In this document: positions 1 through 64,000 of the stretch, piece after piece
Layout: every line of letters starts with the position of its first letter
Numbering within the stretch: the stretch's first letter is position 1
Source: Oscillibacter valericigenes Sjm18-20
GTDB lineage: Bacteria > Bacillota > Clostridia > Oscillospirales > Oscillospiraceae
Assembly (NCBI GenBank): GCA_000283575.1
Contig: AP012044.1
Coordinates: 2,046,001 to 2,110,000, forward strand
Direction of reading: 5' to 3'
DNA: 64,000 bases
Position numbers and translations under genes: made by a program
Notes under the pieces: generated by a model
What the model saw: the letters and a program-made list of their open reading frames with translations, nothing else
Told to the model about the DNA's origin: nothing
Databases searched by the model: none

Positions 1-76
1 CAAAAAATTTTTGAAATTTACAAAATATTCGTATAATTTGGGAACTTTTTCAAAGGAAAATGCGACAATTTGGGTG

Positions 77-107
77 TTGACAGGAATGGTAAAATAAAAG
101 ATATTAT
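77..107 (+). promoter_or_regulatory. Putative sigma-A promoter of the penicillin-binding protein gene
   Basis: TTGACA at 77-82 is a perfect -35 box. The best -10 is TATTAT at 102-107 after a long 19-bp spacer. The next gene starts at 184 behind a strong Shine-Dalgarno. Spacing is the weak point. Confidence 0.5.
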
Positions 108-183
108 GGTGCATTATGTGCAGTCATTTGGCCTGGGAGCAAAATGATGATGCCCCAAATTTTGGAAAAGGAGGTGCCCTGCA

Positions 184-2874
184 TTGGAACAGCACGGCAG
201 ACACGAGCAAACCCCGCAGCCTCATGAGCACCGACGTCGTCAGAGCACCAGAAGAAATACCACAGGTACGATTTGGTTTGTGGTTCGGACTCTTCTTTTG
301 ATTGGCATTTTGTCCAGCGCGATGATCGCCGGCATTTTCATGTATTACGTGAAGACAACGCTGACACCGACGCTGAATGTGAACGCCGACGATTACACCA
401 TGAATCTCAGCTCCGTCATCATGTACCAAAACAAGGAGACAAACGAGTGGGAAAAGCTCCAGATGATCTACGGCGACGAAAACCGCATCTGGGTGGATTA
501 TGACCAGATCCCGGACGCCATGTGGCAGGCGGCGGTGTCTATCGAGGATCAGCGCTTTTTCAAGCACCACGGCGTGGACTGGAAGCGGACCGCCGGAGCC
601 ACGGCGAACCTGTTCCTGCACACCAGCAGTACCTACGGCGGGTCCACCATCACCCAGCAGCTTCTGAAAAATATGACCAAAGACGACGACAACACGGTAA
701 ACCGCAAGGTTCGGGAGATTTTCCGGGCGCTGGAGTTTGAAAAGAAGTATTCCAAAGAGGAGATCCTGGAGCTCTATCTCAACACCATTTATCTGGGACA
801 GACCTGCTACGGCGTCCAGACCGCGGCGCAGTATTACTTCGGCAAGGACGTGTCGGAGTTGTCGGTGGCGGAGTGCGCCAGCATCATTGCTATCACCAAT
901 AACCCCTCGCTGTACGGCCCCATGTCCACCGTCACCATCACGAATTCGGATACCGGCGTAAAAAAGACGGCGCGGGAGATGAATAAGGACCGCCAGCGGA
1001 ACATCCTGAGCAAGATGCTGAAGCTGGGGTATATTGACGAGGACACCTATCAGAAGGCGCTGAATGAGGAGCTGCAGTTTACCGACGGCTCCGTCTCCGC
1101 CCAGGAACTGGTGGCCGCCGACAATGCCGAGAAAAATGAAGTAGCAACCACCGGCATCAGATCTCACTTTGTGGATCAGGTGATTATGGATGTCTCCAAC
1201 GACCTTGCAAAGGAGCTTGGCATTTCGTCCAAGGAGGCGCGCATCAAGTTGAATAACGGCGGATACACAATTTATTCCACCGTGGACCCGCATATCCAGG
1301 AGATTGCCGAGTCTGTGTATGAGGACCGATCAAATCTGGACGTGACTTCCTCCAGCGGCCAGAAGCTCCAGTCCGGCATTACCATCGTGGACCCCTCTAC
1401 CGGCAATGTGGTGGCCATGGTGGGCGAGGTGGGCAAGAAGGTTCGGAATCTGGGCTGGAATTATGCCGTCGGTAACCGCCAGTGCGGCTCCGCCATCAAG
1501 CCTGTTACGGTCTATTCCCCGGCCTTGGACGCCGGGGTTATCACCATGGCGTCCACCTTTGACGATTACCCTGTCAAGCTGCTGTACGATAAGCCGTGGC
1601 CGAAGAATTCGCCCCAGGGCTACAAGGGTTGGACAACCCTTGCCAAAGGCGTTGCAAACTCCGTCAACACTGTGGCCGTGCAGGTCATTGAAAAGCTGGG
1701 CGTTCAGAACTCCTTCACCTTTGCCACGGAGAAGATGAATCTGGATCTGGTGGCCGACGATATCAATACGGCATCCCTGGGTTTGGGCGGTTTGACCAAC
1801 GGCGTTTCTACCGAGGAGATGGCCGCAGCCTTCGCGGTGTTCCCAAACGACGGCGTATACAACTCGCCCCGACTGTACACAAAGGTGGATGATGCCAACG
1901 GCAACACGATTCTAGATAACGAGACGGACACGCACGTGGCCGTGAAGGAGACCACCGCGTATTTCATGAATCAGCTCCTGCAGGGCGTTATGAGCAACGG
2001 CACTGCCTCCAGGTATAAGCTCTCCGGCATGGCCTGCGCCGGTAAGACCGGTACCACCAGCGATAACTTTGACCGCTATTTCGTGGGCTATACGCCTTAT
2101 TGCTGCGCGGCGGTCTGGTGTGGCTATGACAATAACGAACGTATCAGTTATTCAGGCAACCCTGCCGCTTCCATGTGGCACAAGGTGATGCAGAAAATTG
2201 CGGACGAGCAGGAGAATAAGTCTTTCTCAAAGCCCACCAGCGGCCTCACCACTGTTGAAGTCTGCGCCGACAGCGGTCTTCTGGCGACGGATGCCTGCGC
2301 CGCCGACCTGCGAGGTAGCCGCGTCCGGACGGTGGAAGTCACCGTCGGCACCGCGCCGACGGAATACTGCAACCTTCATAAGCTCTTTGATTACTGTACC
2401 GAAGGCAAGTGCCTGGCCACGGAGTTCTGCCCCGCGTCAAGCGTAAAACAGGTGGGGCTTTTGGACTACACCCGCACGGACTACGGCCCGAACATCGTGG
2501 CGGACGACAACGCCTATCTGGTGAATTCTCTCCGGACCGTGCTGGAGGACGGAACCATTCAGCTCCCGCCCTGTCCGGTTCATAAAGACGGCTCATCGCT
2601 GCCTGACGACACGGGAAGCGGCGAGGGAGATACGGATACCTCCGACGAGGGGGGAGACACCGGCCTCGCCACCCCCGACCAACCTACCACCGATCCCAAT
2701 GACGGCTACGGCGGCTCCGGCAATTCCGGTAACGGAAAGGAAAACGGGACGGATGGCAAGACCGGTGGGGAGACCACCACACCGACTGACCCCACAACTC
2801 CCTCGGAACCGACAACCCCCTCCGGCGACAGTGCGGAGGACTGGTGGAATACTGTTTGGGACACCGGGACCTGA
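184..2874 (+). CDS. Class A penicillin-binding protein (PBP1A family), glycosyltransferase/transpeptidase
   Basis: This is a bifunctional peptidoglycan synthase that polymerises lipid II and cross-links the stem peptides outside the membrane. The start is a TTG placed 9 nt after AAAAGGAGG. A basic cytoplasmic tail is followed by one membrane anchor at about residues 31-55. The GT51 domain shows EDQRFFKHHG (121-130, catalytic Glu), GGSTITQQL and the RKVREI/ELYLN block (to about 205). The transpeptidase domain has all three active-site motifs: SAIK with Ser436 and Lys439, SVN at 493, and KTGT at 621. The last 90 residues are a Gly/Thr/Pro/Asp-rich low-complexity tail, as in many Firmicutes PBP1 proteins, probably a flexible wall-spanning end. 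The length (896) fits the family. The gene is monocistronic, with its own promoter and terminator. Confidence 0.95.
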   Translation: MEQHGRHEQTPQPHEHRRRQSTRRNTTGTIWFVVRTLLLIGILSSAMIAGIFMYYVKTTLTPTLNVNADDYTMNLSSVIMYQNKETNEWEKLQMIYGDENRIWVDYDQIPDAMWQAAVSIEDQRFFKHHGVDWKRTAGATANLFLHTSSTYGGSTITQQLLKNMTKDDDNTVNRKVREIFRALEFEKKYSKEEILELYLNTIYLGQTCYGVQTAAQYYFGKDVSELSVAECASIIAITNNPSLYGPMSTVTITNSDTGVKKTAREMNKDRQRNILSKMLKLGYIDEDTYQKALNEELQFTDGSVSAQELVAADNAEKNEVATTGIRSHFVDQVIMDVSNDLAKELGISSKEARIKLNNGGYTIYSTVDPHIQEIAESVYEDRSNLDVTSSSGQKLQSGITIVDPSTGNVVAMVGEVGKKVRNLGWNYAVGNRQCGSAIKPVTVYSPALDAGVITMASTFDDYPVKLLYDKPWPKNSPQGYKGWTTLAKGVANSVNTVAVQVIEKLGVQNSFTFATEKMNLDLVADDINTASLGLGGLTNGVSTEEMAAAFAVFPNDGVYNSPRLYTKVDDANGNTILDNETDTHVAVKETTAYFMNQLLQGVMSNGTASRYKLSGMACAGKTGTTSDNFDRYFVGYTPYCCAAVWCGYDNNERISYSGNPAASMWHKVMQKIADEQENKSFSKPTSGLTTVEVCADSGLLATDACAADLRGSRVRTVEVTVGTAPTEYCNLHKLFDYCTEGKCLATEFCPASSVKQVGLLDYTRTDYGPNIVADDNAYLVNSLRTVLEDGTIQLPPCPVHKDGSSLPDDTGSGEGDTDTSDEGGDTGLATPDQPTTDPNDGYGGSGNSGNGKENGTDGKTGGETTTPTDPTTPSEPTTPSGDSAEDWWNTVWDTGT

Positions 2875-2889
2875 ATAATTCCATAAAAA

Positions 2890-2917
2890 TCGCCGCACGG
2901 CTGTGCGGCGGTTTTTT
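2890..2917 (+). terminator. Rho-independent terminator of the PBP gene
   Basis: A stem CGCCGCAC/GTGCGGCG with a 4-nt loop is followed by a T-run (2911-2917), 16 nt after the stop codon. Confidence 0.85.
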
Positions 2918-2983
2918 CTGTCAGCCTGAGAAAGGCGGGAAAACAAACGGGAACGCCTCGCGTTTCTACGGCGTACAGACTCA

Positions 2984-3023
2984 TTAAAAGCGCTGTTGAG
3001 CCTTAAATAAGAGGCGCTTTTAA
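2984..3023. repeat. Perfect 10-bp inverted repeat upstream of the threonine operon
   Basis: TTAAAAGCGC (2984-2993) and GCGCTTTTAA (3014-3023) are separated by 20 nt and not followed by a T-run. It lies about 75 bp upstream of the -35 box of the next operon, so it is either a leftover hairpin or an operator-like site for a dimeric regulator. Function unknown. Confidence 0.5.
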
Positions 3024-3096
3024 GTGCAGACCGTCCTATATGGACATTTTACCGAAAAAATTTCCTACCGGACGGAAAAATTCTAATGTTTTTTTA

Positions 3097-3125
3097 TTGC
3101 AACCGGTCGATTTCTATGGTACACT
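3097..3125 (+). promoter_or_regulatory. Sigma-A promoter of the thrR-hom-lysC operon
   Basis: TTGCAA (3097-3102), a 17-bp spacer and TACACT (3120-3125) form a good promoter about 42 nt upstream of the first gene. Confidence 0.65.
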
Positions 3126-3166
3126 GAACCAAATACAAGGACAAATGGCCATGGGAGGCGGACGAA

Positions 3167-3607
3167 ATGAGCAGAGAGATCAAGTATTACATCGTGGCGG
3201 CGGACGCTCTGCCGGAAATTTTTATCAAAGTGGCGGAGGCCAAGCGCATGATGCAAACCGGCGAAGCGACCACGGTCGGGGCCGCTACCCGGATGGCGGG
3301 GATCAGCCGCAGCGCGTTCTACAAGTACAAGGATTCCGTACAGCCCTTTAACGATATGAAGGCGGAGCACATCATCACATTTTATGGGATGCTGAAGGAC
3401 TCCCCAGGCGTGTTGAGTCGTGTGCTGTCGGATTTTGCGAGCGCGGGAGCAAACATCCTGACGATCAACCAGAGCATTCCCACCAACGGCTGCGCCGCGA
3501 TCACCGTGTCGGCGGAGACCTCGGACATGGAGATGACGCTGGAGGGTTTTCTGGAGCAGGTTGCCGTTGCCGATGGTGTGATCCGTTTTGAGATTCTGGC
3601 CGGTTAA
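3167..3607 (+). CDS. ACT-domain regulator, UPF0735/PheB (ThrR-like) family
   Basis: A 146-residue protein. The N-terminal half looks like a small helix-turn-helix (the stretch around TVGAATRMAGISRSAFYKYK, residues about 37-56). The C-terminal half (about 70-145) is an ACT domain, a fold that senses amino acids (start ITFYGMLKDSPGVLSRVLSDF). The family matches Bacillus subtilis YszB, shown to be ThrR, a DNA-binding regulator of threonine biosynthesis genes. Its place as first gene before hom and aspartokinase supports the same job here. Known: family and B. subtilis role. Inferred: that it controls this operon in response to an aspartate-family amino acid. Confidence 0.85.
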   Translation: MSREIKYYIVAADALPEIFIKVAEAKRMMQTGEATTVGAATRMAGISRSAFYKYKDSVQPFNDMKAEHIITFYGMLKDSPGVLSRVLSDFASAGANILTINQSIPTNGCAAITVSAETSDMEMTLEGFLEQVAVADGVIRFEILAG

Positions 3608-3632
3608 TGCAAAGACGCGAAAGGATTAACTC

Positions 3633-4826
3633 ATGAGTAAAATCGCAATCTTGGGGCTTGGCACGGTGGGGACCGGCGTTGCCAAGGTGGTGGCGGAAAA
3701 CGCCCGCCAGATCGAGCGAAAGCTGGGCGAGCCGCTGACCGTGAAGTGTATATTGGTCCGCCATTTTAAGGACGGCCCCTATCGTCAGCTGATGATCGAT
3801 AATTTCAGCCACATCGAGCGGGATGAAGAGATCCGCGTCGTGGTGGAGACCATTGGCGGTGTGGATGCGGCCTATGAGTATACAAAGCGGGCGCTGGAGG
3901 CGGGGAAACATGTGGTCACCGCCAATAAACAGCTGGTGGCGGAAAAAGGCTGTGAGCTTTTGAAGCTGGCCCGGAAGAAAAACGTAAACTATCTCTTTGA
4001 GGCCAGTGTGGGCGGTGGCATACCGGTGCTGCACCCGCTGACGGAGTGCCTGTGCGCCAACCGCGTAGATGAGATTTATGGAATTTTGAACGGTACCACC
4101 AATTACATCCTTACCCGCATGGTCCGTACCGGCGCTTTCTTTTCCGACGCTTTGCGGGAGGCGCAGGCCAAAGGCTACGCAGAGGCGGACCCTACCGACG
4201 ACGTGCAGGGTATCGACGCGGGGCGCAAGATCTGCATTTTGGCGGATCTTGCCTTTGGCGCGCAGGTGCGGCCCGAAGACGTTCCCATGGAGGGAATCAC
4301 AAAGCTCTCTCTCCGGGATGTTAAGGTGGCACAGCGGGCGGGTTACCGCATCAAGCTGCTGGGCCGGTGCCTTCGGATGCCCGGCGGAGGGCGGACCGCC
4401 TATGTAGCGCCCCACCTGGTGGCGGAGGAGCGTCCGCTTGCCAACGTGGAGGATGTGTTCAACGCCGTGGTAGTCAAGGGCAATGCCGTGGGCGAGGTCA
4501 TGTTTTACGGCAGGGGGGCGGGTGAACTGCCCACGGCCTCGGCCTGCGTATCCGACGTGTTGGAGAGTCTGCGTCGCAATCCCCGGCAGGAGGAACTTGG
4601 ATGGAGCTCCGATTTTGATGGATTCATCGACCCCATGGAGGTCTCCACCCGCTTCTATTTTCGCATCGAGGGCAGCCTGACGGATGCTGCGATGGCCTTT
4701 GGACAGGTGGAGGTCCTCAGCGAGGATGGCGAGACCGGCTTTTTGACGGACCGTATCACCGGACGGGAGGCGCTGGAGCAGTCCAGAAGCTTGAACGTGC
4801 TAGCCTGCCTGCGGGTCCTTGGCTGA
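3633..4826 (+). CDS. hom: Homoserine dehydrogenase
   Basis: Reduces aspartate semialdehyde to homoserine with NAD(P)H, the branch point to threonine and methionine. The start ATG follows AAAGGATTAACTC. The Rossmann motif GLGTVGTG lies at residues 7-14, the catalytic-core signature with GILNGTTNYILT near 150, and DPTDDVQGIDAGRK near 190 (Lys is the conserved catalytic base). At 397 residues it is somewhat short for a bacterial enzyme with a C-terminal ACT domain (about 430). The last 75 residues (from about 320) look like a shortened or diverged ACT domain. It lies 25 bp after the regulator gene and 46 bp before aspartokinase, so the three are probably cotranscribed. Confidence 0.95.
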   Translation: MSKIAILGLGTVGTGVAKVVAENARQIERKLGEPLTVKCILVRHFKDGPYRQLMIDNFSHIERDEEIRVVVETIGGVDAAYEYTKRALEAGKHVVTANKQLVAEKGCELLKLARKKNVNYLFEASVGGGIPVLHPLTECLCANRVDEIYGILNGTTNYILTRMVRTGAFFSDALREAQAKGYAEADPTDDVQGIDAGRKICILADLAFGAQVRPEDVPMEGITKLSLRDVKVAQRAGYRIKLLGRCLRMPGGGRTAYVAPHLVAEERPLANVEDVFNAVVVKGNAVGEVMFYGRGAGELPTASACVSDVLESLRRNPRQEELGWSSDFDGFIDPMEVSTRFYFRIEGSLTDAAMAFGQVEVLSEDGETGFLTDRITGREALEQSRSLNVLACLRVLG

Positions 4827-4872
4827 AAATTGAACCGCAAATCCAGATATCCAGATAAGGAAGGGTAAATCA

Positions 4873-6084
4873 ATGAGCTTGATTGTGCAGAAATTTGGCG
4901 GCAGTTCAGTGAAGAACACCGAGCGTATCCGCCACGTAGCCGGTATCATCGAAAAGACCTACAAGGCCGGAAACGACGTAATCGTGGTGCTGTCCGCCCA
5001 GGGCGATACCACCGACGATTTGATTGCCAGGGCACAGGAGGTCAACCCCCATGCCTCCCGCCGGGAGATGGATATGCTACTATCTACGGGTGAGCAGATT
5101 TCCATTTCTCTGTGCGCCATGGAGCTGGAGCGGCGCGGCCTTCGCTGCGTGTCTTTGACCGGATGGCAGGCGGGGGTGCAGACCTCATCCGTGTACAGCG
5201 ATGCCCGCATCAAACGGATTGAACCGGAGCGTATCCTGTCCGAACTGGACCAGCACCGGATCGTCCTTGTGGCGGGTTTTCAGGGCATCGACCGCAGCGG
5301 GGATATCACGACACTGGGCCGGGGCGGTTCGGATACCAGCGCCGTAGCGCTGGCCGCGTCGTTCCACGCCGAGCTGTGCCAGATTTTCACGGATGTGGAC
5401 GGTGTTTATACCACCGATCCCCGTATCGTTCCCAACGCCCGGAAACTCAGCGAGATCACCTATGACGAGATGCTGGAGCTGGCCAGCCAGGGAGCCCAGG
5501 TGCTCCACAACCGCAGCGTGGAGCTGGCAAAAAAATTTCATGTGAATTTGGAGGTCGTGTCCAGCTTGGAAGATAAGCCCGGCACGACCGTGAAGGAGGT
5601 CATAAAAGTGGAAAAGACAAATATTGCGGGGGTGGCGAAGGACACCAGCATCGCCCGCATTGCTCTGGTGGGCCTGCAGCACAATCCCGGCGTGGCGTTT
5701 CAGGTTTTTGACCTGCTGAGCAAGAGCAACATCAACGTTGACGTAATCTTGCAGTCCATTGGCCGCGGGGAGACGAAGGATATCACGTTCACGGTCCATA
5801 AAAAAGACGTAAACGAGTCCGTGGAGCTGCTGGAGGAGCACAAGGAGGCGCTGAAATTCGACCACATCGCAACCGACGAGCGGATCGGCAAGGTCTCCAT
5901 CGTGGGCATGGGCCTTATGAGCAACTGCGGTGTAGCCGCCAAGATGTTCGAGGCGCTGTACGACGCGGGAATCAATATCCAGATGATTAACACCTCTGAA
6001 ATCCGCGTCTCCGTCCTGTTGGACGAGGCCGACGTGGACAGGGCGGTCCGTGCCATCCACGCGAAATTCTTTGACGAGAACTGA
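4873..6084 (+). CDS. lysC: Aspartate kinase
   Basis: Phosphorylates aspartate, the first step towards lysine, threonine and methionine. KFGGSS at residues 7-12 is the nucleotide/aspartate-binding signature. STGEQIS and the TTLGRGGSDTSA loop (near 150) complete the kinase core. Two C-terminal ACT domains (about 265-330 and 345-400) are the allosteric sites for feedback by end-product amino acids. At 403 residues it is the monofunctional, single-chain type. It lies third in the operon; asd, which acts next in the pathway, is far away at 61 kb. Confidence 0.95.
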   Translation: MSLIVQKFGGSSVKNTERIRHVAGIIEKTYKAGNDVIVVLSAQGDTTDDLIARAQEVNPHASRREMDMLLSTGEQISISLCAMELERRGLRCVSLTGWQAGVQTSSVYSDARIKRIEPERILSELDQHRIVLVAGFQGIDRSGDITTLGRGGSDTSAVALAASFHAELCQIFTDVDGVYTTDPRIVPNARKLSEITYDEMLELASQGAQVLHNRSVELAKKFHVNLEVVSSLEDKPGTTVKEVIKVEKTNIAGVAKDTSIARIALVGLQHNPGVAFQVFDLLSKSNINVDVILQSIGRGETKDITFTVHKKDVNESVELLEEHKEALKFDHIATDERIGKVSIVGMGLMSNCGVAAKMFEALYDAGINIQMINTSEIRVSVLLDEADVDRAVRAIHAKFFDEN

Positions 6085-6170
6085 TTTTTCGGATAACGGA
6101 CCGGCGGAGAGCTTTTCCGGTTCTGTTTCCGCCTTCCGGCGCATAGAGTCGCAGGGAGGTGAGTCGTCCA

Positions 6171-6671
6171 ATGAAAAATCGCTTTACGCATTTTTCCATC
6201 CGTTTTTTGGTCATCCTGCTTGCGGGACTCTTTTTGCTGTTGCTACGCACCTCGGCACACAACCCGGTTTGTGCTCTGCTGACGCCGCAGTTTACCAGTC
6301 CGTGGGAGCTCAGCAAGCTGGTGTATTGGCCGCTGCTACTGGCTGCGGCCATTCCGCTGCGGGATGGCGGGAAGTTTTTGGCCAGACTGCCGTGGCTGAC
6401 AGTGGCACCGGTAACGGCGGTCCTGATCTTCTGGGCGCTGTCCGCGCTGGAGCCGGGCCCGGGTGTGTATTTGCTGATATGGGTGGTGCTCTCCGCCGTT
6501 GCGCTGACGCTTGCCCAGCGGGGCGTTCTGGCAGAGGGCGACCGCTCCGTCTGGCTGGTCCTGGCGGCGGCTATGGGAATTTTATATATTGTGCTTACGT
6601 TCCTTCCGCCTATGATCGGACCCTTTCTGGACCCGTCGGATGTGGCGGCCATGGCGACGATTCCATGCTGA
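6171..6671 (+). CDS. Small integral membrane protein of unknown function
   Basis: A 166-residue protein with about five hydrophobic segments (residues roughly 12-30, 45-62, 75-95, 98-115, 125-145) and few charged residues. I chose ATG 6171, 8 nt after GGGAGGTGA; an in-frame GTG at 6159 lies inside that Shine-Dalgarno and is less likely. It sits between lysC and an ACT-domain gene in the same direction, with a 100-bp gap after it. I do not recognise a family with confidence. A transport or membrane-sensing role is only a guess from the context. Confidence 0.7.
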   Translation: MKNRFTHFSIRFLVILLAGLFLLLLRTSAHNPVCALLTPQFTSPWELSKLVYWPLLLAAAIPLRDGGKFLARLPWLTVAPVTAVLIFWALSALEPGPGVYLLIWVVLSAVALTLAQRGVLAEGDRSVWLVLAAAMGILYIVLTFLPPMIGPFLDPSDVAAMATIPC

Positions 6672-6771
6672 AAACACACAGAGCAAAGGGCCGCCGGAAG
6701 GCGTCCCTTTCCTTTTCCACAGATGAATGATACGCGGATATCCGCGCGAAATAACCGAGGAGGAAGAAACT

Positions 6772-7041
6772 ATGAATGCGATTGTAACGGTGGTTGGAGA
6801 GGACAAGATTGGCATTATCGCCGGTGTCTGTACGCTTCTGGCGGAGAATAACGTCAACATTCTGGACATTACCCAGACCATTTTGCAGGGCAAATTTACC
6901 ATGGTGATGGCGGTGGATGTAAGCAAGTCCGGCGAGTCCATCGGGGAGCTTGGTACGAAGCTGGAGGCTCTGGGTAAAGAGCTGGACATCTCTATCCGCA
7001 TTCAGCGGGAAGAAATTTTCGATGCCATGCACCGTATTTGA
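6772..7041 (+). CDS. ACT-domain protein, UPF0237 family
   Basis: An 89-residue protein that is essentially a single ACT domain (DKIGIIAGVCTLLAENNVNI near residues 10-30). The start is ATG 6772 behind GAGGAGGAA; a longer in-frame ATG at 6727 has no ribosome binding site. UPF0237 proteins occur next to UPF0210 genes across Firmicutes and Archaea, as here with a 12-bp gap. The ligand is unknown. The domain type and the place after lysC suggest an amino acid sensor. Confidence 0.9.
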   Translation: MNAIVTVVGEDKIGIIAGVCTLLAENNVNILDITQTILQGKFTMVMAVDVSKSGESIGELGTKLEALGKELDISIRIQREEIFDAMHRI

Positions 7042-7053
7042 GGGGGAGAGAGC

Positions 7054-8412
7054 ATGCTGAATCAAAAGGACATTCTCTCCACGATTGAGATGATCGATCA
7101 GCAGCATCTGGATATCCGGACGATCACCATGGGTATTTCACTTTTGAACTGCTGTGATCCCCACCCGAAACGGGCCTGTGAAAAAATTTATGATAAAATT
7201 ACAAAATATGCGGAAAATCTAGTCAAAACCGGAGAGGATATTGAGCGGGAATTTGGCATTCCAATTGTTCATAAGCGGATTTCCGTCACCCCCATGGCTC
7301 TGGTGGCGGGAGCCTCTGATACGGAGGACTACACGCCCTTCGCCCTGGCCATGGACCGGGCTGCGAAGACCTGCGGCGTCAATTTCATCGGCGGCTACTC
7401 CGCGCTGGTGCAAAAGGGGATGACCAAGGCGGATGAAAAACTCATCCGATCCATCCCCGAGGCGCTGGCCGCCACGGAGTTCGTTTGCTCCTCCGTCAAC
7501 GTGGGGTCCACAAGGGCGGGCATCAACATGGACGCAGTGGCGCTGATGGGCCGTATTGTGAAGGAAACTGCGGCGAAGACCGCGGCGCAGGATGGCCTTG
7601 GCTGCGCGAAGCTGGTGGTGTTCTGCAACGCGGTGGAGGACAACCCCTTTATGGCCGGCGCGTTCCACGGTGTAGGCGAGGCCGAGCGGGTCATCAACGT
7701 GGGTGTCTCCGGTCCCGGCGTGGTTTGCAGCGCGCTGAAGGCTGTCCGGGGCCAGCCCTTCGATGTGGTGGCGGAGACGGTAAAAAAGACCGCGTTCCGC
7801 GTGACCCGTATGGGCCAGCTGGTGGCGCAGGAGGCGTCCCGCCGCCTGGACACGCCCTTTGGTATCGTGGATCTGAGTCTGGCACCCACTCCCGCCATTG
7901 GAGATTCTGTCGCCCGCATACTGGAGGAAATGGGCCTTGAGACCTGCGGTACTCACGGGACCACGGCGGCGCTGGCTCTTTTGAACGACGCGGTGAAAAA
8001 AGGCGGCGTCATGGCGTCTTCGTCTGTTGGGGGACTTTCCGGCGCGTTTATTCCCGTCAGTGAGGATGAGGGCATGATTGCTGCCGCCCGGTGCGGGACG
8101 CTGACCATCGACAAGCTGGAGGCCATGACCTGCGTGTGCTCTGTGGGCCTCGACATGATTGCCGTTCCCGGCGAAACCAGCGCAGAGACAATCTCGGCCA
8201 TTATCGCGGACGAGGCGGCCATTGGCATGGTGAACTGCAAGACCACCGCCGTGCGGCTCCTGCCTGCCCCCGGTAAGAAGGTGGGGGACACCATTGAGAT
8301 GGGCGGATTGCTTGGAAGCGCGCCGGTGATGCCCGTCCATACGGAATCCAGCGCGGATTTCATCGCCCGGGGCGGACGCATTCCCGCTCCGCTCCACAGC
8401 CTGAAAAACTGA
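7054..8412 (+). CDS. UPF0210 (PFL/DUF711) family protein
   Basis: A 452-residue protein of the DUF711/UPF0210 family, sometimes annotated PFL family because of a fold related to glycyl-radical enzymes. The start ATG sits 6 nt after GAGGGGGAGAG. Conserved-looking segments include the glycine-rich [17 protein letters not shown] near 145 and [18 protein letters not shown] near 400. No biochemical role is established. Pairing with the ACT partner just upstream is the usual arrangement and suggests joint function. A hairpin terminator follows about 110 bp downstream. Confidence 0.92.
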
Positions 8413-8522
8413 AAGAACGGTGCTCTACGGTACCATCCGATGCAATGACAGGGGATGGGCGATATGCGGAAGAGAGGTTTTTAATTTGACGGATATTAAG
8501 AGGATCTAAAAGTTTTTGCTCT

Positions 8523-8551
8523 CCGTCATGTTAAAGAGTTATGACGGTTTT
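8523..8551 (+). terminator. Probable terminator of the lysC/UPF0210 operon
   Basis: CCGTCAT (8523-8529) and ATGACGG (8541-8547) form a 7-bp stem followed by TTTTCC. Short stem, so moderate confidence. Confidence 0.5.
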
Positions 8552-8589
8552 CCGCTGTAGTCAACAGTTTAACTTTGTAAAAAAAGATG

Positions 8590-8630
8590 AAAAGGCCGGA
8601 CGGAGAACTCTTCTCTCCGCTCGGCCTTTC
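8590..8630 (-). terminator. Terminator of nrdDG (possibly bidirectional)
   Basis: AAAGGCCG (8592-8599) pairs with CGGCCTTT (8622-8629), with a second inner stem CGGAGA/TCTCCG. Read on the minus strand the stem is followed by TTTTCATCTTTTTTT. It lies about 70 bp after the nrdG stop. Confidence 0.75.
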
Positions 8631-8700
8631 GCAACGGCTTCGGCGCGCCGAAGCTCATGTATGAATAATTCAATTTTCATTGGGCGTAAAGGAATCAACT

Positions 8701-9209
8701 TTACACCTGCTCCCAAAGGACAATCTCTCCTATATCAAGGCTCTTTTTTACGTCAATGACCCGCTGGTTCCGACTTCCGCGCCAGGGGAGAGCCAGCGTC
8801 CGCTGTTCCAGAAGAAACGGGCCGTCCACCAACACATCCACTTCCTGCAAAAACGCCCGCTGCTCCGCTGTGCCGGTGAGTAGATCTTCAAAGAGAAACC
8901 CGGTCCAGCACCAGACATTCAGGCCCAGCCGGTGAGCGGCGAGGGCCAAAAGGACACAGCCCTCCGGCTGTTCCATGGGCTCTCCACCGGAGAGCGAAAG
9001 CCCGTCCACAAGAGGATTCCCGTCTAACTCAGTCAACAGTGCTTCGACAGAAACGGCTTTTCCACCAGTCGGGTCGTGAGTCTGGGGATTTTGACAGCCA
9101 TGGCAGGGCGGGAGCAACCTTGTAGAAAAACTGTGAACTGCAGGCCGGGACCATCCACGATGGAGTCCTGTACGGTCCTGGCAATCTGCAAGGCCGGTTC
9201 AGCCTTCAT
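8701..9209 (-). pseudogene. nrdG: Anaerobic ribonucleotide reductase activating protein, frameshifted
   Basis: NrdG is the radical-SAM activase that puts the glycyl radical on NrdD. The true start is ATG 9209, overlapping the nrdD stop by 11 nt (ATGAAGGCTGA). The first frame reads through DSIVDGPGLQFTVFLQGC and then goes out of frame. The second frame resumes with PPCHGCQNPQTHD and runs to the stop at 8701 (CLSLSGGEPMEQP-like GGEP motif intact). Between the first cysteine codon (9114-9116) and the second (9103-9105) there are 8 nt (9106-9113) where CxxxCxxC needs 9. One base is missing exactly in the iron-sulphur motif. With it restored the protein would have 169 residues, a normal size. It could be a real loss of function or a sequencing error in a C-rich run. 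Confidence 0.88.
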
Positions 9210-11535
9210 CGTCCAGCCCGTGCTTTACCCGGTCGGCTTCCTCCACGCGTTTGGCATCATTGAAGCGGTCCAGCGTTCCCACCAGATATCCCGTAATGCG
9301 GCGAATGCGCTCAAATGCGGGGCCGTCCGCCTCTTTTCGCCCGCAGCCGGGGCAGAGGTCCTGAATGATGCCGGTGTAACCGCACACCGGGTCGTGATCC
9401 ACCGCATGGTTGATGGAGCCGTATCCAATGCCCAATTCTTTCATGTAGCGGATCAGCTTTTCAAAAGCCTGCGGATTTTGCGACAGGTCACCGTCCAGCT
9501 CCACATAGCTGATGTGTCCGCCATTGGTTAAAGCGTGATAGGGGGCCTCCAGCCGGATTTTTTTCCATGCGCTGATGGGAAAGTAGACAGGAATATGGAA
9601 GCTGTTGGTGTAATACGCCCGGTCGGTGACGCCCGGAAAAATGCCGTACCGTTCCTGATCCAGCTCCACGAACCGACCGGCCAGTCCCTCCGCCGGGGTG
9701 GCCAGCAGGGAGAAGTTCAGCTTCCGCCTTTCCGCTTCCGCGTCCGTCCGCGTACGCATATGACCGATGATTTCAAGTCCCAGAGCCTGGCTTTTCACAC
9801 TCTCCCCGTGGTGCTTCCCGACGAGGGAAACCAGCGCCTCGGCAAGGCCGATGAAGCCAATGGACAGCGTCCCGTGCTTTAGAACCTCTCGCACCTCATC
9901 GTCCGGTTTCAAAAGATCGCTGTCAAGCCAAATGCCTTGCCCCATCAGGAATGGAAAATTTCGGGCCAGACGCCGGCCCTGTATCTCAAACCGTTCCAGA
10001 AGCTGCGCTACGCACAAATCCAGCATCCGGTCCAGCCCCGCGTAAAACGCGCCCAGATCGCCGTGAGCCTCGATGGCCAGCCGTGGCAGATTAATGGATG
10101 TGAAGCTCAGGTTGCCCCGCTGGCAGTTGATTTCCCGACTGGGGTCGTGGATATTGGAGACGACCCGCGTCCGGCAGCCCATGGTGGCTATCTCCGTCTC
10201 AGGGTGTCCCGGTTTGTAATAGGGCAGGTTGAACGGCGCGTCCTGGAATACAAAGTTGGGGAACAACCGCTTTGCGGAGCAGCGGCAGGCCAATTGGAAC
10301 AGGTCGTAATTGGGTTCGCCTGGGTTAAAGTTGATTCCTTCCTTCACCCGAAAAATCTGAATGGGGAAGATCGGCGTCTCGCCATCGCCAAGTCCCGCCT
10401 GCGTGGCCAACAGCAGATTTCTGACTGCCAGCCGGCCCTCCGGCGAGGTGTCCATGCCGTAATTCAGGGAGGAAAAGGGAACCTGGGCACCGGCACGGGA
10501 TTCCATCGTGTTCAGATTGTGAAGCAGCGCCTCCATGGCCTGATAAGTGGCCCGGTCGGTCTCCGCTTCCGCACGGCGGTGGGCGAAGGATTGGAACAGG
10601 ACAGCCCGTTCCTCACAAATACCGTACCGCGCCATCAGCGCCGCTCGTTCCATTGTCAGATAATCGCTGTCACCTTTCAGAGACGGTGTAATATGATTTT
10701 CCTTTACAGTTTCTAAGGGCAAAGACTTTACCCAATTGTCAGCTTTCTCGTCACCCAACTCCAGCTCCAACGCCCGGGCCAGATTTTCCCGGTAGTGCCT
10801 TACAAAGGTCTTACCCACGCCCTCCGCCATGCTATAGTCGAAGTTGGCGATGGACTGACCGCCGTGCTGGTCATTCTGGTTGGATTGAAGCGCGATGCAG
10901 GCCAGGGCGGAGTAGGTGGCGATATCGTTGGGCTCCCGCAGGCGGCCCAGAGTGCCGGAAAAACCGCCGTGGAACAGCTTGAGAAGGTCGATCTGGGTGC
11001 AGGTGGTGGTGAAGGTATAAAAGTCCAGATCGTGGATGTGGATATCTCCTGCGGCGTGGGCCGCGGCGAACTCCGGCTTCAGGATATAGGCCTGGAAGTA
11101 AGCTTTGGCACTTTCACTGCCGTATTTTAAGAGGCTGCCCATGGCGGTGTCTCCGTTGATATTGGCGTTCTCCCGCTTTCGGTCGGAGATTTTGGAAGGG
11201 GACCATGTAATGTCCTCGTAAATTTTTTTTAGCCGCTCCCCCAGTGCCCGGGCGCGGGCCCGCTCACTGCGGTAGAGAATGTAGGCCTTGGCGGTTTCCG
11301 GGTAGTCTTCCTCCATCAGCACAAGTTCCACCAGATCCTGAACGTGTTCCACCTCGGGGAGCTCCGTGCCCTCCACCTCCAAAATAGAGGCGACCTTTGT
11401 TGACAGCCGTTCTGCGGTCTCCGCCATGTTGGGCTGATAGGCGGCGTCGAACGCTTTCAAAATGGCGGTGGAAATTTTGCGCGGATCGAAGGCGACGATG
11501 CGGCCGTCCCGCTTTTTAATGGATTTGATACTCAT
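9199..11535 (-). CDS. nrdD: Anaerobic (class III) ribonucleoside-triphosphate reductase
   Basis: Makes deoxyribonucleoside triphosphates in the absence of oxygen using a glycyl radical. The start is ATG 11535 behind AGGAGGTATTCCC; an in-frame extension to 11586 has no ribosome binding site. An ATP-cone regulatory domain fills residues 1-95 (KKRDGRIVAFDPRKI). The catalytic barrel follows, with the family signature SFTSINLPRL. The C-terminal zinc site has Cys in VCGYTG and CPGCGR, and the glycyl-radical motif is RITGYLVG near residue 750. The 778 residues are full length. It overlaps nrdG by 11 nt, so translation is coupled. It needs an active NrdG, which is why the nrdG frameshift matters. Confidence 0.96.
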   Translation of the reverse strand: MSIKSIKKRDGRIVAFDPRKISTAILKAFDAAYQPNMAETAERLSTKVASILEVEGTELPEVEHVQDLVELVLMEEDYPETAKAYILYRSERARARALGERLKKIYEDITWSPSKISDRKRENANINGDTAMGSLLKYGSESAKAYFQAYILKPEFAAAHAAGDIHIHDLDFYTFTTTCTQIDLLKLFHGGFSGTLGRLREPNDIATYSALACIALQSNQNDQHGGQSIANFDYSMAEGVGKTFVRHYRENLARALELELGDEKADNWVKSLPLETVKENHITPSLKGDSDYLTMERAALMARYGICEERAVLFQSFAHRRAEAETDRATYQAMEALLHNLNTMESRAGAQVPFSSLNYGMDTSPEGRLAVRNLLLATQAGLGDGETPIFPIQIFRVKEGINFNPGEPNYDLFQLACRCSAKRLFPNFVFQDAPFNLPYYKPGHPETEIATMGCRTRVVSNIHDPSREINCQRGNLSFTSINLPRLAIEAHGDLGAFYAGLDRMLDLCVAQLLERFEIQGRRLARNFPFLMGQGIWLDSDLLKPDDEVREVLKHGTLSIGFIGLAEALVSLVGKHHGESVKSQALGLEIIGHMRTRTDAEAERRKLNFSLLATPAEGLAGRFVELDQERYGIFPGVTDRAYYTNSFHIPVYFPISAWKKIRLEAPYHALTNGGHISYVELDGDLSQNPQAFEKLIRYMKELGIGYGSINHAVDHDPVCGYTGIIQDLCPGCGRKEADGPAFERIRRITGYLVGTLDRFNDAKRVEEADRVKHGLDDEG

Positions 11536-11631
11536 GGGAATACCTCCTGCATTTTCGGAATCAGGCGCGTGGTATCCGGTGGCCATTCACGGGGGCGGAG
11601 AGATTTCAACGGAAATTTTTGATCTTTCATA

Positions 11632-11660
11632 AACGTAGCACGGCAATGGTGGCCTGTCAA
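11632..11660 (-). promoter_or_regulatory. Putative promoter of nrdDG
   Basis: On the minus strand there is a perfect -35 TTGACA (11660-11655), a 17-bp spacer and TACGTT (11637-11632), about 97 nt before the nrdD start. The -10 is weak (3 of 6). Confidence 0.45.
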
Positions 11661-11671
11661 GGCGAAGAGAA

Positions 11672-11706
11672 GAAAAAATGTGCCCCCGCACCATGGGTGC
11701 GGGGGC
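11672..11706 (-). terminator. Terminator of the cysteine-rich small gene
   Basis: An 11-bp stem GCCCCCGCACC/GGTGCGGGGGC (11682-11692 and 11696-11706) is followed on the minus strand by ACATTTTTTC. It lies 33 bp after the stop of the 55-residue gene. Confidence 0.85.
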
Positions 11707-11738
11707 TTTGAGGAACGTATGAAGGATTCGCGCGGGAA

Positions 11739-11906
11739 TCAGCAGCAGGGAGCCGGATTGCATCCGCAGTTGTTGCCACAGCCGCAGTTGTTGTCGCAGC
11801 CGCAGCCGCCCCAGCCACCATTGCCACAGCAGCAGCAGATCAAGATGATGAGGATAATGATCCAGCAGCAGCTGCCGCCGCCAAAAAAGCCGTTGTTACC
11901 ACACAT
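11739..11906 (-). CDS. 55-residue cysteine-rich membrane-type small protein (high-cysteine HCB-like)
   Basis: A small gene with ATG 11906 preceded by AGGAGGTCCCAAT and its own terminator. The protein has 15 cysteines in 55 residues. Residues 1-12 are Gly/Asn-rich, 13-27 form a CC-W-aliphatic-CCCC segment that could span a membrane, and 28-55 are Gly/Asn/Cys repeats (CGC, NNCGC). It resembles short Clostridia proteins annotated 'chorion class high-cysteine HCB protein 13' (recalled, not searched). Function is unknown. Metal binding, disulphide-linked spore structure or membrane association are all possible. It stands alone between the SLH protein gene and nrdD. Confidence 0.8.
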   Translation of the reverse strand: MCGNNGFFGGGSCCWIIILIILICCCCGNGGWGGCGCDNNCGCGNNCGCNPAPCC

Positions 11907-11981
11907 ATTGGGACCTCCTATGAAATCGTAGACCGACCGTGCATCAGTCTCAATCCATAGTATGCGGTCTCCGGGCAGGTG

Positions 11982-13049
11982 TTACGGGATCCGGGAACCG
12001 GAGATGAGTCCTGCCGCGGAAGAATTTTCATTCTCCGTGAAGATACCCCTGGAGAGCAGCGTCTGCCGCAACGTCTGTCCCGCGCCGGAAACCTGAGCAT
12101 CCAGCGCATACCAGGAGACATAGACCAGATCCGCTCGTAAAAACGAGTCCCGAGCCAGCACGGTTTTTTCGCTGACGGTCAGGACTCCGCAGCTTACCGC
12201 CCGATCCAGCGTCCCGGTTAGATCTGTGGTTCCGGTCGAGCTGTATCCCAAGGCACGCAGGACGAATTCCACATATTGATAAGCGTTCACTTTCTGACTG
12301 GGGCGAAAGGTGGTCTTCGTGTAGCCGTTGGTATAGCCCTTGCTGTAGGCGTAGCCGACATACCGCGCCGGTTCGGACCCGGATTGGATGTCGGTGAAGG
12401 GAGTGGTACCGGTATAGGCCAGCGCCTCATCCTCAACCCCCAGCAGACGGATGAACATGATGAGAGCCTGTAACCGGGTGGGGGATACCTCCAGATCAAA
12501 GCCACTGCCGTACCCGGTGAGACTGCCACGGAACAGGTGGATGGTTTTCAGGGCTTCCGCTACGGCGTTGTAGTCTGTGGCGGAGGAATAGGACAGGCTG
12601 TACGGCCCCTGATAGTCCAGCACGGCGGTCTTGCCGGAAACTGTGAAGTCGGCCACTGTGTCCTCTGCCACCAAGTAGCGGTGCCGGACGGCTAAGGCGG
12701 AACCCGAGGGGACCTCTGAACCGGAAGTGGCATCCACTACCGTGCCGGAGGAAAAGGAAATGGTCATCCCGCCCGCCAGAGGAAGCACGCAGGTACCTGT
12801 GGAGCCGGAGAGCACGTCGCCGGATTTCAGACGGGTTTCCGTCCAGACATCCGCGCTGACGGCAGCGGAAGCAGATGCGCCGGAGCGCAGCGCGGCTATC
12901 CGCTGTTGGACCGTATTCGTAAAAGTACCGTTTAAATAGGACAGAGAAATCAGCGGATCATCGGAACTTCCGCCCGTCGCAGCGGCATAATAGATGCACA
13001 CGCCGGACAGCAGCAAAAAGAGCACGGGAAGCAGCGCCCGTTGTTTCAT
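11982..13049 (-). CDS. Secreted protein with S-layer-homology-type domains
   Basis: A 355-residue exported protein. ATG 13049 follows AAGGAGTCCCT and opens with a signal peptide (KQR then a hydrophobic run to about residue 22, ending near AAATGG). The C-terminal 170 residues contain SLH-like repeats (FTDIQSGSEPARYVGYAYSK, GYTNGYTKTTFRPSQKVNAY, then EFVLRALGY), which usually anchor proteins to secondary cell-wall polymers. The N-terminal half has no domain I recognise. It starts 34 bp after the rex stop, so it is probably cotranscribed with rex, which would put a cell-surface protein under redox control. Confidence 0.8.
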   Translation of the reverse strand: MKQRALLPVLFLLLSGVCIYYAAATGGSSDDPLISLSYLNGTFTNTVQQRIAALRSGASASAAVSADVWTETRLKSGDVLSGSTGTCVLPLAGGMTISFSSGTVVDATSGSEVPSGSALAVRHRYLVAEDTVADFTVSGKTAVLDYQGPYSLSYSSATDYNAVAEALKTIHLFRGSLTGYGSGFDLEVSPTRLQALIMFIRLLGVEDEALAYTGTTPFTDIQSGSEPARYVGYAYSKGYTNGYTKTTFRPSQKVNAYQYVEFVLRALGYSSTGTTDLTGTLDRAVSCGVLTVSEKTVLARDSFLRADLVYVSWYALDAQVSGAGQTLRQTLLSRGIFTENENSSAAGLISGSRIP

Positions 13050-13083
13050 AGGGACTCCTTTCATGCGTCTGAAAGAAAAGAAC

Positions 13084-13713
13084 TCAGCGATTTGCAATGC
13101 GGTAGCTCAGCGTCAGAAGGCTGTCCGCAAAATGGATATTTTCAAACTGGACCGTTGGGTCCGAACTGGACAATTCAATGTTGGTAAAATTCCAAAAACC
13201 ACGGACGCCCAGCGCGATCAGGTGATCGGCCACTTCCTGCGCCACATGTTGGGGGATGGTCAGCGACACCACATCCACCGCGTGGGTGCCGAGAAAATCG
13301 TCCAACTCGTCCATGAAGCGAATAGGGACGCCGTTGATGATCTTTCCCACAACGGCGGTGGATACGTCAAAGGCGGCATCTACGGTAAAGCCGGTCTGCA
13401 AAAAGGGAAAGTTCTGCAAAAGGGCATGGCCCAAATTGCCGGCGCCGATCATAATAAGATGGTGGTTCTTGTCCACGCCGAGAATATGGCCGATCTCCGT
13501 GCGCAGTTCTTCAACATTATAACCGTAGCCCTGTTGGCCAAACTCTCCGAAGCAACTAAAATCCTGCCGGATCTGAGAAGCCGTGATTTTCATTTCCTGA
13601 CCGAGCAAATGGGACGAGATACGCACAACTCCACTGCTGTATAAGCTGTTCAGTTGGCGATAATATCGGGGAAGACGTCGAATCACGGCATCGGATATAT
13701 TTTCTTTTTTCAA
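13084..13713 (-). CDS. rex: Redox-sensing transcriptional repressor Rex
   Basis: Rex binds DNA when the NADH/NAD+ ratio is low and lets go when NADH is bound, controlling fermentation and anaerobic genes. The start is a TTG at 13713, 8 nt after AAGGAGG; an in-frame GTG at 13737 lies upstream of that site and inside the operator. A winged helix fills residues 1-80 (AVIRRLPRYYRQL and ITASQIRQDFSCFGEFGQQG). The Rossmann NADH site follows with MIGAGNLGHALL near 90. The 209 residues match the family. A Rex-box-like site lies just upstream, so it is probably autoregulated. Confidence 0.95.
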   Translation of the reverse strand: MKKENISDAVIRRLPRYYRQLNSLYSSGVVRISSHLLGQEMKITASQIRQDFSCFGEFGQQGYGYNVEELRTEIGHILGVDKNHHLIMIGAGNLGHALLQNFPFLQTGFTVDAAFDVSTAVVGKIINGVPIRFMDELDDFLGTHAVDVVSLTIPQHVAQEVADHLIALGVRGFWNFTNIELSSSDPTVQFENIHFADSLLTLSYRIANR

Positions 13714-13737
13714 GGGGATTTCCTCCTTCAAAAGCAC

Positions 13738-13755
13738 TTGTTAAATATTTCTCAA
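13738..13755 (-). promoter_or_regulatory. Putative Rex operator
   Basis: On the minus strand the 18 bp read TTGAGAAATATTTAACAA. Against the Rex consensus TTGTTAANNNNTTAACAA, 12 of 14 defined positions match. It lies just downstream of the rex -10 box and upstream of the Shine-Dalgarno, well placed to block transcription. Confidence 0.7.
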
Positions 13756-13760
13756 ATCTT

Positions 13761-13789
13761 AGTTTAGACCAAAAACAGAACAGTGTCAA
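13761..13789 (-). promoter_or_regulatory. Sigma-A promoter of rex
   Basis: Minus strand TTGACA (13789-13784), a 17-bp spacer and TAAACT (13766-13761), followed within a few bases by the Rex-box. Confidence 0.7.
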
Positions 13790-13823
13790 ATTTTTTTATA
13801 AAAAATTATTTCTTCCATAGGGG

Positions 13824-13852
13824 TTTACTTTTTGGAGGTTTCCTGCTATACT
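13824..13852 (+). promoter_or_regulatory. Promoter of tRNA-Arg
   Basis: TTTACT (13824-13829), a 17-bp spacer and TATACT (13847-13852), ending 39 nt before the tRNA. It diverges from the rex promoter. Confidence 0.6.
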
Positions 13853-13891
13853 AATTTTTGCTGTTCAGTATATTATCAAATTTATATATCT

Positions 13892-13968
13892 GCGCCTGTA
13901 GCTCAGTTGGATAGAGCGTTAGACTCCGACTCTAAAGGCCACTGGTTCGAATCCAGCCAGGCGTACCA
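13892..13968 (+). tRNA. tRNA-Arg (anticodon CCG)
   Basis: A 77-nt cloverleaf. The acceptor stem GCGCCTG/CAGGCGT has one G-T pair. The D-arm is GCTC/GAGC, and the anticodon stem TTAGA/TCTAA encloses the loop CTCCGAC, giving anticodon CCG for codon CGG. The T-arm contains TTCGAAT. The 3' ACCA is encoded. CGG is a frequent Arg codon in this GC-rich window. Confidence 0.95.
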
Positions 13969-13970
13969 AG

Positions 13971-14009
13971 AAAAAGTCCTTGAAACCGTTGAGTTTCGAG
14001 GACTTTTTT
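13971..14009 (+). terminator. Terminator of tRNA-Arg
   Basis: AAAGTCCTTGAAAC pairs with GTTTCGAGGACTTTT, followed by a T-run, starting 3 nt after the tRNA. Confidence 0.85.
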
Positions 14010-14065
14010 CTTTCTAACTGCCGAGAGCAATGACCAAGGATTACCGTATTTTGATGGTTTGTACC

Positions 14066-14103
14066 AGGCGGAGGGAAAGCTTAGTGGGCTTTTCCCTCCG
14101 CCT
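14066..14103. terminator. Strong hairpin between tRNA-Arg and the chemoreceptor gene
   Basis: AGGCGGAGGGAAAGC (14066-14080) pairs with GCTTTTCCCTCCGCCT (14088-14103) with one bulge. It lies 20 bp after the chemoreceptor stop. No good T-run on either strand, so a stabilising or weak terminator hairpin. Confidence 0.5.
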
Positions 14104-14122
14104 GAAAGCAGTCAGGAAGCGA

Positions 14123-16309
14123 TTAATATTTTCCTGTGAAAACCTTGTTCGCGTTATTTTTAGCAGGTTCTTCTAAAGAATTTTTTGGAAATTCATGGGG
14201 AACCTCAACGGGTTTATCGGGTATGTTATCGCATCTATTGGGGACCACAGCGAGTTCATCAGAAACACTGGAGGGTCCATCGTGGATTTCAGCGGGTGAT
14301 TCTCCGGACAGGTGGAAAACGCTGATTAGCTCCAACTGATGTTCTGCGTAATTGGACAGTTCATGGCTGGATGCCGCACTCTCCTCGGCGGTGGCCGCAT
14401 TGACCTGGACCACCGTGGAGATCTGATCGATGCCAACTCGAATCTGCTCGACAGACACCGACTGCTTTTCAGTTTCCTCCGAAATGGCCTGCATCATTTT
14501 CATGGCCGCGGCGGCCTGACGGGAGGCTTCTTCCATGGACTTTGCGGTTGCGGCGGAAATCTCAGTACCTTCCTTAACCGCTGCGACGGCAGTTTCAATC
14601 AGCTCTGCCGTACTCTTGGCGGCCTCGGTGCTCTGCTGTGCCAGATTACGAACCTCGTCGGCCACGACGGCAAAGCCCTTGCCTGCCTCGCCAGCCCGGG
14701 CGGCTTCCACTGCGGCGTTCAGTGCCAGCAGATTGGTCTGAAATGCGATGCTGTCAATCACCTTGATGATATTCTGAATTTCGGAGGAGGCGGCGTTGAT
14801 ATGCTCCATGGAATCCGCCATTTCCTTCATATGCTGATTGCTCTCAGTCAGACTATTTTCAGCCTCTTTGGAAAGACTGCTGGCCTGCGTGGCATTGGTG
14901 GCGTTTTCAGTAATGCCGGAAGCGACCGTGGTGACCATGGCGGACAATTCTTCAATAGAGGACGCCTGCTCTGAAGCTCCCTGCGCCAGCGTCTGTGAAC
15001 CGTTCGATACCTGCAGGGCGGTGGAGGAGACCTTGTTGGAAACGTTGTGAAGCTCCGTCATCATTTTATTGAGCAGGGAGGAAGTTTTCAGAAGTGCGTT
15101 TTTGATGACGGCAAAATCGCCTTCATAGGAATTTTGAAATTTCAGATCGAGATTCCCGTGTCCTATCTGATCCAGAATCTCGGACGTCTCGCTGATATAG
15201 GCGATATACTCCCGCAATCGGGTGACCAGAGACTGCATGGACGCAGCCAACCGGCCAACCTCGTCTTTGGAATGCACGTCAATACTGACGTCCAGATGGC
15301 CGGCGGCCAAATCGTCGGTGATGGCTGTCAAACGTTTTAGAGGCTTGGAGATACTCTTGGTGATCAGCAGGATAATAAGAATAATGATAACGATTGCGAT
15401 CAGATAGGTCGTTGCATTCACCAGAACCAGCCGGGAGGCTGCCTCCTGATATTCCTTTTGCGGAACGGAGGTGACAATCAAAAATTTGCTCAGCGATTCC
15501 TGTCCGATGACCGCAAAGGCATTCTCCCCGTTGTCGCTGTATTGGAACACATTTCCGGTAGGGGAGGAGAGCTCATCGAGTATCTCCTGCGAGTACCCCG
15601 CGGAATCGAGGTTATTCATCAGTAGGTCCTGATTTTGATGCGCAAGAACCACTCCGGCTCTGGAAATCAGCATCTGGGAACCCGTGCTGAACGAGGTTTC
15701 CGTATGAATCACCATGTCGCAGATCGTGGTAATCTGGATATCTATGGCCGTAACACCGATAATGCCACCCGACGAACTGCGGACCGGCACGGAGACCGTC
15801 GTGACAATATTCCCGGTTTGCATGTCCACGTACGGCTCGGTGACAATATAGCCGTTGTCGATGTCGGACTGCTCCGAAAACCAGTAGCTGCGGCTTTTCA
15901 GATCAAAATTCTCGGGAAACCATTCCTCACCGTCGAATGCCATGTCTGTATCGACGCTGGCGATATAGGCGGACATGATATTTTCCGAGTCATTTTGCAT
16001 CAAATTGGAAAGCATGGTAAAAACGCCGTTGTAATAGGGGGAATCCTTCATATTTTCCTCAGTTGAGCCGGATTGAATCAAATCAACTACATTTTGGTCA
16101 AGCGCCATCTGCTGGGCAATGGTTAGATATTTTAATAAGTAATTGGACACATTGGAGACGCTTGTTTGGTTGGACAACTGTACAATCTTGTCTTCACTTT
16201 GGCGCATATCCCTTGATGCCATAGTCGATGTGACTACACAGACGATCACCATAGCCACCAGTACAATCCCGCCAATGCAGGTAATGATCTTTGCCGCAAT
16301 ACTTTTCAT
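14123..16309 (-). CDS. Methyl-accepting chemotaxis protein
   Basis: A transmembrane chemoreceptor, 728 residues from ATG 16309 (GAGGAG 12 nt upstream; a longer in-frame start at 16357 is less likely). A first membrane helix at about 8-30 is followed by a large extracellular dCache-type sensor (about 35-290) that may bind small ligands. The second helix (about 300-322, isoleucine-rich) leads to a HAMP domain. The cytoplasmic signalling hairpin is clear: [20 protein letters not shown] and [20 protein letters not shown]. It ends in a Pro/Glu-rich tail without a recognisable CheR-tethering pentapeptide. No other chemotaxis gene is in the window, so it depends on a che system elsewhere. Confidence 0.93.
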
Positions 16310-16571
16310 CCTGTCAAATCTCCTCATTCTATTGGTGCGCTGATAAATCTTCCACAATTTATCAGGTTTGCCATATTCTAATATATTTTTCGTCAGAATT
16401 TTGGAAAAGTTAATAAGATTTGAAAAGATTTAAAAATCATGCAATCATGGATGCGGGTAATTAGACGGTAATTAGACGGTGTTATTCATTAAAAAAAGAT
16501 ACGGTGGGAAATTGATAAACCAGCTATTAACCATCCTGATAAAGCTTCTGTTTATCTGTGCAACTGTAACA

Positions 16572-17333
16572 TCACCAGTTGCTTGCCCAAAATAAGATTT
16601 TATTTTTCTCCTGGCTGATGGCAACGAGACTGTTTTCTCCGTGGTTCCAGTCTCCATTTCTATACGGCTTACCTGAAATCACATAGACCTTGAAGTCCTC
16701 TGATAATCCTGAAGCTGAACCGTCCAAATAGGAAAAAGTTCCGGAAAATACGCCATGCTGAGTAGCCTCCGCGTCGCTCTCTGTCCCAACCCAGCTGGCC
16801 TCTTGCGAAAATCTTCTTAGATATCCGTCGATCGTGTCAGTGCTTGCCCGGAACCCCACGGCGATTTCCTGGCCGCCCTGACCTATGGCAAACGGCGAAT
16901 AATAGAGCTTCGCATCCTCTGCATCCTCTGGGAGTTTATCGGGAAAGTCGGCAATAAGGTCATGTTGAAAGCAGGACAGTTTTATGACTCGTTCGTAACT
17001 TTCAACATCTGTTACATCTGAAACTCCGTCGTGAATCATCACACAGGGAAATGCAATTAACATCAGCAGGCCAAACGCAAACCCAAAAATAATGGCCGAA
17101 GTACTTGTAAGCATGGAATAGGACTCTTTTTGTATACGTCTTTTGCTCCAGTATGCAATTGCAGCAAAATATAAAGAAGGAACAGCAAATAAAAGCCCCA
17201 GATAATAATGTGGGTGAATCACTCTTTGTGTCAGAAACCAGTAGATCACCAAAAATGCAGCAAAAGACACTCCGGCAATTATTGCCGGAAAAGCTGCTGC
17301 ATAATACTTGGAAAGTATCTTCTTAATCTTCAT
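16572..17333 (-). CDS. Membrane protein with extracytoplasmic domain, unknown function
   Basis: A 253-residue protein with ATG 17333 behind AGGAG. Three or four hydrophobic segments occupy residues 12-34, 42-60 and 78-100. They are followed by a soluble domain (105-253) rich in acidic and aromatic residues. I do not recognise it. Base composition is clearly more AT-rich than in the flanking housekeeping genes, like the rest of the block to 22 kb. It starts 54 bp after the next membrane-protein gene upstream, in the same direction. Confidence 0.65.
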   Translation of the reverse strand: MKIKKILSKYYAAAFPAIIAGVSFAAFLVIYWFLTQRVIHPHYYLGLLFAVPSLYFAAIAYWSKRRIQKESYSMLTSTSAIIFGFAFGLLMLIAFPCVMIHDGVSDVTDVESYERVIKLSCFQHDLIADFPDKLPEDAEDAKLYYSPFAIGQGGQEIAVGFRASTDTIDGYLRRFSQEASWVGTESDAEATQHGVFSGTFSYLDGSASGLSEDFKVYVISGKPYRNGDWNHGENSLVAISQEKNKILFWASNW

Positions 17334-17387
17334 TGCATACTCCTATAGCCTGGATGATTTATAAAGAATCTGAAATACATCCGCATC

Positions 17388-18020
17388 TTATTTACAGCGA
17401 GCAAAAACGTGAAGGATCCATTCCTTCACTTGATGCCTTTTAGCAATCAGCATAAGCAAAAAATAAGAAGCCAACATATCCGCCGAATGAATCAATGGTA
17501 ATTTGAAAGAATTTAAGCTAAAAGTAAGATGAGTACCATAGCTGTAATTTGTCATTGCAATATAAAAATATCTATAAACTATATTTATAAAAAACAATGC
17601 TGCTACAACCGTCAAAACAAGCAGCATTTCATTTTTAAATAGTTTTATCAAAAGCTTTGCAACAAGTATAATGGTCAACGGGCTTATAACCGGCAAGAGT
17701 ATCATGAGGGTAAAACTTGCTGCCGTTATTGGCTCCTGATTGATGATAATGGAGTAAATAATAATTAACGCCTCGTAGATTAAGAACGGAATTGCAACCC
17801 AAAAGCTCTTTTTAATATCATATCTTGCAGATACAATAATTAAAATGGTAGCCCCGGCTGCAAGCGAGAATATTCCTAAAGAGGAGACGAAACTGAATGA
17901 TACTGCATGGTCTGCGATTTTTGTATAGAATGTCAGCACGTCACATATAACGGGTAATACCAGAAATAATGCGATTGACCCAACCAGATATTTTTTAAAA
18001 GGTTTCTTCAAAATTATCAT
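17388..18020 (-). CDS. Polytopic membrane protein, unknown function
   Basis: A 210-residue, very hydrophobic protein with about six membrane segments (starting near residues 12, 40, 72, 100, 132 and 172) and short charged loops. The ribosome binding site is weak (TTAGGCAG). AT-rich. No family recognised. It lies between the Vat-like acetyltransferase and another membrane-protein gene on the same strand. Confidence 0.6.
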   Translation of the reverse strand: MIILKKPFKKYLVGSIALFLVLPVICDVLTFYTKIADHAVSFSFVSSLGIFSLAAGATILIIVSARYDIKKSFWVAIPFLIYEALIIIYSIIINQEPITAASFTLMILLPVISPLTIILVAKLLIKLFKNEMLLVLTVVAALFFINIVYRYFYIAMTNYSYGTHLTFSLNSFKLPLIHSADMLASYFLLMLIAKRHQVKEWILHVFARCK

Positions 18021-18122
18021 CTGCCTAAAATTGAACTTTTTAATGCTCGTTTAAACATAGTTGCGCTGTAAACATGGTAGGACGGAACAAAGATCGCCAA
18101 ATGTCGGGGCTTGCTCAAATAA

Positions 18123-18758
18123 CTATTTGATTTCTTTGACTTTTGCAAGATCACCACTACACAGGATTTCAAGGTTATCAAATATTTTGCGAGCAGACCA
18201 ATTCCACCATTTAATTGCGAGGAGATAATCAATGAGTTTGTCATCAAATCTTTTTTTGATTGTTTTGCAAGGATTTCCACCTGCAATACAATATGGGGGA
18301 ATATCCTTTACTACAACAGAATTGGCGGCAATAATTGCCCCGTCTCCTATATGCACACCCGGCATTACCGTGACATTCTGACCAATCCATACGTCGTTGC
18401 CGATTACAGTATCACCTTTAAGCCGTAGCTCAGCCAACGCTGGAGTCGATTTTTCCCAGCCATGAGCCATAATGTTAAATGGATACGTGGTGACACTGCA
18501 CATCCGATGGTTTGCACCGTTCATTACGAATTCAATGCCCCTTGCTATGGCGCAGAATCTTCCAATAATCAACTTATCTCCGATAAATTCATAATGATGT
18601 GTGACATGCTCTTCAAACCTTTTAGCACCATTTAGATCATCATAATAGGTGTAGTCTCCAACAATAATGTTCGGGCGCGTTATCACGTTTTTTATATAGC
18701 ATACGCTTTTGATTTTCTCGTTAGGATAAATTGCATTAGGATTTGGTCCATATTGCAT
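18123..18758 (-). CDS. Vat/CatB-type xenobiotic O-acetyltransferase
   Basis: A left-handed beta-helix acetyltransferase of the hexapeptide-repeat family, 211 residues. The start is ATG 18758, which follows AAGGAGGAATTATAT. The sequence tracks Vat streptogramin A acetyltransferases closely: GPNPN near the start, VGDYTYYDD, then FVMNGANHRM with the catalytic His, YPFNI, GDTVIGNDVWIG, MPGVHIGDGAIIAANSVVVK, GGNPCKTIKKRF and IKWWNW. Vat enzymes inactivate group A streptogramins. Many chromosomal relatives have unknown substrates, so a resistance phenotype is only possible. It sits in an AT-rich accessory block, consistent with horizontal transfer. Confidence 0.85.
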   Translation of the reverse strand: MQYGPNPNAIYPNEKIKSVCYIKNVITRPNIIVGDYTYYDDLNGAKRFEEHVTHHYEFIGDKLIIGRFCAIARGIEFVMNGANHRMCSVTTYPFNIMAHGWEKSTPALAELRLKGDTVIGNDVWIGQNVTVMPGVHIGDGAIIAANSVVVKDIPPYCIAGGNPCKTIKKRFDDKLIDYLLAIKWWNWSARKIFDNLEILCSGDLAKVKEIK

Positions 18759-18783
18759 ATATAATTCCTCCTTATCCCCCGTG

Positions 18784-19323
18784 CTAATATACATTGCTTA
18801 TTGCAAGATCATATAATAGGTGTGCGAGAATCAACGAATAGATTGAGCAGTTTGTATTTTTAACGAATATAAAGGCAAAAAGAAACCCAACGATTAGCGC
18901 AATGACAAATTGGACGAGATCTTGATTGAACACAAAGTGAATACCTGCAAACAGTGCAGCTGTACACAGAATAGCTCCCGTAGATGATTTGGTCATCCTT
19001 GTAAAAATACATAGTAGATATCCGCGAAAAAGGAATTCTTCTGTTACTGCAACGAGAAGCTGGAAGGTGAAAAAGTTAATCCTGGCGCAAATAGCGAGTT
19101 TCAGAAATTGAAAAGCCGAAAAAGAATGAAACAACACAATATTAATAATTGCCAGAGGAAATATTAACATGAAGGCTAAGGCGAGTCCGGTGAAAACTTG
19201 CTGAAGAATATGCTTTTTGGAAAACCGAACAATATAAATACACGCATTATTATCTTTTATGAGCACAAGCGTTATCAGCAAGGTTACTATGTAGATCACA
19301 AAGTTGAATACTCCATAATACAT
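18784..19323 (-). CDS. CPBP-family intramembrane metalloprotease (short)
   Basis: A 179-residue membrane protein with the CPBP/Abi motifs: EEFLFRGYL (motif 1, EExxxR), then GIHFVF (motif 2, His) and a third His near the end (AHLLYDL). These residues bind the catalytic zinc within the membrane in relatives of type II CAAX proteases. ATG 19323 is preceded by AGGAG at 8 nt. The protein is shorter than most CPBP proteins (about 220-300). It lies 25 bp upstream of the acetyltransferase. Roles in the family range from prenyl-protein processing to bacteriocin self-immunity; none can be picked here. Confidence 0.8.
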   Translation of the reverse strand: MYYGVFNFVIYIVTLLITLVLIKDNNACIYIVRFSKKHILQQVFTGLALAFMLIFPLAIINIVLFHSFSAFQFLKLAICARINFFTFQLLVAVTEEFLFRGYLLCIFTRMTKSSTGAILCTAALFAGIHFVFNQDLVQFVIALIVGFLFAFIFVKNTNCSIYSLILAHLLYDLAISNVY

Positions 19324-19469
19324 TGTTTAAGCTCCTAAACGTCTACCAGATTCTACAGGCAAATGATTGTTGAGGACTGCAATACGAAACTCATATGTAT
19401 CGTATATCTACAATCTGTTCGAATCATAAGACTTAACCCTCTGCTTGTTTAGTATGCACATATACTAAA

Positions 19470-20024
19470 TTAAGAATTAGCCTCATTGCTGAGACTGTTG
19501 GATAAATTTATCAGGCCAGGATACATTGAGTCGAACATTGCAAGCGCCTCTGTGCGGTTATCTGCGGGCCATATAATAAAGCGGCTCTTTTCTCCGGGCC
19601 AAGTACCAATAATCGAGTTAGAACGATATTCCAAATCCATAAGAAGAAGGCCACAGGAAGAAAAGCCTTGTTTACAGCGTAAATCACAAACTTCACTGTT
19701 CGAAAAATGCTGCGTCTGAATATTTAAATATTCAATCATGTTTGTGCCTTGGAGCGACATTTTATTGATTACTGCTACGGTATTCTCTGTAGGTGGAATG
19801 CCGCTTATTGAGAAAGTCCCCTCATAGCTGTCATCCAGCATTTGGCTGTCTTTGTATGTACCCTTGATTGTAACCGTATGCGGTACTGCATAATTTGAAT
19901 CAGTCAGGGAGTATTCCGTAATTTCTATTGTCTGGTCAATCATAATGGCACGAGGCCATGCCAGCAATCCAAAGATAATTCCGATGATGCTGAGAAAAAG
20001 TATGCGAGCTGATCTTGCTGGCAT
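19470..20024 (-). CDS. Membrane-anchored extracytoplasmic protein, unknown function
   Basis: A 184-residue protein with one N-terminal hydrophobic segment (residues 8-24, signal anchor or uncleaved signal peptide) and a soluble exported domain. The start ATG 20024 follows AAGGAGATATGAA. Two cysteines (in EVCDLRCKQGF) could form a disulphide. The C-terminal part (FIIWPADNRTEALAMFDSMY) has no match that I recognise. It is one of the AT-rich minus-strand accessory genes. Confidence 0.65.
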   Translation of the reverse strand: MPARSARILFLSIIGIIFGLLAWPRAIMIDQTIEITEYSLTDSNYAVPHTVTIKGTYKDSQMLDDSYEGTFSISGIPPTENTVAVINKMSLQGTNMIEYLNIQTQHFSNSEVCDLRCKQGFSSCGLLLMDLEYRSNSIIGTWPGEKSRFIIWPADNRTEALAMFDSMYPGLINLSNSLSNEANS

Positions 20025-20184
20025 TTCATATCTCCTTTACAAACGCTGCATATTATTTCGGCCCATTTGTATTGCCGCTTCCGCCTTGTGGGTAGTTTTT
20101 TATCAATACAGCTGTGAAAAAAGTCACGCTGAGGCTTAAAACATTACGCAAGACTCGCAAGGAAAGAAAAATGAACATGTATGC

Positions 20185-20409
20185 TCAATTATTTTTCCAT
20201 GAATAGTACTTTTTTAATGTTTCAACATCCGCTGGATCATCAATCCATTCTTCCGTATATCCGCAGGAAGTACATAAGTACCTTGTTACAGTTACTGAAC
20301 TGAAAACCGTAATCCCTGCCTTAATATTGTTTCCACTTGCACCAACAAAGCTGGGAATTCTGACTATCTCATTGGAATGACATTTAGGACAAGTATTCGT
20401 ATTTTTCAT
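20185..20409 (-). CDS. Small zinc-ribbon protein
   Basis: A 74-residue protein. CPKCHSNEIVRIP near the start and CTSCGYTEEW at about 46-55 make a CxxC...CxxC zinc ribbon. A hydrophobic middle (VFSSVTVTRYL) separates the pairs. ATG 20409 follows AAGGAG. Such ribbons often bind nucleic acid or partner proteins; the role is unknown. Confidence 0.75.
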   Translation of the reverse strand: MKNTNTCPKCHSNEIVRIPSFVGASGNNIKAGITVFSSVTVTRYLCTSCGYTEEWIDDPADVETLKKYYSWKNN

Positions 20410-20501
20410 TTCTATTAACTCCTTAACATATTAAAAAATATCAGTTTACTTTTCTATACTGCCAAACTCGCAGTTTCGCAGAATAAATTATATGTACAAC
20501 T

Positions 20502-21134
20502 TTACCTACCGAAGATGTTAAGTATTCCGTGCAGGAGCATAGTTGAATAACTGTTTTTAGTCTTGAAGCGCAGCGCTCCCAAAACAACACCAAAACAGAA
20601 TCCTGTGATTACCTTCCATACCATTGCGTTTATCAGCCCTGTTTCCACACGAAAAGCAATCGCATCCACATATCCAAGGTGCCAAACAGCAAACAGCAGC
20701 GTTGCGACGATATAGGTGTTCCACTCTTTTTTGAAAACCGTGTTTAGTTTATTCCACACAAATTCTCGAAATATTAGCTCTTCAAATACCGGCACAACAA
20801 TTGCAGAATAAACCATCAGGACAATTGAGACGGCGCTGCTGTCTTTTGCCAATACCGGTGTTGAGATCAGCAGGGAAGCAGCGATCATAGTAAAGACAAT
20901 ATATCCGCTGCCAAAATGCTTCGGAAAAACCGTATGCTTTATTTTTTTTAGCCGAGCAGTAAGTAAAATAAGCGCCGTAAGCAGTACCATTGCAATCAGC
21001 GAAGCAACCCTATCGGTGAAATCGGTTCTCTCGGCAAAAATAAAGCAAACGCTTTTTATTCCCATACGCAGTAGCTGCAATACAAATAAAAGCCCGATGA
21101 TCTTAAGGACAATTCTGATACAATTTTTACTCAA
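20502..21134 (-). CDS. CPBP-family intramembrane metalloprotease
   Basis: The second CPBP protein of this block. Motif 1 is EELIFREFVW (EExxxR), motif 2 is WHLGYVDA, and the third His is in LLHGILNIFGR at the C-terminus. I prefer TTG 21134, 7 nt after GAGGT and just before the first membrane helix. An in-frame extension to 21188 exists with a weaker site. That gives 210 residues with about six helices. It could be an accessory protease or an immunity-type protein. It is AT-rich and separated from its neighbours by 90-360 bp. Confidence 0.8.
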   Translation of the reverse strand: MSKNCIRIVLKIIGLLFVLQLLRMGIKSVCFIFAERTDFTDRVASLIAMVLLTALILLTARLKKIKHTVFPKHFGSGYIVFTMIAASLLISTPVLAKDSSAVSIVLMVYSAIVVPVFEELIFREFVWNKLNTVFKKEWNTYIVATLLFAVWHLGYVDAIAFRVETGLINAMVWKVITGFCFGVVLGALRFKTKNSYSTMLLHGILNIFGR

Positions 21135-21498
21135 TACATTTACCTCACAAAGTAAGTCGGCTTCAAAGCTTGGCCATTTCATAAACATTTGGAACCTTCT
21201 AAGCTCCGAATAGAAGAAGGTAAGTAATCAATTCCTTTAAATTCTTTAACTACGATGGATTTGATAAATGCCTTTATTTTTGGTGAAACATGCGTAATGC
21301 ACATCTCATAATTTTTATTTCTGATGAATTGAAATTTGACAATTGAATGTATGGCATTTTTATTCTTCTTGTCTATTGGTTAATAAATATCGGCTCCTGA
21401 CGTTAGGGCTTGTCATCGATAATAGGAGAACCTTTTCCAAGTGGGGTTAATATTATGATGTAATATGGCAGCTCTGCCAAAAAAAGGAGAAAATTATT
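21135..21498. other. AT-rich intergenic stretch without recognisable genes
   Basis: The 364 bp between the CPBP gene and the DUF6143-like gene hold no convincing reading frame. The Shine-Dalgarno AAAAAGGAG of the next gene lies at its right end. Confidence 0.6.
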
Positions 21499-22038
21499 TT
21501 GAGTAGTTCATACTGTGAGCCGTCGTGTGCAATGTCCCTGTATAAATCTACTCAGGGCAAGTACTTCGTCGGTGGCAGCCTTGAAGAATTCGGCAGGGGA
21601 AAATATGCATGGGCAGGACTTTTTAACCCCACGAATTCCGGCGTTTTACTTTATGTCAATGTCTTTACTGTTACGAATTTAAGTGAAATTCCATTTTCTG
21701 TTCAGGTCTGGCTGAACGCGACAACTTCCGGTACGGCAAAGCTGTCAGATATGCAAAATCCGTCCAATACGGCGTTATGCCCGCTCCCAAAACCAAAAGT
21801 TCAGTTTTTATATGCGGAAAACGTTGATACGGAACCTTTAGGCGGCAAACCCATTTATGGACGCCGCTGCCCGGCCGATACAACGATTGTGGCTGAGGAA
21901 GACGGAAAGTTTATCTGCCCTCCTGGCGGTAGCTTTTTGATAAACTGCATCCCACCTGAGAAAAGCAGCGACAAAATTAACGGAAGTGTTGCGTTTGGCT
22001 GGTGGGAAGAACCCTGCCGGCCGATTGCTGACAGATGA
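21499..22038 (+). CDS. DUF6143-like protein, unknown function
   Basis: A 179-residue soluble protein starting at TTG 21499 behind AAAAAGGAG. The features GKYFVGGSLEEFG, YAWAGLFNPTNSGVLLYVNV, NTALCPLPKPKVQF, EEDGKFICPPGGSFLI and a final FGWWEE match what I recall of DUF6143 proteins, found singly or in clusters in spore-forming Firmicutes. The fold looks beta-rich. Function is unknown. It is the only plus-strand gene of the accessory block and the nearest intact gene to the left recombination site at 22.73 kb. Confidence 0.75.
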   Translation: MSSSYCEPSCAMSLYKSTQGKYFVGGSLEEFGRGKYAWAGLFNPTNSGVLLYVNVFTVTNLSEIPFSVQVWLNATTSGTAKLSDMQNPSNTALCPLPKPKVQFLYAENVDTEPLGGKPIYGRRCPADTTIVAEEDGKFICPPGGSFLINCIPPEKSSDKINGSVAFGWWEEPCRPIADR

Positions 22039-22712
22039 ACCTGTCTAATTGCAAAACTATTCAAAACTCAAAAAGGTTTCAGGGCTTCTCCAAAAAATGA
22101 AAGTATCCCTGGATTTTTTTGCATCAGCGGAAGGCGCTCTGCGAATTTTAAGAGGCCAATATGTTTATGAGTATATAGCAAGCTCTCAAATATTTCAATC
22201 TAAGGTGTAGATTGAAAAGGGGAAGGCCCAATTTTAAAAACATGCTCAAAGCTACGTGGCAAAAATCTCATATAAAGAAAATTTGAAAAGCTCATGTAGG
22301 CGCTGGATCTTCACTTGCTGTCGGCAGACAATGTTAATCTGAATTCAAAGTTACTAAAACACAAGACGGAAAACTGAAACAGTTCGTGTTAAAAAGCGGA
22401 AAGTGACCGACATATTTTCACTTGATGGGGCGATGTTCACTTCTGCAAATGCGAAAAATCCGTGGAATGTGCCAATTTAGGCATCTTTTTACGCTCAATT
22501 CGGCGCTTTTACATTCACTATTTCATTTAACGTTTTAATCTGGGGCGACACCGCACACGTTTCTTCTGTGCGGTGTCGCCCTAATACTTGGTAAGGGGAG
22601 AGCGGCGGCTACTCCCCCTGTTCTGTCTTGCTGAATTTGATTTTGAGAATTATCGCAAGATATTTGAAGTTATTCGTACTATTGACGCAGATACAAACCC
22701 TGCCTGATTTTT
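22039..22712. other. Gene-poor stretch left of the cotJC breakpoint
   Basis: No full gene is seen. It holds a 15-bp perfect hairpin (listed separately). On the plus strand there is also an open frame ending at the TGA 22705-22707 whose last residues (FDFENYRKIFEVIRTIDADT) look protein-like but lack a start. This may be the 3' end of a broken gene. The frame stops 24 bp before the left 15-bp recombination site. Confidence 0.4.
22543..22581. repeat. 15-bp perfect inverted repeat (hairpin)
   Basis: GGGCGACACCGCACA (22543-22557) and TGTGCGGTGTCGCCC (22567-22581) enclose a 9-nt loop. There is no T-run on either side, so it is not a standard terminator. It is GC-rich within an AT-rich stretch, about 150 bp from the left recombination site. 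Confidence 0.7.
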
Positions 22713-22826
22713 TTATCGTTTATTGATATATGGCCCACCGTATTGACTGATGATAAGTGCCGCCAGTTTTGGATTGGTCGTTTTAATATTGACGGGATAT
22801 TGCAGCTTTTTTTCATAGACAAACAT
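22713..22826 (-). pseudogene. cotJC: Spore-coat manganese catalase CotJC, N-terminal fragment
   Basis: The ATG at 22826 overlaps the cotJA/cotJB stop (TGATG), as expected for the next gene of a cotJ operon. The 37-residue product begins MFVYEKKLQYPVNIKTTN and reaches ISQYGGP, which is the normal CotJC N-terminus. It then runs into YINKR and a stop. The missing C-terminal part lies at 33107-33622 on the opposite strand. The break falls at codons 29-32 (Gln-Tyr-Gly-Gly-Pro), within a 15-bp sequence shared by both fragments. As it stands the product cannot be functional. Joining the two halves gives a complete 198-residue protein, so the split is a rearrangement and not decay. Confidence 0.93.
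22731..22745 (-). other. Left recombination site (attL/attR-like) in cotJC
   Basis: On the minus strand this reads CAATACGGTGGGCCA. It matches CAATATGGTGGACCA at 33107-33121 (plus) at 13 of 15 positions, with GGTGG (22739-22735) as the longest common core. The two copies are in inverted orientation. Confidence 0.8.
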
Positions 22827-23281
22827 CAGCTGTTCCCTCCTTCATCCCAGGGCCACGGGTCGTTCAGCCAGGTATAGCCATCTTTTTCGGTGATGTCGGT
22901 TTGAAACAGAGGGCCGTACATCTTTTGGTACTTCTCCCGGCCTTCATTCAAAAGCTTGATATAGGACCAGTAAAGATTCAAAACCTCCTGATCCTTCGGA
23001 TGAGTGGTGAGATAAAGGCCCAGCTCATCAACAGCAAAATCCAGTGCCATCAGCTCTGCCAGCGCGGTGTTGCCGGTCTTCAGTTTGTCGGTCATCGCCG
23101 CCTTAAAGGGCAGGTTCAGCCCCGGAAACAGCGTCCCGGTCTGGAGCGCCATTGCATTGTCATAGCGGGGTGGATCCTGCTCTTGCATAGGGACATAGGG
23201 AAAAGCCAGCGGCGCGCACGGACCGGGAAGACTCCCGGCGTTCTGGCCGCAGGAATTCATTTCAGGTTTCTCCATCTGCAA
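22826..23281 (-). CDS. Fused spore-coat proteins CotJA and CotJB
   Basis: Spore-coat components of the cotJ operon, normally two small proteins. Here one 151-residue chain carries both. Residues 24-60 match CotJA (PLAFPYVPMQEQDPPRYDNA, then LQTGTLFPGLNLPF). Residues 67-150 match CotJB (ALAELMALDFAVDELGLYL, NEGREKYQKMYGPLF, and the WPWD end). The start is TTG 23281, 5 nt after AAGGAG, with ATG 23275 as an alternative. It is followed with a 1-nt overlap by the cotJC fragment. B. subtilis cotJABC is transcribed by sigma-E in the mother cell. A CATACAAT box lies 52 bp upstream. I see no frameshift that would explain the fusion. Confidence 0.88.
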   Translation of the reverse strand: MQMEKPEMNSCGQNAGSLPGPCAPLAFPYVPMQEQDPPRYDNAMALQTGTLFPGLNLPFKAAMTDKLKTGNTALAELMALDFAVDELGLYLTTHPKDQEVLNLYWSYIKLLNEGREKYQKMYGPLFQTDITEKDGYTWLNDPWPWDEGGNS

Positions 23282-23332
23282 ATAGACTCCTTCCTTTGCA
23301 TTGGTAGCGCACGGCGTCGTGCGCCTATGCCA

Positions 23333-23340
23333 TTGTATGC
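23333..23340 (-). promoter_or_regulatory. Possible sigma-E -10 element of the cotJ operon
   Basis: CATACAAT on the minus strand fits the sigma-E -10 consensus, 52 bp upstream of the coat gene. No clear -35 partner is seen at the right distance. Confidence 0.3.
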
Positions 23341-23364
23341 CGGAGAATCTGCGCAGGTACGTCT

Positions 23365-23394
23365 TGCGGGACTGAACAAAACGGTGTTATAATA
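23365..23394 (+). promoter_or_regulatory. Promoter of cwlD-radA
   Basis: TTGCGG (23365-23370), an 18-bp spacer and a perfect TATAAT (23389-23394), 77 nt before cwlD and divergent from the coat genes. Confidence 0.6.
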
Positions 23395-23470
23395 AGAACA
23401 GCAATCGCCGCGCTGTGCGCGGGTATATTGGAAAAGCCGTCTTACATATCCTTCACGGGAGGTGACGGCC

Positions 23471-24196
23471 ATGGTCGTTCTGATACGCAAGACCCATCTG
23501 GGCCTTTCCGCGCTGCTGCTGGCAGCGGTGGCCGGAATGGCATTGATCTTATGGCAGGGAAGTGGGAGTATTACCACGTTCTCATCTCTGACCGGCGGGG
23601 AACCGAGCCCCATCGTGGTGGTGGACCCCGGTCACGGCGGGGAGGACGGCGGCGCTGTGGCCGCGGACGGCACGGTAGAGAGCGGGCTGAATTTGCAGAT
23701 CGCCCAGCGGCTGAACGATCTACTTCGGTTTTTGGGGCAGGTAACGGTGATGACCCGGACTGAGGATGTTTCCATCTATTCCGACGGGGCGGAGACGCTT
23801 CACCAGAAAAAAGTGTCCGATCTTAAAAACCGGGTGGCTTTGGTGAACGGACTGGAGGATGCGGTCCTCGTCAGCATCCATCAGAACAGTCTGCCCGGTT
23901 CGCCCAAGACCCATGGCGCACAGGTGTTTTATAACGGCCTGGAACCCGCGCCCGCTCTGGCCGCGACCGTACAGGAGCGGCTGAACCAGAGCATAAACAC
24001 CGGAAACGGGAAGACGCCCAAACGTATTTCAGATTCCATCTATCTCACTAAAAATGTAACGGCCCCGGCAATCATCGTAGAGTGCGGGTTTCTCTCAAAT
24101 GGAGAGGATACGGCCCACTTGCAGGAGCCGGGGTATCAGTTGCAGCTGGCGGTGGCGGTAGCCGCTGGATACTTATCTACGGAGGAAACGCCATAA
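23471..24196 (+). CDS. cwlD: N-acetylmuramoyl-L-alanine amidase, CwlD type
   Basis: Amidase_3 enzyme that removes stem peptides from muramic acid, the first step in making the muramic-delta-lactam of spore cortex. ATG 23471 lies 7 nt after GGGAGGTGA. An N-terminal signal anchor (about residues 9-28) exports it. Zinc ligands are visible in VDPGHGGEDGG (His, about residue 53), the Glu in DGTVESGLNL and the second His in VSIHQNS. The catalytic Glu is in IVECGFLSN. The 241 residues fit CwlD. The stop overlaps nothing; radA starts at the very next base, so the two are translationally coupled. Both genes sit inside the possible 10.4-kb inversion. Confidence 0.88.
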   Translation: MVVLIRKTHLGLSALLLAAVAGMALILWQGSGSITTFSSLTGGEPSPIVVVDPGHGGEDGGAVAADGTVESGLNLQIAQRLNDLLRFLGQVTVMTRTEDVSIYSDGAETLHQKKVSDLKNRVALVNGLEDAVLVSIHQNSLPGSPKTHGAQVFYNGLEPAPALAATVQERLNQSINTGNGKTPKRISDSIYLTKNVTAPAIIVECGFLSNGEDTAHLQEPGYQLQLAVAVAAGYLSTEETP

Positions 24197-25591
24197 ATGA
24201 AGGCAAAAACAGTGTTTTACTGCACGGAGTGCGGGAATGAGACGCCAAAGTGGGCGGGAAAGTGCCCCGCCTGCGGCGCGTGGAATACGGTGGTGGAACG
24301 CCCAGCGGAGGCCGCGCCGAAAAAGTCCCGGGGAATCGGGAAAGCCGCGGCCTCGGTGATCCCTGCGATGGGAATTTCCCACCGCGCCCGGCCCGTGACG
24401 GATTTGGAAACCGCATCGGAGATTCGTTTTCCAACCGGCATGGGAGAGCTGGACCGGGTTCTGGGTGGTGGTGCAGTCAAGGGATCGCTGGTGCTGGTGG
24501 GCGGCGCGCCCGGCATCGGAAAATCCACGTTGATGCTGCAAATTTGCAGTAAGCTGTGTGAGTTTTCCAAGGTCCTGTATGTATCCGGCGAGGAATCGGA
24601 ACACCAGCTGAAACTCCGTGCAAAGCGGCTGGACGTGGAGAGCGAACAGCTGTTCGTAATCTCAGAGACCTGTCTGGGGGATGTTTTGGAGACCGTGGCG
24701 GAGGAACAGCCGGACATTCTTATCATTGACTCCATCCAGACTCTTTATAACGATGCGCTGGAATCTCCCGCCGGGAGCGTGGGGCAGGTGAAAGACTGCA
24801 CCATGGCCCTGATGCAGCTGGCAAAGGGGCGGGAGATCACCGTATTCGTCATCGGACACGTAAATAAGGAGGGGTCTATCGCCGGACCGAAGGTTCTCGA
24901 ACATATGGTTGATTGCGTGCTGTATTTTGAGGGAGACCAGCACAGCTCCTACCGCATCCTGCGAGCGGCCAAAAACCGCTTTGGCGCCACCAATGAGATC
25001 GGCGTATTTGAGATGGAGGACGCGGGACTGCACGAGGTGGAAAATCCCTCGGAAATGCTTTTGGCTGGCCGTCCGGCGGACGCGCCGGGGACCTGCGTCA
25101 CCTGCGTGATGGAGGGGGTGCGGCCCGTGCTGGCGGAGATCCAGGCGCTGATCGCCCCCAGCAGCTACGGCACGCCCCGCCGCACTAGCAACGGCTTTGA
25201 CTACAACCGGGCCGCCATGCTGATTGCAGTGCTGGAAAAGCGGGGCGGGCTGAAGCTCTCCACCTGCGACACGTATCTGAACATCATTGGAGGATTATGG
25301 CTGGACGAGCCCGCCGCCGATCTGGCCGCCTCCGTGGCGCTGGCATCCAGTTATCTGGACCAGCCCATTCCCAGCGATCTGGTGGCCATCGGGGAGGTGG
25401 GACTGACAGGAGAACTGCGTAGCGTCAGCCAACTGAGCCAGCGGATAAATGAGGTGCAACGGCTCGGTTTCAAGCGATGCCTGATCCCGGAGCACCGCTC
25501 TCAGACGCTCCATGCGCCGTCGGGTCTGGAGCTGATTCCGGTGCGGAATATTGGGGAGGCTCTCCGGGCCGTGATGCACAAACAGGGATGA
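24197..25591 (+). CDS. radA: DNA repair protein RadA
   Basis: A RecA-like ATPase that helps branch migration during recombinational repair. All family landmarks are visible in its 464 residues: an N-terminal C4 zinc finger (CTECGNETPKWAGKCPACG, residues 9-27), Walker A GGAPGIGKST (about 100), the RadA-specific KNRFG motif (about 258) and a C-terminal Lon-protease-like domain (from about 290). The start ATG directly abuts the cwlD stop. The 3' end is overlapped on the other strand by a small cysteine-rich frame. Confidence 0.96.
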   Translation: MKAKTVFYCTECGNETPKWAGKCPACGAWNTVVERPAEAAPKKSRGIGKAAASVIPAMGISHRARPVTDLETASEIRFPTGMGELDRVLGGGAVKGSLVLVGGAPGIGKSTLMLQICSKLCEFSKVLYVSGEESEHQLKLRAKRLDVESEQLFVISETCLGDVLETVAEEQPDILIIDSIQTLYNDALESPAGSVGQVKDCTMALMQLAKGREITVFVIGHVNKEGSIAGPKVLEHMVDCVLYFEGDQHSSYRILRAAKNRFGATNEIGVFEMEDAGLHEVENPSEMLLAGRPADAPGTCVTCVMEGVRPVLAEIQALIAPSSYGTPRRTSNGFDYNRAAMLIAVLEKRGGLKLSTCDTYLNIIGGLWLDEPAADLAASVALASSYLDQPIPSDLVAIGEVGLTGELRSVSQLSQRINEVQRLGFKRCLIPEHRSQTLHAPSGLELIPVRNIGEALRAVMHKQG

Positions 25592-25703
25592 AGTGGACGC
25601 AGCCGCCGTCCGTGGGTGGTACTCCCGCCGCCGCTGCACAGTCCAGACCGCACAGTCCGTCTTTCTGGTAGATGCAGGGGGAGGTACATGGAATGAGGCC
25701 CAT
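25470..25703 (-). CDS. Small cysteine-rich protein overlapping the radA 3' end
   Basis: The first 40 residues form a compact cysteine pattern: CTSPCIYQKDGLCGLDC and GGCVHF. This is a type seen in short Clostridia proteins, often mislabelled hydroxymyristoyl-ACP dehydratase (recalled). ATG 25703 has only a weak ribosome binding site (AGGAAACGG). Usually these proteins end soon after the last Cys. Here the frame continues 35 residues into sequence antisense to radA (122 bp overlap), suggesting the original stop was lost. The N-terminal part is probably real; the tail probably is not functional. Confidence 0.5.
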   Translation of the reverse strand: MGLIPCTSPCIYQKDGLCGLDCAAAAGVPPTDGGCVHFIPVCASRPGEPPQYSAPESAPDPTAHGASESGAPGSGIA

Positions 25704-25813
25704 AAAATTCAGTCCGTTTCCTATAATTTTGTATGTCCATAGGCGGTTTGACCTTTCACAATAGGATGTACCGGAAGAGCCGAGTTTATGTTTAGTGAAA
25801 GGATGGAAAACGC

Positions 25814-25966
25814 ATGTTCGAGTCTGCTGATTTGAGTTGGCAATCCGGCATCTCATCTTTCAATTTGTTTTATCGACAACGAACTGCCGGGAAAGCTGAA
25901 ACCGTTCAGCAGCGTTTTGCGGTGGGCGCTGATATTCGCGCCCGGGTTGGGAAGGCATACAGATAA
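25814..25966 (+). CDS. Possible 50-residue protein
   Basis: An open frame starting at ATG 25814 with AAAGGA 11 nt upstream, giving a basic soluble product (SSFNLFYRQRTAGKAETVQQ in the middle). Unrecognised. A competing antisense frame covers the same bases. Low confidence; listed because it fills the gap between radA and the recombinase gene. Confidence 0.3.
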   Translation: MFESADLSWQSGISSFNLFYRQRTAGKAETVQQRFAVGADIRARVGKAYR

Positions 25967-26315
25967 AGTATTTGAAAGGCAGTAATGATTGAACAAAATA
26001 AAAATTTTGTTCAAAACAGGGGGGCACAAATTTATAGAAACTGCTATTTGGGCCAAGTTTACTATGTGCATCCAAGCCGGTCGAACTTTTTCCGTTTTAC
26101 CTGCACCATCCGTAAGAATGATGTTTCGACAGCGGGATTTGCGGTTTTGTCAATGCATCCATCTGCCGCCATCTGCTTCCGTACAGCGACTTGCTCTTTT
26201 TGAGCATAGATCGTTCTCCGCTGATTTAAGCGGATTTTTATGAAGACTTCATCAATTTCAAATCGTTCCATGTGTTAGAAATTTTAAAGATATATCAAAT
26301 ATTGAAGGTGATTTT
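25967..26315. other. AT-rich intergenic stretch before the tyrosine recombinase gene
   Basis: No clear gene. A 36-codon minus-strand frame (26097-26207) has a fair ribosome site (GGAG, 8 nt) but no recognisable product. A hairpin CCGCT/AGCGG followed by ATTTTT (about 26217-26238, plus strand) looks like a small terminator. Confidence 0.35.
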
Positions 26316-27323
26316 TTGAATGATTACCGAACTGAAGCGCCGCCGGTTTTGCGGGACTTTCTGGCTTACCATGAGACTATCAAGGCTCACTCAAGACGAA
26401 CCGTGGACGAGTATTTTCTGGATCTGCGGAACTTTTTCCGTTACATGAAGCAGATCCGGGATCCGTCGATGAAGGACAAACGGCTGGATGAGATCTCGAT
26501 TCTGGACGTGGATCTAAACTTTGTTAAATCCGTAACACTTACGGATATTTATGGCTACATGACTTATCTCAGTCGCGACCGCGTTCAGCATCAAAACAGT
26601 TCTTTTTCGGATTACGGACTAAACGCAGCATCAAGAGCGCGAAAAATTGCCACTTTTCGGTCCTTTTATAATTATTTGACCAATAAAGTCCATTTGATCT
26701 CTGAAAATCCCGTCAAGGACATCGACTCCCCCAAGACGATGAAATCATTACCAAAATACTTGACTTTGGACCAGAGTATTCAGCTTTTGGAGTCTGTGGA
26801 TGGCAAAAACCGTGAGCGGGACTACTGCATTCTGACACTGTTCCTCAACTGTGGCCTGCGAATTTCAGAGCTGGTAGGGTTGAATTTGAATGACATTCAG
26901 GGCGAGGCGCTACGGGTTCTGGGTAAGGGTAACAAGGTCCGCATTGTTTATCTGAACGATGCATGTGAGGATGCCCTGCGGCAGTATCTGGCGGTGCGGC
27001 GGCCCATCGTGGGACGCGATTGCAGCGCTGTGTTTCTGTCGGAGCAAAATAAGCGCATCAGCCGCTCCGGCGTTCACGCACTGGTGAAAAAGCATCTGGC
27101 CGAAGCCGGACTGGATGCGACGGAATACTCCGCCCACAAACTCCGCCATACTGCCGCAACACTGATGCTTCAAAACGGTGTGGACGTGAAGGCTGTGCAG
27201 GAGGTTTTGGGCCACGAACACCTGAATACGACTGAAATCTATACGCATATTGACAATGAAGCGCTCCGCGTTGCTGCAAAGGCAAATCCCTTGTCGCATA
27301 TTACTAATACTGATAAAAATTGA
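26316..27323 (+). CDS. Tyrosine recombinase, XerC-like
   Basis: A 335-residue site-specific recombinase. An N-terminal SAM-like core-binding domain (about 10-140) precedes the catalytic domain. The catalytic residues are seen: Arg in NCGLRISELVGL, HxxR in HKLRHTAAT, the second His in VLGHEHLNTT and Tyr in EIYTHIDNEAL. The start is TTG 26316 behind GAAGGTGA. It could be the XerC partner of the XerD at 53.5 kb in chromosome dimer resolution, or an element integrase. The full set of Xer features and its own terminator favour the first. It lies inside the segment bounded by the inverted cotJC sites, but the serine recombinase is the better candidate for those. Confidence 0.88.
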   Translation: MNDYRTEAPPVLRDFLAYHETIKAHSRRTVDEYFLDLRNFFRYMKQIRDPSMKDKRLDEISILDVDLNFVKSVTLTDIYGYMTYLSRDRVQHQNSSFSDYGLNAASRARKIATFRSFYNYLTNKVHLISENPVKDIDSPKTMKSLPKYLTLDQSIQLLESVDGKNRERDYCILTLFLNCGLRISELVGLNLNDIQGEALRVLGKGNKVRIVYLNDACEDALRQYLAVRRPIVGRDCSAVFLSEQNKRISRSGVHALVKKHLAEAGLDATEYSAHKLRHTAATLMLQNGVDVKAVQEVLGHEHLNTTEIYTHIDNEALRVAAKANPLSHITNTDKN

Positions 27324-27349
27324 AAATTTTTTTAGGCATCAATTTATAA

Positions 27350-27394
27350 AACAGGCGCTATGCATTCAAGTAAATGCGTAGCGCCTGTTTTTAT
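27350..27394 (+). terminator. Terminator of the tyrosine recombinase gene
   Basis: AAACAGGCGCTATGCATT pairs with AATGCGTAGCGCCTGTTT with a short AT loop and a following T-run; 27 bp after the stop. Confidence 0.85.
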
Positions 27395-27527
27395 TGAAGG
27401 CACTTCCCTGCCCTACTCAAATGATTATTCGGGTGAAAAAGCGGCTGGTGGTAGAAGAATGCTAAAAGCATTTCTAAAAAAGCCTTTTCCCGCATAAAAA
27501 TGATACCTATGAGGATTTGATATTTAA

Positions 27528-27722
27528 TTACCACAGAGAACCGCCAAGCACTACGCCGTTGCCTCGACGGCCCTTGGAATTTGTAGCGGTGTAATACAAA
27601 TTTAAGGAGGCCCCGGCGGAACTGGGGGTATCAACGCTGACGACGGTTTGTGCTATTGCACCCCATGCGCCCGGGCTTGGGTGAAGTGCTGCACCGCCGT
27701 TGCAGACGTGGAGGATATCACC
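27528..27722 (-). pseudogene. C-terminal remnant of a phage-structural-like protein
   Basis: A minus-strand frame of 64 codons without a start, closed by an in-frame stop upstream (27723-27725). Its product has a beta-rich, tail-fibre-like look: ILHVCNGGAALHPSPGAWG, TVVSVDTPSSAGASLNLYYT and a final GNGVVLGGSLW. It meets a plus-strand remnant at about 27.71 kb, suggesting a deletion joined two gene ends. The assignment to phage is an impression from composition only. Confidence 0.4.
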
Positions 27723-27794
27723 TTATGGCGCAGAATTCCGGAGGACTTGGCGGTGCACATGGCCACGGTGCTGGGAGGCGGCAGTAATGCGTAA
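27708..27794 (+). pseudogene. Gene tail coupled to the next membrane-protein gene
   Basis: A 28-codon open tail (EDITLWRRIPEDLAVHMATV) ends at TAA 27792-27794 and overlaps the ATG of the following gene at 27787, as in a tightly packed phage or element operon. No start is seen. Confidence 0.35.
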
Positions 27795-28251
27795 AGCTGG
27801 AGACGTGATTCTTTCCGGGCTGCTGGGGTGCTTTGTCGGGAGTACATACTTTCTCATTGAGGTGGCGTGGAAGACCGCGCAGGGCCACCCCGAGGGCATC
27901 AGCTGGACGATGCTGGTGCTGGCGCTGGGGCTTGGCATCCTCATGGAGCGCATGGGGGCGGAGCTTCCGTGGCGGTGCCCGATTTGGGCGCAGGCGATTT
28001 TATGCGGCGCGGCCATAACGGCGGCCGAGTTCATCACCGGGTGCATCCTGAATCTCTGGCTGGGCTGGGGCGTGTGGGACTACTCCGACCTGCCCGGAAA
28101 CCTGCTGGGGCAAATTTGCCCGCAGTTTGCCGTGCTGTGGTGCATCGTCAGCGGGCCGATGATCGTGCTGCTGGACTGGATGCGGTACGCGGTCCGGGGC
28201 GGCGAGAGGCCGCGATATTACTGGAAGCAGCGTTCGTCATCTTGCAGATAA
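27787..28251 (+). CDS. Putative ABC-transporter-type membrane protein (CmpB/PF06541-like)
   Basis: A 154-residue protein with four or five hydrophobic segments (about 7-28, 38-56, 68-92, 100-118, 120-138). The pattern WAQAILCGAAITAAEFITGC followed by LWLGWGVWDYSDLPGN is what I recall of the small 'putative ABC transporter permease' family. That family is common in Firmicutes chromosomes and prophages. ATG 27787 overlaps the preceding gene tail; AGGCGGC supplies a weak ribosome site. No ATPase partner is nearby. Confidence 0.6.
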   Translation: MRKAGDVILSGLLGCFVGSTYFLIEVAWKTAQGHPEGISWTMLVLALGLGILMERMGAELPWRCPIWAQAILCGAAITAAEFITGCILNLWLGWGVWDYSDLPGNLLGQICPQFAVLWCIVSGPMIVLLDWMRYAVRGGERPRYYWKQRSSSCR

Positions 28252-28289
28252 AAAAGACCGCCCCGGTTAAGGGACGGTTATGGTTACAG

Positions 28290-28724
28290 TTATAAATATT
28301 CGCGCAAATCCATACGCAAGTGATCTTCAGTAAAAATGAGCTCCTTACAAATGCTTTTTGCTGTATTGTCTGCTGCGCTATATTGGTTCAGATACTTATT
28401 TAGGGATTTAGAACCCATGTTGCATCCATCCGTCATTAAACCGGCAACAGCAGCATCCGTATCATCCATACCAAGCTTCAAATTTGTCTTCATCCAAGAC
28501 ATGCTCTTTGCAATGGGATTGGGATCTTTTTCATCGCTTCCCAAAGTTCTAAGTTGACTGTGCGCAGCATTTCCAAGCTTTTCGTGTTGTTCTTTACTTT
28601 GGGTGAGCAAATTTTTCAGCTTGGAGTCATGAACTTTATCCAATACCTCGCCAATGGAGTCAACCGCCATTTTTGTACCAGCGTCGCATTCACGAAGCAA
28701 TTCTACCGTATCTGTGTTTGCCAT
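28290..28724 (-). CDS. Four-helix-bundle protein, ferritin-like (DUF2383-like)
   Basis: A 144-residue all-helical soluble protein starting at ATG 28724 behind GGAGG. Helices are suggested by TDTVELLRECDAGTKMAVDS, KLKNLLTQSKEQHEKLGNAA, the segment around SMSWMKTNLKLGM and the terminal KSICKELIFTEDHLRMDL. Similar four-helix-bundle proteins are annotated in anaerobic Firmicutes; metal-binding residues are not conclusive. It is convergent with the upstream membrane-protein gene and divergent from tspO. Confidence 0.55.
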   Translation of the reverse strand: MANTDTVELLRECDAGTKMAVDSIGEVLDKVHDSKLKNLLTQSKEQHEKLGNAAHSQLRTLGSDEKDPNPIAKSMSWMKTNLKLGMDDTDAAVAGLMTDGCNMGSKSLNKYLNQYSAADNTAKSICKELIFTEDHLRMDLREYL

Positions 28725-28875
28725 TGAACAACCTCCACTCAAAATATAAAAATAGATTGTGAAAATTATCTAAAATTATGCAAAACTTTATCTGGAGCGT
28801 TTCTTAAAAGTCAGACAGCTCGTGCGTTCACAAAATATCCAGTTAAATCAGCCATATTTTCAGGAGGAGCAAGCG

Positions 28876-29343
28876 ATGAAAAAGAAGTTTTGGAAACCCT
28901 ATGCTGCTTTCATTTTGTTCAATCTGGCTGCATCCGGCCTTGTTGGCTGGGCTACTTCCGGTGCAATGAAAGCATATGAATCCGTCAAAAAATCGTCTTT
29001 GACACCGCCATCGTTTGTGTTCCCAATTGTATGGACCCTTCTGTATACGCTTATGGGAATCAGCGCCGCCATGATCTATCAATCCGAGTCTCCTTACAGA
29101 AAGCGTGCCCTAACAATCTATTTCATACAGCTACTGGTCAATCTCGTCTGGAGTTTTCTTTTTTTCAATCTGCAAATGTATGGTCTTTCATTTTTCTGGC
29201 TTCTGCTTCTGCTTGTTTTGATTTTTGATATGATTGTTACATTTTATTCAATTAACCGGGCAGCGGCTCTTTTACAGATTCCATACCTTATCTGGGTAGC
29301 TTTTGCCGGGTACCTCGCTTATTCGGTCTGGATATTAAACTGA
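28876..29343 (+). CDS. tspO: TspO/MBR family protein
   Basis: A five-helix tryptophan-rich sensory protein that binds porphyrins and sterols in other organisms; its role in Firmicutes is unsettled. ATG 28876 follows AGGAGG. The signature parts are there: an N-terminal GW helix, then LTPPSFVFPIVWTLLYTLMG (helix 2) and LVNLVWSFLFFNLQ (helix 3). The 155 residues match the family. It is a single gene with its own terminator, in the accessory part of the segment between the cotJC halves. Confidence 0.92.
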   Translation: MKKKFWKPYAAFILFNLAASGLVGWATSGAMKAYESVKKSSLTPPSFVFPIVWTLLYTLMGISAAMIYQSESPYRKRALTIYFIQLLVNLVWSFLFFNLQMYGLSFFWLLLLLVLIFDMIVTFYSINRAAALLQIPYLIWVAFAGYLAYSVWILN

Positions 29344-29366
29344 TCTTAACGGAATTTCTTTGGGTT

Positions 29367-29398
29367 CCTACCGCCCCGCTTGGGGCGGTAGGTTTGTA
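29367..29398 (+). terminator. Terminator of tspO
   Basis: CCTACCGCCCC (29367-29377) pairs with GGGGCGGTAGG (29382-29392) with a 4-nt loop, followed by TTTGT. Confidence 0.75.
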
Positions 29399-29642
29399 TA
29401 AATCCGACTAATCCGCCTCCGGCGGGTCAGAACGGGTTCTTGCCCACCGTTATCCGTACTGCTCTGACTTTTTCTGAAGCGCCGCGGAAAATGTGATGCT
29501 TGTCCAGCGGGTCCGCGCAGCCATTCCGGCCGCACAACCACAGCAAGCATGCGGGATATATCCGCCTTTACCTTTTTTGTCTTGCTTATGCCGCCTCTGG
29601 CGGACATACTCTTGGGGTACATCGCATTTTGCGCTTCCCTCC

Positions 29643-30113
29643 TCAGTCTCCGTCCTCGTTTTCCGATGGTTTTTGCATAAGTTCAATCGCACGGTTGATT
29701 TTTTTCGTTCGACGATAGGCGTTATCATCCAACTCCAGACGAGGGGCCGACGTTTCACGGTCTCTTACCTGCACATTGATCTGGCCGACTGCGATATAGA
29801 GCGCTTCGCAGACCCGATCCAGCATAGGATATCCCATTCTGGTAAGGTCAAAGGGTGTCACCGCGCATTTGCTGTTCCAGGAAAACAGATTGTGCGCCAC
29901 GTCGACGAGTTGCCCGGTACGCTCATCAAAGCCTCGTGCCGCCCGCTTGATTCCGGCAAAATCAATTCCGTTACCGCTGATAAACGGAGCGGCGGCGTTC
30001 GTCAGCTCCGTATTGGTGGCGAGTAAGTAAAGCGCCGCCTGATAGGATGGATCGCTTATCTGCGCCTGACGGTGCAGCAGGGTCTCCAGCTTTAAGTAAT
30101 TTTGTGCCTGCAT
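29643..30113 (-). CDS. Hypothetical protein of the integrative-element type
   Basis: A 156-residue soluble protein with ATG 30113 behind AAAGGAGG. The segments SDPSYQAALYLLATNTELTN, NGIDFAGIKRAARGF and VDVAHNLFSWNSK recall the small DUF6075-like proteins carried by Firmicutes mobile elements (recalled, low certainty). It lies 15 bp downstream of another small gene on the same strand. GC-rich and unlike the AT-rich genes nearby. Confidence 0.6.
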   Translation of the reverse strand: MQAQNYLKLETLLHRQAQISDPSYQAALYLLATNTELTNAAAPFISGNGIDFAGIKRAARGFDERTGQLVDVAHNLFSWNSKCAVTPFDLTRMGYPMLDRVCEALYIAVGQINVQVRDRETSAPRLELDDNAYRRTKKINRAIELMQKPSENEDGD

Positions 30114-30128
30114 CGCGGTGTCCTCCTT

Positions 30129-30332
30129 TTATGCGCCATGCCCGGATTTCTTCGGAGCCTTTTCAATGCGGAACACGGCTTTTCCCCGGAAAAGCGCGTT
30201 CAGATACGTCACCTTCAGCGCCGCGCCGATGTCGCTTCGTTTTTCCTGCGGCAGCGTGTCAATATTCACTTCCTGCCCGTCTACGGTCACAAACGCCTCC
30301 ACCCGGATTGGTTCCCGCTGCCTCTTCGCCAT
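30129..30332 (-). CDS. Small hypothetical protein of the integrative-element type
   Basis: A 67-residue basic protein (start AKRQREPIRVEAFVTVDG, then LPQEKRSDIGAALKVTYLNA) beginning at ATG 30332 after GGAGGTGAGGGC. It sits first in a two-gene unit with the 156-residue gene. The pairing of such small genes beside serine recombinases is common in Clostridia elements. Function unknown. Confidence 0.6.
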   Translation of the reverse strand: MAKRQREPIRVEAFVTVDGQEVNIDTLPQEKRSDIGAALKVTYLNALFRGKAVFRIEKAPKKSGHGA

Positions 30333-30802
30333 GCCCTCACCTCCGTTCAGTCTATGGTGTTCCCGGATTGTCCTATGCCTTCCTGCGCTCCCGCAGCGTT
30401 CTCAAATTCGAACCTTCCATTTTTTTGAAGCCTTCCTCTTGACGGTGGTCCTTCCGCCGTGTAAACTTGTGTTATGTGTTATCCTGCTGTTCGTATAAGC
30501 TTCTTGCATTTGTAAGAAGCCGGCTTGATTTCTTCTACGCATTATACAAAAACAGCACCGCCAAACTGGCGATGCTGTCTAAAATGGAAAACCATTGACT
30601 TTCCTGGATTTCGTGGGCTTTGATACGTCTTAATTCGGCGCTTCCCTCCTTCCCAGTAATTGAGACATTTCCTCCAAACATCGTTTCCTTCCCGCATCCC
30701 TTCCTGTGCACCAGATCCTAAGCCTATAGCGATTCTCAATTTGTTCGACATGAAATTTGCATGGTTGGATAAGTTAATAATTAAAAGGAGATGGAATACA
30801 CC
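30333..30802. other. Intergenic stretch upstream of the recombinase operon
   Basis: The 470 bp hold no convincing gene. There is a hairpin CAGCACCGCCA/TGGCGATGCTG (about 30553-30577), and AT-rich DNA with AAAAGGAG just before the next gene. Confidence 0.5.
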
Positions 30803-31240
30803 TTGCAAAAATATCGTGATATCGACGCAACTCCAATGGCTTATTACAAATTTCTCACTAGATTTGCATTGATTCTCGACCTGATTCTTACCGTCTGTTG
30901 TACGGTTTATATGATTCTCAATAATCCATATTGGGTAGATATTCTGTACAGTGTCGCGGTTGTCGTACTGGAACTGGTATGTCTCATATGGTTATGGAAA
31001 ATGAAATGGAAAGGAGTTTTGGCCCTTTACGCGGGCTATTTACTTTCCATACTTTACAAAGTAGTTACAATTGTTCAATGTATAAATGACGGGACCGATT
31101 TTAGTTTTTCCGTTGGTCAACTAAATTCCGTATTGGTAATTGCAGTTCTTACATGGGTTTACTTCAATAAGCGTCGCTTTTTGTTTTCACCGATACCGCC
31201 ATGGGGAGACGAGGGAGACGTTATAATTACTAAAAAATGA
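30803..31240 (+). CDS. Four-helix membrane protein, unknown function
   Basis: A 145-residue protein with four hydrophobic segments (about 18-38, 45-66, 72-92, 106-122) and a charged C-terminus. I prefer TTG 30803, 8 nt after AAAAGGAGATGG; the ATG at 30791 lies inside that site. It is the first of three closely spaced plus-strand genes ending in the serine recombinase (gaps of 12 and 4 bp), so it is probably cotranscribed with it. Not recognised. Confidence 0.65.
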   Translation: MQKYRDIDATPMAYYKFLTRFALILDLILTVCCTVYMILNNPYWVDILYSVAVVVLELVCLIWLWKMKWKGVLALYAGYLLSILYKVVTIVQCINDGTDFSFSVGQLNSVLVIAVLTWVYFNKRRFLFSPIPPWGDEGDVIITKK

Positions 31241-31252
31241 GAGGAGTTTTCC

Positions 31253-31624
31253 GTGAACAACGAAGATAAGATTTTAGAATTGCTGGAACAGCAGGGTTCG
31301 CAAATGACAAAAATCAGTGCCGATATCTCCGCGCTGACAGGAGATGCCTCCTCCCTAAAAGCGGATGTTTCCTCATTGACAGGAGATGTCTTTACAATGA
31401 AAGCGGATATTTCTGACCTCAAGGACAGAATTTCCAAGGTGGAAATTACCCAGGAGAATGTAGTTCTGCCGCAGATTCAGGCGATTGCCGAGGGGGTCTC
31501 CACCGTGAATAATAAACTGATCGCCCGCAGCGAGCTGGATTCCATAAAAGAAGAAATGGCCTTTTTGAAAGACATTATCCGGATGCACACCAACCAGCTG
31601 AATGACCTCAAAAAGGCGCGATAA
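31253..31624 (+). CDS. Coiled-coil protein with tandem repeat, next to the recombinase
   Basis: A 123-residue protein predicted to be almost entirely coiled coil (heptads from residue 5 to about 65 and again 85-120). It begins with GTG 31253 after GAGAGGAG. Two consecutive repeat units read SALTGDASSLKADV and SSLTGDVFTMKADI, visible also as a DNA repeat near 31337-31410. It ends 4 bp before the recombinase start, so the two are translationally linked. Small coiled-coil proteins could act as an accessory or directionality factor, but nothing in the sequence proves this. Confidence 0.7.
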   Translation: MNNEDKILELLEQQGSQMTKISADISALTGDASSLKADVSSLTGDVFTMKADISDLKDRISKVEITQENVVLPQIQAIAEGVSTVNNKLIARSELDSIKEEMAFLKDIIRMHTNQLNDLKKAR

Positions 31625-31628
31625 TCCC

Positions 31629-33086
31629 ATGCCCGACGAATATAAAACAGCCGCCGCGTACATCCGGGTCAGCACGGAAGACCAGGTGGAGCTGTCCCCT
31701 GCCAGCCAGCTTGTGGAGATTCGCAAGTGGGCGGAAAAAAACGGCTGGATTGTCCCGGACGAGTATGTGTTTGTGGACGAGGGAATTTCCGGGCGAAAGG
31801 TCACGGGCCGGGACGCCTTCCGCCACCTGATCGGCACGGCCAAATTGAAGCCGAAGCCCTTTGATGCGATTTTGCTCTGGAAGTTCTCCCGGTTTGCCCG
31901 TAACCGGGACGACGCGGTTTTTTATAAATCCGTTCTGCGCAAGCAGCTCCACATTGAAGTCATTTCCATCAGCGAGCCGATTGCCGAGGGAAAGCTGGGC
32001 ATCCTCATGGAAGCCCTGATTGAGGCCATGGACGAATACTATTCTATCAACCTTGCCGAGGAGGTTAAGCGCGGCATGGCGGAAAAGCATCGCCGGGGTG
32101 AGCTGCAATCCAACCCCTCCTTCGGCTATACGGTGCAAGATAATGTGCTGGCTCCGCAGGAGCCGGAGGCAACCTACATAAAAGCGATTTTCCGCCGTTT
32201 CTGTGAGGGGGAAGGCTGCTTCTCCATCGCCAAATGGCTCAACTCCATCGGCGTCCGGACGCACCGAGGGAATCTTTTTGAGAATCGCACCGTAGAGTAT
32301 ATTCTTCGCAATCCGGTCTATATAGGAAAGCTCCGATGGAATCCCGCCGGCATTTCCCACCGCGATTTTACGAATCCCGACATTGTGCTGGCAGATGGAA
32401 AGCACGAACCGCTGATTGATATGGATACCTGGAACATCGCCCAGTCCCGCATGGCGAAGCTGAAAGCCACATGGAAATATCACGGGCGGCCTCTTGGCAG
32501 CAATAAGGACTGGATATCCAGCCTGATCCGCTGTTCTGCCTGCGGCGCCACGATGATCTTTGCAAAGCCGAACTACTGGAAGTGCAACAACTACGTCCGG
32601 GGCCGCTGTAAAACCTCCCAGCACGTCTCCACCGATCTTTTGAAAGAGGCCATCATTCGCCGCCTGCAAATTGACCTTGAAACCGACTTCCCCATCCAGT
32701 ATGAAGTGATTCGGGCAAAAGGCGACGGCGAAGATGAATTGAACGCATTGCGCACCCAGCGGGATTCCCTCGCCAAAAAGATGGACCGTCTGCGTGACGC
32801 CTACCTTGCCGGAGCCGACACGGTGGAAGAATACAAGGCCGCGAAAGAGTCCACGCAGGGAAAGCTGGCCGACGTGAATGCTCAAATCAAAACGGCAGAA
32901 AAAAGAAGCACCAAACTCGGTGCTCCCGCTGTTATGAAAAAAACCATCCGTTCTACCCTGAAAACCATCGCCTCTGACTCCGCCACCATGGAGCAAAAGT
33001 CCGAAGCCGCCCACTCCATCATAGAATACGCCACCTGGGACAAAGCCCAAAACCTCCTGCAAATACATTACCGCCTGACTTTTTAG
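31629..33086 (+). CDS. Large serine recombinase
   Basis: Site-specific recombinase of the phage integrase/skin-element type, 485 residues from ATG 31629. The resolvase domain (1-150) has the catalytic Ser15 in AAYIRVSTEDQ, then FVDEGISG and WKFSRFARN. The recombinase domain (about 160-270) includes RGELQSNPSFGY and RNPVYIGKLRWN. A zinc ribbon (about 298-335; CSACG and CNNYVRGRC) and a long coiled coil (about 375-440) complete the standard layout. It appears intact. It ends 20 bp before the right 15-bp site in cotJC, the usual position of an integrase next to its attachment site. It is therefore the prime candidate for having moved the cotJC halves apart. Excision or reverse inversion would normally also need a directionality factor. 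Confidence 0.95.
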   Translation: MPDEYKTAAAYIRVSTEDQVELSPASQLVEIRKWAEKNGWIVPDEYVFVDEGISGRKVTGRDAFRHLIGTAKLKPKPFDAILLWKFSRFARNRDDAVFYKSVLRKQLHIEVISISEPIAEGKLGILMEALIEAMDEYYSINLAEEVKRGMAEKHRRGELQSNPSFGYTVQDNVLAPQEPEATYIKAIFRRFCEGEGCFSIAKWLNSIGVRTHRGNLFENRTVEYILRNPVYIGKLRWNPAGISHRDFTNPDIVLADGKHEPLIDMDTWNIAQSRMAKLKATWKYHGRPLGSNKDWISSLIRCSACGATMIFAKPNYWKCNNYVRGRCKTSQHVSTDLLKEAIIRRLQIDLETDFPIQYEVIRAKGDGEDELNALRTQRDSLAKKMDRLRDAYLAGADTVEEYKAAKESTQGKLADVNAQIKTAEKRSTKLGAPAVMKKTIRSTLKTIASDSATMEQKSEAAHSIIEYATWDKAQNLLQIHYRLTF

Positions 33087-33106
33087 TTTGCTTTCGTAGC
33101 CTTTTA

Positions 33107-33121
33107 CAATATGGTGGACCA
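33107..33121 (+). other. Right recombination site (attL/attR-like) in cotJC
   Basis: CAATATGGTGGACCA, inverted copy of the site at 22731-22745 with 13 of 15 identities. The core GGTGG is at 33113-33117. To its right the cotJC frame continues without a break. Confidence 0.8.
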
Positions 33122-33622
33122 CACGGAGAGTTGGGCGCGTCACTGCGGTATCTGAGTCAGCGATACTCCATGCCCTATCCCGAGCTGAAGGGGTTGTTGA
33201 CCGACATCGGCACTGAGGAACTGGGGCATCTGGAGATGGTGGGAACCATCGTTCACCAGCTGACGCGAAACCTCAGTGAAAAGGATATCAAGGAGGGCGG
33301 CTTCGCCCCTTATTTCATCGATCACACCGCTTCGGTCTACCCCACCGCCGCCTCCGGCTCCCCCTGGAGCGCGGACGGCATCGCCGTCACCGGTGATACC
33401 ATCGCGGACCTGACCGAGGATTTGGCCGCAGAGCAAAAAGCCCGATTGACCTATGACAACATCCTGCGCGTGAGTGATGACCCGGATGTTACCGACGCCA
33501 TCCGTTTCCTACGGGCAAGAGAAATCGTCCACTTCCAGCGCTTCGGCGAGGGACTGCGGCTCACCAGGGACAGGCTGAACGAGAAAAATGTGTACTACAT
33601 GAATCCGTCCTTCGACAAGTAA
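33107..33622 (+). pseudogene. cotJC: Spore-coat manganese catalase CotJC, C-terminal fragment
   Basis: The frame from CAA 33107 reads QYGGPHGELGASLRYLSQRY and continues for 172 codons to TAA 33622. It keeps the dinuclear-manganese ligand region (LTDIGTEELGHLEM) and the second four-helix-bundle half (EEQKAR-like AAEQKARLTYDNI, then AREIVHFQRFGEG). It has no start codon of its own; TTG 33131 is in frame but lacks a ribosome site. Joined to the minus-strand fragment at 22713-22826 through GGTGG it gives a complete 198-residue CotJC. The product belongs to the inner spore coat and is a catalase relative. The reading frame is undamaged, which argues for a recent or reversible split. Confidence 0.93.
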
Positions 33623-33642
33623 CCAGCGCACAATATGTGAAA

Positions 33643-33670
33643 GGCGGTATAGCTTTACAGCTATACCGCC
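33643..33670 (+). terminator. cotJC terminator hairpin, T-run displaced by the IS
   Basis: GGCGGTATAGCT and AGCTATACCGCC form a 12-bp perfect stem with a 4-nt loop, 20 bp after the stop. No T-run follows directly. After the insertion sequence the DNA reads CGCCTTTTTTCTG, which would be the missing T-run. Confidence 0.6.
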
Positions 33671-33677
33671 TCAGCCT

Positions 33678-35235
33678 GTAGACAAAGTATCAGAGAAATG
33701 ATGCTTTGTCTTTTTTTAGTGCTTAGAAGATGGTAAAATAGAAGCAGGTGATAAAAGATGGTGAACCAAAAAGGTGAAGACAGCCGGAAGCAGATCGGCT
33801 TTTACTGCATGGAGGATTTGGTTCCAAAAGACCATCTTCTCAGGAAAATCGAAAAAGCAATTGATTTCAGTTTCATATATGATTTGGTGAAAGGCAGGTA
33901 CAGCGAAGATACGGGCCGTCCAAGTATTGATCCTGTAGTGCTGTTCAAGATCGTGTTCATCCAGTATCTATTTGGAATCCGCAGCATGCGGCAGACGATC
34001 AAAGAAATCGAGGTCAATGCGGCATATCGCTGGTTTTTGGGATATGACTGGAACGATCCGATCCCTCATTTTACGACCTTTGGAAAAAATTATTCCCGGC
34101 GGTTTGAGGGCACCGATATTTTTGAGAAAATATTCGCCCGTATCCTGCTGGAAGCGGTGAAGCTGAAGTATGTGGACCCGAAGGCGGTGTTCATTGATTC
34201 CAGGCATATCAAGGCCAGCGCCAACCGAAACAGGAAAATGAAGGTGCAGGTTCAGGAAGAGGCCCGGCATTACCAAAAAGAGTTGATGGAGGAAATCAAC
34301 AAGGACCGGGAGGTTCATGGGAAAAAGCCATTTGACGATGACGACTCGGGAAAAGGCGGCGGGGCCGGACAGACTAAAGAGATCGAAAAAAGCACCACCG
34401 ATCCGGAGTGCGGCATGTTCCACAAAGGGGAGCATGGAAAATGTTTCGCCTACACCGCGCACACAGCCTGCGACCGGCACAACTTCATCCTTGGCGTAGA
34501 ACTTTCCCCCGCCAACGTCTATGACAGCGTGATGTTCAAAAGCATTTATGACAAAGTAAAGGCCACGTTCCCTGAAATCAAGTACGTTGTTGCCGACGCT
34601 GGTTACAAGATCCCATATATCTGCAAACAGATTCTGGACGACCACCGAATTCCGGTTTTGCCTTACAAAAGGCCGATGAGCAAAAAAGGATATTTCAAGC
34701 CCTACGAATATGTATACGACCAATATTACGACTGTGTTCTCTGCCCAAACAACCAGGTTCTGCGCTACTCAACCACAAACCGTGACGGATACCGGGAATA
34801 CAAAAGCGACCCCAAAATCTGCAAATGCTGTCCGAAACGGGCGCAGTGCACGCAGAGTAGGAACTGTCAGAAAACTGTAACGCGGCATGTATGGGCGAAC
34901 GATCTGGACGTCGCGGAAGATTTTCGCCACACATCGCGGGGAAAAGCAATTTACCGGGAGCGTGCGGAAACCATCGAACGGGTTTTCGCCGACGCAAAAG
35001 AAAAACATGGGTTGAGATATACTACCTTACGGGGCAAAGCCAAAGTGACGATGCAGGCTTTGCTCACTTTCGCCTGCATGAATCTCAAAAAGCTGGCAAT
35101 CTGGAAATCGGAAGGCCCCAGGTTCAAGCCCAAATACGATTTTCCCTTTCTCTTTTTCCTGCTATTTGTTCCCAATTCGATTATTCGCATGAAAAACGCC
35201 GCTTGGGTCTGAATCCCAAACGGCGTTTTGTCTAC
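33678..35235 (+). mobile_element. IS1182-type insertion sequence
   Basis: One intact transposase gene is framed by terminal inverted repeats: GTAGACAAA at 33678-33686 and its complement TTTGTCTAC at 35227-35235. The right end also has a hairpin AACGCCG..CGGCGTT just after the transposase. Clear target duplications are not seen. Length about 1.56 kb. Confidence 0.75.
33758..35212 (+). CDS. IS1182-family transposase
   Basis: A DDE transposase of 484 residues that appears intact. The N-terminal domain (QIGFYCMEDLVPKDHLLRKI, GRPSIDPVVLFKIVFIQYLF) matches DUF772-type transposases. Catalytic residues are probably Asp in VFIDSRHIKASAN, Asp in VVADAGYK and Glu in RAETIERVFADAKEKHGLRY. A cysteine cluster (CVLCP, CKCCPKRAQC) precedes the last. 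The start ATG 33758 has a weak ribosome site (GCAGGTG). The intact frame suggests recent activity. Confidence 0.93.
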   Translation: MVNQKGEDSRKQIGFYCMEDLVPKDHLLRKIEKAIDFSFIYDLVKGRYSEDTGRPSIDPVVLFKIVFIQYLFGIRSMRQTIKEIEVNAAYRWFLGYDWNDPIPHFTTFGKNYSRRFEGTDIFEKIFARILLEAVKLKYVDPKAVFIDSRHIKASANRNRKMKVQVQEEARHYQKELMEEINKDREVHGKKPFDDDDSGKGGGAGQTKEIEKSTTDPECGMFHKGEHGKCFAYTAHTACDRHNFILGVELSPANVYDSVMFKSIYDKVKATFPEIKYVVADAGYKIPYICKQILDDHRIPVLPYKRPMSKKGYFKPYEYVYDQYYDCVLCPNNQVLRYSTTNRDGYREYKSDPKICKCCPKRAQCTQSRNCQKTVTRHVWANDLDVAEDFRHTSRGKAIYRERAETIERVFADAKEKHGLRYTTLRGKAKVTMQALLTFACMNLKKLAIWKSEGPRFKPKYDFPFLFFLLFVPNSIIRMKNAAWV

Positions 35236-35271
35236 CGCCTTTTTTCTGCTTTCTCAGAGCATTTCCAAGAC

Positions 35272-37248
35272 TCATTCCAGCATCTTTGCGAACTCGTCCT
35301 CTGTCAGCACGGGAACGCCCAGCTCCTGCGCCTTTTGCAGCTTGCTCCCGGCGGCGTCTCCCGCCACCACATAGGAGGTCTTTTTCGACACGGAGCCAGA
35401 GGCCTTTCCGCCTCTGGATTCAATCATGGCCTCGGCGGTTTTGCGGTCGAACCGGGTCAGCGTACCGGTGAGGACGAAAGACATCCCCGCAAAACGGTCA
35501 TCCACCGCCTGCTCTGTACATGTCATGTTTACCCCGGCCTGACGCAGTTTCTTGAGAAGGTCCTGAGACTGGGAGCTTTTTAGCCAGCCCAGAATAAACC
35601 CGGCTGTAATACCCCCCACGTCGTCGATGGCGGTCAACTCCTCCAGGGAGGCGCGCTCCAGCGCATCCAGCGTCTTGAAGTGCAGTGCCAGCACCCGGCC
35701 CGCTTTCACGCCGACCTGCCGGATGCCAAGCGCGTAAAGTAATTTTCCCAGATCGTTTTCCCTGGACTTCTCAATGGCAGCCACTGCGTTGGCTGCGGAC
35801 TTCTCCCCCATCCGATCCAACCCGGAAAAGGCCTGCTCCGTCAGACTGTACAAATCGGCGGCGGAGTGGATCAGGCCGGTGTCGATCAGCTGCTGGATCA
35901 CGGCGGGGCCAAGCCCGTCGATATCCATGGCGTCCCGGCTTGCAAAATGCGTGATGTTCCGCAGCTGCTGGGCCGGACACTCCGCGCCGGTGCAGCGCAC
36001 CGCCGCGCCGTCCACGTCCCGCGTCACGGGCGCACCGCAGACGGGGCAGACCTTTGGCAGCTCATAGGGAACGCTCCCCTGGGGCCGTTTGGAAACGTCC
36101 ACCTCCACAATCTCCGGGATGATCTCCCCCGCCTTCTGAACCAGCACGGTGTCCCCGATGCGTATGTCCTTTTCAGCGATATAATCCTGATTATGCAGCG
36201 TGGCGCTTTGGACGGTGGTCCCCGCCAGATGGACCGGGGAAAGCACCGCCTTGGGCGTCAGAACGCCGGTGCGGCCCACCTGGACCACAATGTCCATCAC
36301 CCGGCTCGGCTTCTGCTCCGGCGGATACTTGTAGGCAATGGCCCATTTGGGGCACTTCACAGTGCTGCCCAGCTGTTCCCGGTCAGCAAGGCTGTTGACC
36401 TTGATGACCGCACCGTCCATGTCATAGGGATAGCTCATCCGCCGCTCATTGATGTCGATGATCTCCTGCTGGCACTGTGCCACAGTGCGGAGCGTACGGT
36501 GAGGAATGACCCGAAAATGCTGGCTCGCCAGATAGTCCAGCGTTTCGGAGTGTGTGGCAAACTCCCGCCCCTCCACCAACTGCAGGTTGAAAATCTGGAT
36601 GTCCAGCCGCCGCGCCGCGGCGATTTTCGGGTCCAGCTGACGCAGGGAGCCGGCGGCGGCGTTCCGGGGATTGGCCATGAGAGGCTTGCCCTCGATCTCC
36701 CGCTGCTGGTTGATCTCGTCGAACACGGAGCGGGCCATGTAGACCTCGCCCCGGACAATGAGCCGGGGCAGTTTTTCCGGGAGCGTCATGGGGATGGAAC
36801 GGATTGTGCGCAGATTTTCCGTCACATTTTCGCCCACCCGCCCGTCGCCCCGGGTGGCGCCGCTGATAAACACGCCGTCCCGGTACTCCAGGGCTACGGA
36901 CAGTCCGTCTACCTTTGGCTCCAGCGAGTATTCCACATCCGCGCCAAGAGCTTCCTCCATCCGGCGGCAGAAATCCTCCACCTCGGCGGCGCTGAACACG
37001 TCCTGCAAACTCTCCAGTGGTACCTCGTGACGATAGGTGGCAAATCCCGCCTTCAGCTTGTCGCCCACCCGCTGCGTGGGGGAATCCGGGGTGATCTCAT
37101 CCGGGTGCTCCCGCTCCAACTGCTGCAAACGCCGGTTTTTCATGTCGTAGTCATAGTCCGACATGGTGGGTTCGTCCAGCACGTAATAGCGGTAGGCGTT
37201 CTCGTTGAGCTCCGCCCGCAGTCGCTTCATTTCCTCCCGATAGTCCAT
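35272..37248 (-). CDS. ligA: NAD-dependent DNA ligase
   Basis: Seals nicks in replication and repair using NAD+. All domains are present in 658 residues: the Ia domain (NAYRYYVLDEPTMSDYDYD), the adenylation domain with Lys112 in LEPKVDGLSV, the OB fold, a four-cysteine zinc finger (CPVCG ... CTGAECP), the helix-hairpin-helix domain and a C-terminal BRCT domain (from about 585). It is the last gene of a murD-yunB-ligA minus-strand group. Its stop lies 37 bp from the right end of the IS. Confidence 0.97.
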   Translation of the reverse strand: MDYREEMKRLRAELNENAYRYYVLDEPTMSDYDYDMKNRRLQQLEREHPDEITPDSPTQRVGDKLKAGFATYRHEVPLESLQDVFSAAEVEDFCRRMEEALGADVEYSLEPKVDGLSVALEYRDGVFISGATRGDGRVGENVTENLRTIRSIPMTLPEKLPRLIVRGEVYMARSVFDEINQQREIEGKPLMANPRNAAAGSLRQLDPKIAAARRLDIQIFNLQLVEGREFATHSETLDYLASQHFRVIPHRTLRTVAQCQQEIIDINERRMSYPYDMDGAVIKVNSLADREQLGSTVKCPKWAIAYKYPPEQKPSRVMDIVVQVGRTGVLTPKAVLSPVHLAGTTVQSATLHNQDYIAEKDIRIGDTVLVQKAGEIIPEIVEVDVSKRPQGSVPYELPKVCPVCGAPVTRDVDGAAVRCTGAECPAQQLRNITHFASRDAMDIDGLGPAVIQQLIDTGLIHSAADLYSLTEQAFSGLDRMGEKSAANAVAAIEKSRENDLGKLLYALGIRQVGVKAGRVLALHFKTLDALERASLEELTAIDDVGGITAGFILGWLKSSQSQDLLKKLRQAGVNMTCTEQAVDDRFAGMSFVLTGTLTRFDRKTAEAMIESRGGKASGSVSKKTSYVVAGDAAGSKLQKAQELGVPVLTEDEFAKMLE

Positions 37249-37307
37249 GGTTTCTTTCCTTTCCCCCGGCCCGTCCGGGGCCTTGAACGGGAGGGGTCGC
37301 CTCCCTG

Positions 37308-38006
37308 TCAGTTTCCGTTGATAATGTAATCCCTGGCGTCATCCGTCTGGTCGCTGGAATTACTGAAATAGGTGTAAGTACCAGGTACCGTGCCCACGAT
37401 CACCGTCTCCGCCACGGTAAAGGAGTTGCTGACCTGCGTCGCCGTGTTGAAGCCCGGCAGCAGGATCGCCACGGACACGTCCACATCCAGCAAAATCTGG
37501 TGCTTGGTCTGATTGATTCCGGCGGAGACGAACTGGTTTTCCAGATGCGCCGTGGAGGACCCAACGGACTGCATCCGAACCTTCACCAGCGGCCCGCGTC
37601 CGGCCAGCAGATTGACGCCGGTGAGACTGCCCACGGGGATGGACAAGTCTTTTGTCGATACCTCGGATATCCGCTCCAAAACCATATTGAGAATCTTTGA
37701 TTGCAGACGGTTGAACTCCGGCATATTGGTCTTCACCGCTGTGATTTTCCCCTCGTTGTCCTTTTCAAAGGAAATCAGGTCGTCGTATTTGATCTCGCCA
37801 TTGTCAATGGTCTCATTCACCGCCTGGGTGACAATGCGGTTCACCGTGTTGGTGACCCGGGTGACGGCAAGCTGGGTCAGCAGTTGCTTCATCTGAATCC
37901 CAGCCACCACGGTCAGCGCCGCCAGTCCCAGCAGCAGGAACGCAAGCATAAGGCGCACCACTGCCCGGCGGGTCAAGGGCCGCCGGTAATACCGATATCC
38001 TCTCAT
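37308..38006 (-). CDS. yunB: Sporulation protein YunB
   Basis: A 232-residue protein anchored by one N-terminal helix (about 18-38), with an extracytoplasmic domain. The family signature is recognisable: TVNRIVTQAVNETIDNG, DDLISFEKDNEGKITAVKTN, then KVRMQSVGSSTAHLENQFVS and HQILLDVDVSVAILLPG. In B. subtilis yunB belongs to the mother-cell sporulation programme and its loss affects spore formation. It lies between murD (43 bp) and ligA (59 bp). Confidence 0.93.
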   Translation of the reverse strand: MRGYRYYRRPLTRRAVVRLMLAFLLLGLAALTVVAGIQMKQLLTQLAVTRVTNTVNRIVTQAVNETIDNGEIKYDDLISFEKDNEGKITAVKTNMPEFNRLQSKILNMVLERISEVSTKDLSIPVGSLTGVNLLAGRGPLVKVRMQSVGSSTAHLENQFVSAGINQTKHQILLDVDVSVAILLPGFNTATQVSNSFTVAETVIVGTVPGTYTYFSNSSDQTDDARDYIINGN

Positions 38007-38049
38007 AGAATCACCCCATCAGAGGATTCTATGCGGGGCGGGCTTTTCC

Positions 38050-39429
38050 TTATTTCAGCCCGCCGACGATCTGCTTGAAGACTTTGCCGCGCTCCATGAA
38101 GTTTTTGAACTGGTCAAAGGCCGCGCAGGCCGGACTCAGCAGCACCACGTCGCCGTCGCCCGCCCGTTGGGAGGCGGTCTCGACGGCGGTCTTGAAATCG
38201 GGGATGGTCACCATCTCCGGCCCGCCCTGATAATTGGGCGCGTTTACAACGCATTCGCGGATTTTGTCCGCCGTGGCCCCGCAGAGGATCAGCAACTTCA
38301 CGTGGTCCACGATCTCCGGCCCAAGCACGTCGAAGGGGATGTGCTTGTCATAGCCTCCGGCGATTAAAATGACCTTCTCCGGGAAGGACCGCAGTCCCGC
38401 AATGGTGCGGGAGGGGCTGGTGCCGATGGAATCGTTGAAGTATCGCACGCCCCGGAGAGTCCGCACCAGTTCGATGCGGTGTTCCACCCCGGCGAAAGTC
38501 CGGGCCACCTGCCGCATGGCCCCGTCGGGTACCAGACCATCCACGGCAGCTATGGCCGCCATGTAGTTCTCCACATTGTGGACGCCGGGAAGCAGAATGT
38601 CGGATGTCCTCAGGATCTCCCGCTCCGCGCCGTTTTTCCGGGAAATGACGGCGTCTCCCCGGAGGAACACGCCCTCTTCCGGTTGGGACTTCCGGGAGAA
38701 CAGCCGCACATGGCCCAAGGCCCGGCTTGCTTGCTCCGCCGTGATGGCATTGTCGGCGTTAAATACCGCAATATCCTCGGAAGACTGGTGCGTAAAGATG
38801 TTTTCCTTTGCAGCTACATATTCCGCCATATCCCTGTGAATATCCAAATGGTTGGGGGCCAGATTCGTGATGACGGAGATGTGGGGGCTGCATTTCATGG
38901 TCATGAGCTGGAAGGAACTCAACTCCAGCACGGCGTAATCCTCCGGCTGCATCTCTCCCGCCTCACACAGCAGCGGGTGGCCGATGTTTCCGCCCACATG
39001 GACGTTTTTCCCGGCGGCCTTCAAAAATTCCGCGATGAGGGTGGTCGTGGTGGTTTTCCCGTCGCTTCCGGTGACAGCGATCAGCGTGCAGGGGACGACC
39101 TCAAAAAAGACCTCCATTTCAGAGGTGATGACGCTCCCCCGTTCAACCGCCGCCAAAAGCTCCGGAACGTCCTGGCGCAGTCCCGGTGTGCGGAAGATGA
39201 TGTCCTCGCTCAGATCCTTCAGGTAATCGTCCCCCAGATTCAGCGACACGCCCAGCGCCTCCAGCCGCCCGGCTTCGCCGCCCAGCGCCTCCCGGCTCTT
39301 GCGGTCACAGGCGGTGACGCGGACGCCGGATTTTGCCAAAAGCTCGATCAACGGCGTATTGCTGACGCCGATGCCCACGATGGCCACGGTCTTATCCTTG
39401 ATGGATGTGATGTATTCCTGTAACGTCAT
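38050..39429 (-). CDS. murD: UDP-N-acetylmuramoyl-L-alanine--D-glutamate ligase
   Basis: Adds D-glutamate in cytoplasmic peptidoglycan precursor synthesis. The start is ATG 39429 behind GGAGG; a longer in-frame start at 39474 is less likely. The N-terminal UDP-binding domain (VAIVGIGVSNTPLIELL), the ATP loop VTGSDGKTTTTTLIAEFL (about 115) and the C-terminal Mur ligase domain with FNDSIGTSPSRTIAGL are clear. The 459 residues are normal. It is the first gene of its group; no other mur genes are nearby. Confidence 0.96.
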   Translation of the reverse strand: MTLQEYITSIKDKTVAIVGIGVSNTPLIELLAKSGVRVTACDRKSREALGGEAGRLEALGVSLNLGDDYLKDLSEDIIFRTPGLRQDVPELLAAVERGSVITSEMEVFFEVVPCTLIAVTGSDGKTTTTTLIAEFLKAAGKNVHVGGNIGHPLLCEAGEMQPEDYAVLELSSFQLMTMKCSPHISVITNLAPNHLDIHRDMAEYVAAKENIFTHQSSEDIAVFNADNAITAEQASRALGHVRLFSRKSQPEEGVFLRGDAVISRKNGAEREILRTSDILLPGVHNVENYMAAIAAVDGLVPDGAMRQVARTFAGVEHRIELVRTLRGVRYFNDSIGTSPSRTIAGLRSFPEKVILIAGGYDKHIPFDVLGPEIVDHVKLLILCGATADKIRECVVNAPNYQGGPEMVTIPDFKTAVETASQRAGDGDVVLLSPACAAFDQFKNFMERGKVFKQIVGGLK

Positions 39430-39540
39430 AAACAGTTCCTCCAAAAACGCCCCAGAGGCGGAAAATTTACTCAATTAGTATACCGCAGCGCAAAAAAAAT
39501 AGCAATGAATGCGCGCCAAATTTTTCATTGCCCTTTCTGG

Positions 39541-39569
39541 TTGACAAGAGACGAAAGAGCGGGTAAAAT
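39541..39569 (+). promoter_or_regulatory. Promoter of the RNase P RNA gene
   Basis: Perfect TTGACA (39541-39546), a 17-bp spacer and TAAAAT (39564-39569). The RNA probably starts about 7 nt later. Confidence 0.8.
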
Positions 39570-39577
39570 AAACGAGC

Positions 39578-39994
39578 AAGTAAAACAGACAGTCGCGTGG
39601 GCAGGCCGAAAGGCCGTCTATGAGGAAAGTCCGGGCTCCACAGGGCAAGGATAACGGGTAACGCCCGCCGAAGGCGACTTCAGGAAAAGTGCAACAGAGA
39701 AATACCGCCGTCTTTTATCGTTCCATGGCAGTCGGCACCGCGCCGGCTGGCACCGCTTTCAGGCGGGGCGCGGAGAATCCGGTTTTCGTGGATCGGTAAA
39801 AGATGGTAAGGATGGAAAGGCGAGGTAAGAGCTCACCCGACGGCTGGAGACAGTCCGCCGCTGTAAACTCTATTCGGAGCAACACCGTGGGGAAGCAACA
39901 GGTCGGCCCGACCGCTTCCGGGAGGTGGCTTGAGCGCGTCGGCGACGGCGCGTCGAGATAGATGACTGTCAAATACAGAACCCGGCTTACAGTT
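39578..39994 (+). ncRNA. rnpB: RNase P RNA (bacterial type A)
   Basis: The catalytic RNA that matures tRNA 5' ends. Conserved blocks are all present: GAGGAAAGTCCGGGCTCC (CR-I, about 39621), CGGGTAACGCCCG (39655 region), GGTAAGAGCTCACCCGACGG (about 39825), GAAGCAACAGGTCGGCCCGA (about 39892) and the 3' strand of P1/P2 near ATGACTGTCAAATACAGAAC. Ends are estimated to within about 10 nt. It is preceded by a strong promoter and followed by a terminator. Confidence 0.95.
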
Positions 39995-40012
39995 TTGCTT
40001 GCAAAGATATAG

Positions 40013-40055
40013 CCCCGGCTGCGGAATACGCAGCCGGGGCTTGTTCAGTTTTTCG
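40013..40055 (+). terminator. Terminator of rnpB
   Basis: A 13-bp stem AGCCCCGGCTGCG/CGCAGCCGGGGCT with a 5-nt loop, then TTGTTCAGTTTTT. It also lies just after the stop of the convergent DUF6291 gene. Confidence 0.8.
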
Positions 40056-40059
40056 CGGT

Positions 40060-40452
40060 TTATGTTCGTTCTTTGCCGCGCAGCGCCTGGACGTATTTTG
40101 CCATCTCTCCGCCGTCCACCGCAGCGCGGGCCTTTTCTGCCGGATTTTTGTCCTGCGCCACCCGCTTTAAAGCCGTCTGGCGATAACGGGCCTGCTTTTC
40201 GAGCCATACCTCCGTGTCCCGGTGGATGGTGTCCGCCATGAAGCCGAATGCCATCTGCGCACCAAGGTTCATGGCCGGGTGCCGCTTCATCACGCCGCAC
40301 AGGTTCGCCTTTCCCGCCGCCGCATCTATGGCGAACTCGAACAGGGCCGACAAAAGCTCTCCCCGTTGCTCAGCGGGCAGGCCCGCGATTCTGGGATAGG
40401 AGTCAAAATACAGCAGGAAGCTTTTCTTCCCCTCCCTTGCCGCCGTTTTCAT
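40060..40452 (-). CDS. DUF6291-type phage replication-module protein
   Basis: A 130-residue protein from ATG 40452 (AGGAGG 5 nt upstream). The opening KKSFLLYFDSYPRIAGL, then the helix around ELLSALFEFAIDAAAGK, is typical of DUF6291 proteins. These sit in replication or early modules of Firmicutes phages and integrative elements. No other phage gene flanks it, so it is probably a leftover or a domesticated gene. It ends at the rnpB terminator. Confidence 0.7.
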   Translation of the reverse strand: MKTAAREGKKSFLLYFDSYPRIAGLPAEQRGELLSALFEFAIDAAAGKANLCGVMKRHPAMNLGAQMAFGFMADTIHRDTEVWLEKQARYRQTALKRVAQDKNPAEKARAAVDGGEMAKYVQALRGKERT

Positions 40453-40684
40453 CACCTCCTCCTATACACAGGGCCTGCCATGGAAGCCGCGATTGAAATG
40501 TCCGCCTCCCTGCCGGGCGGGGCCGGGCGGCTTTCGCCATTAAACAAAATCTGAGTTTTGTTTAGAATGCACCCGAGAACCATTTGCTCCCGGGTGTTCC
40601 ATTCCTTCCGGCCTGCTAAAAAATGAATCAAGCGATTTTAGAAGCTCATTAGACACGTTTCTTGTAAAATTAGATGGTACGATC
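40453..40684. other. Short gap with hairpins between the DUF6291 gene and the IS3 copy
   Basis: It holds AACAAAATCTGAGTTTTGTT (about 40543-40562) and a larger imperfect hairpin ACCCGAG..CTCCCGGGTGT (about 40571-40597). No gene seen. Confidence 0.4.
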
Positions 40685-40732
40685 TGGAGCAGTCAAGAAC
40701 CGTGCAGAATGTGAACGCCCAAAATCTGCGGC

Positions 40733-41616
40733 TTATGCGGCCAGGCCTCTGGCGGCCTGACGATACATGGCCGGCGGCAGGCCGCCGGGGTTAGCGGTGT
40801 AGATTCGCCGGCGGTTATAGTAAGTCATGATGTACCGGAACACGATGCTCTTAACCTGTGCCATGGGCATCTGCTCCGTCCGGATTCGATAGAGTTTTTC
40901 TTTCTTCAACGCAGCAAAAAAGCTCTCCATCCTGGCGTTGTCGTAGCAGTGTCCCGTACCGCTCATGCTTTGAACCGCGCCGTATTGCGCCAGCACCTTC
41001 CGAAATGAGGAACTGGTAAATTGGCTTCCGCGGTCGCTGTGCAGGGTCATTCCACAGGCTCCCTGCGCCTGGCAGGCAGACCGAAACGCCCGAATACACA
41101 GCTCCTTCTTCATGTTGTCATCCATGGCAAGACCGACGATCTCTCCGTTATAACAGTCCAGAAATGCCGCCAGGTACAGCTTGCCGTCCTTACATTGGAT
41201 CTGCGTGATATCCGTCAGCCACTTCCGGTTGGGAGCGTCTGCGGTAAAATCCCGGTGAATCAGGTTCTCCGCCTTCTGCGCAGCCAAGTCTGCTTTTGTC
41301 AGACTGCTGGGGTGACGAGAAGAACGATGGAGCAAATCCCACGCTTCATGGCTCGCCGTACGCTGCTGCGGCTTACCGCAATACCGCGCTGCATAAGCGC
41401 CAGGAGAATTCGGCCAACGCCATAATTGTCATTGCCCGGATTTTCGTTATAAATCTCCTGCCACGGTTTTGGCTTGCCAGCCGACTGCAAAGAGCGGTAG
41501 TACCCGGATTCACTGACTTTCACAACCCGACACATGGTATGAATGCAGAACCGCTCACGGCGCAGCGTGATGTACTCATACAGCCGCTCCGGCTTTACCG
41601 TTTCCGGCCTTTGGCG
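40733..41616 (-). pseudogene. IS3-family transposase OrfB, frameshifted
   Basis: The orfB frame lies -1 relative to orfA and would be reached by ribosomal slippage at T TTT TTC (about 41616-41622). The N-terminal part (LYEYITLRRERFCIHTMCRV, then SESGYYRSLQSAGKPKPWQ) reaches VRRAMKR near 41342. One base is then missing, and the frame continues as LLHRSSRHPSSLTKADLAAQ. Compared with copy 2, about 21 nt (LLLVKIR) are also deleted after KPKPWQ. The integrase core is otherwise whole, with Asp in WLTDITQI, Asp in LHSDRGSQFTS and Glu in NARMESFFAALKKEKLY. The enzyme is probably inactive unless the frameshift is a sequencing error. Confidence 0.85.
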
Positions 41617-41882
41617 AAAAAACCCAGCGCATCTTTAAGAATCTCATTTGCTTTTCGCAGCTCCGCGATTTCCTTTATTAGTCGACGTTCGTTCTCGGAA
41701 AGCGGTGCGTCGCGGCGAATTCCGCTTCCGACGAAGGCGTGATCTCCGAAGGCCTTTCGCTTCTGCCGCCACTCCGCCAGAGAGTAGTACGGAATGCCCA
41801 GTTGTGCCGCCGCCTGCTTCACGCCGATTTCATTGGACAGCTTGACCGCTTCTTCTTTGAACTCCTTGTCATATTTGCGCAT
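41595..41882 (-). CDS. IS3-family transposase OrfA (copy 1)
   Basis: A 95-residue helix-turn-helix protein that binds the IS ends. The HTH lies in KEEAVKLSNEIGVKQAAAQL and SLAEWRQKRKAFG; a leucine-zipper-like helix follows (ENERRLIKEIAELRKANEIL). ATG 41882 follows AAGGTGG. The frame ends FFAKGRKR after the slippery run used to reach orfB. Confidence 0.92.
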   Translation of the reverse strand: MRKYDKEFKEEAVKLSNEIGVKQAAAQLGIPYYSLAEWRQKRKAFGDHAFVGSGIRRDAPLSENERRLIKEIAELRKANEILKDALGFFAKGRKR

Positions 41883-41961
41883 TGCAAACACCACCTTGTT
41901 CTTCCTTTGATTCTATCACTTTTGGGGTGTTTGCCCTCTGCACTTCTATGATATCCCTCCA

Positions 41962-42152
41962 GGCTGTCATCAAACACGACAGCCCTTCGCATATGACTCA
42001 AACAATAATTTTGCTCAAAATCTGCGCCCCAATAATCAAAGAAGAAGTCTTGGAATCCCTTCGATTCCAAGGCTTCTTGGCCCGAAGGAAATTGTGGATT
42101 TGGAAAAAGGCATTCATACCAACGGCTTGCAGGCCGTCAGCAAGAGATTTTA
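41962..42152. other. Spacer between the two inverted IS3 copies
   Basis: It begins with a 7-bp hairpin GGCTGTC/GACAGCC (41962-41984) abutting the IS end and has a second one, CTTGGAATC/GATTCCAAG, near 42050. No gene is seen up to 42152. Confidence 0.4.
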
Positions 42153-42423
42153 TCACAGAGATCGGTCAGTTACTTCCACCTTTGTAATAATATCACGCAG
42201 ACGATCATCGCCAATCTTGTATTCAAGAAGCTCATAAGGAGTGTCTAAGTATGTGGGATGCATAGAGGGTTTGACAATATAAAATTTTTTACCATTGTAG
42301 AATATTCCATATGAATTTTCTTTCCATTCAACGACTATTTCTCCGCCGCGGCGCAAGCTGTCTTTAAACTCACTAATTGTTTTGAACAGCCATGCTTCAG
42401 CATCACACCAATATACTACAGTG
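42153..42423 (-). pseudogene. 3' part of an unknown gene, truncated by IS3 copy 2
   Basis: About 88 codons ending at 42153. The frame enters from inside the IS end at 42424, so the true 5' part is lost. The product has segments WCDAEAWLFKTISEFKDSL and GGEIVVEWKENSYGIFYNGK, and reads like a small soluble protein. AT-rich. Not recognised. It is the only trapped chromosomal or cargo coding sequence between the two IS copies. Confidence 0.6.
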
Positions 42424-42957
42424 TGGAGGGATATCATAGAAGTGCAGAGGGCAAACACCCCAAAAGTGATAGAATCAAAGAAAGAATAAGGTGGTGTTTG
42501 CAATGCGCAAATATGACAAGGAATTCAAAGAAGAAGCGGTCAAGCTGTCCGATGAAATCGGCGTGAAGCAGGCGGCGGCACAGCTGGGCCTTCCGTACTA
42601 CTCTCTGGCGGAGTGGCGGCAAAAGCGAAAGGCCTTCGGAGATCACGCCTTCGTCGGCAGCGGCATTCGCCGCGACGCACCGCTTTCCGAGAACGAACGC
42701 CGGCTAATAAAGGAAATCGCGGAACTGCGGAAGGCCAATGAGATTCTCAAGGATGCGCTGGGTTTTTTCGCCAAAGACCGGAAACGGTAAAGCCGGAGCG
42801 GTTGTATGAGTACATCACGCTGCGCCGTGAGCGGTTCTGCATTCATACCATGTATCGGGTTGTAAAAGTCAGTGAATCCGGGTACTGCCGCTCTTTGCAG
42901 TCGGCTGGCAAGCCAAAACCGTGGCAGCTGCTTCTGGTCAAAATACGAGAGATTTAT
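42424..42957 (+). mobile_element. IS3-family element, copy 2 (3'-truncated)
   Basis: Begins with the same left end TGGAGGGATATCATAGAAGT as copy 1 but in the opposite direction, so the two copies point away from each other. It keeps orfA and about 60 codons of orfB, then is lost after GAGATTTATAAAG. The right end is missing. Confidence 0.8.
42503..42790 (+). CDS. IS3-family transposase OrfA (copy 2)
   Basis: 95 residues, nearly identical to copy 1, with three substitutions noticed (Asn to Asp in LSDEIGV, Ile to Leu in QLGLPYY, Gly to Asp near FFAKDRKR). ATG 42503, same ribosome site. It appears intact, but there is no functional OrfB partner in this copy. Confidence 0.92.
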   Translation: MRKYDKEFKEEAVKLSDEIGVKQAAAQLGLPYYSLAEWRQKRKAFGDHAFVGSGIRRDAPLSENERRLIKEIAELRKANEILKDALGFFAKDRKR

Positions 42958-43002
42958 AAAGCCCTCCCATTATGTCGGCTAGTACATAACAGGAGAGCTT
43001 AA
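42769..43002 (+). pseudogene. IS3-family transposase OrfB, N-terminal fragment (copy 2)
   Basis: About 77 codons in the -1 frame after the slippery run. The fragment follows copy 1 to KPKPWQ, then reads LLLVKIREIYK, which copy 1 lacks, and then unrelated sequence to a stop at 43002. No catalytic residues remain. Confidence 0.85.
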
Positions 43003-43139
43003 TAATGCAGTACAACTTGCTTGTTAATCACTCAAAGTAGCAAAATAAAACGTATGGCATCAAAGATTGAACATATTGCATCATTGACCTATTTTTTCAC
43101 ACGCCAAAAACGCCGCAGACCATTGGTATTACAGGAATT

Positions 43140-43877
43140 TCAGTCCTCCTGCCAGTTGTGCCAGACGTTCTGTACGTCTTCGTTGTCCTCCAGCATGTCG
43201 ATGAGCTTCTCCATGTTCTTCACGTCGCCCTCGCTGGAGAGGACGATGGTGTTCTGGGGAACCATCTCGATGTCGGCGTTGACAAAGCTATATCCCTTCT
43301 CCTCCAGAGCCTTCACCACGCCGTTGAATGCATCGGGCTCAGTGGTGATTTCCAGAGCCGGACCATCGGCCTCAAAGTCCGCGGCACCGGCGTCCAGCGC
43401 GTCCATCATCACGGTGTCCTCGTCCAGCTCGCCCTCCTCGTTGTCGATGACGATGACGCCCTTCTTGTCGAAGGACCAGCTGACGCAGCCGATGGCACCT
43501 AAGTTCCCGTTGCACTTGTCAAAGGCGTGCCGGACCTCCGGCGCGGTGCGCTGGCGGTTGTCGGTCAGGGCATCCACGATGACGGCCACACCGCCGGGAC
43601 CGTATCCTTCGTAGGTGATGGATTCAAAGCTCTCGGTATTGCCCGCACCCTGCGCTTTGTCGATCGTGCGCTTGATATTTTCATTGGGCATGTTCACGGC
43701 CTTGGCCTTGGCGATCACGGTAGCCAGACGGGAGTTGTTGTTAGGGTCGCCGCTGCCGCCGCCTTCCTTCACGGCCACGATAATCTCCTTGGCCACTTTG
43801 GTGAACGCCGCGGAACGCTTCGCGTCGGCTGCGCCCTTGGTTTTTTGGATGTTATGCCATTTGGAATGTCCAGACAT
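43140..43877 (-). CDS. yebC: YebC/PmpR-family protein (TACO1 homologue)
   Basis: A 245-residue member of the YebC family (MSGHSKWHNIQKTKGAADAK at the N-terminus). Members are annotated as DNA-binding regulators, and recent work links several to ribosome stalling at proline-rich sequences. All three domains are present by length and conserved segments (IAKAKAVNMPNENIKRTIDK, TYEGYGPGGVAVIVDALTDN). It is probably first or second of a minus-strand group with nif3 5 bp upstream. The IS3 remnants end about 140 bp beyond its stop. Confidence 0.95.
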   Translation of the reverse strand: MSGHSKWHNIQKTKGAADAKRSAAFTKVAKEIIVAVKEGGGSGDPNNNSRLATVIAKAKAVNMPNENIKRTIDKAQGAGNTESFESITYEGYGPGGVAVIVDALTDNRQRTAPEVRHAFDKCNGNLGAIGCVSWSFDKKGVIVIDNEEGELDEDTVMMDALDAGAADFEADGPALEITTEPDAFNGVVKALEEKGYSFVNADIEMVPQNTIVLSSEGDVKNMEKLIDMLEDNEDVQNVWHNWQED

Positions 43878-43881
43878 ATGT

Positions 43882-44670
43882 TTATTCTCCTTTTACGTAG
43901 TATTGAATGACTTCCCGGTGGGAAGCGGATTTTTCAATGAAAAGCGCGGGAAATTTGCCGCGTATATAAGCAATCAGCACTGGTAAGACCGGGTCTTCCG
44001 TTGGAAAATGACCCGCGTCGATCAGGTTGATGCCCTTCCCTGCCGCGTCCAGAAATACATGATAGCCGACATCGGCGGTAACGAAGGTGTCGCATCCGGC
44101 GGCCGCCGCCGCATCCGCGTATTCGCCGCAGGCGCCTCCGCCCACAGCCACGCGCCGCACCGGCTTTCCCGCGTCGGCATACTGCACTCCGTTACAGCCC
44201 AGTGCTTCGGATACCCGTGCTACAAAATCCCTCAGCGCCATGGGTGCGGGGAGTTGGCCAATGCGACCCAGACCGTCCGCCAGAAAAGGCCCAGGGTCCT
44301 CCAATCGCAGGGTGTGAGCCAGCACGTCGTTGACTCCGCCCTCCGCCACATCCAGATTTGTATGCATACAGATCACGCTGATATTCGCCCGGGTCAGCTT
44401 TCGCAGCAGGCGCCCCTGAGGCGTATCCTCCCGCAGAGACTGCACCGGAAGCCATCGGCAGTTCATGATCGGATGATGGGTCACGATGAGATCACAGCCC
44501 TTGGCAGCGGCCTCATCCGCCACGGCCTCCGTGGCGTCCAGCGCAACTAGGACGCGGGTGACCTCCGCCGCCGGGTCGCCCACCAGCAGGCCCACGTTGT
44601 CCCAATCCATCGCGTCGGATTTTGGCGCGAAATCGAACAAACTTTTTTCAATTTCAAGAGCCGTTGGCAT
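43882..44670 (-). CDS. Nif3-like dinuclear metal-centre protein
   Basis: A 262-residue GTP cyclohydrolase I type 2/Nif3 family protein. These hexameric proteins bind two metals; the function is still debated. Metal-ligand motifs: VTHHPIMN (about 62-69), CMHTNLD (about 100) and the C-terminal DAGHFPTE with FIEKSASHREV. It lacks the roughly 110-residue PII-like insertion found in many Firmicutes Nif3 proteins. Start 44670 overlaps the trmK stop region by 17 nt, the usual trmK-nif3 arrangement. Confidence 0.93.
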   Translation of the reverse strand: MPTALEIEKSLFDFAPKSDAMDWDNVGLLVGDPAAEVTRVLVALDATEAVADEAAAKGCDLIVTHHPIMNCRWLPVQSLREDTPQGRLLRKLTRANISVICMHTNLDVAEGGVNDVLAHTLRLEDPGPFLADGLGRIGQLPAPMALRDFVARVSEALGCNGVQYADAGKPVRRVAVGGGACGEYADAAAAAGCDTFVTADVGYHVFLDAAGKGINLIDAGHFPTEDPVLPVLIAYIRGKFPALFIEKSASHREVIQYYVKGE

Positions 44671-45367
44671 GACGCCACTCCTCCCATAATTCCAACAGGG
44701 ACTCCATTATGTTTCGCATATGGTCCGCTTTTTGCGCCGCCTCCGGACGGCCCGCGCGGTTCAGTCCTGCCACCGCTGCCTGAAGCCGGAGAATCTGTTC
44801 CACCAGATACCGCCCACCCAGCGGGTCATAAATAAGACACGCGCCGCCATACATCTGTCCCGGCGTCAGGTTTTGCGTCCCGGCGGAAACCTCCAGCACC
44901 GGGTACATGGTACCCCGGTCCACGACCAGCCGCTCCCGGCGGATAGCATATCCGTTGGCACAGAGAAAGGCCCTCAGCTCCTCCGCCCTTGTCTGGGGCT
45001 GAAGCAGCAGCGTATGGTTCCCGTCCGCCGTCCAGGCGGCGCCAGCAAGGATGGAGACGATGTTTTCGCCTCCCAGTCCGGCAATGACCACGGTATCCGC
45101 TTCCTGCGGACTAACCCCGGCAAGACCGTCACACCGCCGGAATTTGATCCGGTCCAGAACGCCGTAGTGTTCGGCGGTACCGCGTCCCCGGCTCAGAGGG
45201 CCGCTGCGCAGATCGCAGGCGATGGCGCTACGGAGCCGGCCCTCCAGCGTCAGCCAAACCGGGAGATAGGCGTGGTCTGTACCCACGTCCACAAGGGCCG
45301 CGCCTCGGGGGACCCAGTCCGCCAGCAATTGCAGCCGGGCCGGCAATTCCAGTCTTCGTCCGCTCAT
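44654..45367 (-). CDS. trmK: tRNA (adenine-22-N1)-methyltransferase
   Basis: Methylates A22 in the D-loop region of tRNAs using S-adenosylmethionine. The start ATG 45367 follows GGAAGTGGAG; a longer in-frame start at 45400 is less likely. The SAM site is LVDVGTDHAYLPVWL (about 27-41), then IACDLRSGPLSR and VVIAGLGGENIVSIL with the NPPY-like position replaced as in TrmK. The 237 residues match the family. It is coupled to nif3. Confidence 0.93.
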   Translation of the reverse strand: MSGRRLELPARLQLLADWVPRGAALVDVGTDHAYLPVWLTLEGRLRSAIACDLRSGPLSRGRGTAEHYGVLDRIKFRRCDGLAGVSPQEADTVVIAGLGGENIVSILAGAAWTADGNHTLLLQPQTRAEELRAFLCANGYAIRRERLVVDRGTMYPVLEVSAGTQNLTPGQMYGGACLIYDPLGGRYLVEQILRLQAAVAGLNRAGRPEAAQKADHMRNIMESLLELWEEWRHANGS

Positions 45368-45412
45368 TCCGCGCTCCACTTCCCTCTTGTCCCGCCGCAC
45401 GGCGGGAATTGC

Positions 45413-45480
45413 TCAATCGCCGTGCGGCGATTGACAAACGGAACGCATACGGGAAACCCGTATGCGTTCTGTCAGGTTTT
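45413..45480. terminator. Tandem hairpins between the DUF1858 gene and trmK
   Basis: TCAATCGCC/GGCGATTGA (45413-45434) and GAACGCATACGGG/CCCGTATGCGTTC (45441-45469, 3-nt loop). The second is a strong stem with only a short T-rich side on the plus strand. On the minus strand it would end the DUF1858 transcript. Confidence 0.6.
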
Positions 45481-45494
45481 CCCGAGGGAAAGCC

Positions 45495-45704
45495 TTATTC
45501 CGCAGCCTTGTTGGCTTCCTCGTTAACCAGCTTCAGCAGCTTGTCCACATCGATGCCGTGGACCATGCAGGCCTCCTCCACGGTCTCGCCGCGGGAGGAG
45601 GGGCAGCCCAAGCAGTGCATTCCGATGGAGAAGAAGATGGGCGCGGTCTGAGGAGCCACGTCCAGAATATCACCGATGATGGTGTCTTTTGTAATTTCAA
45701 CCAT
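45495..45704 (-). CDS. DUF1858-domain protein
   Basis: A 69-residue single-domain protein starting at ATG 45704 behind TTTTGGAGGC; a longer in-frame frame to 45785 has no ribosome site. DUF1858 motif: TIGDILDVAPQTAPIFFSIG, then MHCLGCPSSRGETVEEAC. The C-x2-C pair plus a third Cys suggest iron or redox chemistry. It is related to the N-terminal part of ScdA/RIC-type iron-sulphur repair proteins. Role not established. Confidence 0.9.
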   Translation of the reverse strand: MVEITKDTIIGDILDVAPQTAPIFFSIGMHCLGCPSSRGETVEEACMVHGIDVDKLLKLVNEEANKAAE

Positions 45705-46073
45705 GATTTTGCCTCCAAAATTCAATTTGTCCAGGCAGCGCCGCACAGTTCCGGCGCACAACTGCACCGTCAGATTTTTCGCCATATTGTCATACTGTAT
45801 GAAAATTTTTCAAATTTCTGTACAGCATAGCGGAAAATATGCAGGTAAGTGTACGTCAAAGGCGAAAGCCGCAAATTTCGTGGTTCTGCCTTGGGTTTTG
45901 CCACGTCAAGGCTCTGTTATTATACCCCGGTTTTCCCCTGATTTCAAGAGAAATTGGGGAGAAATTTATCACAATATGCCAAAAATATCAATTTCACAGT
46001 CCAATTTACCTCGGGTGTGTTCCTTTCCGCCCATTTTAGGGCCCCGGAATGGGCGAAGCTTGATTGAAATACG
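45705..46073. other. Intergenic stretch upstream of the DUF1858 gene
   Basis: About 370 bp without a convincing gene; AT-rich, and presumably holding the DUF1858 promoter. I could not fix -35 and -10 boxes with standard spacing. Confidence 0.5.
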
Positions 46074-46105
46074 CAAAAAAAGAACGCCCGATTGGGCGTT
46101 CTTTT
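46074..46105 (-). terminator. Terminator of the sigH/zinc-ribbon unit
   Basis: GAACGCCC (46082-46089) and GGGCGTTC (46094-46101) with a 4-nt loop. On the minus strand they are followed by TTTTTTT; 13 bp after the zinc-ribbon stop. Confidence 0.88.
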
Positions 46106-46118
46106 GAGATGACTTTCG

Positions 46119-46400
46119 TTATCTCTGCTGCTCGCGCATCTTAGCGAAGCACTCGCTGCAATACACGGGACGATCGGACTTGGGCTCGAAGGGAACGCGA
46201 GCCTCGCCGCCACAGGCGGCGCAAACAGCGGTGAAATACTCCCGGGGACCGCGGGAAGCGGCCTTGCGGGCGTCACGGCAGCTCTTGCAGCGCTGGGGCT
46301 CGTTCTGGAAGCCGCGCTCTGCATAAAACTCCTGCTCACCGGCGGTGAACACGAACTCCTGGCCACACTCTTTGCAAACTAAAGTCTTGTCTTCGTACAT
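46119..46400 (-). CDS. Zinc-ribbon-domain protein
   Basis: A 93-residue protein with three CxxC-type pairs: CKECG near the N-terminus, CKSCRDAR at about 42-49, CAACG at about 63-67 and CSEC near 83. It belongs to the short 'zinc-ribbon domain containing' proteins found widely in Clostridia. The start is ATG 46400 after AGAGGGTAAG. It lies 38 bp downstream of sigH on the same strand and shares its terminator. Function unknown. Confidence 0.88.
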   Translation of the reverse strand: MYEDKTLVCKECGQEFVFTAGEQEFYAERGFQNEPQRCKSCRDARKAASRGPREYFTAVCAACGGEARVPFEPKSDRPVYCSECFAKMREQQR

Positions 46401-46438
46401 GATCTTACCCTCTCTTTGAAAAGAAAAATATATTGCGT

Positions 46439-47080
46439 TCAGCACTTGCTGAAATCGCCGGAAAGAAGTTGCTGTGCCACCTTGCGACGGATCCGCTGCA
46501 CAGCGTTATCCACGGATTTGGGGGACTTGCCCACAGTTTCGGCAATTTCCCGACAAGATAGACCGTCCAGATAATACCCCAAAATCTTCGCTTCAAACTC
46601 GGACAACTGTTTCCGGACACCAAACAAGAGACTGCTCGTATGTTCCCTGTCGATCAGAAAATCTTCAGGGCTGCGCTGCGTCAAATCCTGGGTGCCAAGG
46701 GTGTAGGAATCACGATCAAAGAAGGGTGTATCAAGAGAAACCGACTGGTTCAGAGGCATGTGCTTACCGCGGGAAGCGGCGCGCAAAACTGAAAGCAGGC
46801 GATTGCGGACACAGGTTTCGGCAAAGGTGCGAAAAGAGGCTTCTTTTTCCCCGTCGTATTCCCGGACGGCTTTCATCAGCCCGATCATTCCCTCCTGTAA
46901 CAGATCCTCGCTGTCTCCGCCGATCAGAAAGAACGGGCGGGCGCAAGAACGGACTAATCGGGTATATTTGGAAACCAACTGCTCTTCCGCCCGGCGATCG
47001 CCGCCGGCAGCCTGAGCACAAAGCTCCTCATCCGAAAAATCACCTATACAGAAGAAATTTGAATCTTCACATTTGCACAT
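46439..47080 (-). CDS. sigH: RNA polymerase sigma factor SigH (Spo0H-like)
   Basis: A sigma-70 family factor for the transition to sporulation. The 213 residues align well with B. subtilis SigH: region 2 (SKYTRLVRSCARPFFLIGGD, then EDLLQEGMIGLMKAVREYD), RGKHMPLNQSVSLDTPFFDRD, and region 4 (LSEFEAKILGYYLDGLSCRE, IAETVGKSPKSVDNAVQRIR). Start ATG/GTG region at 47080 with an unusual Cys-rich N-terminus (MCKCEDSNFFC), possibly a few residues too long. It is placed upstream of a zinc-ribbon gene. Together with cotJ, cwlD, spoIIM and yunB it shows a spore-forming host. Confidence 0.9.
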   Translation of the reverse strand: MCKCEDSNFFCIGDFSDEELCAQAAGGDRRAEEQLVSKYTRLVRSCARPFFLIGGDSEDLLQEGMIGLMKAVREYDGEKEASFRTFAETCVRNRLLSVLRAASRGKHMPLNQSVSLDTPFFDRDSYTLGTQDLTQRSPEDFLIDREHTSSLLFGVRKQLSEFEAKILGYYLDGLSCREIAETVGKSPKSVDNAVQRIRRKVAQQLLSGDFSKC

Positions 47081-47178
47081 ACAGTATTATACCTTTTGAA
47101 CACAAAATTTGTCAAGAGAAATCTAAAATTCGTTAGATTTTTTTCTGAATTTTTTGAAAACTGATGGGACGCCTCTCG

Positions 47179-48534
47179 TCAAATCTTTATGTTTTTTACA
47201 AAATCCGCAAGTTTTTCAGCAGTTTCACAGGCCTTTTCGGTAGTCTTTGCCTCCACCATGACACGAATCAGCGCTTCCGTCCCGGAGGGGCGCACCAGAA
47301 TACGGCCCTCGCCGCCCAGAGCCTCCTCCTCCGATTTCACGGCGTCTATTAACGCCTGAGATGCCATGATGGCCTCCTTTATTCCCCGCTGGTGGGATAC
47401 GGACACGTTCACCAGCTCCTGCGGGTACACCGGGCAGACGGACACCAGCTCCGACGCCCTTTTGCCGGAAGTCTTCAAAACCTGCAAAAACTGGAGGGCG
47501 GTGACCTCTCCATCGCCGGTGGTCTCAAGCTCCGTGAAAATCGTATGGCCGGACTGCTCGCCGCCGATGCGGTAGTCGCACTGGAGCATTTTTTCAAGCA
47601 CGTTCCGGTCGCCCACGTCGGTGCACACCAGCTCCAGTCCGCTGTTGCGGCAGAACTCGTGGAGGCCCAGATTGCTCATGACGGTGGCCACCACAGCGTT
47701 GCCGTTGAGCTTTCCCCTTCGCTTCATGTCCGCGGCACATACGGCCATCACCTTGTCGCCGTCGATGACGCCGCCGGTCTCGTCCACCAGAAGGCAACGG
47801 TCCGCGTCCCCGTCGAAGGCGACGCCCACATCGTACTTCCCTCTAACCACCGCCGCCGACAGATCCTCCAGATGAGTGGAGCCGCAACGGCTGTTGATGT
47901 TCACGCCGTCCGGCTGAATGTGGATGAAATCCGTGTGGGCCTTGAACCGGCCGAACAGCTCCGGTGCGGTGGCGCTGGCCGCGCCGTTGGCGCAGTCCGC
48001 CAGAATGCGCAGCCCCGAAAGATCGTTTTCAATGGTGCCCGCCACAAAGTCTATGTAATCCCGCCTCAGCTGGCGCATTCCGTGGTGCCGCCGGCCGATT
48101 TCGTCCCGGGTCCGGGACTTCATAGGCGCATCGGACAATATTTTCTCCTCCACCCGACACTCCACCTCGTCAGGCAGCTTGTAGCCCTGAGCGTTAAAGA
48201 CCTTGATGCCGTTATGTTCATAGGGGTTGTGGGATGCGGAAACCACGATGCCCGCGTCTCCCCGCTCCCGCACAGTCAAATATGCCACGGCGGGGGTGGG
48301 GATGGTCCCAAGCGGCTTGACGTCGCCTCCTACGTCGCAGATGCCCGCCATCAGGGCGGATTCCAGCATATCGGAGGAGACGCGGGTGTCCTTGCCGATC
48401 AAAATGACCGGGCGGCGGCCCAACTCCTCCGTCAGCACGGCGGCAATCGCCTGCCCCACGCGAAACGCCTCCTGCGCGGTGAGGTTTTCCCCCACCACGC
48501 CGCGGATGCCGTCGGTTCCAAACAGTTTGCCCAT
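47179..48534 (-). CDS. glmM: Phosphoglucosamine mutase
   Basis: Converts glucosamine-6-phosphate to glucosamine-1-phosphate for peptidoglycan precursors. Start ATG 48534 behind ATGAGG at 9 nt. N-terminal GTDGIRGVVGENLT, the phosphoserine loop VVSASHNPYEHNG (about 97-109), the metal loop AFDGDADRC (about 238) and the C-terminal phosphate site VRPSGTEALIRV (about 410) are complete. The 451 residues are normal. It lies 30 bp downstream of ruvB in the same direction and is followed by 100 bp to sigH. Confidence 0.97.
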   Translation of the reverse strand: MGKLFGTDGIRGVVGENLTAQEAFRVGQAIAAVLTEELGRRPVILIGKDTRVSSDMLESALMAGICDVGGDVKPLGTIPTPAVAYLTVRERGDAGIVVSASHNPYEHNGIKVFNAQGYKLPDEVECRVEEKILSDAPMKSRTRDEIGRRHHGMRQLRRDYIDFVAGTIENDLSGLRILADCANGAASATAPELFGRFKAHTDFIHIQPDGVNINSRCGSTHLEDLSAAVVRGKYDVGVAFDGDADRCLLVDETGGVIDGDKVMAVCAADMKRRGKLNGNAVVATVMSNLGLHEFCRNSGLELVCTDVGDRNVLEKMLQCDYRIGGEQSGHTIFTELETTGDGEVTALQFLQVLKTSGKRASELVSVCPVYPQELVNVSVSHQRGIKEAIMASQALIDAVKSEEEALGGEGRILVRPSGTEALIRVMVEAKTTEKACETAEKLADFVKNIKI

Positions 48535-48563
48535 ATTTAAATACCTCATTAATCTATTCAAAA

Positions 48564-49616
48564 TCAAAAGGAGAGCTGCTCCGGCTCGTCCGTCCCGCCG
48601 GGGACGGAAAGGCCCAGATGCCGGTATGCCCGGTGAGTCACGCAGCGGCCCCGGGGTGTCCGGGTCAAAAAGCCCAACTGCATCAGATACGGCTCGTAGA
48701 CGTCCTCCAGCGTCACGGCTTCCTCCCCGATGGTGGCGGCCAGAGTGTCCAGTCCCACCGGCCCACCGCCGTAGTTTTCAATAATGGCGTTGAGCATCCG
48801 GCGATCCACGGAGTCAAGGCCCAGATAATCCACCTCCAGCGCGTTCAGCGCCTGATCCGCCACGGCTTTTGTGATAATGCCGTCGGCCTTCACCTGCGCA
48901 AAGTCCCTCACACGGCGGAGCATCCGATTGGCGATCCGGGGCGTTCCCCGGCTGCGCCTTGCAATCTCCAACGCACCTGTATCCTCGATGGGGACGTTTA
49001 AGATCCCCGCGCTGCGCTTTACGATCAAAGACAGCTCCTCCGGGGAATACAGCTCCAGCCGCAGCGTCACGCCGAAGCGATCCCGCAGAGGCGCGGAGAG
49101 CTGGCCGGCCCGGGTGGTGGCCCCGATCAGGGTGAACCGGGGCAGATCCAGCCGGATGGAGTTGGCGGAGGGACCCTTGCCCACGATGATGTCCAGCGCG
49201 TAGTCCTCCATGGCGGGATATAAAATCTCCTCCACGGAACGGTTCAGCCGGTGGATTTCATCCACAAATAAAATGTCGTTTTCCGCCAGATTTGTCAAAA
49301 GTGCCGCCAGGTCTCCCGGCTTTTCGATGGCGGGGCCGGAGGTGATGCGGATGTTGACGCCCATCTCCGCGGCGATGATGCCCGCCAGCGTCGTTTTGCC
49401 AAGGCCCGGAGGCCCGTGGAGCAGCACGTGGTCCAGCGGTTCCGTCCGCTGTTTGGCGGCGGCAATGAAAACGCTGAGGTTCTCCTTGGCTTTCTCCTGC
49501 CCTATGTAATCTTTCAGCGCCTTGGGGCGCAGGGATACCTCGCCGCCATCCTCCTCCAAAAAGGTTTTGGCGACGATGGGCTCTTCGTAGATATCGTTTC
49601 CAAAGTCGATGCTCAA
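48564..49616 (-). CDS. ruvB: Holliday junction branch migration ATPase RuvB
   Basis: The hexameric motor that drives branch migration with RuvA. The start is probably TTG 49616, 7 nt after AGGGAG (an in-frame extension to 49649 is less likely). Walker [12 protein letters not shown] (about 65), Walker [14 protein letters not shown], sensor [20 protein letters not shown], and the C-terminal winged helix ending [10 protein letters not shown]. The 350 residues are full length. The order ruvC-ruvA-(DUF6054)-ruvB-glmM is one operon by spacing. Confidence 0.97.
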
Positions 49617-49667
49617 ATGCTCACTCCCTCTAAATCGGGGCGGCTCCATATGTATAGGTATTTTGCC

Positions 49668-50000
49668 TTACAGCTGTTCCGCCAATCCACGTACACAGTC
49701 TAAAAACGCTTCCTCGCCCCAGGTATTGATCTTGAAAAACACCGCCTGACTCCCGCCGGAGGTGATGGCGGAGAGGAACAGGTCCGTCCCGTGACCCAGC
49801 AGGGTCAGGTTCAGACTGACCCGGTTGCCGCCCACAAGGCTGAACCGCTCGTAGACCCGGACCGCACAACGCACGTTGCCCCCGGCGTAATCGCTTCCGT
49901 CCTCATAGGTGGCAGACATACTGCCGCTCAGAATTCCGTCGTGCAGGACACGCAGGGCATTGTCGAAATCCCCCTGAAACCGGCGCTCATATTTTGCCAT
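49668..50000 (-). CDS. DUF6054-type protein
   Basis: A 110-residue protein between ruvA and ruvB. ATG 50000 is placed 9 nt after AAAGGAAA; ATG 50006 is possible. The sequence (YERRFQGDFDNALRVLHDGI, NVRCAVRVYERFSLVGGNRV, SLNLTLLGHGTDLFLSAITS) matches my memory of DUF6054, a small Clostridia family with no known function. Its steady place in ruv operons would suggest a link to recombination or simply cotranscription. Confidence 0.75.
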   Translation of the reverse strand: MAKYERRFQGDFDNALRVLHDGILSGSMSATYEDGSDYAGGNVRCAVRVYERFSLVGGNRVSLNLTLLGHGTDLFLSAITSGGSQAVFFKINTWGEEAFLDCVRGLAEQL

Positions 50001-50144
50001 AGCCATTTTCCTTTCCCGTCTGCCGGCAGAAGCGTGGAAATGCCTTTGCTCCGCCGCAGGCAGCGCTCCATCGCTTTTCTTCGCGCTCCCCCATGCCCTC
50101 TGAAAATCCCCTCGTGAAGTTTCGGCTCAATCATGTTTTTGCGT

Positions 50145-50753
50145 TTACCGCGCCATTTTCTTCAGGCCTGCCCGGATAATCTCCTCCAGCGGCAGGTTCT
50201 CCACATCCACGCCCTTCAGCGCGGCCGCGGTCTCCGCCGTGGAGTATCCCAGTACGCCCAGAGCCGCGGCGGCCTCCGTAGCTTTATTTGTCAGGACAAC
50301 TCCCCCACAGGCGCGTCCGGTGCCCAGAGCCAGTCCGCCGGATGCGGCGCTCTCTCTGGTCATCTTGTCCTTCAACTCCAGAATAATGCGCTGGGCGATC
50401 TTCTTACCGATACCGGGAGCCACCGTCAGCGTCTTTTCATCTCCGGTGATGATGGACATGGCCAGCGTCTCCGGCGTAGAGACAGACAAAATCGCCAGCG
50501 CCGCCTTGGGACCCACGCCGGACACGCCAATCAACATTTTAAAGCTGTTCAGCTCCCCAACGCTTCCAAATCCGTATAGCCCAAAGGCGTTTTCCGCCAC
50601 ATGCAGATAAGTATACAGCTTTGCCCTCTCCCCTTTTTTTAGGCCCGAGAGGGTATTGCTGGTGGTGGCGCAGGCATACCCCACTCCGCCGCAGTCAATC
50701 ACAGCCAGATTCGGCTGCACCTCCGCCACAGTGCCGTTCACATAGTAAAACAC
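50145..50753 (-). CDS. ruvA: Holliday junction-binding protein RuvA
   Basis: Tetramer that grips the Holliday junction and loads RuvB. The start is GTG 50753 behind GGGAGGAGACCCT. Domain I (FYYVNGTVAEVQPNLAVIDC), the double helix-hairpin-helix domain II (LIGVSGVGPKAALAILS, then APGIGKKIAQRIILELKDK) and the RuvB-binding domain III (residues about 150-202) are all present. At 202 residues it is normal. Confidence 0.96.
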   Translation of the reverse strand: MFYYVNGTVAEVQPNLAVIDCGGVGYACATTSNTLSGLKKGERAKLYTYLHVAENAFGLYGFGSVGELNSFKMLIGVSGVGPKAALAILSVSTPETLAMSIITGDEKTLTVAPGIGKKIAQRIILELKDKMTRESAASGGLALGTGRACGGVVLTNKATEAAAALGVLGYSTAETAAALKGVDVENLPLEEIIRAGLKKMAR

Positions 50754-50814
50754 AGGGTCTCCTCCCATCTTTCGTACGAATGCAAGCAATCGGCCTCGTT
50801 CCCACAGAATACGC

Positions 50815-51324
50815 TCATACTGTCTCCTTTACGTCATTCAGCTGCGGCAACCGTGAAGTAAAACTCCTTGCATGACAAAGAGCCAGAGCCAGCGCGTCCG
50901 CGGCGTCGTCCGGCCGTGGGATGGCCTTCAGGTTCAAAAGCCGCCGGGTCATATCCATGACCTGCCGTTTCTCTGCCTTGCCGTATCCCACCACGGCCAT
51001 TTTCACCTGAGACGGCGTGTACTCGTACAGTGGCACACCGCATTTTTCCGCCGTCAGCAGAATCACGCCCCGGCCGTGGGCCACGGCGATGCCGGTAGTG
51101 ATGTTGGTGTTGAAAAACAGCTCCTCAACAGAGATCGACTCCGGCTTCAACTGGCCGATCAGGTCCTCCATGTCACCGAAAATCTGGTAAAGCCGCTTGG
51201 AAAGCGGCAGGCCCGCGGGCGTGGTGATGGCGCCGTAGGTCACCATATGCGCTTTTGCCCGGTCGGCCTCCACCAACCCGAAGCCGATGGTAGCGATGCC
51301 GGGGTCGATACCCAGAATCCGCAT
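50815..51324 (-). CDS. ruvC: Crossover junction endodeoxyribonuclease RuvC
   Basis: Resolves Holliday junctions by paired nicks. ATG 51324 is preceded by AAAGGGGAG. Catalytic acidic residues: Asp7 in GIDPGIATIGFG, Glu in SISVEELFFNTN (about 66-68), and the C-terminal Asp pair in RPDDAADALALALCH (about 140). The 169 residues match the family. First gene of the ruv operon with a clear promoter. Confidence 0.96.
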   Translation of the reverse strand: MRILGIDPGIATIGFGLVEADRAKAHMVTYGAITTPAGLPLSKRLYQIFGDMEDLIGQLKPESISVEELFFNTNITTGIAVAHGRGVILLTAEKCGVPLYEYTPSQVKMAVVGYGKAEKRQVMDMTRRLLNLKAIPRPDDAADALALALCHARSFTSRLPQLNDVKETV

Positions 51325-51352
51325 GGTACTCCCCTTTCGCACAATTAAAATC

Positions 51353-51381
51353 ATTATAGCAAATTGGAACTTGATACGCAA
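51353..51381 (-). promoter_or_regulatory. Sigma-A promoter of the ruvCAB operon
   Basis: Minus strand TTGCGT (51381-51376), a 17-bp spacer and a perfect TATAAT (51358-51353), 29 nt before the ruvC ATG. Confidence 0.8.
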
Positions 51382-51384
51382 CCG

Positions 51385-51421
51385 AAAAAAAGGAGCGCCT
51401 TCAAACAGGCGCTCCTTTTTT
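51385..51421. terminator. Bidirectional-looking terminator after the DUF4179 gene
   Basis: AAGGAGCGCCT/AGGCGCTCCTT stem with a 6-nt loop, A-run on one side and T-run on the other. It ends the DUF4179 transcript (minus) 10 bp after its stop. Confidence 0.88.
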
Positions 51422-51430
51422 CATTATGAG

Positions 51431-52876
51431 TCACCGGATGGAGACTGCCGCCGGATTGGAGAAATCCGTCACGCGGGTGAAGCCCGGCTTCAGCCAAACT
51501 TCTGTCCCCTGATAGTCCGGCAGAGGAACGGTCTCGTAAAAAAAGCCTGACACGCTGCCGTCCAGATATTCGCCGGTGTCCGGGTCCTGATAGGTGCAGG
51601 AAGAGCCTGTCGATGAGAATCTCAACTCTGTTCCGTCGGCGTCCAGATACCCGTTCCAAAGGCTGTACATATGGACCTCCTGATAAATTTCCTTGTGCCG
51701 CTCCTCCCGGCAACCCTTTTGAAGCTGCTTCGCCTGGAACGTCAGTAGATACCCGCCGTCAAGATGCTGAATCCCGGCCAGTTCCGCGCCGTCCGGAAGC
51801 GGATCATGTTCCTTTGTGACGAGGTTCAGCCAGATTTTCTCCCGGTCCTTTTCCAGCCACCGGGCCTGCGTAATGTAAAGATTTAAATCTTTACTGTCAC
51901 TGAAATACGTGGTGTCCATCCAATAGGTCACCATAGACGGAGAACTCTCCTCTCCGGTGGAGGAGATACCGTTGGTCACCGGCTTAAACTGCTCTCCTCT
52001 TTCGTTCTCCACGTAAAAATCCAGCCCCGTCAGCCACGCGGTGTTGTTCGGGTCATAGCCGAAGTCCAGCCGCAGGTGAGTGGGATAGATCTCCGCCTGC
52101 TTCAGCGTCAGCGTCTGGCCGTCCAATTGGAAGGTCTTCCCCACCGCCACGGTCTCGCCCTGCGCCGTAAACCAGGGATCGAAGGTCAGGTCAAAGGTGA
52201 ACGCCGCCAGAATTTCCGGGTCGTGGGTATGCACTTCAAAATATGCGTCCTCCATCGTCTCTTCGGCGGGTTCCAGCGCAATTCCATTTTCATCGTAACC
52301 GCTCTCATAGACCTTCAGCGTCAGGGTCAGTCCGTCCTGTATATCCCTATCCACAAAGTTTACCGACAGCTGCCGGAGGACTCCGTTGGGCGTACCGTAA
52401 GACGAGTTGGAACCGCTGTATCCGTCGTTGCCGTCCAGCAGCGTCACCGCGCCGTCGGCATCCAGCTGACCGTATTGATCGGTGTCCAGCGTATAAAAGA
52501 CGTTCAGCTGCTTCTGATCTACGATCAGGTACTCCACCTTCGCGGTGATACCGTTTTTGCTCTGCTCCTGCCCCACAGGCTGGACGTACTCGTTATCCAC
52601 TGCGGCGGAGAGGGACGGTGACCACGCCACAGCCTTTGCCAGCTCCCGCAGCACCGGTACTCCGCCGCAGGCCCGAGCGAAGGGCGGAAACAGGTTCACC
52701 AGCAGCATAAAGGCCACGAAGCACACCGCCAGACTCCCGGCGGGAACGCCGAGGATGCGAACGCGTCTCCGGGAGACTTTTTTTCGGTTCAGCGCTCTTG
52801 TCACCGTGTACGCAAGCTGCGGAGGCGGCTCCGCGAGCGAATCGCGCAGCGCCGCGTATTCTTCATTTCGGCTCAT
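51431..52876 (-). CDS. DUF4179-domain membrane protein, likely anti-sigma partner
   Basis: A 481-residue protein. A cytoplasmic N-terminus (about 1-45, basic RKKVSRRRVR) is followed by one membrane helix (about 43-65, LAVCFVAFMLLVNLF) and a large exported domain with DUF4179-like features (VEYLIVDQKQLNVFYTLDTD). Its ATG overlaps the stop of the upstream ECF sigma gene by 4 nt. That pairing, with a small cytoplasmic part and an outside sensor, is typical of sigma-factor/anti-sigma pairs. Anti-sigma activity is inferred, not seen. Confidence 0.82.
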   Translation of the reverse strand: MSRNEEYAALRDSLAEPPPQLAYTVTRALNRKKVSRRRVRILGVPAGSLAVCFVAFMLLVNLFPPFARACGGVPVLRELAKAVAWSPSLSAAVDNEYVQPVGQEQSKNGITAKVEYLIVDQKQLNVFYTLDTDQYGQLDADGAVTLLDGNDGYSGSNSSYGTPNGVLRQLSVNFVDRDIQDGLTLTLKVYESGYDENGIALEPAEETMEDAYFEVHTHDPEILAAFTFDLTFDPWFTAQGETVAVGKTFQLDGQTLTLKQAEIYPTHLRLDFGYDPNNTAWLTGLDFYVENERGEQFKPVTNGISSTGEESSPSMVTYWMDTTYFSDSKDLNLYITQARWLEKDREKIWLNLVTKEHDPLPDGAELAGIQHLDGGYLLTFQAKQLQKGCREERHKEIYQEVHMYSLWNGYLDADGTELRFSSTGSSCTYQDPDTGEYLDGSVSGFFYETVPLPDYQGTEVWLKPGFTRVTDFSNPAAVSIR

Positions 52877-53343
52877 ACGTCTTCCTCCTTCAATTCCAGT
52901 CTCAGCAGAGCCAGCGCCCTGCGCTGGCGGGTGGCAACGGTCCCCTGGGGAATATCCAGCGTCCGGGCGGTCTCCGCCAGCGTCAGATCCCCAAAGTACC
53001 GAAGGACGATTACCTGCCGCAGTTCCCGGGGAAGACGGGCCACCGCCTCCCGCAGAGGCAGCGCGTCATAGTTGAAGTCCTCCCCCGCCTCCGGCAGGAA
53101 TTCCGCTGGGTGCAGGCGTTTCAGCCGCCGCAGCTCCCGGCCGCACTCGTTGATGAGGATGCGGGTGAGCCACGTCTCGAAATACTCCGGCTGGCGGAGC
53201 TGGCGCAGGTGCCGCAGCGCCTGATACACCGCCTCGTCCACGGCCTCCAGCGCCGCGGCCTCCCCGCCCAGATATGCAAAGGCCGCGCGGTACAGCCGTG
53301 CCTTCTGCGATTCCGTCCGCCGGATAAATTCCTGTTGGTCCAT
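52873..53343 (-). CDS. ECF-type RNA polymerase sigma factor
   Basis: A 156-residue extracytoplasmic-function sigma factor. Region 2 includes AFAYLGGEAAALEAVDEAVY and YFETWLTRILINECGRELRR. Region 4 is LPRELRQVIVLRYFGDLTLA followed by the HTH QGTVATRQRRALALLRLEL. Translationally coupled (ATGA) to the DUF4179 gene. It probably autoregulates this two-gene operon; the signal is unknown. Confidence 0.93.
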   Translation of the reverse strand: MDQQEFIRRTESQKARLYRAAFAYLGGEAAALEAVDEAVYQALRHLRQLRQPEYFETWLTRILINECGRELRRLKRLHPAEFLPEAGEDFNYDALPLREAVARLPRELRQVIVLRYFGDLTLAETARTLDIPQGTVATRQRRALALLRLELKEEDV

Positions 53344-53419
53344 GCCCTTCCCCCTTCCTGTCTATTAGAGCGTTTACCCTAGTCTTTTAATTTCCATCTC
53401 AGGTAATTCTTTTAATTGC

Positions 53420-53460
53420 AAAAAATAAGGAGCCGGCGCGGAAAAACCTTCCGCACCGGC
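53420..53460 (-). terminator. Terminator of xerD
   Basis: GCCGGTGCGGAA/TTCCGCGCCGGC on the minus strand (one G-T pair) followed by TCCTTATTTTTT, 21 bp after the xerD stop. It may also shield the ECF sigma promoter. Confidence 0.75.
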
Positions 53461-53480
53461 CCCGGCTGGTTCCTTTATAT

Positions 53481-54377
53481 TCACGCTCTGGGATGGGCCT
53501 TGTTATACACGTCCTTCAGCTGGTTTTTTACAACGTGGGTATAGATCTGCGTGGACGAGATATCCGCGTGGCCCAGCATCTCCTGAATGGAGCGGAGGTC
53601 CGCGCCGTTTTCCAACAGGTGGACGGCGAAGGAATGGCGCAGAGTATGGGGCGTGATATCCTTTTGGATGCCCGCCTTCTCCTGATAGTATTTGATGATC
53701 TTCCAGAAGCCCTGACGGCTCATGCGCTCGCCGTTCATATTGACGAACAGCGCCCGATCGTCCATGTCCGCGATGATCTCGGGACGGACGTTGATCTCAT
53801 AGTCCCGCAGAGCCTTCACAGCAACGGGATACAGGGGAATGATGCGTTCACGGCCCCGGCTGGCGCAACGCAGAAAGCCCGCCGACAGATTCAAATCATC
53901 CACATCCAGAGCGATCAGCTCGCTGACGCGGATGCCGGTTGCGTACAGCAGCTCCAGCATAGCGTGGTCCCGAAAGCCCTTGGCATCCACACACTGGGGT
54001 TGCTCCAAAAACAGCTCCACTTCTTTGTTGGTGAGAATTTCAGGATATTTCCGCTCCACCTTCGCCGCCGTGAGCCCCTTGGCGGGGTTCGCGGCCACGG
54101 CGCCGGAGAAGACCATATAATTGTAGAAGGATTTAACCGAGGCCAGAAAACGGGTGACGGAGGCGGCGGACTTGCCTTTCCCGTGCATCCAGTCCATATA
54201 GCGCTGAACCATTTCCGGCGCGGCGCGGCGCAGATCGCTGTCCTCCTCCGCGCGGAGGAAATCCTGAAACTGAGTCACGTCCCGCAGGTATGCGGACACT
54301 GTATTGGCGGAAGCGCCTTTTTCCGCGGTCAGGTATTTCTCGTAAAGCTTCAGATAATCCGCTGCCACGGTGCGCAT
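53481..54377 (-). CDS. xerD: Tyrosine recombinase XerD
   Basis: Site-specific recombinase for chromosome dimer resolution at dif. A 298-residue protein with the SAM-like N-domain (YLKLYEKYLTAEKGASANTV) and catalytic Arg in LLYATGIRVSELI. HxxR is in HTLRHSFAVHLLENGADLRS, the second His in MLGHADISSTQIYTHV, and Tyr in the same block. Start at 54377 (GTG/ATG region 'MRTVAADYLK'). spoIIM lies 57 bp upstream on the same strand. The 26.3-kb recombinase may be its XerC partner. Confidence 0.94.
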   Translation of the reverse strand: MRTVAADYLKLYEKYLTAEKGASANTVSAYLRDVTQFQDFLRAEEDSDLRRAAPEMVQRYMDWMHGKGKSAASVTRFLASVKSFYNYMVFSGAVAANPAKGLTAAKVERKYPEILTNKEVELFLEQPQCVDAKGFRDHAMLELLYATGIRVSELIALDVDDLNLSAGFLRCASRGRERIIPLYPVAVKALRDYEINVRPEIIADMDDRALFVNMNGERMSRQGFWKIIKYYQEKAGIQKDITPHTLRHSFAVHLLENGADLRSIQEMLGHADISSTQIYTHVVKNQLKDVYNKAHPRA

Positions 54378-54433
54378 CCTTTCCCGCCGCCGGTATCATA
54401 ATTTCTACCGGGGCGTTCTCTTTAAATTTTATG

Positions 54434-55075
54434 TTACCGGAAGATCATATTAAGGACCCAGTCCAGAAGTCTCGGGGACACCAGCAGTTCTGTCAGCACC
54501 CCCGCGGCCAGCACCACGCACACCGCCCCCAGCCGCAGCCACCACGCCTTGCCATAGGTGGGCGGCGCGGGCCGCCCACTCTTTTCCAGCGACATCGCCG
54601 CCAGCGCCACGGACTTTTCCAGCGCCGGAACCGCCACGGCAAAATAGCACGGCAGGGTGATGAGGCACCTAAGGCCAAACACCGCCAGCGCCAAAAGAAC
54701 GCCGTCATGGCCGAAGGCCGCCGTGAAGCAGCAGACGGAAAACGAAAGGAAAAAGCCGTATGCAGCCGAGACCGCCGGAAGCAGCGCCGCCCCCACCGAG
54801 GCAAAGCCCAGCAGGAATGCCAGCAGCGGATACCGGAAATAGACCACCAGCGCGGAGACCACCGTTTTTGCGGTAAGCTCCGGCGGGGATGTCAGGGAAA
54901 AATAACCGTTCAGGTACTCTGTCAGCTCTCCGGCGGTATCCGCACTCACCCGCGCGGAGAGAACCTGTCCCAAAAACAGGCCCGCCAGAAAACATGCCGC
55001 CAACAACACCAGACGGAGCCACGGACCGCGTCCGCTCCGTATCAGGCGGCGTCCGCCTACCGTCCTCACAAACAA
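54434..55075 (-). CDS. spoIIM: Stage II sporulation protein M
   Basis: A 213-residue membrane protein needed for engulfment in spore formers, where SpoIIM works with SpoIID and SpoIIP to remodel peptidoglycan. Five or six helices are predicted (starting near residues 20, 72, 95, 122, 145 and 190). The DUF95 signature is seen around FRYPLLAFLLGFASVGAALL and the conserved small-residue helix. The neighbouring xerD is also a common partner in Clostridia. Confidence 0.9.
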   Translation of the reverse strand: MFVRTVGGRRLIRSGRGPWLRLVLLAACFLAGLFLGQVLSARVSADTAGELTEYLNGYFSLTSPPELTAKTVVSALVVYFRYPLLAFLLGFASVGAALLPAVSAAYGFFLSFSVCCFTAAFGHDGVLLALAVFGLRCLITLPCYFAVAVPALEKSVALAAMSLEKSGRPAPPTYGKAWWLRLGAVCVVLAAGVLTELLVSPRLLDWVLNMIFR

Positions 55076-55581
55076 AGCGCCTCACCTCACGAAAATCTAT
55101 GCGGCAGGCGGACAGGTTAGAAGTCGGTTGACGTAAATACTACTTTTAATAATATATTGCTTTTCTTCACGAACCGCAAGGGCTTTTGCAAGAATTCGCC
55201 ATTTTTTGTAAACTATCACAAAATGTTATGTAAATTGCGTTATGTAAACTAGAGAAACCAAGCGGCCAACCAGTCCTCCTCTCTTCCGTCAAACGTCAAG
55301 ATATGGGGCCCGCCAAAGGGCGGACCCCACTACATCTGCGCTCCCGGGGCGATCCGTCCGGCTCTTATGCCATCCGCCCCATTTTCAGAAAAATTAGGTG
55401 TAAAATATAAATTTTGGTAAAAATCACAAAAGCGGTATCTGGCATGAAACCACGCGGTCCGCTGTTTGCCGGTCCGAAAAGAGGCGGCGTTGGCGGGCCC
55501 GCCTCTTTTTTGGAGCTTCCGCGGCACGGGGGCGAGGCACATAAAAGACTGTAGTGGGAAACGGAGCCGCGCCGCGCTATT
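55076..55581. other. Gene-free stretch with two hairpins
   Basis: The 506 bp hold GGGGCCCGCC/GGCGGACCCC (55305-55328, no T-run) and AGAGGCGG/CCGCCTCT flanked by A- and T-runs (55478-55512). The second probably ends the TIGR04086 gene transcript from the right. AT-rich runs near 55135-55260 may carry the spoIIM promoter, but no spaced boxes stood out. Confidence 0.55.
55478..55512. terminator. Bidirectional terminator downstream of the TIGR04086 gene
   Basis: AAAAGAGGCGG (55477-55487) and CCGCCTCTTTTTT (55499-55511) pair around an 11-nt loop; 70 bp after the TIGR04086 stop on the minus strand. Confidence 0.7.
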
Positions 55582-56016
55582 TCAGGCCTTCTTTCCCACT
55601 TTCGCCCGTCGGGCCGGGACGGCGGGCTGTTTTCGCTTCTTGCCCCGCCTGCTACCCAGCAGTCCGGCCAGTATCCCGCCTGCCAGCGCCGCCGCCAGCA
55701 GGATTGCGCTTTCCCGGGACCAGACCACGCCGTCGCATACCAGCATCCCGCCTAGCACGAGCGCCACCGCAAAAATCGCCGCGGACCCCAGCGCGGCCCA
55801 CAGCGTTCCCGCGTTCGTGTGCCGGATTGCCAGTATCCCGCCGCAGCAGGCTGCTACCGCCCCGCTTCCCGCCTGAAACCGGAATGCCGCCCCTTCCGGC
55901 AGAATGCCTCTGATAGTCAGCAGTGCCAGCAGGCACTGGAATGCGATATACAGGGCCAGCGACAGCGCCGCCCCCTCCGGAAACCCCGCCCATCCGGGCG
56001 CCTTGCGTTTGGCCAT
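55582..56016 (-). CDS. TIGR04086-family membrane protein
   Basis: A 144-residue protein with four membrane helices (about 15-36, 48-66, 72-95, 102-122) and a strongly basic C-terminus (RRGKKRKQPAVPARRAKVGK). TIGR04086 proteins are short membrane proteins of spore-forming Firmicutes with unknown function. They are often found near yajC, as here. The ATG 56016 lies 7 nt after GGGGGAGG, and that site is inside the 3' arm of a strong hairpin. Translation or read-through from yajC is therefore probably controlled. Confidence 0.85.
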   Translation of the reverse strand: MAKRKAPGWAGFPEGAALSLALYIAFQCLLALLTIRGILPEGAAFRFQAGSGAVAACCGGILAIRHTNAGTLWAALGSAAIFAVALVLGGMLVCDGVVWSRESAILLAAALAGGILAGLLGSRRGKKRKQPAVPARRAKVGKKA

Positions 56017-56023
56017 AAAAAAT

Positions 56024-56066
56024 CCTCCCCCGTCACATGCTCTTTTTCAGCATATGACAGGGGAGG
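56024..56066 (-). promoter_or_regulatory. Hairpin that overlaps the ribosome site of the TIGR04086 gene
   Basis: On the minus strand CCTCCCC-TGTCATATGCT folds back on AGCATGTGA-CGGGGGAGG. The 3' arm is the Shine-Dalgarno, and ATTTTTT then ATG follow. It looks both like an intrinsic terminator for yajC and like a structure hiding the next start. Confidence 0.7.
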
Positions 56067-56106
56067 CTCGTTTATGAGGGGCAGTCCCGATTTTGCCGTA
56101 TGGCTT

Positions 56107-56517
56107 TTACACTTCGGGGTCCCAGGGCTTCTTCTCGCCGTCCTCGGCGGGCTTTTCCCCGGCGGTTTTTTCCTCAACGGCGGGAGCGGCAGGCTCCTCG
56201 GGAACCTCGTCGGAGGGCTTAGTCCCCTGTTTCTTCTGGGCTTTGGGATCAGTGGAGGTCTGCACCCCGGTGGTGGACACGGCCCACTTGGTGATTTCTA
56301 TGCGGACGCGGTCTTCGCTGGTTTCGATGATGATGGTGTCATCGTTCACCTGCACGATGGAACCCACGATACCACCGATGGTGGTGAGCTTGTCACCTTT
56401 TTTCAGACTGCTGCGCAGCTGCTCGGCAGCCTTCTTGCGCTTGTTCTCCGGACGGATAATCATAAAATAGAATACCGCGATCAGAACTACCAGCATCGTA
56501 ATTGTCATACCATCCAT
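56107..56517 (-). CDS. yajC: Preprotein translocase subunit YajC
   Basis: Small accessory subunit of the SecDF-YajC complex. One N-terminal membrane helix (about 5-23, ITMLVVLIAVFYFMIIRP), then ENKRKKAAEQLRSSLKKGDK and the conserved LTTIGGIVGSIVQVNDDTII. The family is normally 85-110 residues. This one has 136, with an added Pro/Glu/Lys-rich tail from about residue 85. ATG 56517 follows AAGGAG at 10 nt. Downstream of tgt in the usual queA-tgt-yajC order. Confidence 0.93.
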   Translation of the reverse strand: MDGMTITMLVVLIAVFYFMIIRPENKRKKAAEQLRSSLKKGDKLTTIGGIVGSIVQVNDDTIIIETSEDRVRIEITKWAVSTTGVQTSTDPKAQKKQGTKPSDEVPEEPAAPAVEEKTAGEKPAEDGEKKPWDPEV

Positions 56518-56597
56518 GGGACAAATACTCCTTTGTAAAATCAGAATGTAATTATTATATCCAAAATGTCCAGCATTTGCAAGCCTTTTTTCAGAGT

Positions 56598-57731
56598 TTA
56601 CGCCCGCCGTTCCAGTTTTCCACTGTATTTTTCACGGAACTCGTCAAAGGTCCCCGTGTCCAGCGCGTTCCGGAGCTTTTGCATCAGCTCATTATAGAAC
56701 CAGAGGTTGTGCAGTACAGAAAGGCGCAGGGCCAGCACCTCGTCCGCCTTAAACAGGTGCCGCAGGTACGCTCTGGAGAAGCTCCGGCAGCAAGGGCAGC
56801 CGCAGCTCTCGCTGACGGGAGACGGGTCGGTCTCGTACTTTCGGTTCAGGATATTCACCGTCCCCTCCCAGGTGAACAGCTTTCCGTGCCGTCCGTTGCG
56901 GGAGGGCATCACGCAGTCAAAAAAATCCACGCCGCGGCTGACGGCCTCGATGATGTTGCTGGGGGTACCAACACCCATCAGATACCGGGGCTTGTCCTGC
57001 GGCATATGGGGTTCCACCGCGTCGATAATGCCATACATCACATCCGCCGGCTCTCCCACCGCAAGACCCCCGATGGCGTATCCGTCGCAGTTCAGCTTTG
57101 CGATCTCGTCCATGTGCCACACCCGCAGGTCCGGGAACGTGGCCCCCTGATTGATGCCGAAGAGCATCTGCCTCGGATTCACGGTGTCCGCCAGGGAATT
57201 CAGCCTTTCGTGCTCCGCGGCACACCGCTCCAGCCATCTCGCCGTCCGCTCACAGGATGCCTTCGCGTACTCGTAGGTGGCGGGATTCTCCACGCACTCG
57301 TCAAAGGCCATGGCGATGTCGCTGCCAAGGTTGGACTGGATCTGCATGGATTCCTCCGGCCCCATAAAGATGCGGTGCCCGTCAATGTGGGAGGCAAAGG
57401 TGACCCCCTCCTCCTTGATCTTCCGCAGGGAGGCCAGTGAAAACACCTGAAACCCACCGGAGTCCGTCAGGATCGGGCCGTCCCAGTCCATAAAACGGTG
57501 CAGTCCTCCCATTTTGCGCACCACCGTGTCGCCGGGGCGCAAATGCAGGTGATAGGTGTTGGAAAGTTCGATCTGACAGCCGATCTCCCTGAGATCGTGG
57601 GCGCTGACGCCGCCTTTGATAGCTCCCTGCGTGCCCACGTTCATGAACACCGGAGTCTGAACCATGCCTCCGTGGGCGCAGGAGAACTGGCCCCGCCGCG
57701 CGCGGCCCTGATACTTGATCACTTTAAACAT
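56598..57731 (-). CDS. tgt: tRNA-guanine transglycosylase
   Basis: Exchanges guanine-34 for the queuosine precursor preQ1 in tRNAs with GUN anticodons. Active-site motifs: DSGGFQVFSL (nucleophile region, about 90), SDIAMAFDECVENP, SRGVDFFDCVMPSRNGRHG (second Asp, about 265) and the zinc site CGCPCCRSF with a later His (about 305-335). The 377 residues are full length. It is followed by yajC and preceded by a TfoX-like gene and queA, a queuosine cluster. Confidence 0.97.
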   Translation of the reverse strand: MFKVIKYQGRARRGQFSCAHGGMVQTPVFMNVGTQGAIKGGVSAHDLREIGCQIELSNTYHLHLRPGDTVVRKMGGLHRFMDWDGPILTDSGGFQVFSLASLRKIKEEGVTFASHIDGHRIFMGPEESMQIQSNLGSDIAMAFDECVENPATYEYAKASCERTARWLERCAAEHERLNSLADTVNPRQMLFGINQGATFPDLRVWHMDEIAKLNCDGYAIGGLAVGEPADVMYGIIDAVEPHMPQDKPRYLMGVGTPSNIIEAVSRGVDFFDCVMPSRNGRHGKLFTWEGTVNILNRKYETDPSPVSESCGCPCCRSFSRAYLRHLFKADEVLALRLSVLHNLWFYNELMQKLRNALDTGTFDEFREKYSGKLERRA

Positions 57732-57740
57732 GAACGGCTC

Positions 57741-57995
57741 CTATTTCAGATTTTTATAAAAGGCCCTCAGTTCTGCCTTCTTCTCCGGGGACAGCGCGGA
57801 TTTCCTCACACCCTCCGCGGCCCCCTCGATGGCCTCCAGCTGGTGGAGGCACGCAGTGGAATCCGCCTGTGTCCGGATACGCAAAAACACGTCAAAGGTT
57901 CCCGCCGTTCGAAGCTCTTCCGGCGTTTCGATGCCCGCCTTTCGCAGATTTTCGGCCAGAACCGGCCCGATATTGGGCAGCTCCGTCAGTTCCAT
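57741..57995 (-). CDS. TfoX C-terminal-domain (helix-hairpin-helix) protein
   Basis: An 84-residue protein that is a single TfoX C-terminal-type domain: LPNIGPVLAENLRKAGIETP (a helix-hairpin-helix) and LEAIEGAAEGVRKSALSPEK. The start is ATG 57995 behind GGGGGGAGGGAC; the frame runs open further but without a ribosome site. It lies 9 bp before tgt. In Firmicutes such stand-alone domains have no proven role; DNA or RNA binding is suggested by the HhH. Confidence 0.85.
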   Translation of the reverse strand: MELTELPNIGPVLAENLRKAGIETPEELRTAGTFDVFLRIRTQADSTACLHQLEAIEGAAEGVRKSALSPEKKAELRAFYKNLK

Positions 57996-58108
57996 GAAAG
58001 TCCCTCCCCCCACTGTAAATATCCCGATGAATGCTCTAAGCTGAATATTCGCTGCATGTCCCTGTATATTCATTGCATATACAGAATATGAATATACAGT
58101 TCCCCGCG

Positions 58109-59134
58109 TCAATGGATAAACATGGCATCCCCGAAGCTGAAGAACCGGTACCGCTCCTTCACCGCCTCGCCGTACGCCGCAAGGATATGCTCCCTCCCCG
58201 CCAGCGCGGAGACCAGCATGATGAGGGTGGACTCAGGCAGGTGGAAGTTGGTGATAAGGGCATCGGTCACCTTGAATTTGTAGCCGGGATAAATGTAGAT
58301 GCCGGTCCAGCCGGATTTGGCCTTCATGGTCCCGTCTTCACCCGCCCAGGACTCCACTGTCCGGCAGGACGTGGTCCCCACGCAGACCACCCGTCCCCCG
58401 CCCGCTTTTGTGCGGTTGATGAGGTCTGCCACTTCCTGGGAGATGATGCAGTATTCGCTGTGCATCTCGTGATCGGTGATCTCTTCCTCCTTCACGGGGC
58501 GGAAGGTGCCAAGGCCCACATGGAGCGTCACGTACCCAATGCCCACGCCCTTGGCAGCGATCTTTTCCAGAAGCTCCCTGGTAAAGTGGAGGCCCGCCGT
58601 GGGCGCGGCGGCGCTGCCCAGTTCCCGGGAGTAGACCGTCTGATACCGCTCCTGGTCCTGCAATTCCTCCTTGATGTAGGGCGGAAGAGGCATTTTACCA
58701 AGGCGTTCCAGAACCTCCAGAAAAATTCCCTCGTAGTGGAACTTCACCAGCCGGTTTCCATCCTCCACCTCATCGATGATCTCGCCGGTCAGCTCTCCGT
58801 CCCCGAAGGATACCTGCGCACCGGGACGCATCTTTTTGCCGGGGCGGACCAGGCACTCCCAGACCCCCTCCCCTTTGTCCACCAGCAGCAGCACCTCGCA
58901 GGCACCGCCGCCGGGCAGCCGACGTCCCAAAAGACGGGCGGGCAGGACGCGGGAGTCGTTTAAAATCAGGCAGTCCTTTTCCGTTAAAAAATCCGGCAGC
59001 TCATAAAAGTGGTGATGTTCCCATGCCCCTGTGGTTTTGTCCAACGTCATCAAACGGGACGCGTCCCGCTTTTCGATGGGCGTCTGAGCAATCAGTTCCT
59101 TGGGCAAATCGTAGTAAAAATCGCTGGTCTTCAT
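58109..59134 (-). CDS. queA: S-adenosylmethionine:tRNA ribosyltransferase-isomerase
   Basis: Forms epoxyqueuosine in tRNA after Tgt. Start ATG 59134 directly behind GGAGG (5 nt); an upstream in-frame extension to 59185 is unlikely. Signature regions: [20 protein letters not shown] at the N-terminus, [38 protein letters not shown] and [20 protein letters not shown]. The 341 residues are normal. tgt, queA and yajC in one direction make the standard queuosine/secretion cluster. Confidence 0.97.
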
Positions 59135-59251
59135 GAAAACCTCCATGAGTCCGCGTGCTGACGATCTGAAAAAATCTCCGGGCATGAAGGTTTTTCGATG
59201 TGACGCGGGTCTGCCGCGCTTCTGGCGGGCGGCGTGCCAACTTCAAACAAA

Positions 59252-60787
59252 TCACCCGACGGTGATATCGGTATAATAGAAATTTAAAATGTCGCGATAG
59301 GAATACCCCTGCTTCGCCATGGCCAAAGCGCCATACTGGCTCATTCCCACATTATGGCCATTCCCGGTTCCGGTAATCACAAAGCTGCCGGGGGAAGCGG
59401 AGGCGGCGTTGGACGCGCCGGAGGTCGTGTTCAGAGCCGCGGTCCCGGAGGAAGTGACGGCATAGGGCGCGCTGCCGGTGTATGATGTTACCGTCCCGGT
59501 TCCGGCGATGGTATAGGCTCCGCTAAGAGAGGAAAGCGAACTGCCGGAGCCGTTCACATAGTACCCCGTGGTCATTCCGCTGTTGTCCCCGTTGATGGAA
59601 AAGCGCATACTCTTCACATTTTTGCCGTAGGTTGTGCTGTAAAACGCCATGCGGCAGGTCGCGCCCTTCACCGTCAGGCTCTTCCCTGTTGTATCCACAA
59701 AAGTGACTTTACAAACGTTTCCGGTGGGGGTTCGCTCCGAGACATAGGCGTTTTTCACCGTCCCGATGGAATACCCGCTGTTTTGCAGGACCCATGTCAG
59801 CTCCGACGGCGTATAGGTCACGGTATAGCTGTAGTTGGGAATGGAAATCGTCGCCTCATAGGGGTCGGCCTTTCCGATCAGATAATCCACCGCGCTGCCC
59901 CAGACGTTTTCGGCGCTCTCCGTGGCTCCGCCGTCACAGGAGTGATACACCGTCTCCGCCAGCTCCCCCTGATACCGGACGCATTCACCCGCCGTGGCAT
60001 CCACGGCGGCGTCGGTGTCCGTACCGGAGGCGTTGACGCCGTTATACACCTGGCAGTCCGTTGTATTGCACATATCGAAGCCATAGGTGCTCAGGTGCTT
60101 CGTGGTCACGGAGGCGTAGGTCCGGGCGCAGACGGCCTGTGCCTCCAGCGCGGCCATGGGCCAGCCGGTCCCCATCTCATAGGGCAGAACGCCCTTTATA
60201 TAATCCTCAAGCGAAACCACGTTGACCACATACAGCCCCCCACCGGTGACTCTCGGATACTCGAAGCCCCCGGCGTATTGATACCCCTTGAACCACGTTG
60301 GCCCCCCAACAGGAAGGACGCCAAGACTGTATAGTCCCTGACAGTCGAACTCAAAAAGCGCCGCGGAGGACCCGGTGTCCCTCACCGCCACGGAGGTGGA
60401 AGTGTGGCTGTTCCCCCCGCCGCTCCACCGGGCGTAAAACTGCCCCCCGACATAGGCGGGCCAGCCGCCGTTGGCCCCGGCGGCGGAAGCCGCCTCATCG
60501 AAAGAGCCGTAAGGCCCCGACTGGTTAAAGGAACCCAGTTCCCCGCCCGGAACCATGGTGATGGCGGTCTTTACGAGGGAGCCCAGCGTAACAAAGCTCC
60601 GGCCATCGTCGTAATAGCCCAGGTCATAGCCCCCGCTCTGCGTGTTTTCCAGATTGGCGGAGGTGACGGCGCTGCTTCCGTACCGTAAGCCGACCTTCAC
60701 CACGCCGTTGACGGCGGCAGAGGCAGGCACGGTGTTCAGGACAAGAAATATGACGAGAAACGACAGGATACCCAACAGTTTTTTCAT
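59252..60787 (-). CDS. SpoIID/LytB-domain protein (exported)
   Basis: A 511-residue exported protein with a signal peptide (residues 1-24, ending ASA). The SpoIID domain (about 180-340) includes SLEDYIKGVLPYEMGTGWPM with the catalytic Glu and ALEAQAVCARTYASVTTKHL, as in peptidoglycan lytic transglycosylases acting on denuded glycan. The end HNVGMSQYGALAMAKQGYSY is typical for the family. An N-terminal region of about 150 residues and a Ser/Gly-rich linker (400-455) are extra compared with B. subtilis SpoIID (343). Besides SpoIID itself it could be a LytB-like spore or cell-wall hydrolase. Divergent from asd. Confidence 0.88.
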   Translation of the reverse strand: MKKLLGILSFLVIFLVLNTVPASAAVNGVVKVGLRYGSSAVTSANLENTQSGGYDLGYYDDGRSFVTLGSLVKTAITMVPGGELGSFNQSGPYGSFDEAASAAGANGGWPAYVGGQFYARWSGGGNSHTSTSVAVRDTGSSAALFEFDCQGLYSLGVLPVGGPTWFKGYQYAGGFEYPRVTGGGLYVVNVVSLEDYIKGVLPYEMGTGWPMAALEAQAVCARTYASVTTKHLSTYGFDMCNTTDCQVYNGVNASGTDTDAAVDATAGECVRYQGELAETVYHSCDGGATESAENVWGSAVDYLIGKADPYEATISIPNYSYTVTYTPSELTWVLQNSGYSIGTVKNAYVSERTPTGNVCKVTFVDTTGKSLTVKGATCRMAFYSTTYGKNVKSMRFSINGDNSGMTTGYYVNGSGSSLSSLSGAYTIAGTGTVTSYTGSAPYAVTSSGTAALNTTSGASNAASASPGSFVITGTGNGHNVGMSQYGALAMAKQGYSYRDILNFYYTDITVG

Positions 60788-60810
60788 ACATCCTCCACAG
60801 GGGTTTGACC

Positions 60811-60839
60811 TTGACGGAACAAAAAAAGTATGCTACCAT
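60811..60839 (+). promoter_or_regulatory. Promoter of asd
   Basis: TTGACG (60811-60816), a 17-bp spacer and TACCAT (60834-60839). The leader to the asd ATG is about 130 nt. I found no known riboswitch in it. Confidence 0.5.
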
Positions 60840-60974
60840 AATACAAATGTCCGTGCCGTGTGAACACAAGAAATAAATAAAATCGACACCTTTACATTAT
60901 AGTACACCAAAGCCCCACATTCAACAAGAATTCGACGGTTCGCGTCAAATCACATCACACAGGAGGCAATTCTC

Positions 60975-62066
60975 ATGAAACAGTACAAAGTCGGCATCAT
61001 CGGCTGCACCGGGATGGTGGGCCAGCGCTTCGTCACCCTGCTTGAAAAACACCCCTGGTTTCAGCTTACCGCCATGGCCGCCAGCGCCCGCAGCGCGGGC
61101 AAAACCTATGAGGAGGCTGTGTCTCCCCGCTGGGCAATGGACGGAAGCATTCCCGAAGAGGCGAAAAAGCTGGTGATTCTGGACGCGGAGGCCGACGCGG
61201 AAAAGCTGGCGTCTCAGGTGGACTTCTCCTTCTGCGCCGTGGATATGAAGAAAGAGGAGATCCGGGCGCTGGAGGAAAAATACGCGAAGCTGGAGTGCCC
61301 CATCGTGTCCAACAACTCCGCCAACCGCTGGACGGACGACGTACCTATGGTGGTGCCGGAGCTGAACGCGGACCACATCCAAATCATCGAGGCCCAGCGT
61401 AAGCGCCTTGGCACGAAGCGGGGTTTCATCGCCGTGAAGTCCAACTGCTCCATCCAGAGCTACGTTCCCGCCCTCCATCCCCTGCTGAAATACGGCATGG
61501 AGCGGGCGCTGGTGTGTACCTATCAGGCGATTTCCGGCGCGGGCAAGACCTTCCAGCGCTGGCCGGAAATGGTGGATAACTGCATCCCCTACATTGGCGG
61601 CGAGGAGGAGAAGTCTGAGCAGGAGCCCATGAAGGTCTGGGGCCATATTGAGGGCGGCAGGATCGTCCGGGCGGAGGCCCCTGTCATCACCGCCCAATGT
61701 TTCCGCGTGGCCTGCCAGGACGGACACATGGCCGCCGTATTCATGAAGTTCAAGGACGGCTGCAGGCCCTCCATCCAGCAGATCAAAAAGGACTGGGCGG
61801 AGTTCCGCGGCCCTGCGCAGGAGCTGGAGCTTCCCTCCGCTCCCCGGCAGTTCCTGCACTACTTTGAGGAGCCCGACCGTCCCCAGACCCGGCTGGACCG
61901 GAATTTGGAACACGGCATGGCTATCTCTCTGGGCCGTCTGCGGGAGGACAGCCAGTACGACTACAAGTTCGTCGGCCTGAGTCACAACACCCTCCGGGGC
62001 GCGGCTGGCGGCGGTGTGCTGCTGGCAGAGCTTCTTTGCAAGGAAGGTTATATCACCGCAAAGTGA
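60975..62066 (+). CDS. asd: Aspartate-semialdehyde dehydrogenase
   Basis: Makes aspartate semialdehyde from aspartyl phosphate, between lysC and hom of the 3-6 kb operon. ATG 60975 follows AGGAGG. The NADP motif GIIGCTGMVGQRF is at residues 8-20. The catalytic Cys lies in VKSNCSIQSYVPAL (about 157), and the substrate His/Arg region follows. At 363 residues with SNNSANRWTDDVPMVVPELN it is the longer 'archaeal/fungal' subtype, also seen in Clostridia. A monocistronic gene with promoter and terminator. Confidence 0.96.
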   Translation: MKQYKVGIIGCTGMVGQRFVTLLEKHPWFQLTAMAASARSAGKTYEEAVSPRWAMDGSIPEEAKKLVILDAEADAEKLASQVDFSFCAVDMKKEEIRALEEKYAKLECPIVSNNSANRWTDDVPMVVPELNADHIQIIEAQRKRLGTKRGFIAVKSNCSIQSYVPALHPLLKYGMERALVCTYQAISGAGKTFQRWPEMVDNCIPYIGGEEEKSEQEPMKVWGHIEGGRIVRAEAPVITAQCFRVACQDGHMAAVFMKFKDGCRPSIQQIKKDWAEFRGPAQELELPSAPRQFLHYFEEPDRPQTRLDRNLEHGMAISLGRLREDSQYDYKFVGLSHNTLRGAAGGGVLLAELLCKEGYITAK

Positions 62067-62084
62067 TGCGGCTATTATAGTATA

Positions 62085-62121
62085 AGCGCCTGTCCGCGTT
62101 TCGCGGGCAGGCGCTTTTTTA
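62085..62121 (+). terminator. Terminator of asd
   Basis: AAGCGCCTGTCCGCG pairs with CGCGGGCAGGCGCTT (one mismatch-type G-T) with a 3-nt loop, followed by TTTTT; 18 bp after the stop. Confidence 0.88.
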
Positions 62122-62135
62122 GTTCTTCCGGCGGC

Positions 62136-63740
62136 TCACTTCGCGTTTTCCGTCTTCTGAAGTTCGATATAGTCGTCGTATGTGCAAGCCTTATCGACAA
62201 TGCTTCCATCCGGCTGGAAGTCCATGATGCGGTTTGCCACGGTCTGGACGAATTCGTGGTCGTGGCTGGAGAACAGCACTACGCCCTTGTACTCGATCAG
62301 TCCCTTGTTGACGGCGGTGATGGATTCCAGATCCAGATGGTTGGTGGGCTGGTCCAGCACTAGCGCGTTGGAGCCGAACAGCATCATCCGCGAGAGCATA
62401 CACCGCACCTTTTCGCCGCCGGAAAGAACCTTGACGGCTTTGAACACCTCGTCCCCGGAGAAGAGCATCCGGCCCAGAAAAGAGCGCATAAACGACTCGG
62501 TGGTTTCGCCTGTGTACTGTCCCAGCCATTCCACCAGATTCAAATTGCAGTCGTTGAAGAAGGCGGAGTTATCCAGCGGAAAATAGCTGGTGGAGATGGT
62601 GGTGCCCCACTTAAAGCTGCCCTCATCCGGCTCCAGTTCCTCCATGAGAATCTTGAACAATGTGGTCTTGGCCAACTCGTTTTCACCCACAAAGGCGATC
62701 TTGTCCCCCTTGTTCACCCGGAAGGAGACATCGTTCAAAAGTCTGCGCCCGTCGATCGTCTTGCAAAGGCCCTCCACGGTCAAAATCTCCTTGCCCGGCT
62801 CCCGGTCCATGGAAAAGCCCACAAAGGGATACCGCCGGGAGGACGCGGGCATCTCATCCACCGTCAGCTTGTCCAGGAGCTTGCGGCGGGAAGTGGCCTG
62901 CTTGGATTTGGACTTGTTGGCGGAGAATCTCTGGATAAACAGCTGCAATTCCTTGATCTTTTCCTCGTTCTTCCGGTTCTGGTCCTTCATCATCTTCTGG
63001 ACCATCTGGCTGGACTCGTACCAGAATTCGTAGTTACCCACGTACATTTTGATTCTGCCGTAGTCCACGTCCACGATGCTGGTGCAGACGTTATTCAAAA
63101 AATACCGGTCGTGGCTCACCACGAGGATGAGGCCCTCATACTCCATCAGGAAGTTTTCAAGCCACTCGATGGCCTGAAGATCCAGATGGTTGGTGGGTTC
63201 GTCCAGCAAAATGATGTCCGGTTTTCCAAACAGCGCCTGGGCAAGCAGCACTTTCACCTTTTCCTTGGCGGTAAGGGCGGACATCTGGCTGTACAAAATG
63301 TCGTTGGAGAGACCAAGGCCCTGAATCAGGCGGCTGGCGTCGGACTCCGCCTCCCAGCCGTCCATGTCGGCAAACTCGGCCTCCAGCTCGCTGGCTTTCA
63401 CGCCGTCCGCGTCGGAGAAGTCCTCCTTCTCATACAGGGCGTCCTTCTCCTTCATGATGTTGTACAGGCGCTGGTTGCCCATGATGACCGTATCCAGCAC
63501 GGTGTACTCGTCATACTGGAAGTGGTCCTGCTTCAAAACCGACATCCGCTGGTTTGCGGAGATGACGACCTCTCCGGTGGTGGGCTCCAGGTCGCCGGAG
63601 AGGATGCGGAGGAACGTGGTCTTTCCCGCACCGTTGGCACCGATGATGCCATAGCAGTTGCCGGGCGTGAATTTGAGATTCACGTCCTTAAACAGCGACT
63701 GGCCGCTGAAATTCAGGCTGACTTCACTGACTGTAATCAT
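62136..63740 (-). CDS. ABC-F family ATP-binding protein
   Basis: A 534-residue soluble protein with two ABC ATPase domains and no membrane part. Domain 1 has Walker A GANGAGKTTFL (about 37), signature LTAKEKVKVLLAQAL and Walker B IILLDEPTNHLDL. Domain 2 has FVGENELAKTTLF (a degenerate Walker A), LSGGEKVRCMLSRM and VLDQPTNHLDLES, where Gln replaces the usual Glu region. The linker (about 245-300, charged helices) is the ribosome-interacting arm. It resembles the YbiT/YkpA group, which act on stalled ribosomes and are often not resistance factors. Confidence 0.93.
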   Translation of the reverse strand: MITVSEVSLNFSGQSLFKDVNLKFTPGNCYGIIGANGAGKTTFLRILSGDLEPTTGEVVISANQRMSVLKQDHFQYDEYTVLDTVIMGNQRLYNIMKEKDALYEKEDFSDADGVKASELEAEFADMDGWEAESDASRLIQGLGLSNDILYSQMSALTAKEKVKVLLAQALFGKPDIILLDEPTNHLDLQAIEWLENFLMEYEGLILVVSHDRYFLNNVCTSIVDVDYGRIKMYVGNYEFWYESSQMVQKMMKDQNRKNEEKIKELQLFIQRFSANKSKSKQATSRRKLLDKLTVDEMPASSRRYPFVGFSMDREPGKEILTVEGLCKTIDGRRLLNDVSFRVNKGDKIAFVGENELAKTTLFKILMEELEPDEGSFKWGTTISTSYFPLDNSAFFNDCNLNLVEWLGQYTGETTESFMRSFLGRMLFSGDEVFKAVKVLSGGEKVRCMLSRMMLFGSNALVLDQPTNHLDLESITAVNKGLIEYKGVVLFSSHDHEFVQTVANRIMDFQPDGSIVDKACTYDDYIELQKTENAK

Positions 63741-63779
63741 TCTTGTTTTCCTTTTTGTCGTTTTCGTATTTCAGCGCGA

Positions 63780-63808
63780 CAGCAGGCGCGCAAAAAACGC
63801 GTCTGCTG
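63780..63808 (-). terminator. Possible hairpin between tyrS and the ABC-F gene
   Basis: CAGCAGGCGCG/CGCGTCTGCTG (one mismatch) with an A/T-rich loop. A T-run is in the loop, not after the stem, so it is weak as a terminator. Confidence 0.35.
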
Positions 63809-63838
63809 CTGCTGATGGCACAGTAATTATATTATAAA

Positions 63839-64000
63839 TCAAATCTTGGCGCGATGGAAGACTTTTTTACCTTTTTTAATGACAATTCCGTTTCCGGAGA
63901 AATCATCCCGGTCAAACGTGTCGGAAATCTCCGCCTTTTTGTCGTCCACCGTCACGCCGCCCTGCTGCACCAGACGCCGGGCCTCGCCGTTTGAGGCGCA
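63839..64000 (-). CDS. tyrS: Tyrosyl-tRNA synthetase, C-terminal S4 domain (partial)
   Basis: Only the last 53 codons lie in the window; the gene continues to the right. The product EARRLVQQGGVTVDDKKAEI, then DRDDFSGNGIVIKKGKKVFH, is the S4 RNA-binding domain end of TyrRS that contacts tRNA-Tyr. It is cut by the window edge, not broken. Upstream of the ABC-F gene on the same strand. Confidence 0.85.
   Translation of the reverse strand, partial: CASNGEARRLVQQGGVTVDDKKAEISDTFDRDDFSGNGIVIKKGKKVFHRAKI

What the first reader, a model, noticed from the sequence alone, without database searches (positions are those of the whole stretch)
22713..33622. Spore-coat catalase gene cotJC is split into two inverted halves that one recombination would restore
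The N-terminal 31-32 codons (minus, from 22826) and the C-terminal 166 codons (plus, to 33622) of one cotJC lie 10.3 kb apart on opposite strands. The frames meet exactly at a shared 15-bp sequence, CAATAyGGTGGrCCA. Joining them through GGTGG gives Gln-Tyr-Gly-Gly-Pro-His-Gly-Glu-Leu in perfect frame and a 198-residue protein of normal length. Known sporulation-gene interruptions (sigK skin elements and similar) are restored by excision. Here the site orientation means inversion of a 10.4-kb segment. If active, this would be a recombinase-driven inversion switch of a spore-coat gene.
Basis: partly seen in the sequence, partly recalled or inferred. Interest (0 to 1): 0.93.

Follow-up and report, generated by a model that had tools for sequence, protein, structure and literature searches.

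The report
Split spore-coat gene mended by flipping
In a clam-gut clostridium (by exact genome size, Oscillibacter valericigenes) a spore-coat enzyme gene is cut in two at the attachment site of a phage-type integrase, and because the two attachment sites lie in opposite orientation the integrase would likely rejoin the gene by flipping a 10-kb stretch of chromosome, whereas the split spore genes described in the papers consulted are mended by cutting the inserted element out.

Summary
The only cotJC in this finished genome is split at codon 32 into an N piece (22731-22826, -) and a C piece (33107-33622, +), 10.4 kb apart on opposite strands. Joined at GGTGG they give an intact 198-aa protein. 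A large serine recombinase (LSR, 31629-33086) of phage-integrase type ends 20 bp before the C piece. Of the 80 best LSR relatives, 73 abut a cotJC cut near codon 32. Two viral contigs carry an intact attP right after the LSR, like the one predicted by joining the window's two half-sites. So this is the LSR system of a skin-like gene-interrupting element. What is odd is the geometry: attL and attR are inverted, so the same enzyme (plus a directionality factor, not identified) would restore cotJC by inverting, not excising. Among 46 same-contig cotJC junctions from 294 genomes, 43 are direct, 2 inverted (this one and G202 = Pseudoflavonifractor phocaeensis An569) and 1 permuted. Oscillibacter ruminantium has the ordinary, excisable form. 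Activity is untested, and the strain is described as non-sporulating, so a stranded relic is the main rival. The searches listed returned no paper on a split cotJC or on inversion-type spore-gene repair.

The parts
22731..22826 (-). cotJC 5' piece, codons 1-32 (Mn catalase, PF05067)
   Evidence: identical in protein to the O. ruminantium piece (32 of 32)
22706..22745 (-). attL: core CAATACGGTGGGCCA plus phage-side (P') arm TATATCAATAAACGATAA
   Evidence: arm set beside other cotJC elements and free phage attP
22826..23281 (-). cotJA-cotJB fused ORF, upstream partner of cotJC
   Evidence: PF11007 and PF12652
23462..24196 (+). cwlD-type amidase, inside the segment that would flip
   Evidence: PF01520; TIGR02883 below its cut-off
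24197..25591 (+). radA-like gene, inside the segment
   Evidence: Zn-ribbon, KaiC/RecA-type ATPase and Lon_C matches; the name rests on recall of RadA's make-up
26316..27323 (+). XerC/D-type tyrosine recombinase, last host gene of the inverted block
   Evidence: PF00589; TIGR02224 below its cut-off; followed by the same other gene in O. ruminantium, G023 and G075 but not here
27700..31624 (.). element body: CmpB-like (27700-28251 +), DUF2383-like (28290-28742 -, below the Pfam cut-off), TspO (28822-29343 +), 156-aa (29643-30113 -), 149-aa (30791-31240 +) and 123-aa (31253-31624 +) ORFs
   Evidence: relatives of TspO and DUF2383 lie just upstream of the LSR in other cotJC elements (L177, L161); left boundary near 27.4 kb is inferred
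30129..30332 (-). 67-aa ORF, candidate recombination directionality factor (inferred)
   Evidence: homologue in the 4 nearest LSR relatives L100, L101, L102, L109 and in L103, L104, L108, L122 and G001; no Pfam, PHROG, NCBIfam or PDB match
31629..33086 (+). large serine recombinase, 485 aa
   Evidence: Resolvase + Recombinase + Zn_ribbon_recom; PHROG 95 integrase E 2e-100
33083..33121 (+). attR: phage-side (P) arm, GTAGCCTTTTA and neighbours, plus core CAATATGGTGGACCA
33107..33622 (+). cotJC 3' piece (codons 28-198 including the shared core)
33758..35212 (+). IS1182-family transposase between cotJC 3' piece and ligA; 15 near full-length copies in the genome, this one included
   Evidence: NF033551 above cut-off; copies
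35272..37248 (-). ligA, normal downstream neighbour of cotJC
   Evidence: directly next to the cotJC 3' piece in G014 and G033

Best explanation
cotJC is split at the attachment site of a large serine recombinase belonging to an apparently phage-derived, skin-like element, and because its two attachment sites lie in inverted orientation the recombinase would likely rebuild the gene by flipping a 10.4-kb segment instead of excising the element. Shown by sequence: the LSR next to the 3' piece, matching attL and attR half-sites, the in-frame 198-aa joined product, and an ordinary direct element at the same codon in O. ruminantium. Inferred: the element first entered cotJC codon 32 in the usual way; later rearrangements flipped the block carrying cotJC-N, cotJA-JB, cwlD, radA and the XerC-like gene; since then attL x attR recombination, with a directionality factor (candidate: the 67-aa ORF), would give inversion, most likely in the mother cell, where cotJC is expressed in B. 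subtilis. Inversion would re-form attB (intact cotJC) and attP, lose no DNA, and could be reversed by the LSR alone.
For: (1) The LSR family favours this codon: the scan found 145 relatives and kept the best 80; 73 of the 80 have a cotJC piece cut near codon 31-36 starting within 700 bp of the LSR end (3 of the 73 with looser alignment ends). Of the other 7, four end within 64 bp of the LSR, two end after 738-824 bp without cotJC, and one has a cotJC piece 855 bp away. (2) Joining the window's outer half-sites predicts an attP matching, at 34 of 58 positions, the intact attP that follows the LSR in viral contig L180 (2000 shuffles: mean 15, max 26). (3) The two differences between the core copies place the crossover in GGTGG; those of O. 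ruminantium allow the same place (within GGTGGTCCG). (4) O. ruminantium (G014) has the closest LSR (75% identity), the same site and a direct 5.2-kb element between radA-cwlD-cotJAB and ligA. (5) Both cotJC pieces are under strong constraint against O. ruminantium: dN/dS 0.015 and 0.025 (radA 0.032, cotJA-JB 0.087, LSR 0.088). (6) A second inverted case, G202, at another site (codon about 150), with a site-3 LSR next to its 3' piece and a frame-preserving join. (7) The C. difficile skin LSR inverted DNA between attP and attB placed in opposite orientation on a plasmid (PMC5025042, passages).
Against: No read or experiment shows the flipped form. The strain is reported as non-sporulating by microscopy and heat test (PMC3558957, parts 1 and 2 of 3 read). 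No directionality factor is identified. The dN/dS values average over the whole divergence from O. ruminantium and cannot date the inversion or prove constraint after it. The LSR's synonymous divergence from O. ruminantium (dS 1.79) is higher than that of radA, cotJA-JB and the 5' piece (0.73-0.90) or the 3' piece (1.15), so the two elements may have been acquired separately and O. ruminantium need not show the direct ancestor. Of 46 same-contig junctions only 2 are inverted, as accidents would also give. Between 22065 and 22825, left of and across attL, no ORF of 60 aa or more is listed, and the three plus-strand frames are broken.
Confidence: 0.6

Rival explanations
1. Stranded relic: the rearrangement separated the halves in a lineage that no longer sporulates, the recombinase is not used, and cotJC is a pseudogene.
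For: Non-sporulating phenotype reported, with cotF, cotS and yabQ not found; 15 near full-length IS1182 copies and large-scale rearrangement against O. ruminantium; no ORF of 60 aa or more beside attL.
Against: Both halves, cotJA-JB and the LSR are open, and the joined protein differs from O. ruminantium's at 6 of 198 residues, one of them at a column fixed in all 11 outgroups; at four further fixed columns both species share the change. Both att sites are well formed; the paper reports spo0A and all sporulation sigma factors.
Confidence: 0.3
2. Reversible switch unrelated to sporulation: the LSR and a factor flip the segment at low rate in growing cells, giving a mixed population.
For: With inverted sites neither direction loses DNA, so flipping is reversible in principle; LSR alone inverts between opposed attP and attB in the C. 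difficile system (passages).
Against: The published assembly shows one orientation; serine-recombinase elements in sporulation genes are described as needing a directionality factor for excision (PMC5595907 and PMC6957869, passages); the target is a coat gene with no obvious use in growing cells (inference).
Confidence: 0.06
3. Assembly error: the segment is misoriented and the element is really in the ordinary direct, excisable arrangement.
For: Inverted arrangements are rare (2 of 46 same-contig junctions).
Against: Finished Sanger genome with 4.6-kb and 40-kb paired clones and an optical map. The block's outer neighbours are also rearranged: the gene that follows the XerC-like gene in O. 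ruminantium, G023 and G075 lies about 101 kb beyond the 3' piece here, and sequence on the other side belongs to a region about 185 kb from cotJC in O. ruminantium, so simply re-flipping the block does not recover the relatives' order.
Confidence: 0.04

Closest known systems
skin element of sigK (B. subtilis, C. difficile)
   Same: A mother-cell sporulation gene is split in a restorable frame by an element with its own serine recombinase (passages; details of B. subtilis skin recalled).
   Different: Target is cotJC, and the half-sites are inverted, so recombination predicts inversion, not excision.
SPbeta in spsM, gin in gerE, yin in yabG, element in spoVFB
   Same: Elements with serine recombinases inside late sporulation genes, gene rebuilt when the element leaves (abstracts and passages).
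   Different: Described as excised; cotJC has 0 occurrences in the gin and yin papers.
cotJC-interrupting elements of Oscillospirales (this work), e.g. O. ruminantium GH1
   Same: Same LSR family, same codon 32, similar att arms, LSR ending beside the 3' piece.
   Different: Direct orientation, 5.2 kb, excisable in principle; here inverted, 10.4 kb, with host genes inside the segment.
Pseudoflavonifractor phocaeensis An569 (G202; contig length 157,431 and LSR position as in L114)
   Same: A cotJC junction (codon about 150) whose halves are inverted, with an LSR ending beside the 3' piece; the join keeps the frame.
   Different: Other att site and other LSR group (58% to the G033 site-3 LSR), 57 kb, and a second, direct junction at codon 32; draft assembly.
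Serine-invertase phase switches (Hin/Gin type)
   Same: Inversion between inverted sites by a serine recombinase is the predicted outcome.
   Different: 485-aa phage-integrase type with Recombinase and Zn-ribbon domains and attP/attB-type sites, not a small invertase with an enhancer (features of Hin/Gin recalled).

Membership tests
Large serine recombinase / phage integrase | Resolvase + Recombinase + zinc-ribbon domains in a long protein | tested here: met
   PDB matches include TP901-1 and A118 integrases
Large serine recombinase / phage integrase | attP with two arms around a core shared with attB, beside the LSR gene | tested here: met
   predicted attP of window and G014, and intact attP in viral contigs L180, L181
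skin-like sporulation-gene intervening element | splits a sporulation gene so that att recombination restores the frame | tested here: met
   198-aa join at all 6 crossover positions tried
skin-like sporulation-gene intervening element | attL and attR in direct orientation, so the element is excised | tested here: not met
   cores on opposite strands at 22731-22745 (-) and 33107-33121 (+); met in G014
skin-like sporulation-gene intervening element | encodes its own directionality factor | tested here: inconclusive
   conserved 67-aa ORF only; no family or structure match
skin-like sporulation-gene intervening element | recombination occurs in the mother cell during sporulation | not testable with these tools
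   needs reads or PCR
Small serine-invertase switch (Hin/Gin) | recombination sites in inverted orientation | tested here: met
Small serine-invertase switch (Hin/Gin) | small (about 180-200 aa, recalled) invertase | tested here: not met
   485 aa with C-terminal integrase domains
CotJC manganese catalase | PF05067 over its cut-off, downstream of cotJA-cotJB | tested here: met
   both pieces over the cut-off when scanned alone; CotJA and CotJB domains upstream

The most novel reading that the evidence does not exclude
A sporulation gene that is switched on by inversion: in O. valericigenes, and independently in P. phocaeensis An569, skin-like elements in cotJC have become permanent inversion switches, in which the phage integrase rebuilds the coat gene by flipping 10-57 kb of host chromosome, nothing is ever lost, and the same enzyme can reset the split.
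Probability: 0.4. Interest if true: 0.87.

Novelty: new variant of a known kind. Interest (0 to 1): 0.74.

Why it matters
Programmed DNA rearrangement in spore formers is known, in the papers consulted, as excision of an element. An inversion form would show that what selection keeps is a recombinable pair of sites, not an excisable element, and would give a reversible version of a normally terminal event. The survey behind it also points to cotJC as a frequent integration target with three att sites across the order and a phage-integrase family that favours one of them, which makes host control of phage integrases during sporulation testable in gut bacteria.

Tried and rejected
Rejected: chance repeat (homologous codons, matching arms and an adjacent LSR); a second intact cotJC (none found); the IS1182 copy as cause of the split (it lies outside both att sites). 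Considered: that the LSR itself made the inverted arrangement. The 5' piece keeps the phage-side arm of attL, so the rearrangement break seems to lie outside the att site, which speaks for an unrelated break; the order of events stays open. The 17-bp exact inverted repeat between the ends of the XerC-like gene and the LSR (27196-27212 / 33045-33061) could have played a part, but I found no order of events in which it gives the present layout. G071 (draft) also has cotJC pieces in an unusual order on two contigs, not resolved. G280 (single contig) has two pieces on one strand about 675 kb apart in permuted order, not resolved.

Data dropped or limited: the ligA row of the dN/dS table used a wrong stretch of G014 and is not used. 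In one search TspO matches weaker than 1e-15 were not printed. Left out were genomes with one partial piece only, G097 and G291 (pieces adjacent or within about 90 bp, no element), and weak codon 12-83 or similar hits of a second gene. Of the 89 junctions, 43 had their halves on different contigs and say nothing on orientation. In the LSR tree 71 rows were used: rows with a stop inside or under 420 aa were dropped, and the tool flagged long branches.
Full report
What is there. The 5' end of cotJC (32 codons) lies at 22731-22826 on the minus strand, straight after a fused cotJA-cotJB ORF; the rest lies at 33107-33622 on the plus strand. The genome search found no other cotJC. A 15-bp sequence, CAATAyGGTGGrCCA, is shared by the two broken ends, and joining through GGTGG gives one protein of 198 residues at all 6 crossover positions tried. 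The genome is 4,470,622 bp with a chromosome of 4,410,036 bp; these sizes are exactly those of O. valericigenes Sjm18-20, finished by Sanger with three clone libraries and an optical map (PMC3558957, parts 1 and 2 of 3 read). The same paper reports that spores were not detected but that spo0A and all sporulation sigma factors are present.

What splits it. Twenty bases before the 3' piece ends a 485-aa large serine recombinase (31629-33086). A scan of genome contigs found 145 relatives and kept the best 80. In 73 of these 80, a cotJC piece broken near codon 31-36 starts within 700 bp of the recombinase's end: in 42 the 3' piece follows in the same direction (3 of them with looser alignment ends), in 31 the 5' piece faces it. 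Of the other 7, four contigs stop within 64 bp, two stop after 738-824 bp without cotJC, and one has a cotJC piece 855 bp away. In all 6 of the 80 loci on which a 5' piece and a later piece were both found (L100, L105, L110, L174, L176, L177) they are in direct orientation. Of 31 relatives in viral contigs, 6 show a cotJC piece beside the recombinase, and L180 and L181 (65% identity) carry an uninterrupted attP right after it. The attP predicted from the window by joining attR's and attL's outer arms matches that of L180 at 34 of 58 positions (2000 shuffles: mean 15, max 26). So the split is the attachment site of a phage-type integrase.

The ordinary form. Its cotJC is split at the same codon by a direct 5.2-kb element with the closest recombinase (75-76%), between radA-cwlD-cotJAB and ligA. 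About 1.8 kb of that element reads N. In the window the recombinase, attR and 3' piece keep this arrangement, but the block cotJC-N, cotJA-JB, cwlD, radA and the XerC-like gene is inverted. Outside, more has moved: the gene that follows the XerC-like gene in O. ruminantium, G023 and G075 lies about 101 kb beyond the 3' piece here, and the sequence to the left belongs near a rex-like gene (name recalled), which is about 185 kb from cotJC in O. ruminantium. The history is therefore probably at least two rearrangements; I cannot order them. The recombinases of the two species differ more at synonymous sites (dS 1.79) than the genes around them (0.73-1.15), so the elements may have been acquired separately; O. 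ruminantium then shows the ordinary form, not strictly the ancestor.

How it would work. Serine integrases need a directionality factor for excision (PMC5595907 and PMC6957869, passages). The product depends on site orientation: the C. difficile skin recombinase alone removed DNA between direct attP and attB and inverted it between opposed ones on plasmids (PMC5025042, passages). In the window attL and attR are opposed, so the predicted product is inversion of 22.7-33.1 kb with cotJC restored and attP re-formed at the other end. This step is inferred. The directionality factor is not identified; a 67-aa ORF (30129-30332) is conserved in the four nearest relatives and five more loci and is a candidate only. 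cotJC belongs to the mother-cell sigma-E regulon in B. [quoted passage not shown]

How unusual it is. I searched the Mn_catalase family in 294 genomes of genus, family and order. In 76 of them I took down two or more cotJC pieces, giving 89 junctions: 20 at codon 32, 41 near codon 65, 28 near codon 150. For 43 the halves are on different contigs. Of the 46 on one contig, 43 are direct (element length 1.9-60.5 kb, median 8.9 kb), 2 inverted, 1 permuted. The second inverted case is G202; its contig length (157,431) and recombinase position are those of P. phocaeensis An569 (L114). There the codon-150 junction is inverted over 57 kb, with a site-3 recombinase ending beside the 3' piece and a frame-preserving join. 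It is another site and another recombinase, so the inverted state arose at least twice, if the draft is right.

For and against function. Both cotJC pieces are under strong constraint against O. ruminantium (dN/dS 0.015 and 0.025; radA 0.032, cotJA-JB 0.087, recombinase 0.088), and the joined proteins differ at 6 of 198 residues, one of them at a column fixed in all 11 outgroups; at four more such columns both species share a change. This cannot tell whether constraint outlived the inversion. Against function: non-sporulating phenotype, many IS copies, and no read data. I put the inversion mechanism at 0.6 and the dead relic at 0.3.

Novelty. Searches for cotJC with skin element, recombinase, prophage or insertion site, and for inversion with sporulation-gene repair listed no paper that by title, abstract or the passages I opened deals with a split cotJC or inversion-type repair; one search held 17,890 papers of which 12 were listed. 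The nearest is a C. difficile paper in which prophage phi027 lies beside, not inside, a cotJC-like gene (PMC11222575, passages). Most subscription papers are not in that library. I call it a new variant of a known kind.

Noticed in passing
L100-L179 and window LSR: The recombinase's polarity relative to cotJC (pointing into the 3' piece or at the 5' piece) changes about 15 times on the LSR tree (at least 14 forced by well-supported branches; shuffled mean 21; 64 labelled rows of 71), though the labelled ones sit near one codon; free attP-like cores in viral contigs also seem to occur in both polarities (by eye). How the core is turned so often is unexplained.
   Followed up: partly
76 of 294 genomes: cotJC is interrupted at three separate sites (near codons 32, 65 and 150), sometimes two at once (e.g. 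G022, G058, G206, G219, G224); this looks like a major integration hot spot in Oscillospirales, not met in the papers searched.
   Followed up: partly
L094 (G071:C4:288900-289260), L092, L093: In draft genome G071 the middle cotJC piece starts with what looks like a complete phage-side arm right after the stop codon of ligA, while the 5' and 3' pieces lie on another contig in permuted order; the codon-65 core there is the palindrome GGTACC.
   Followed up: partly
L214, L215 (G280:C1): Single-contig genome with cotJC 5' piece (codons 1-63) and 3' piece (61-198) on one strand about 675 kb apart in permuted order; joining them would split the chromosome.
   Followed up: no
window 33758-35212: IS1182-family element with 15 near full-length copies (98-99% identity, this one included) in the genome; one copy sits between the cotJC 3' piece and ligA, another 90 kb to the right near a synteny break.
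   Followed up: partly
window 27196-27212 and 33045-33061: Exact 17-bp inverted repeat between the 3' ends of the XerC-like gene and the recombinase gene, flanking the element body.
   Followed up: partly
window 27700-28251: CmpB-like membrane gene with four further copies of 82-89% identity in the genome and one in O. ruminantium near a thioredoxin-reductase-like gene (name recalled); possibly mobile cargo.
   Followed up: no
window 13969-22700: About 8.7 kb between tRNA-Arg(ccg) and attL has no nucleotide match in the O. ruminantium, G061 or G075 stretches compared; possibly an island at the tRNA gene.
   Followed up: no
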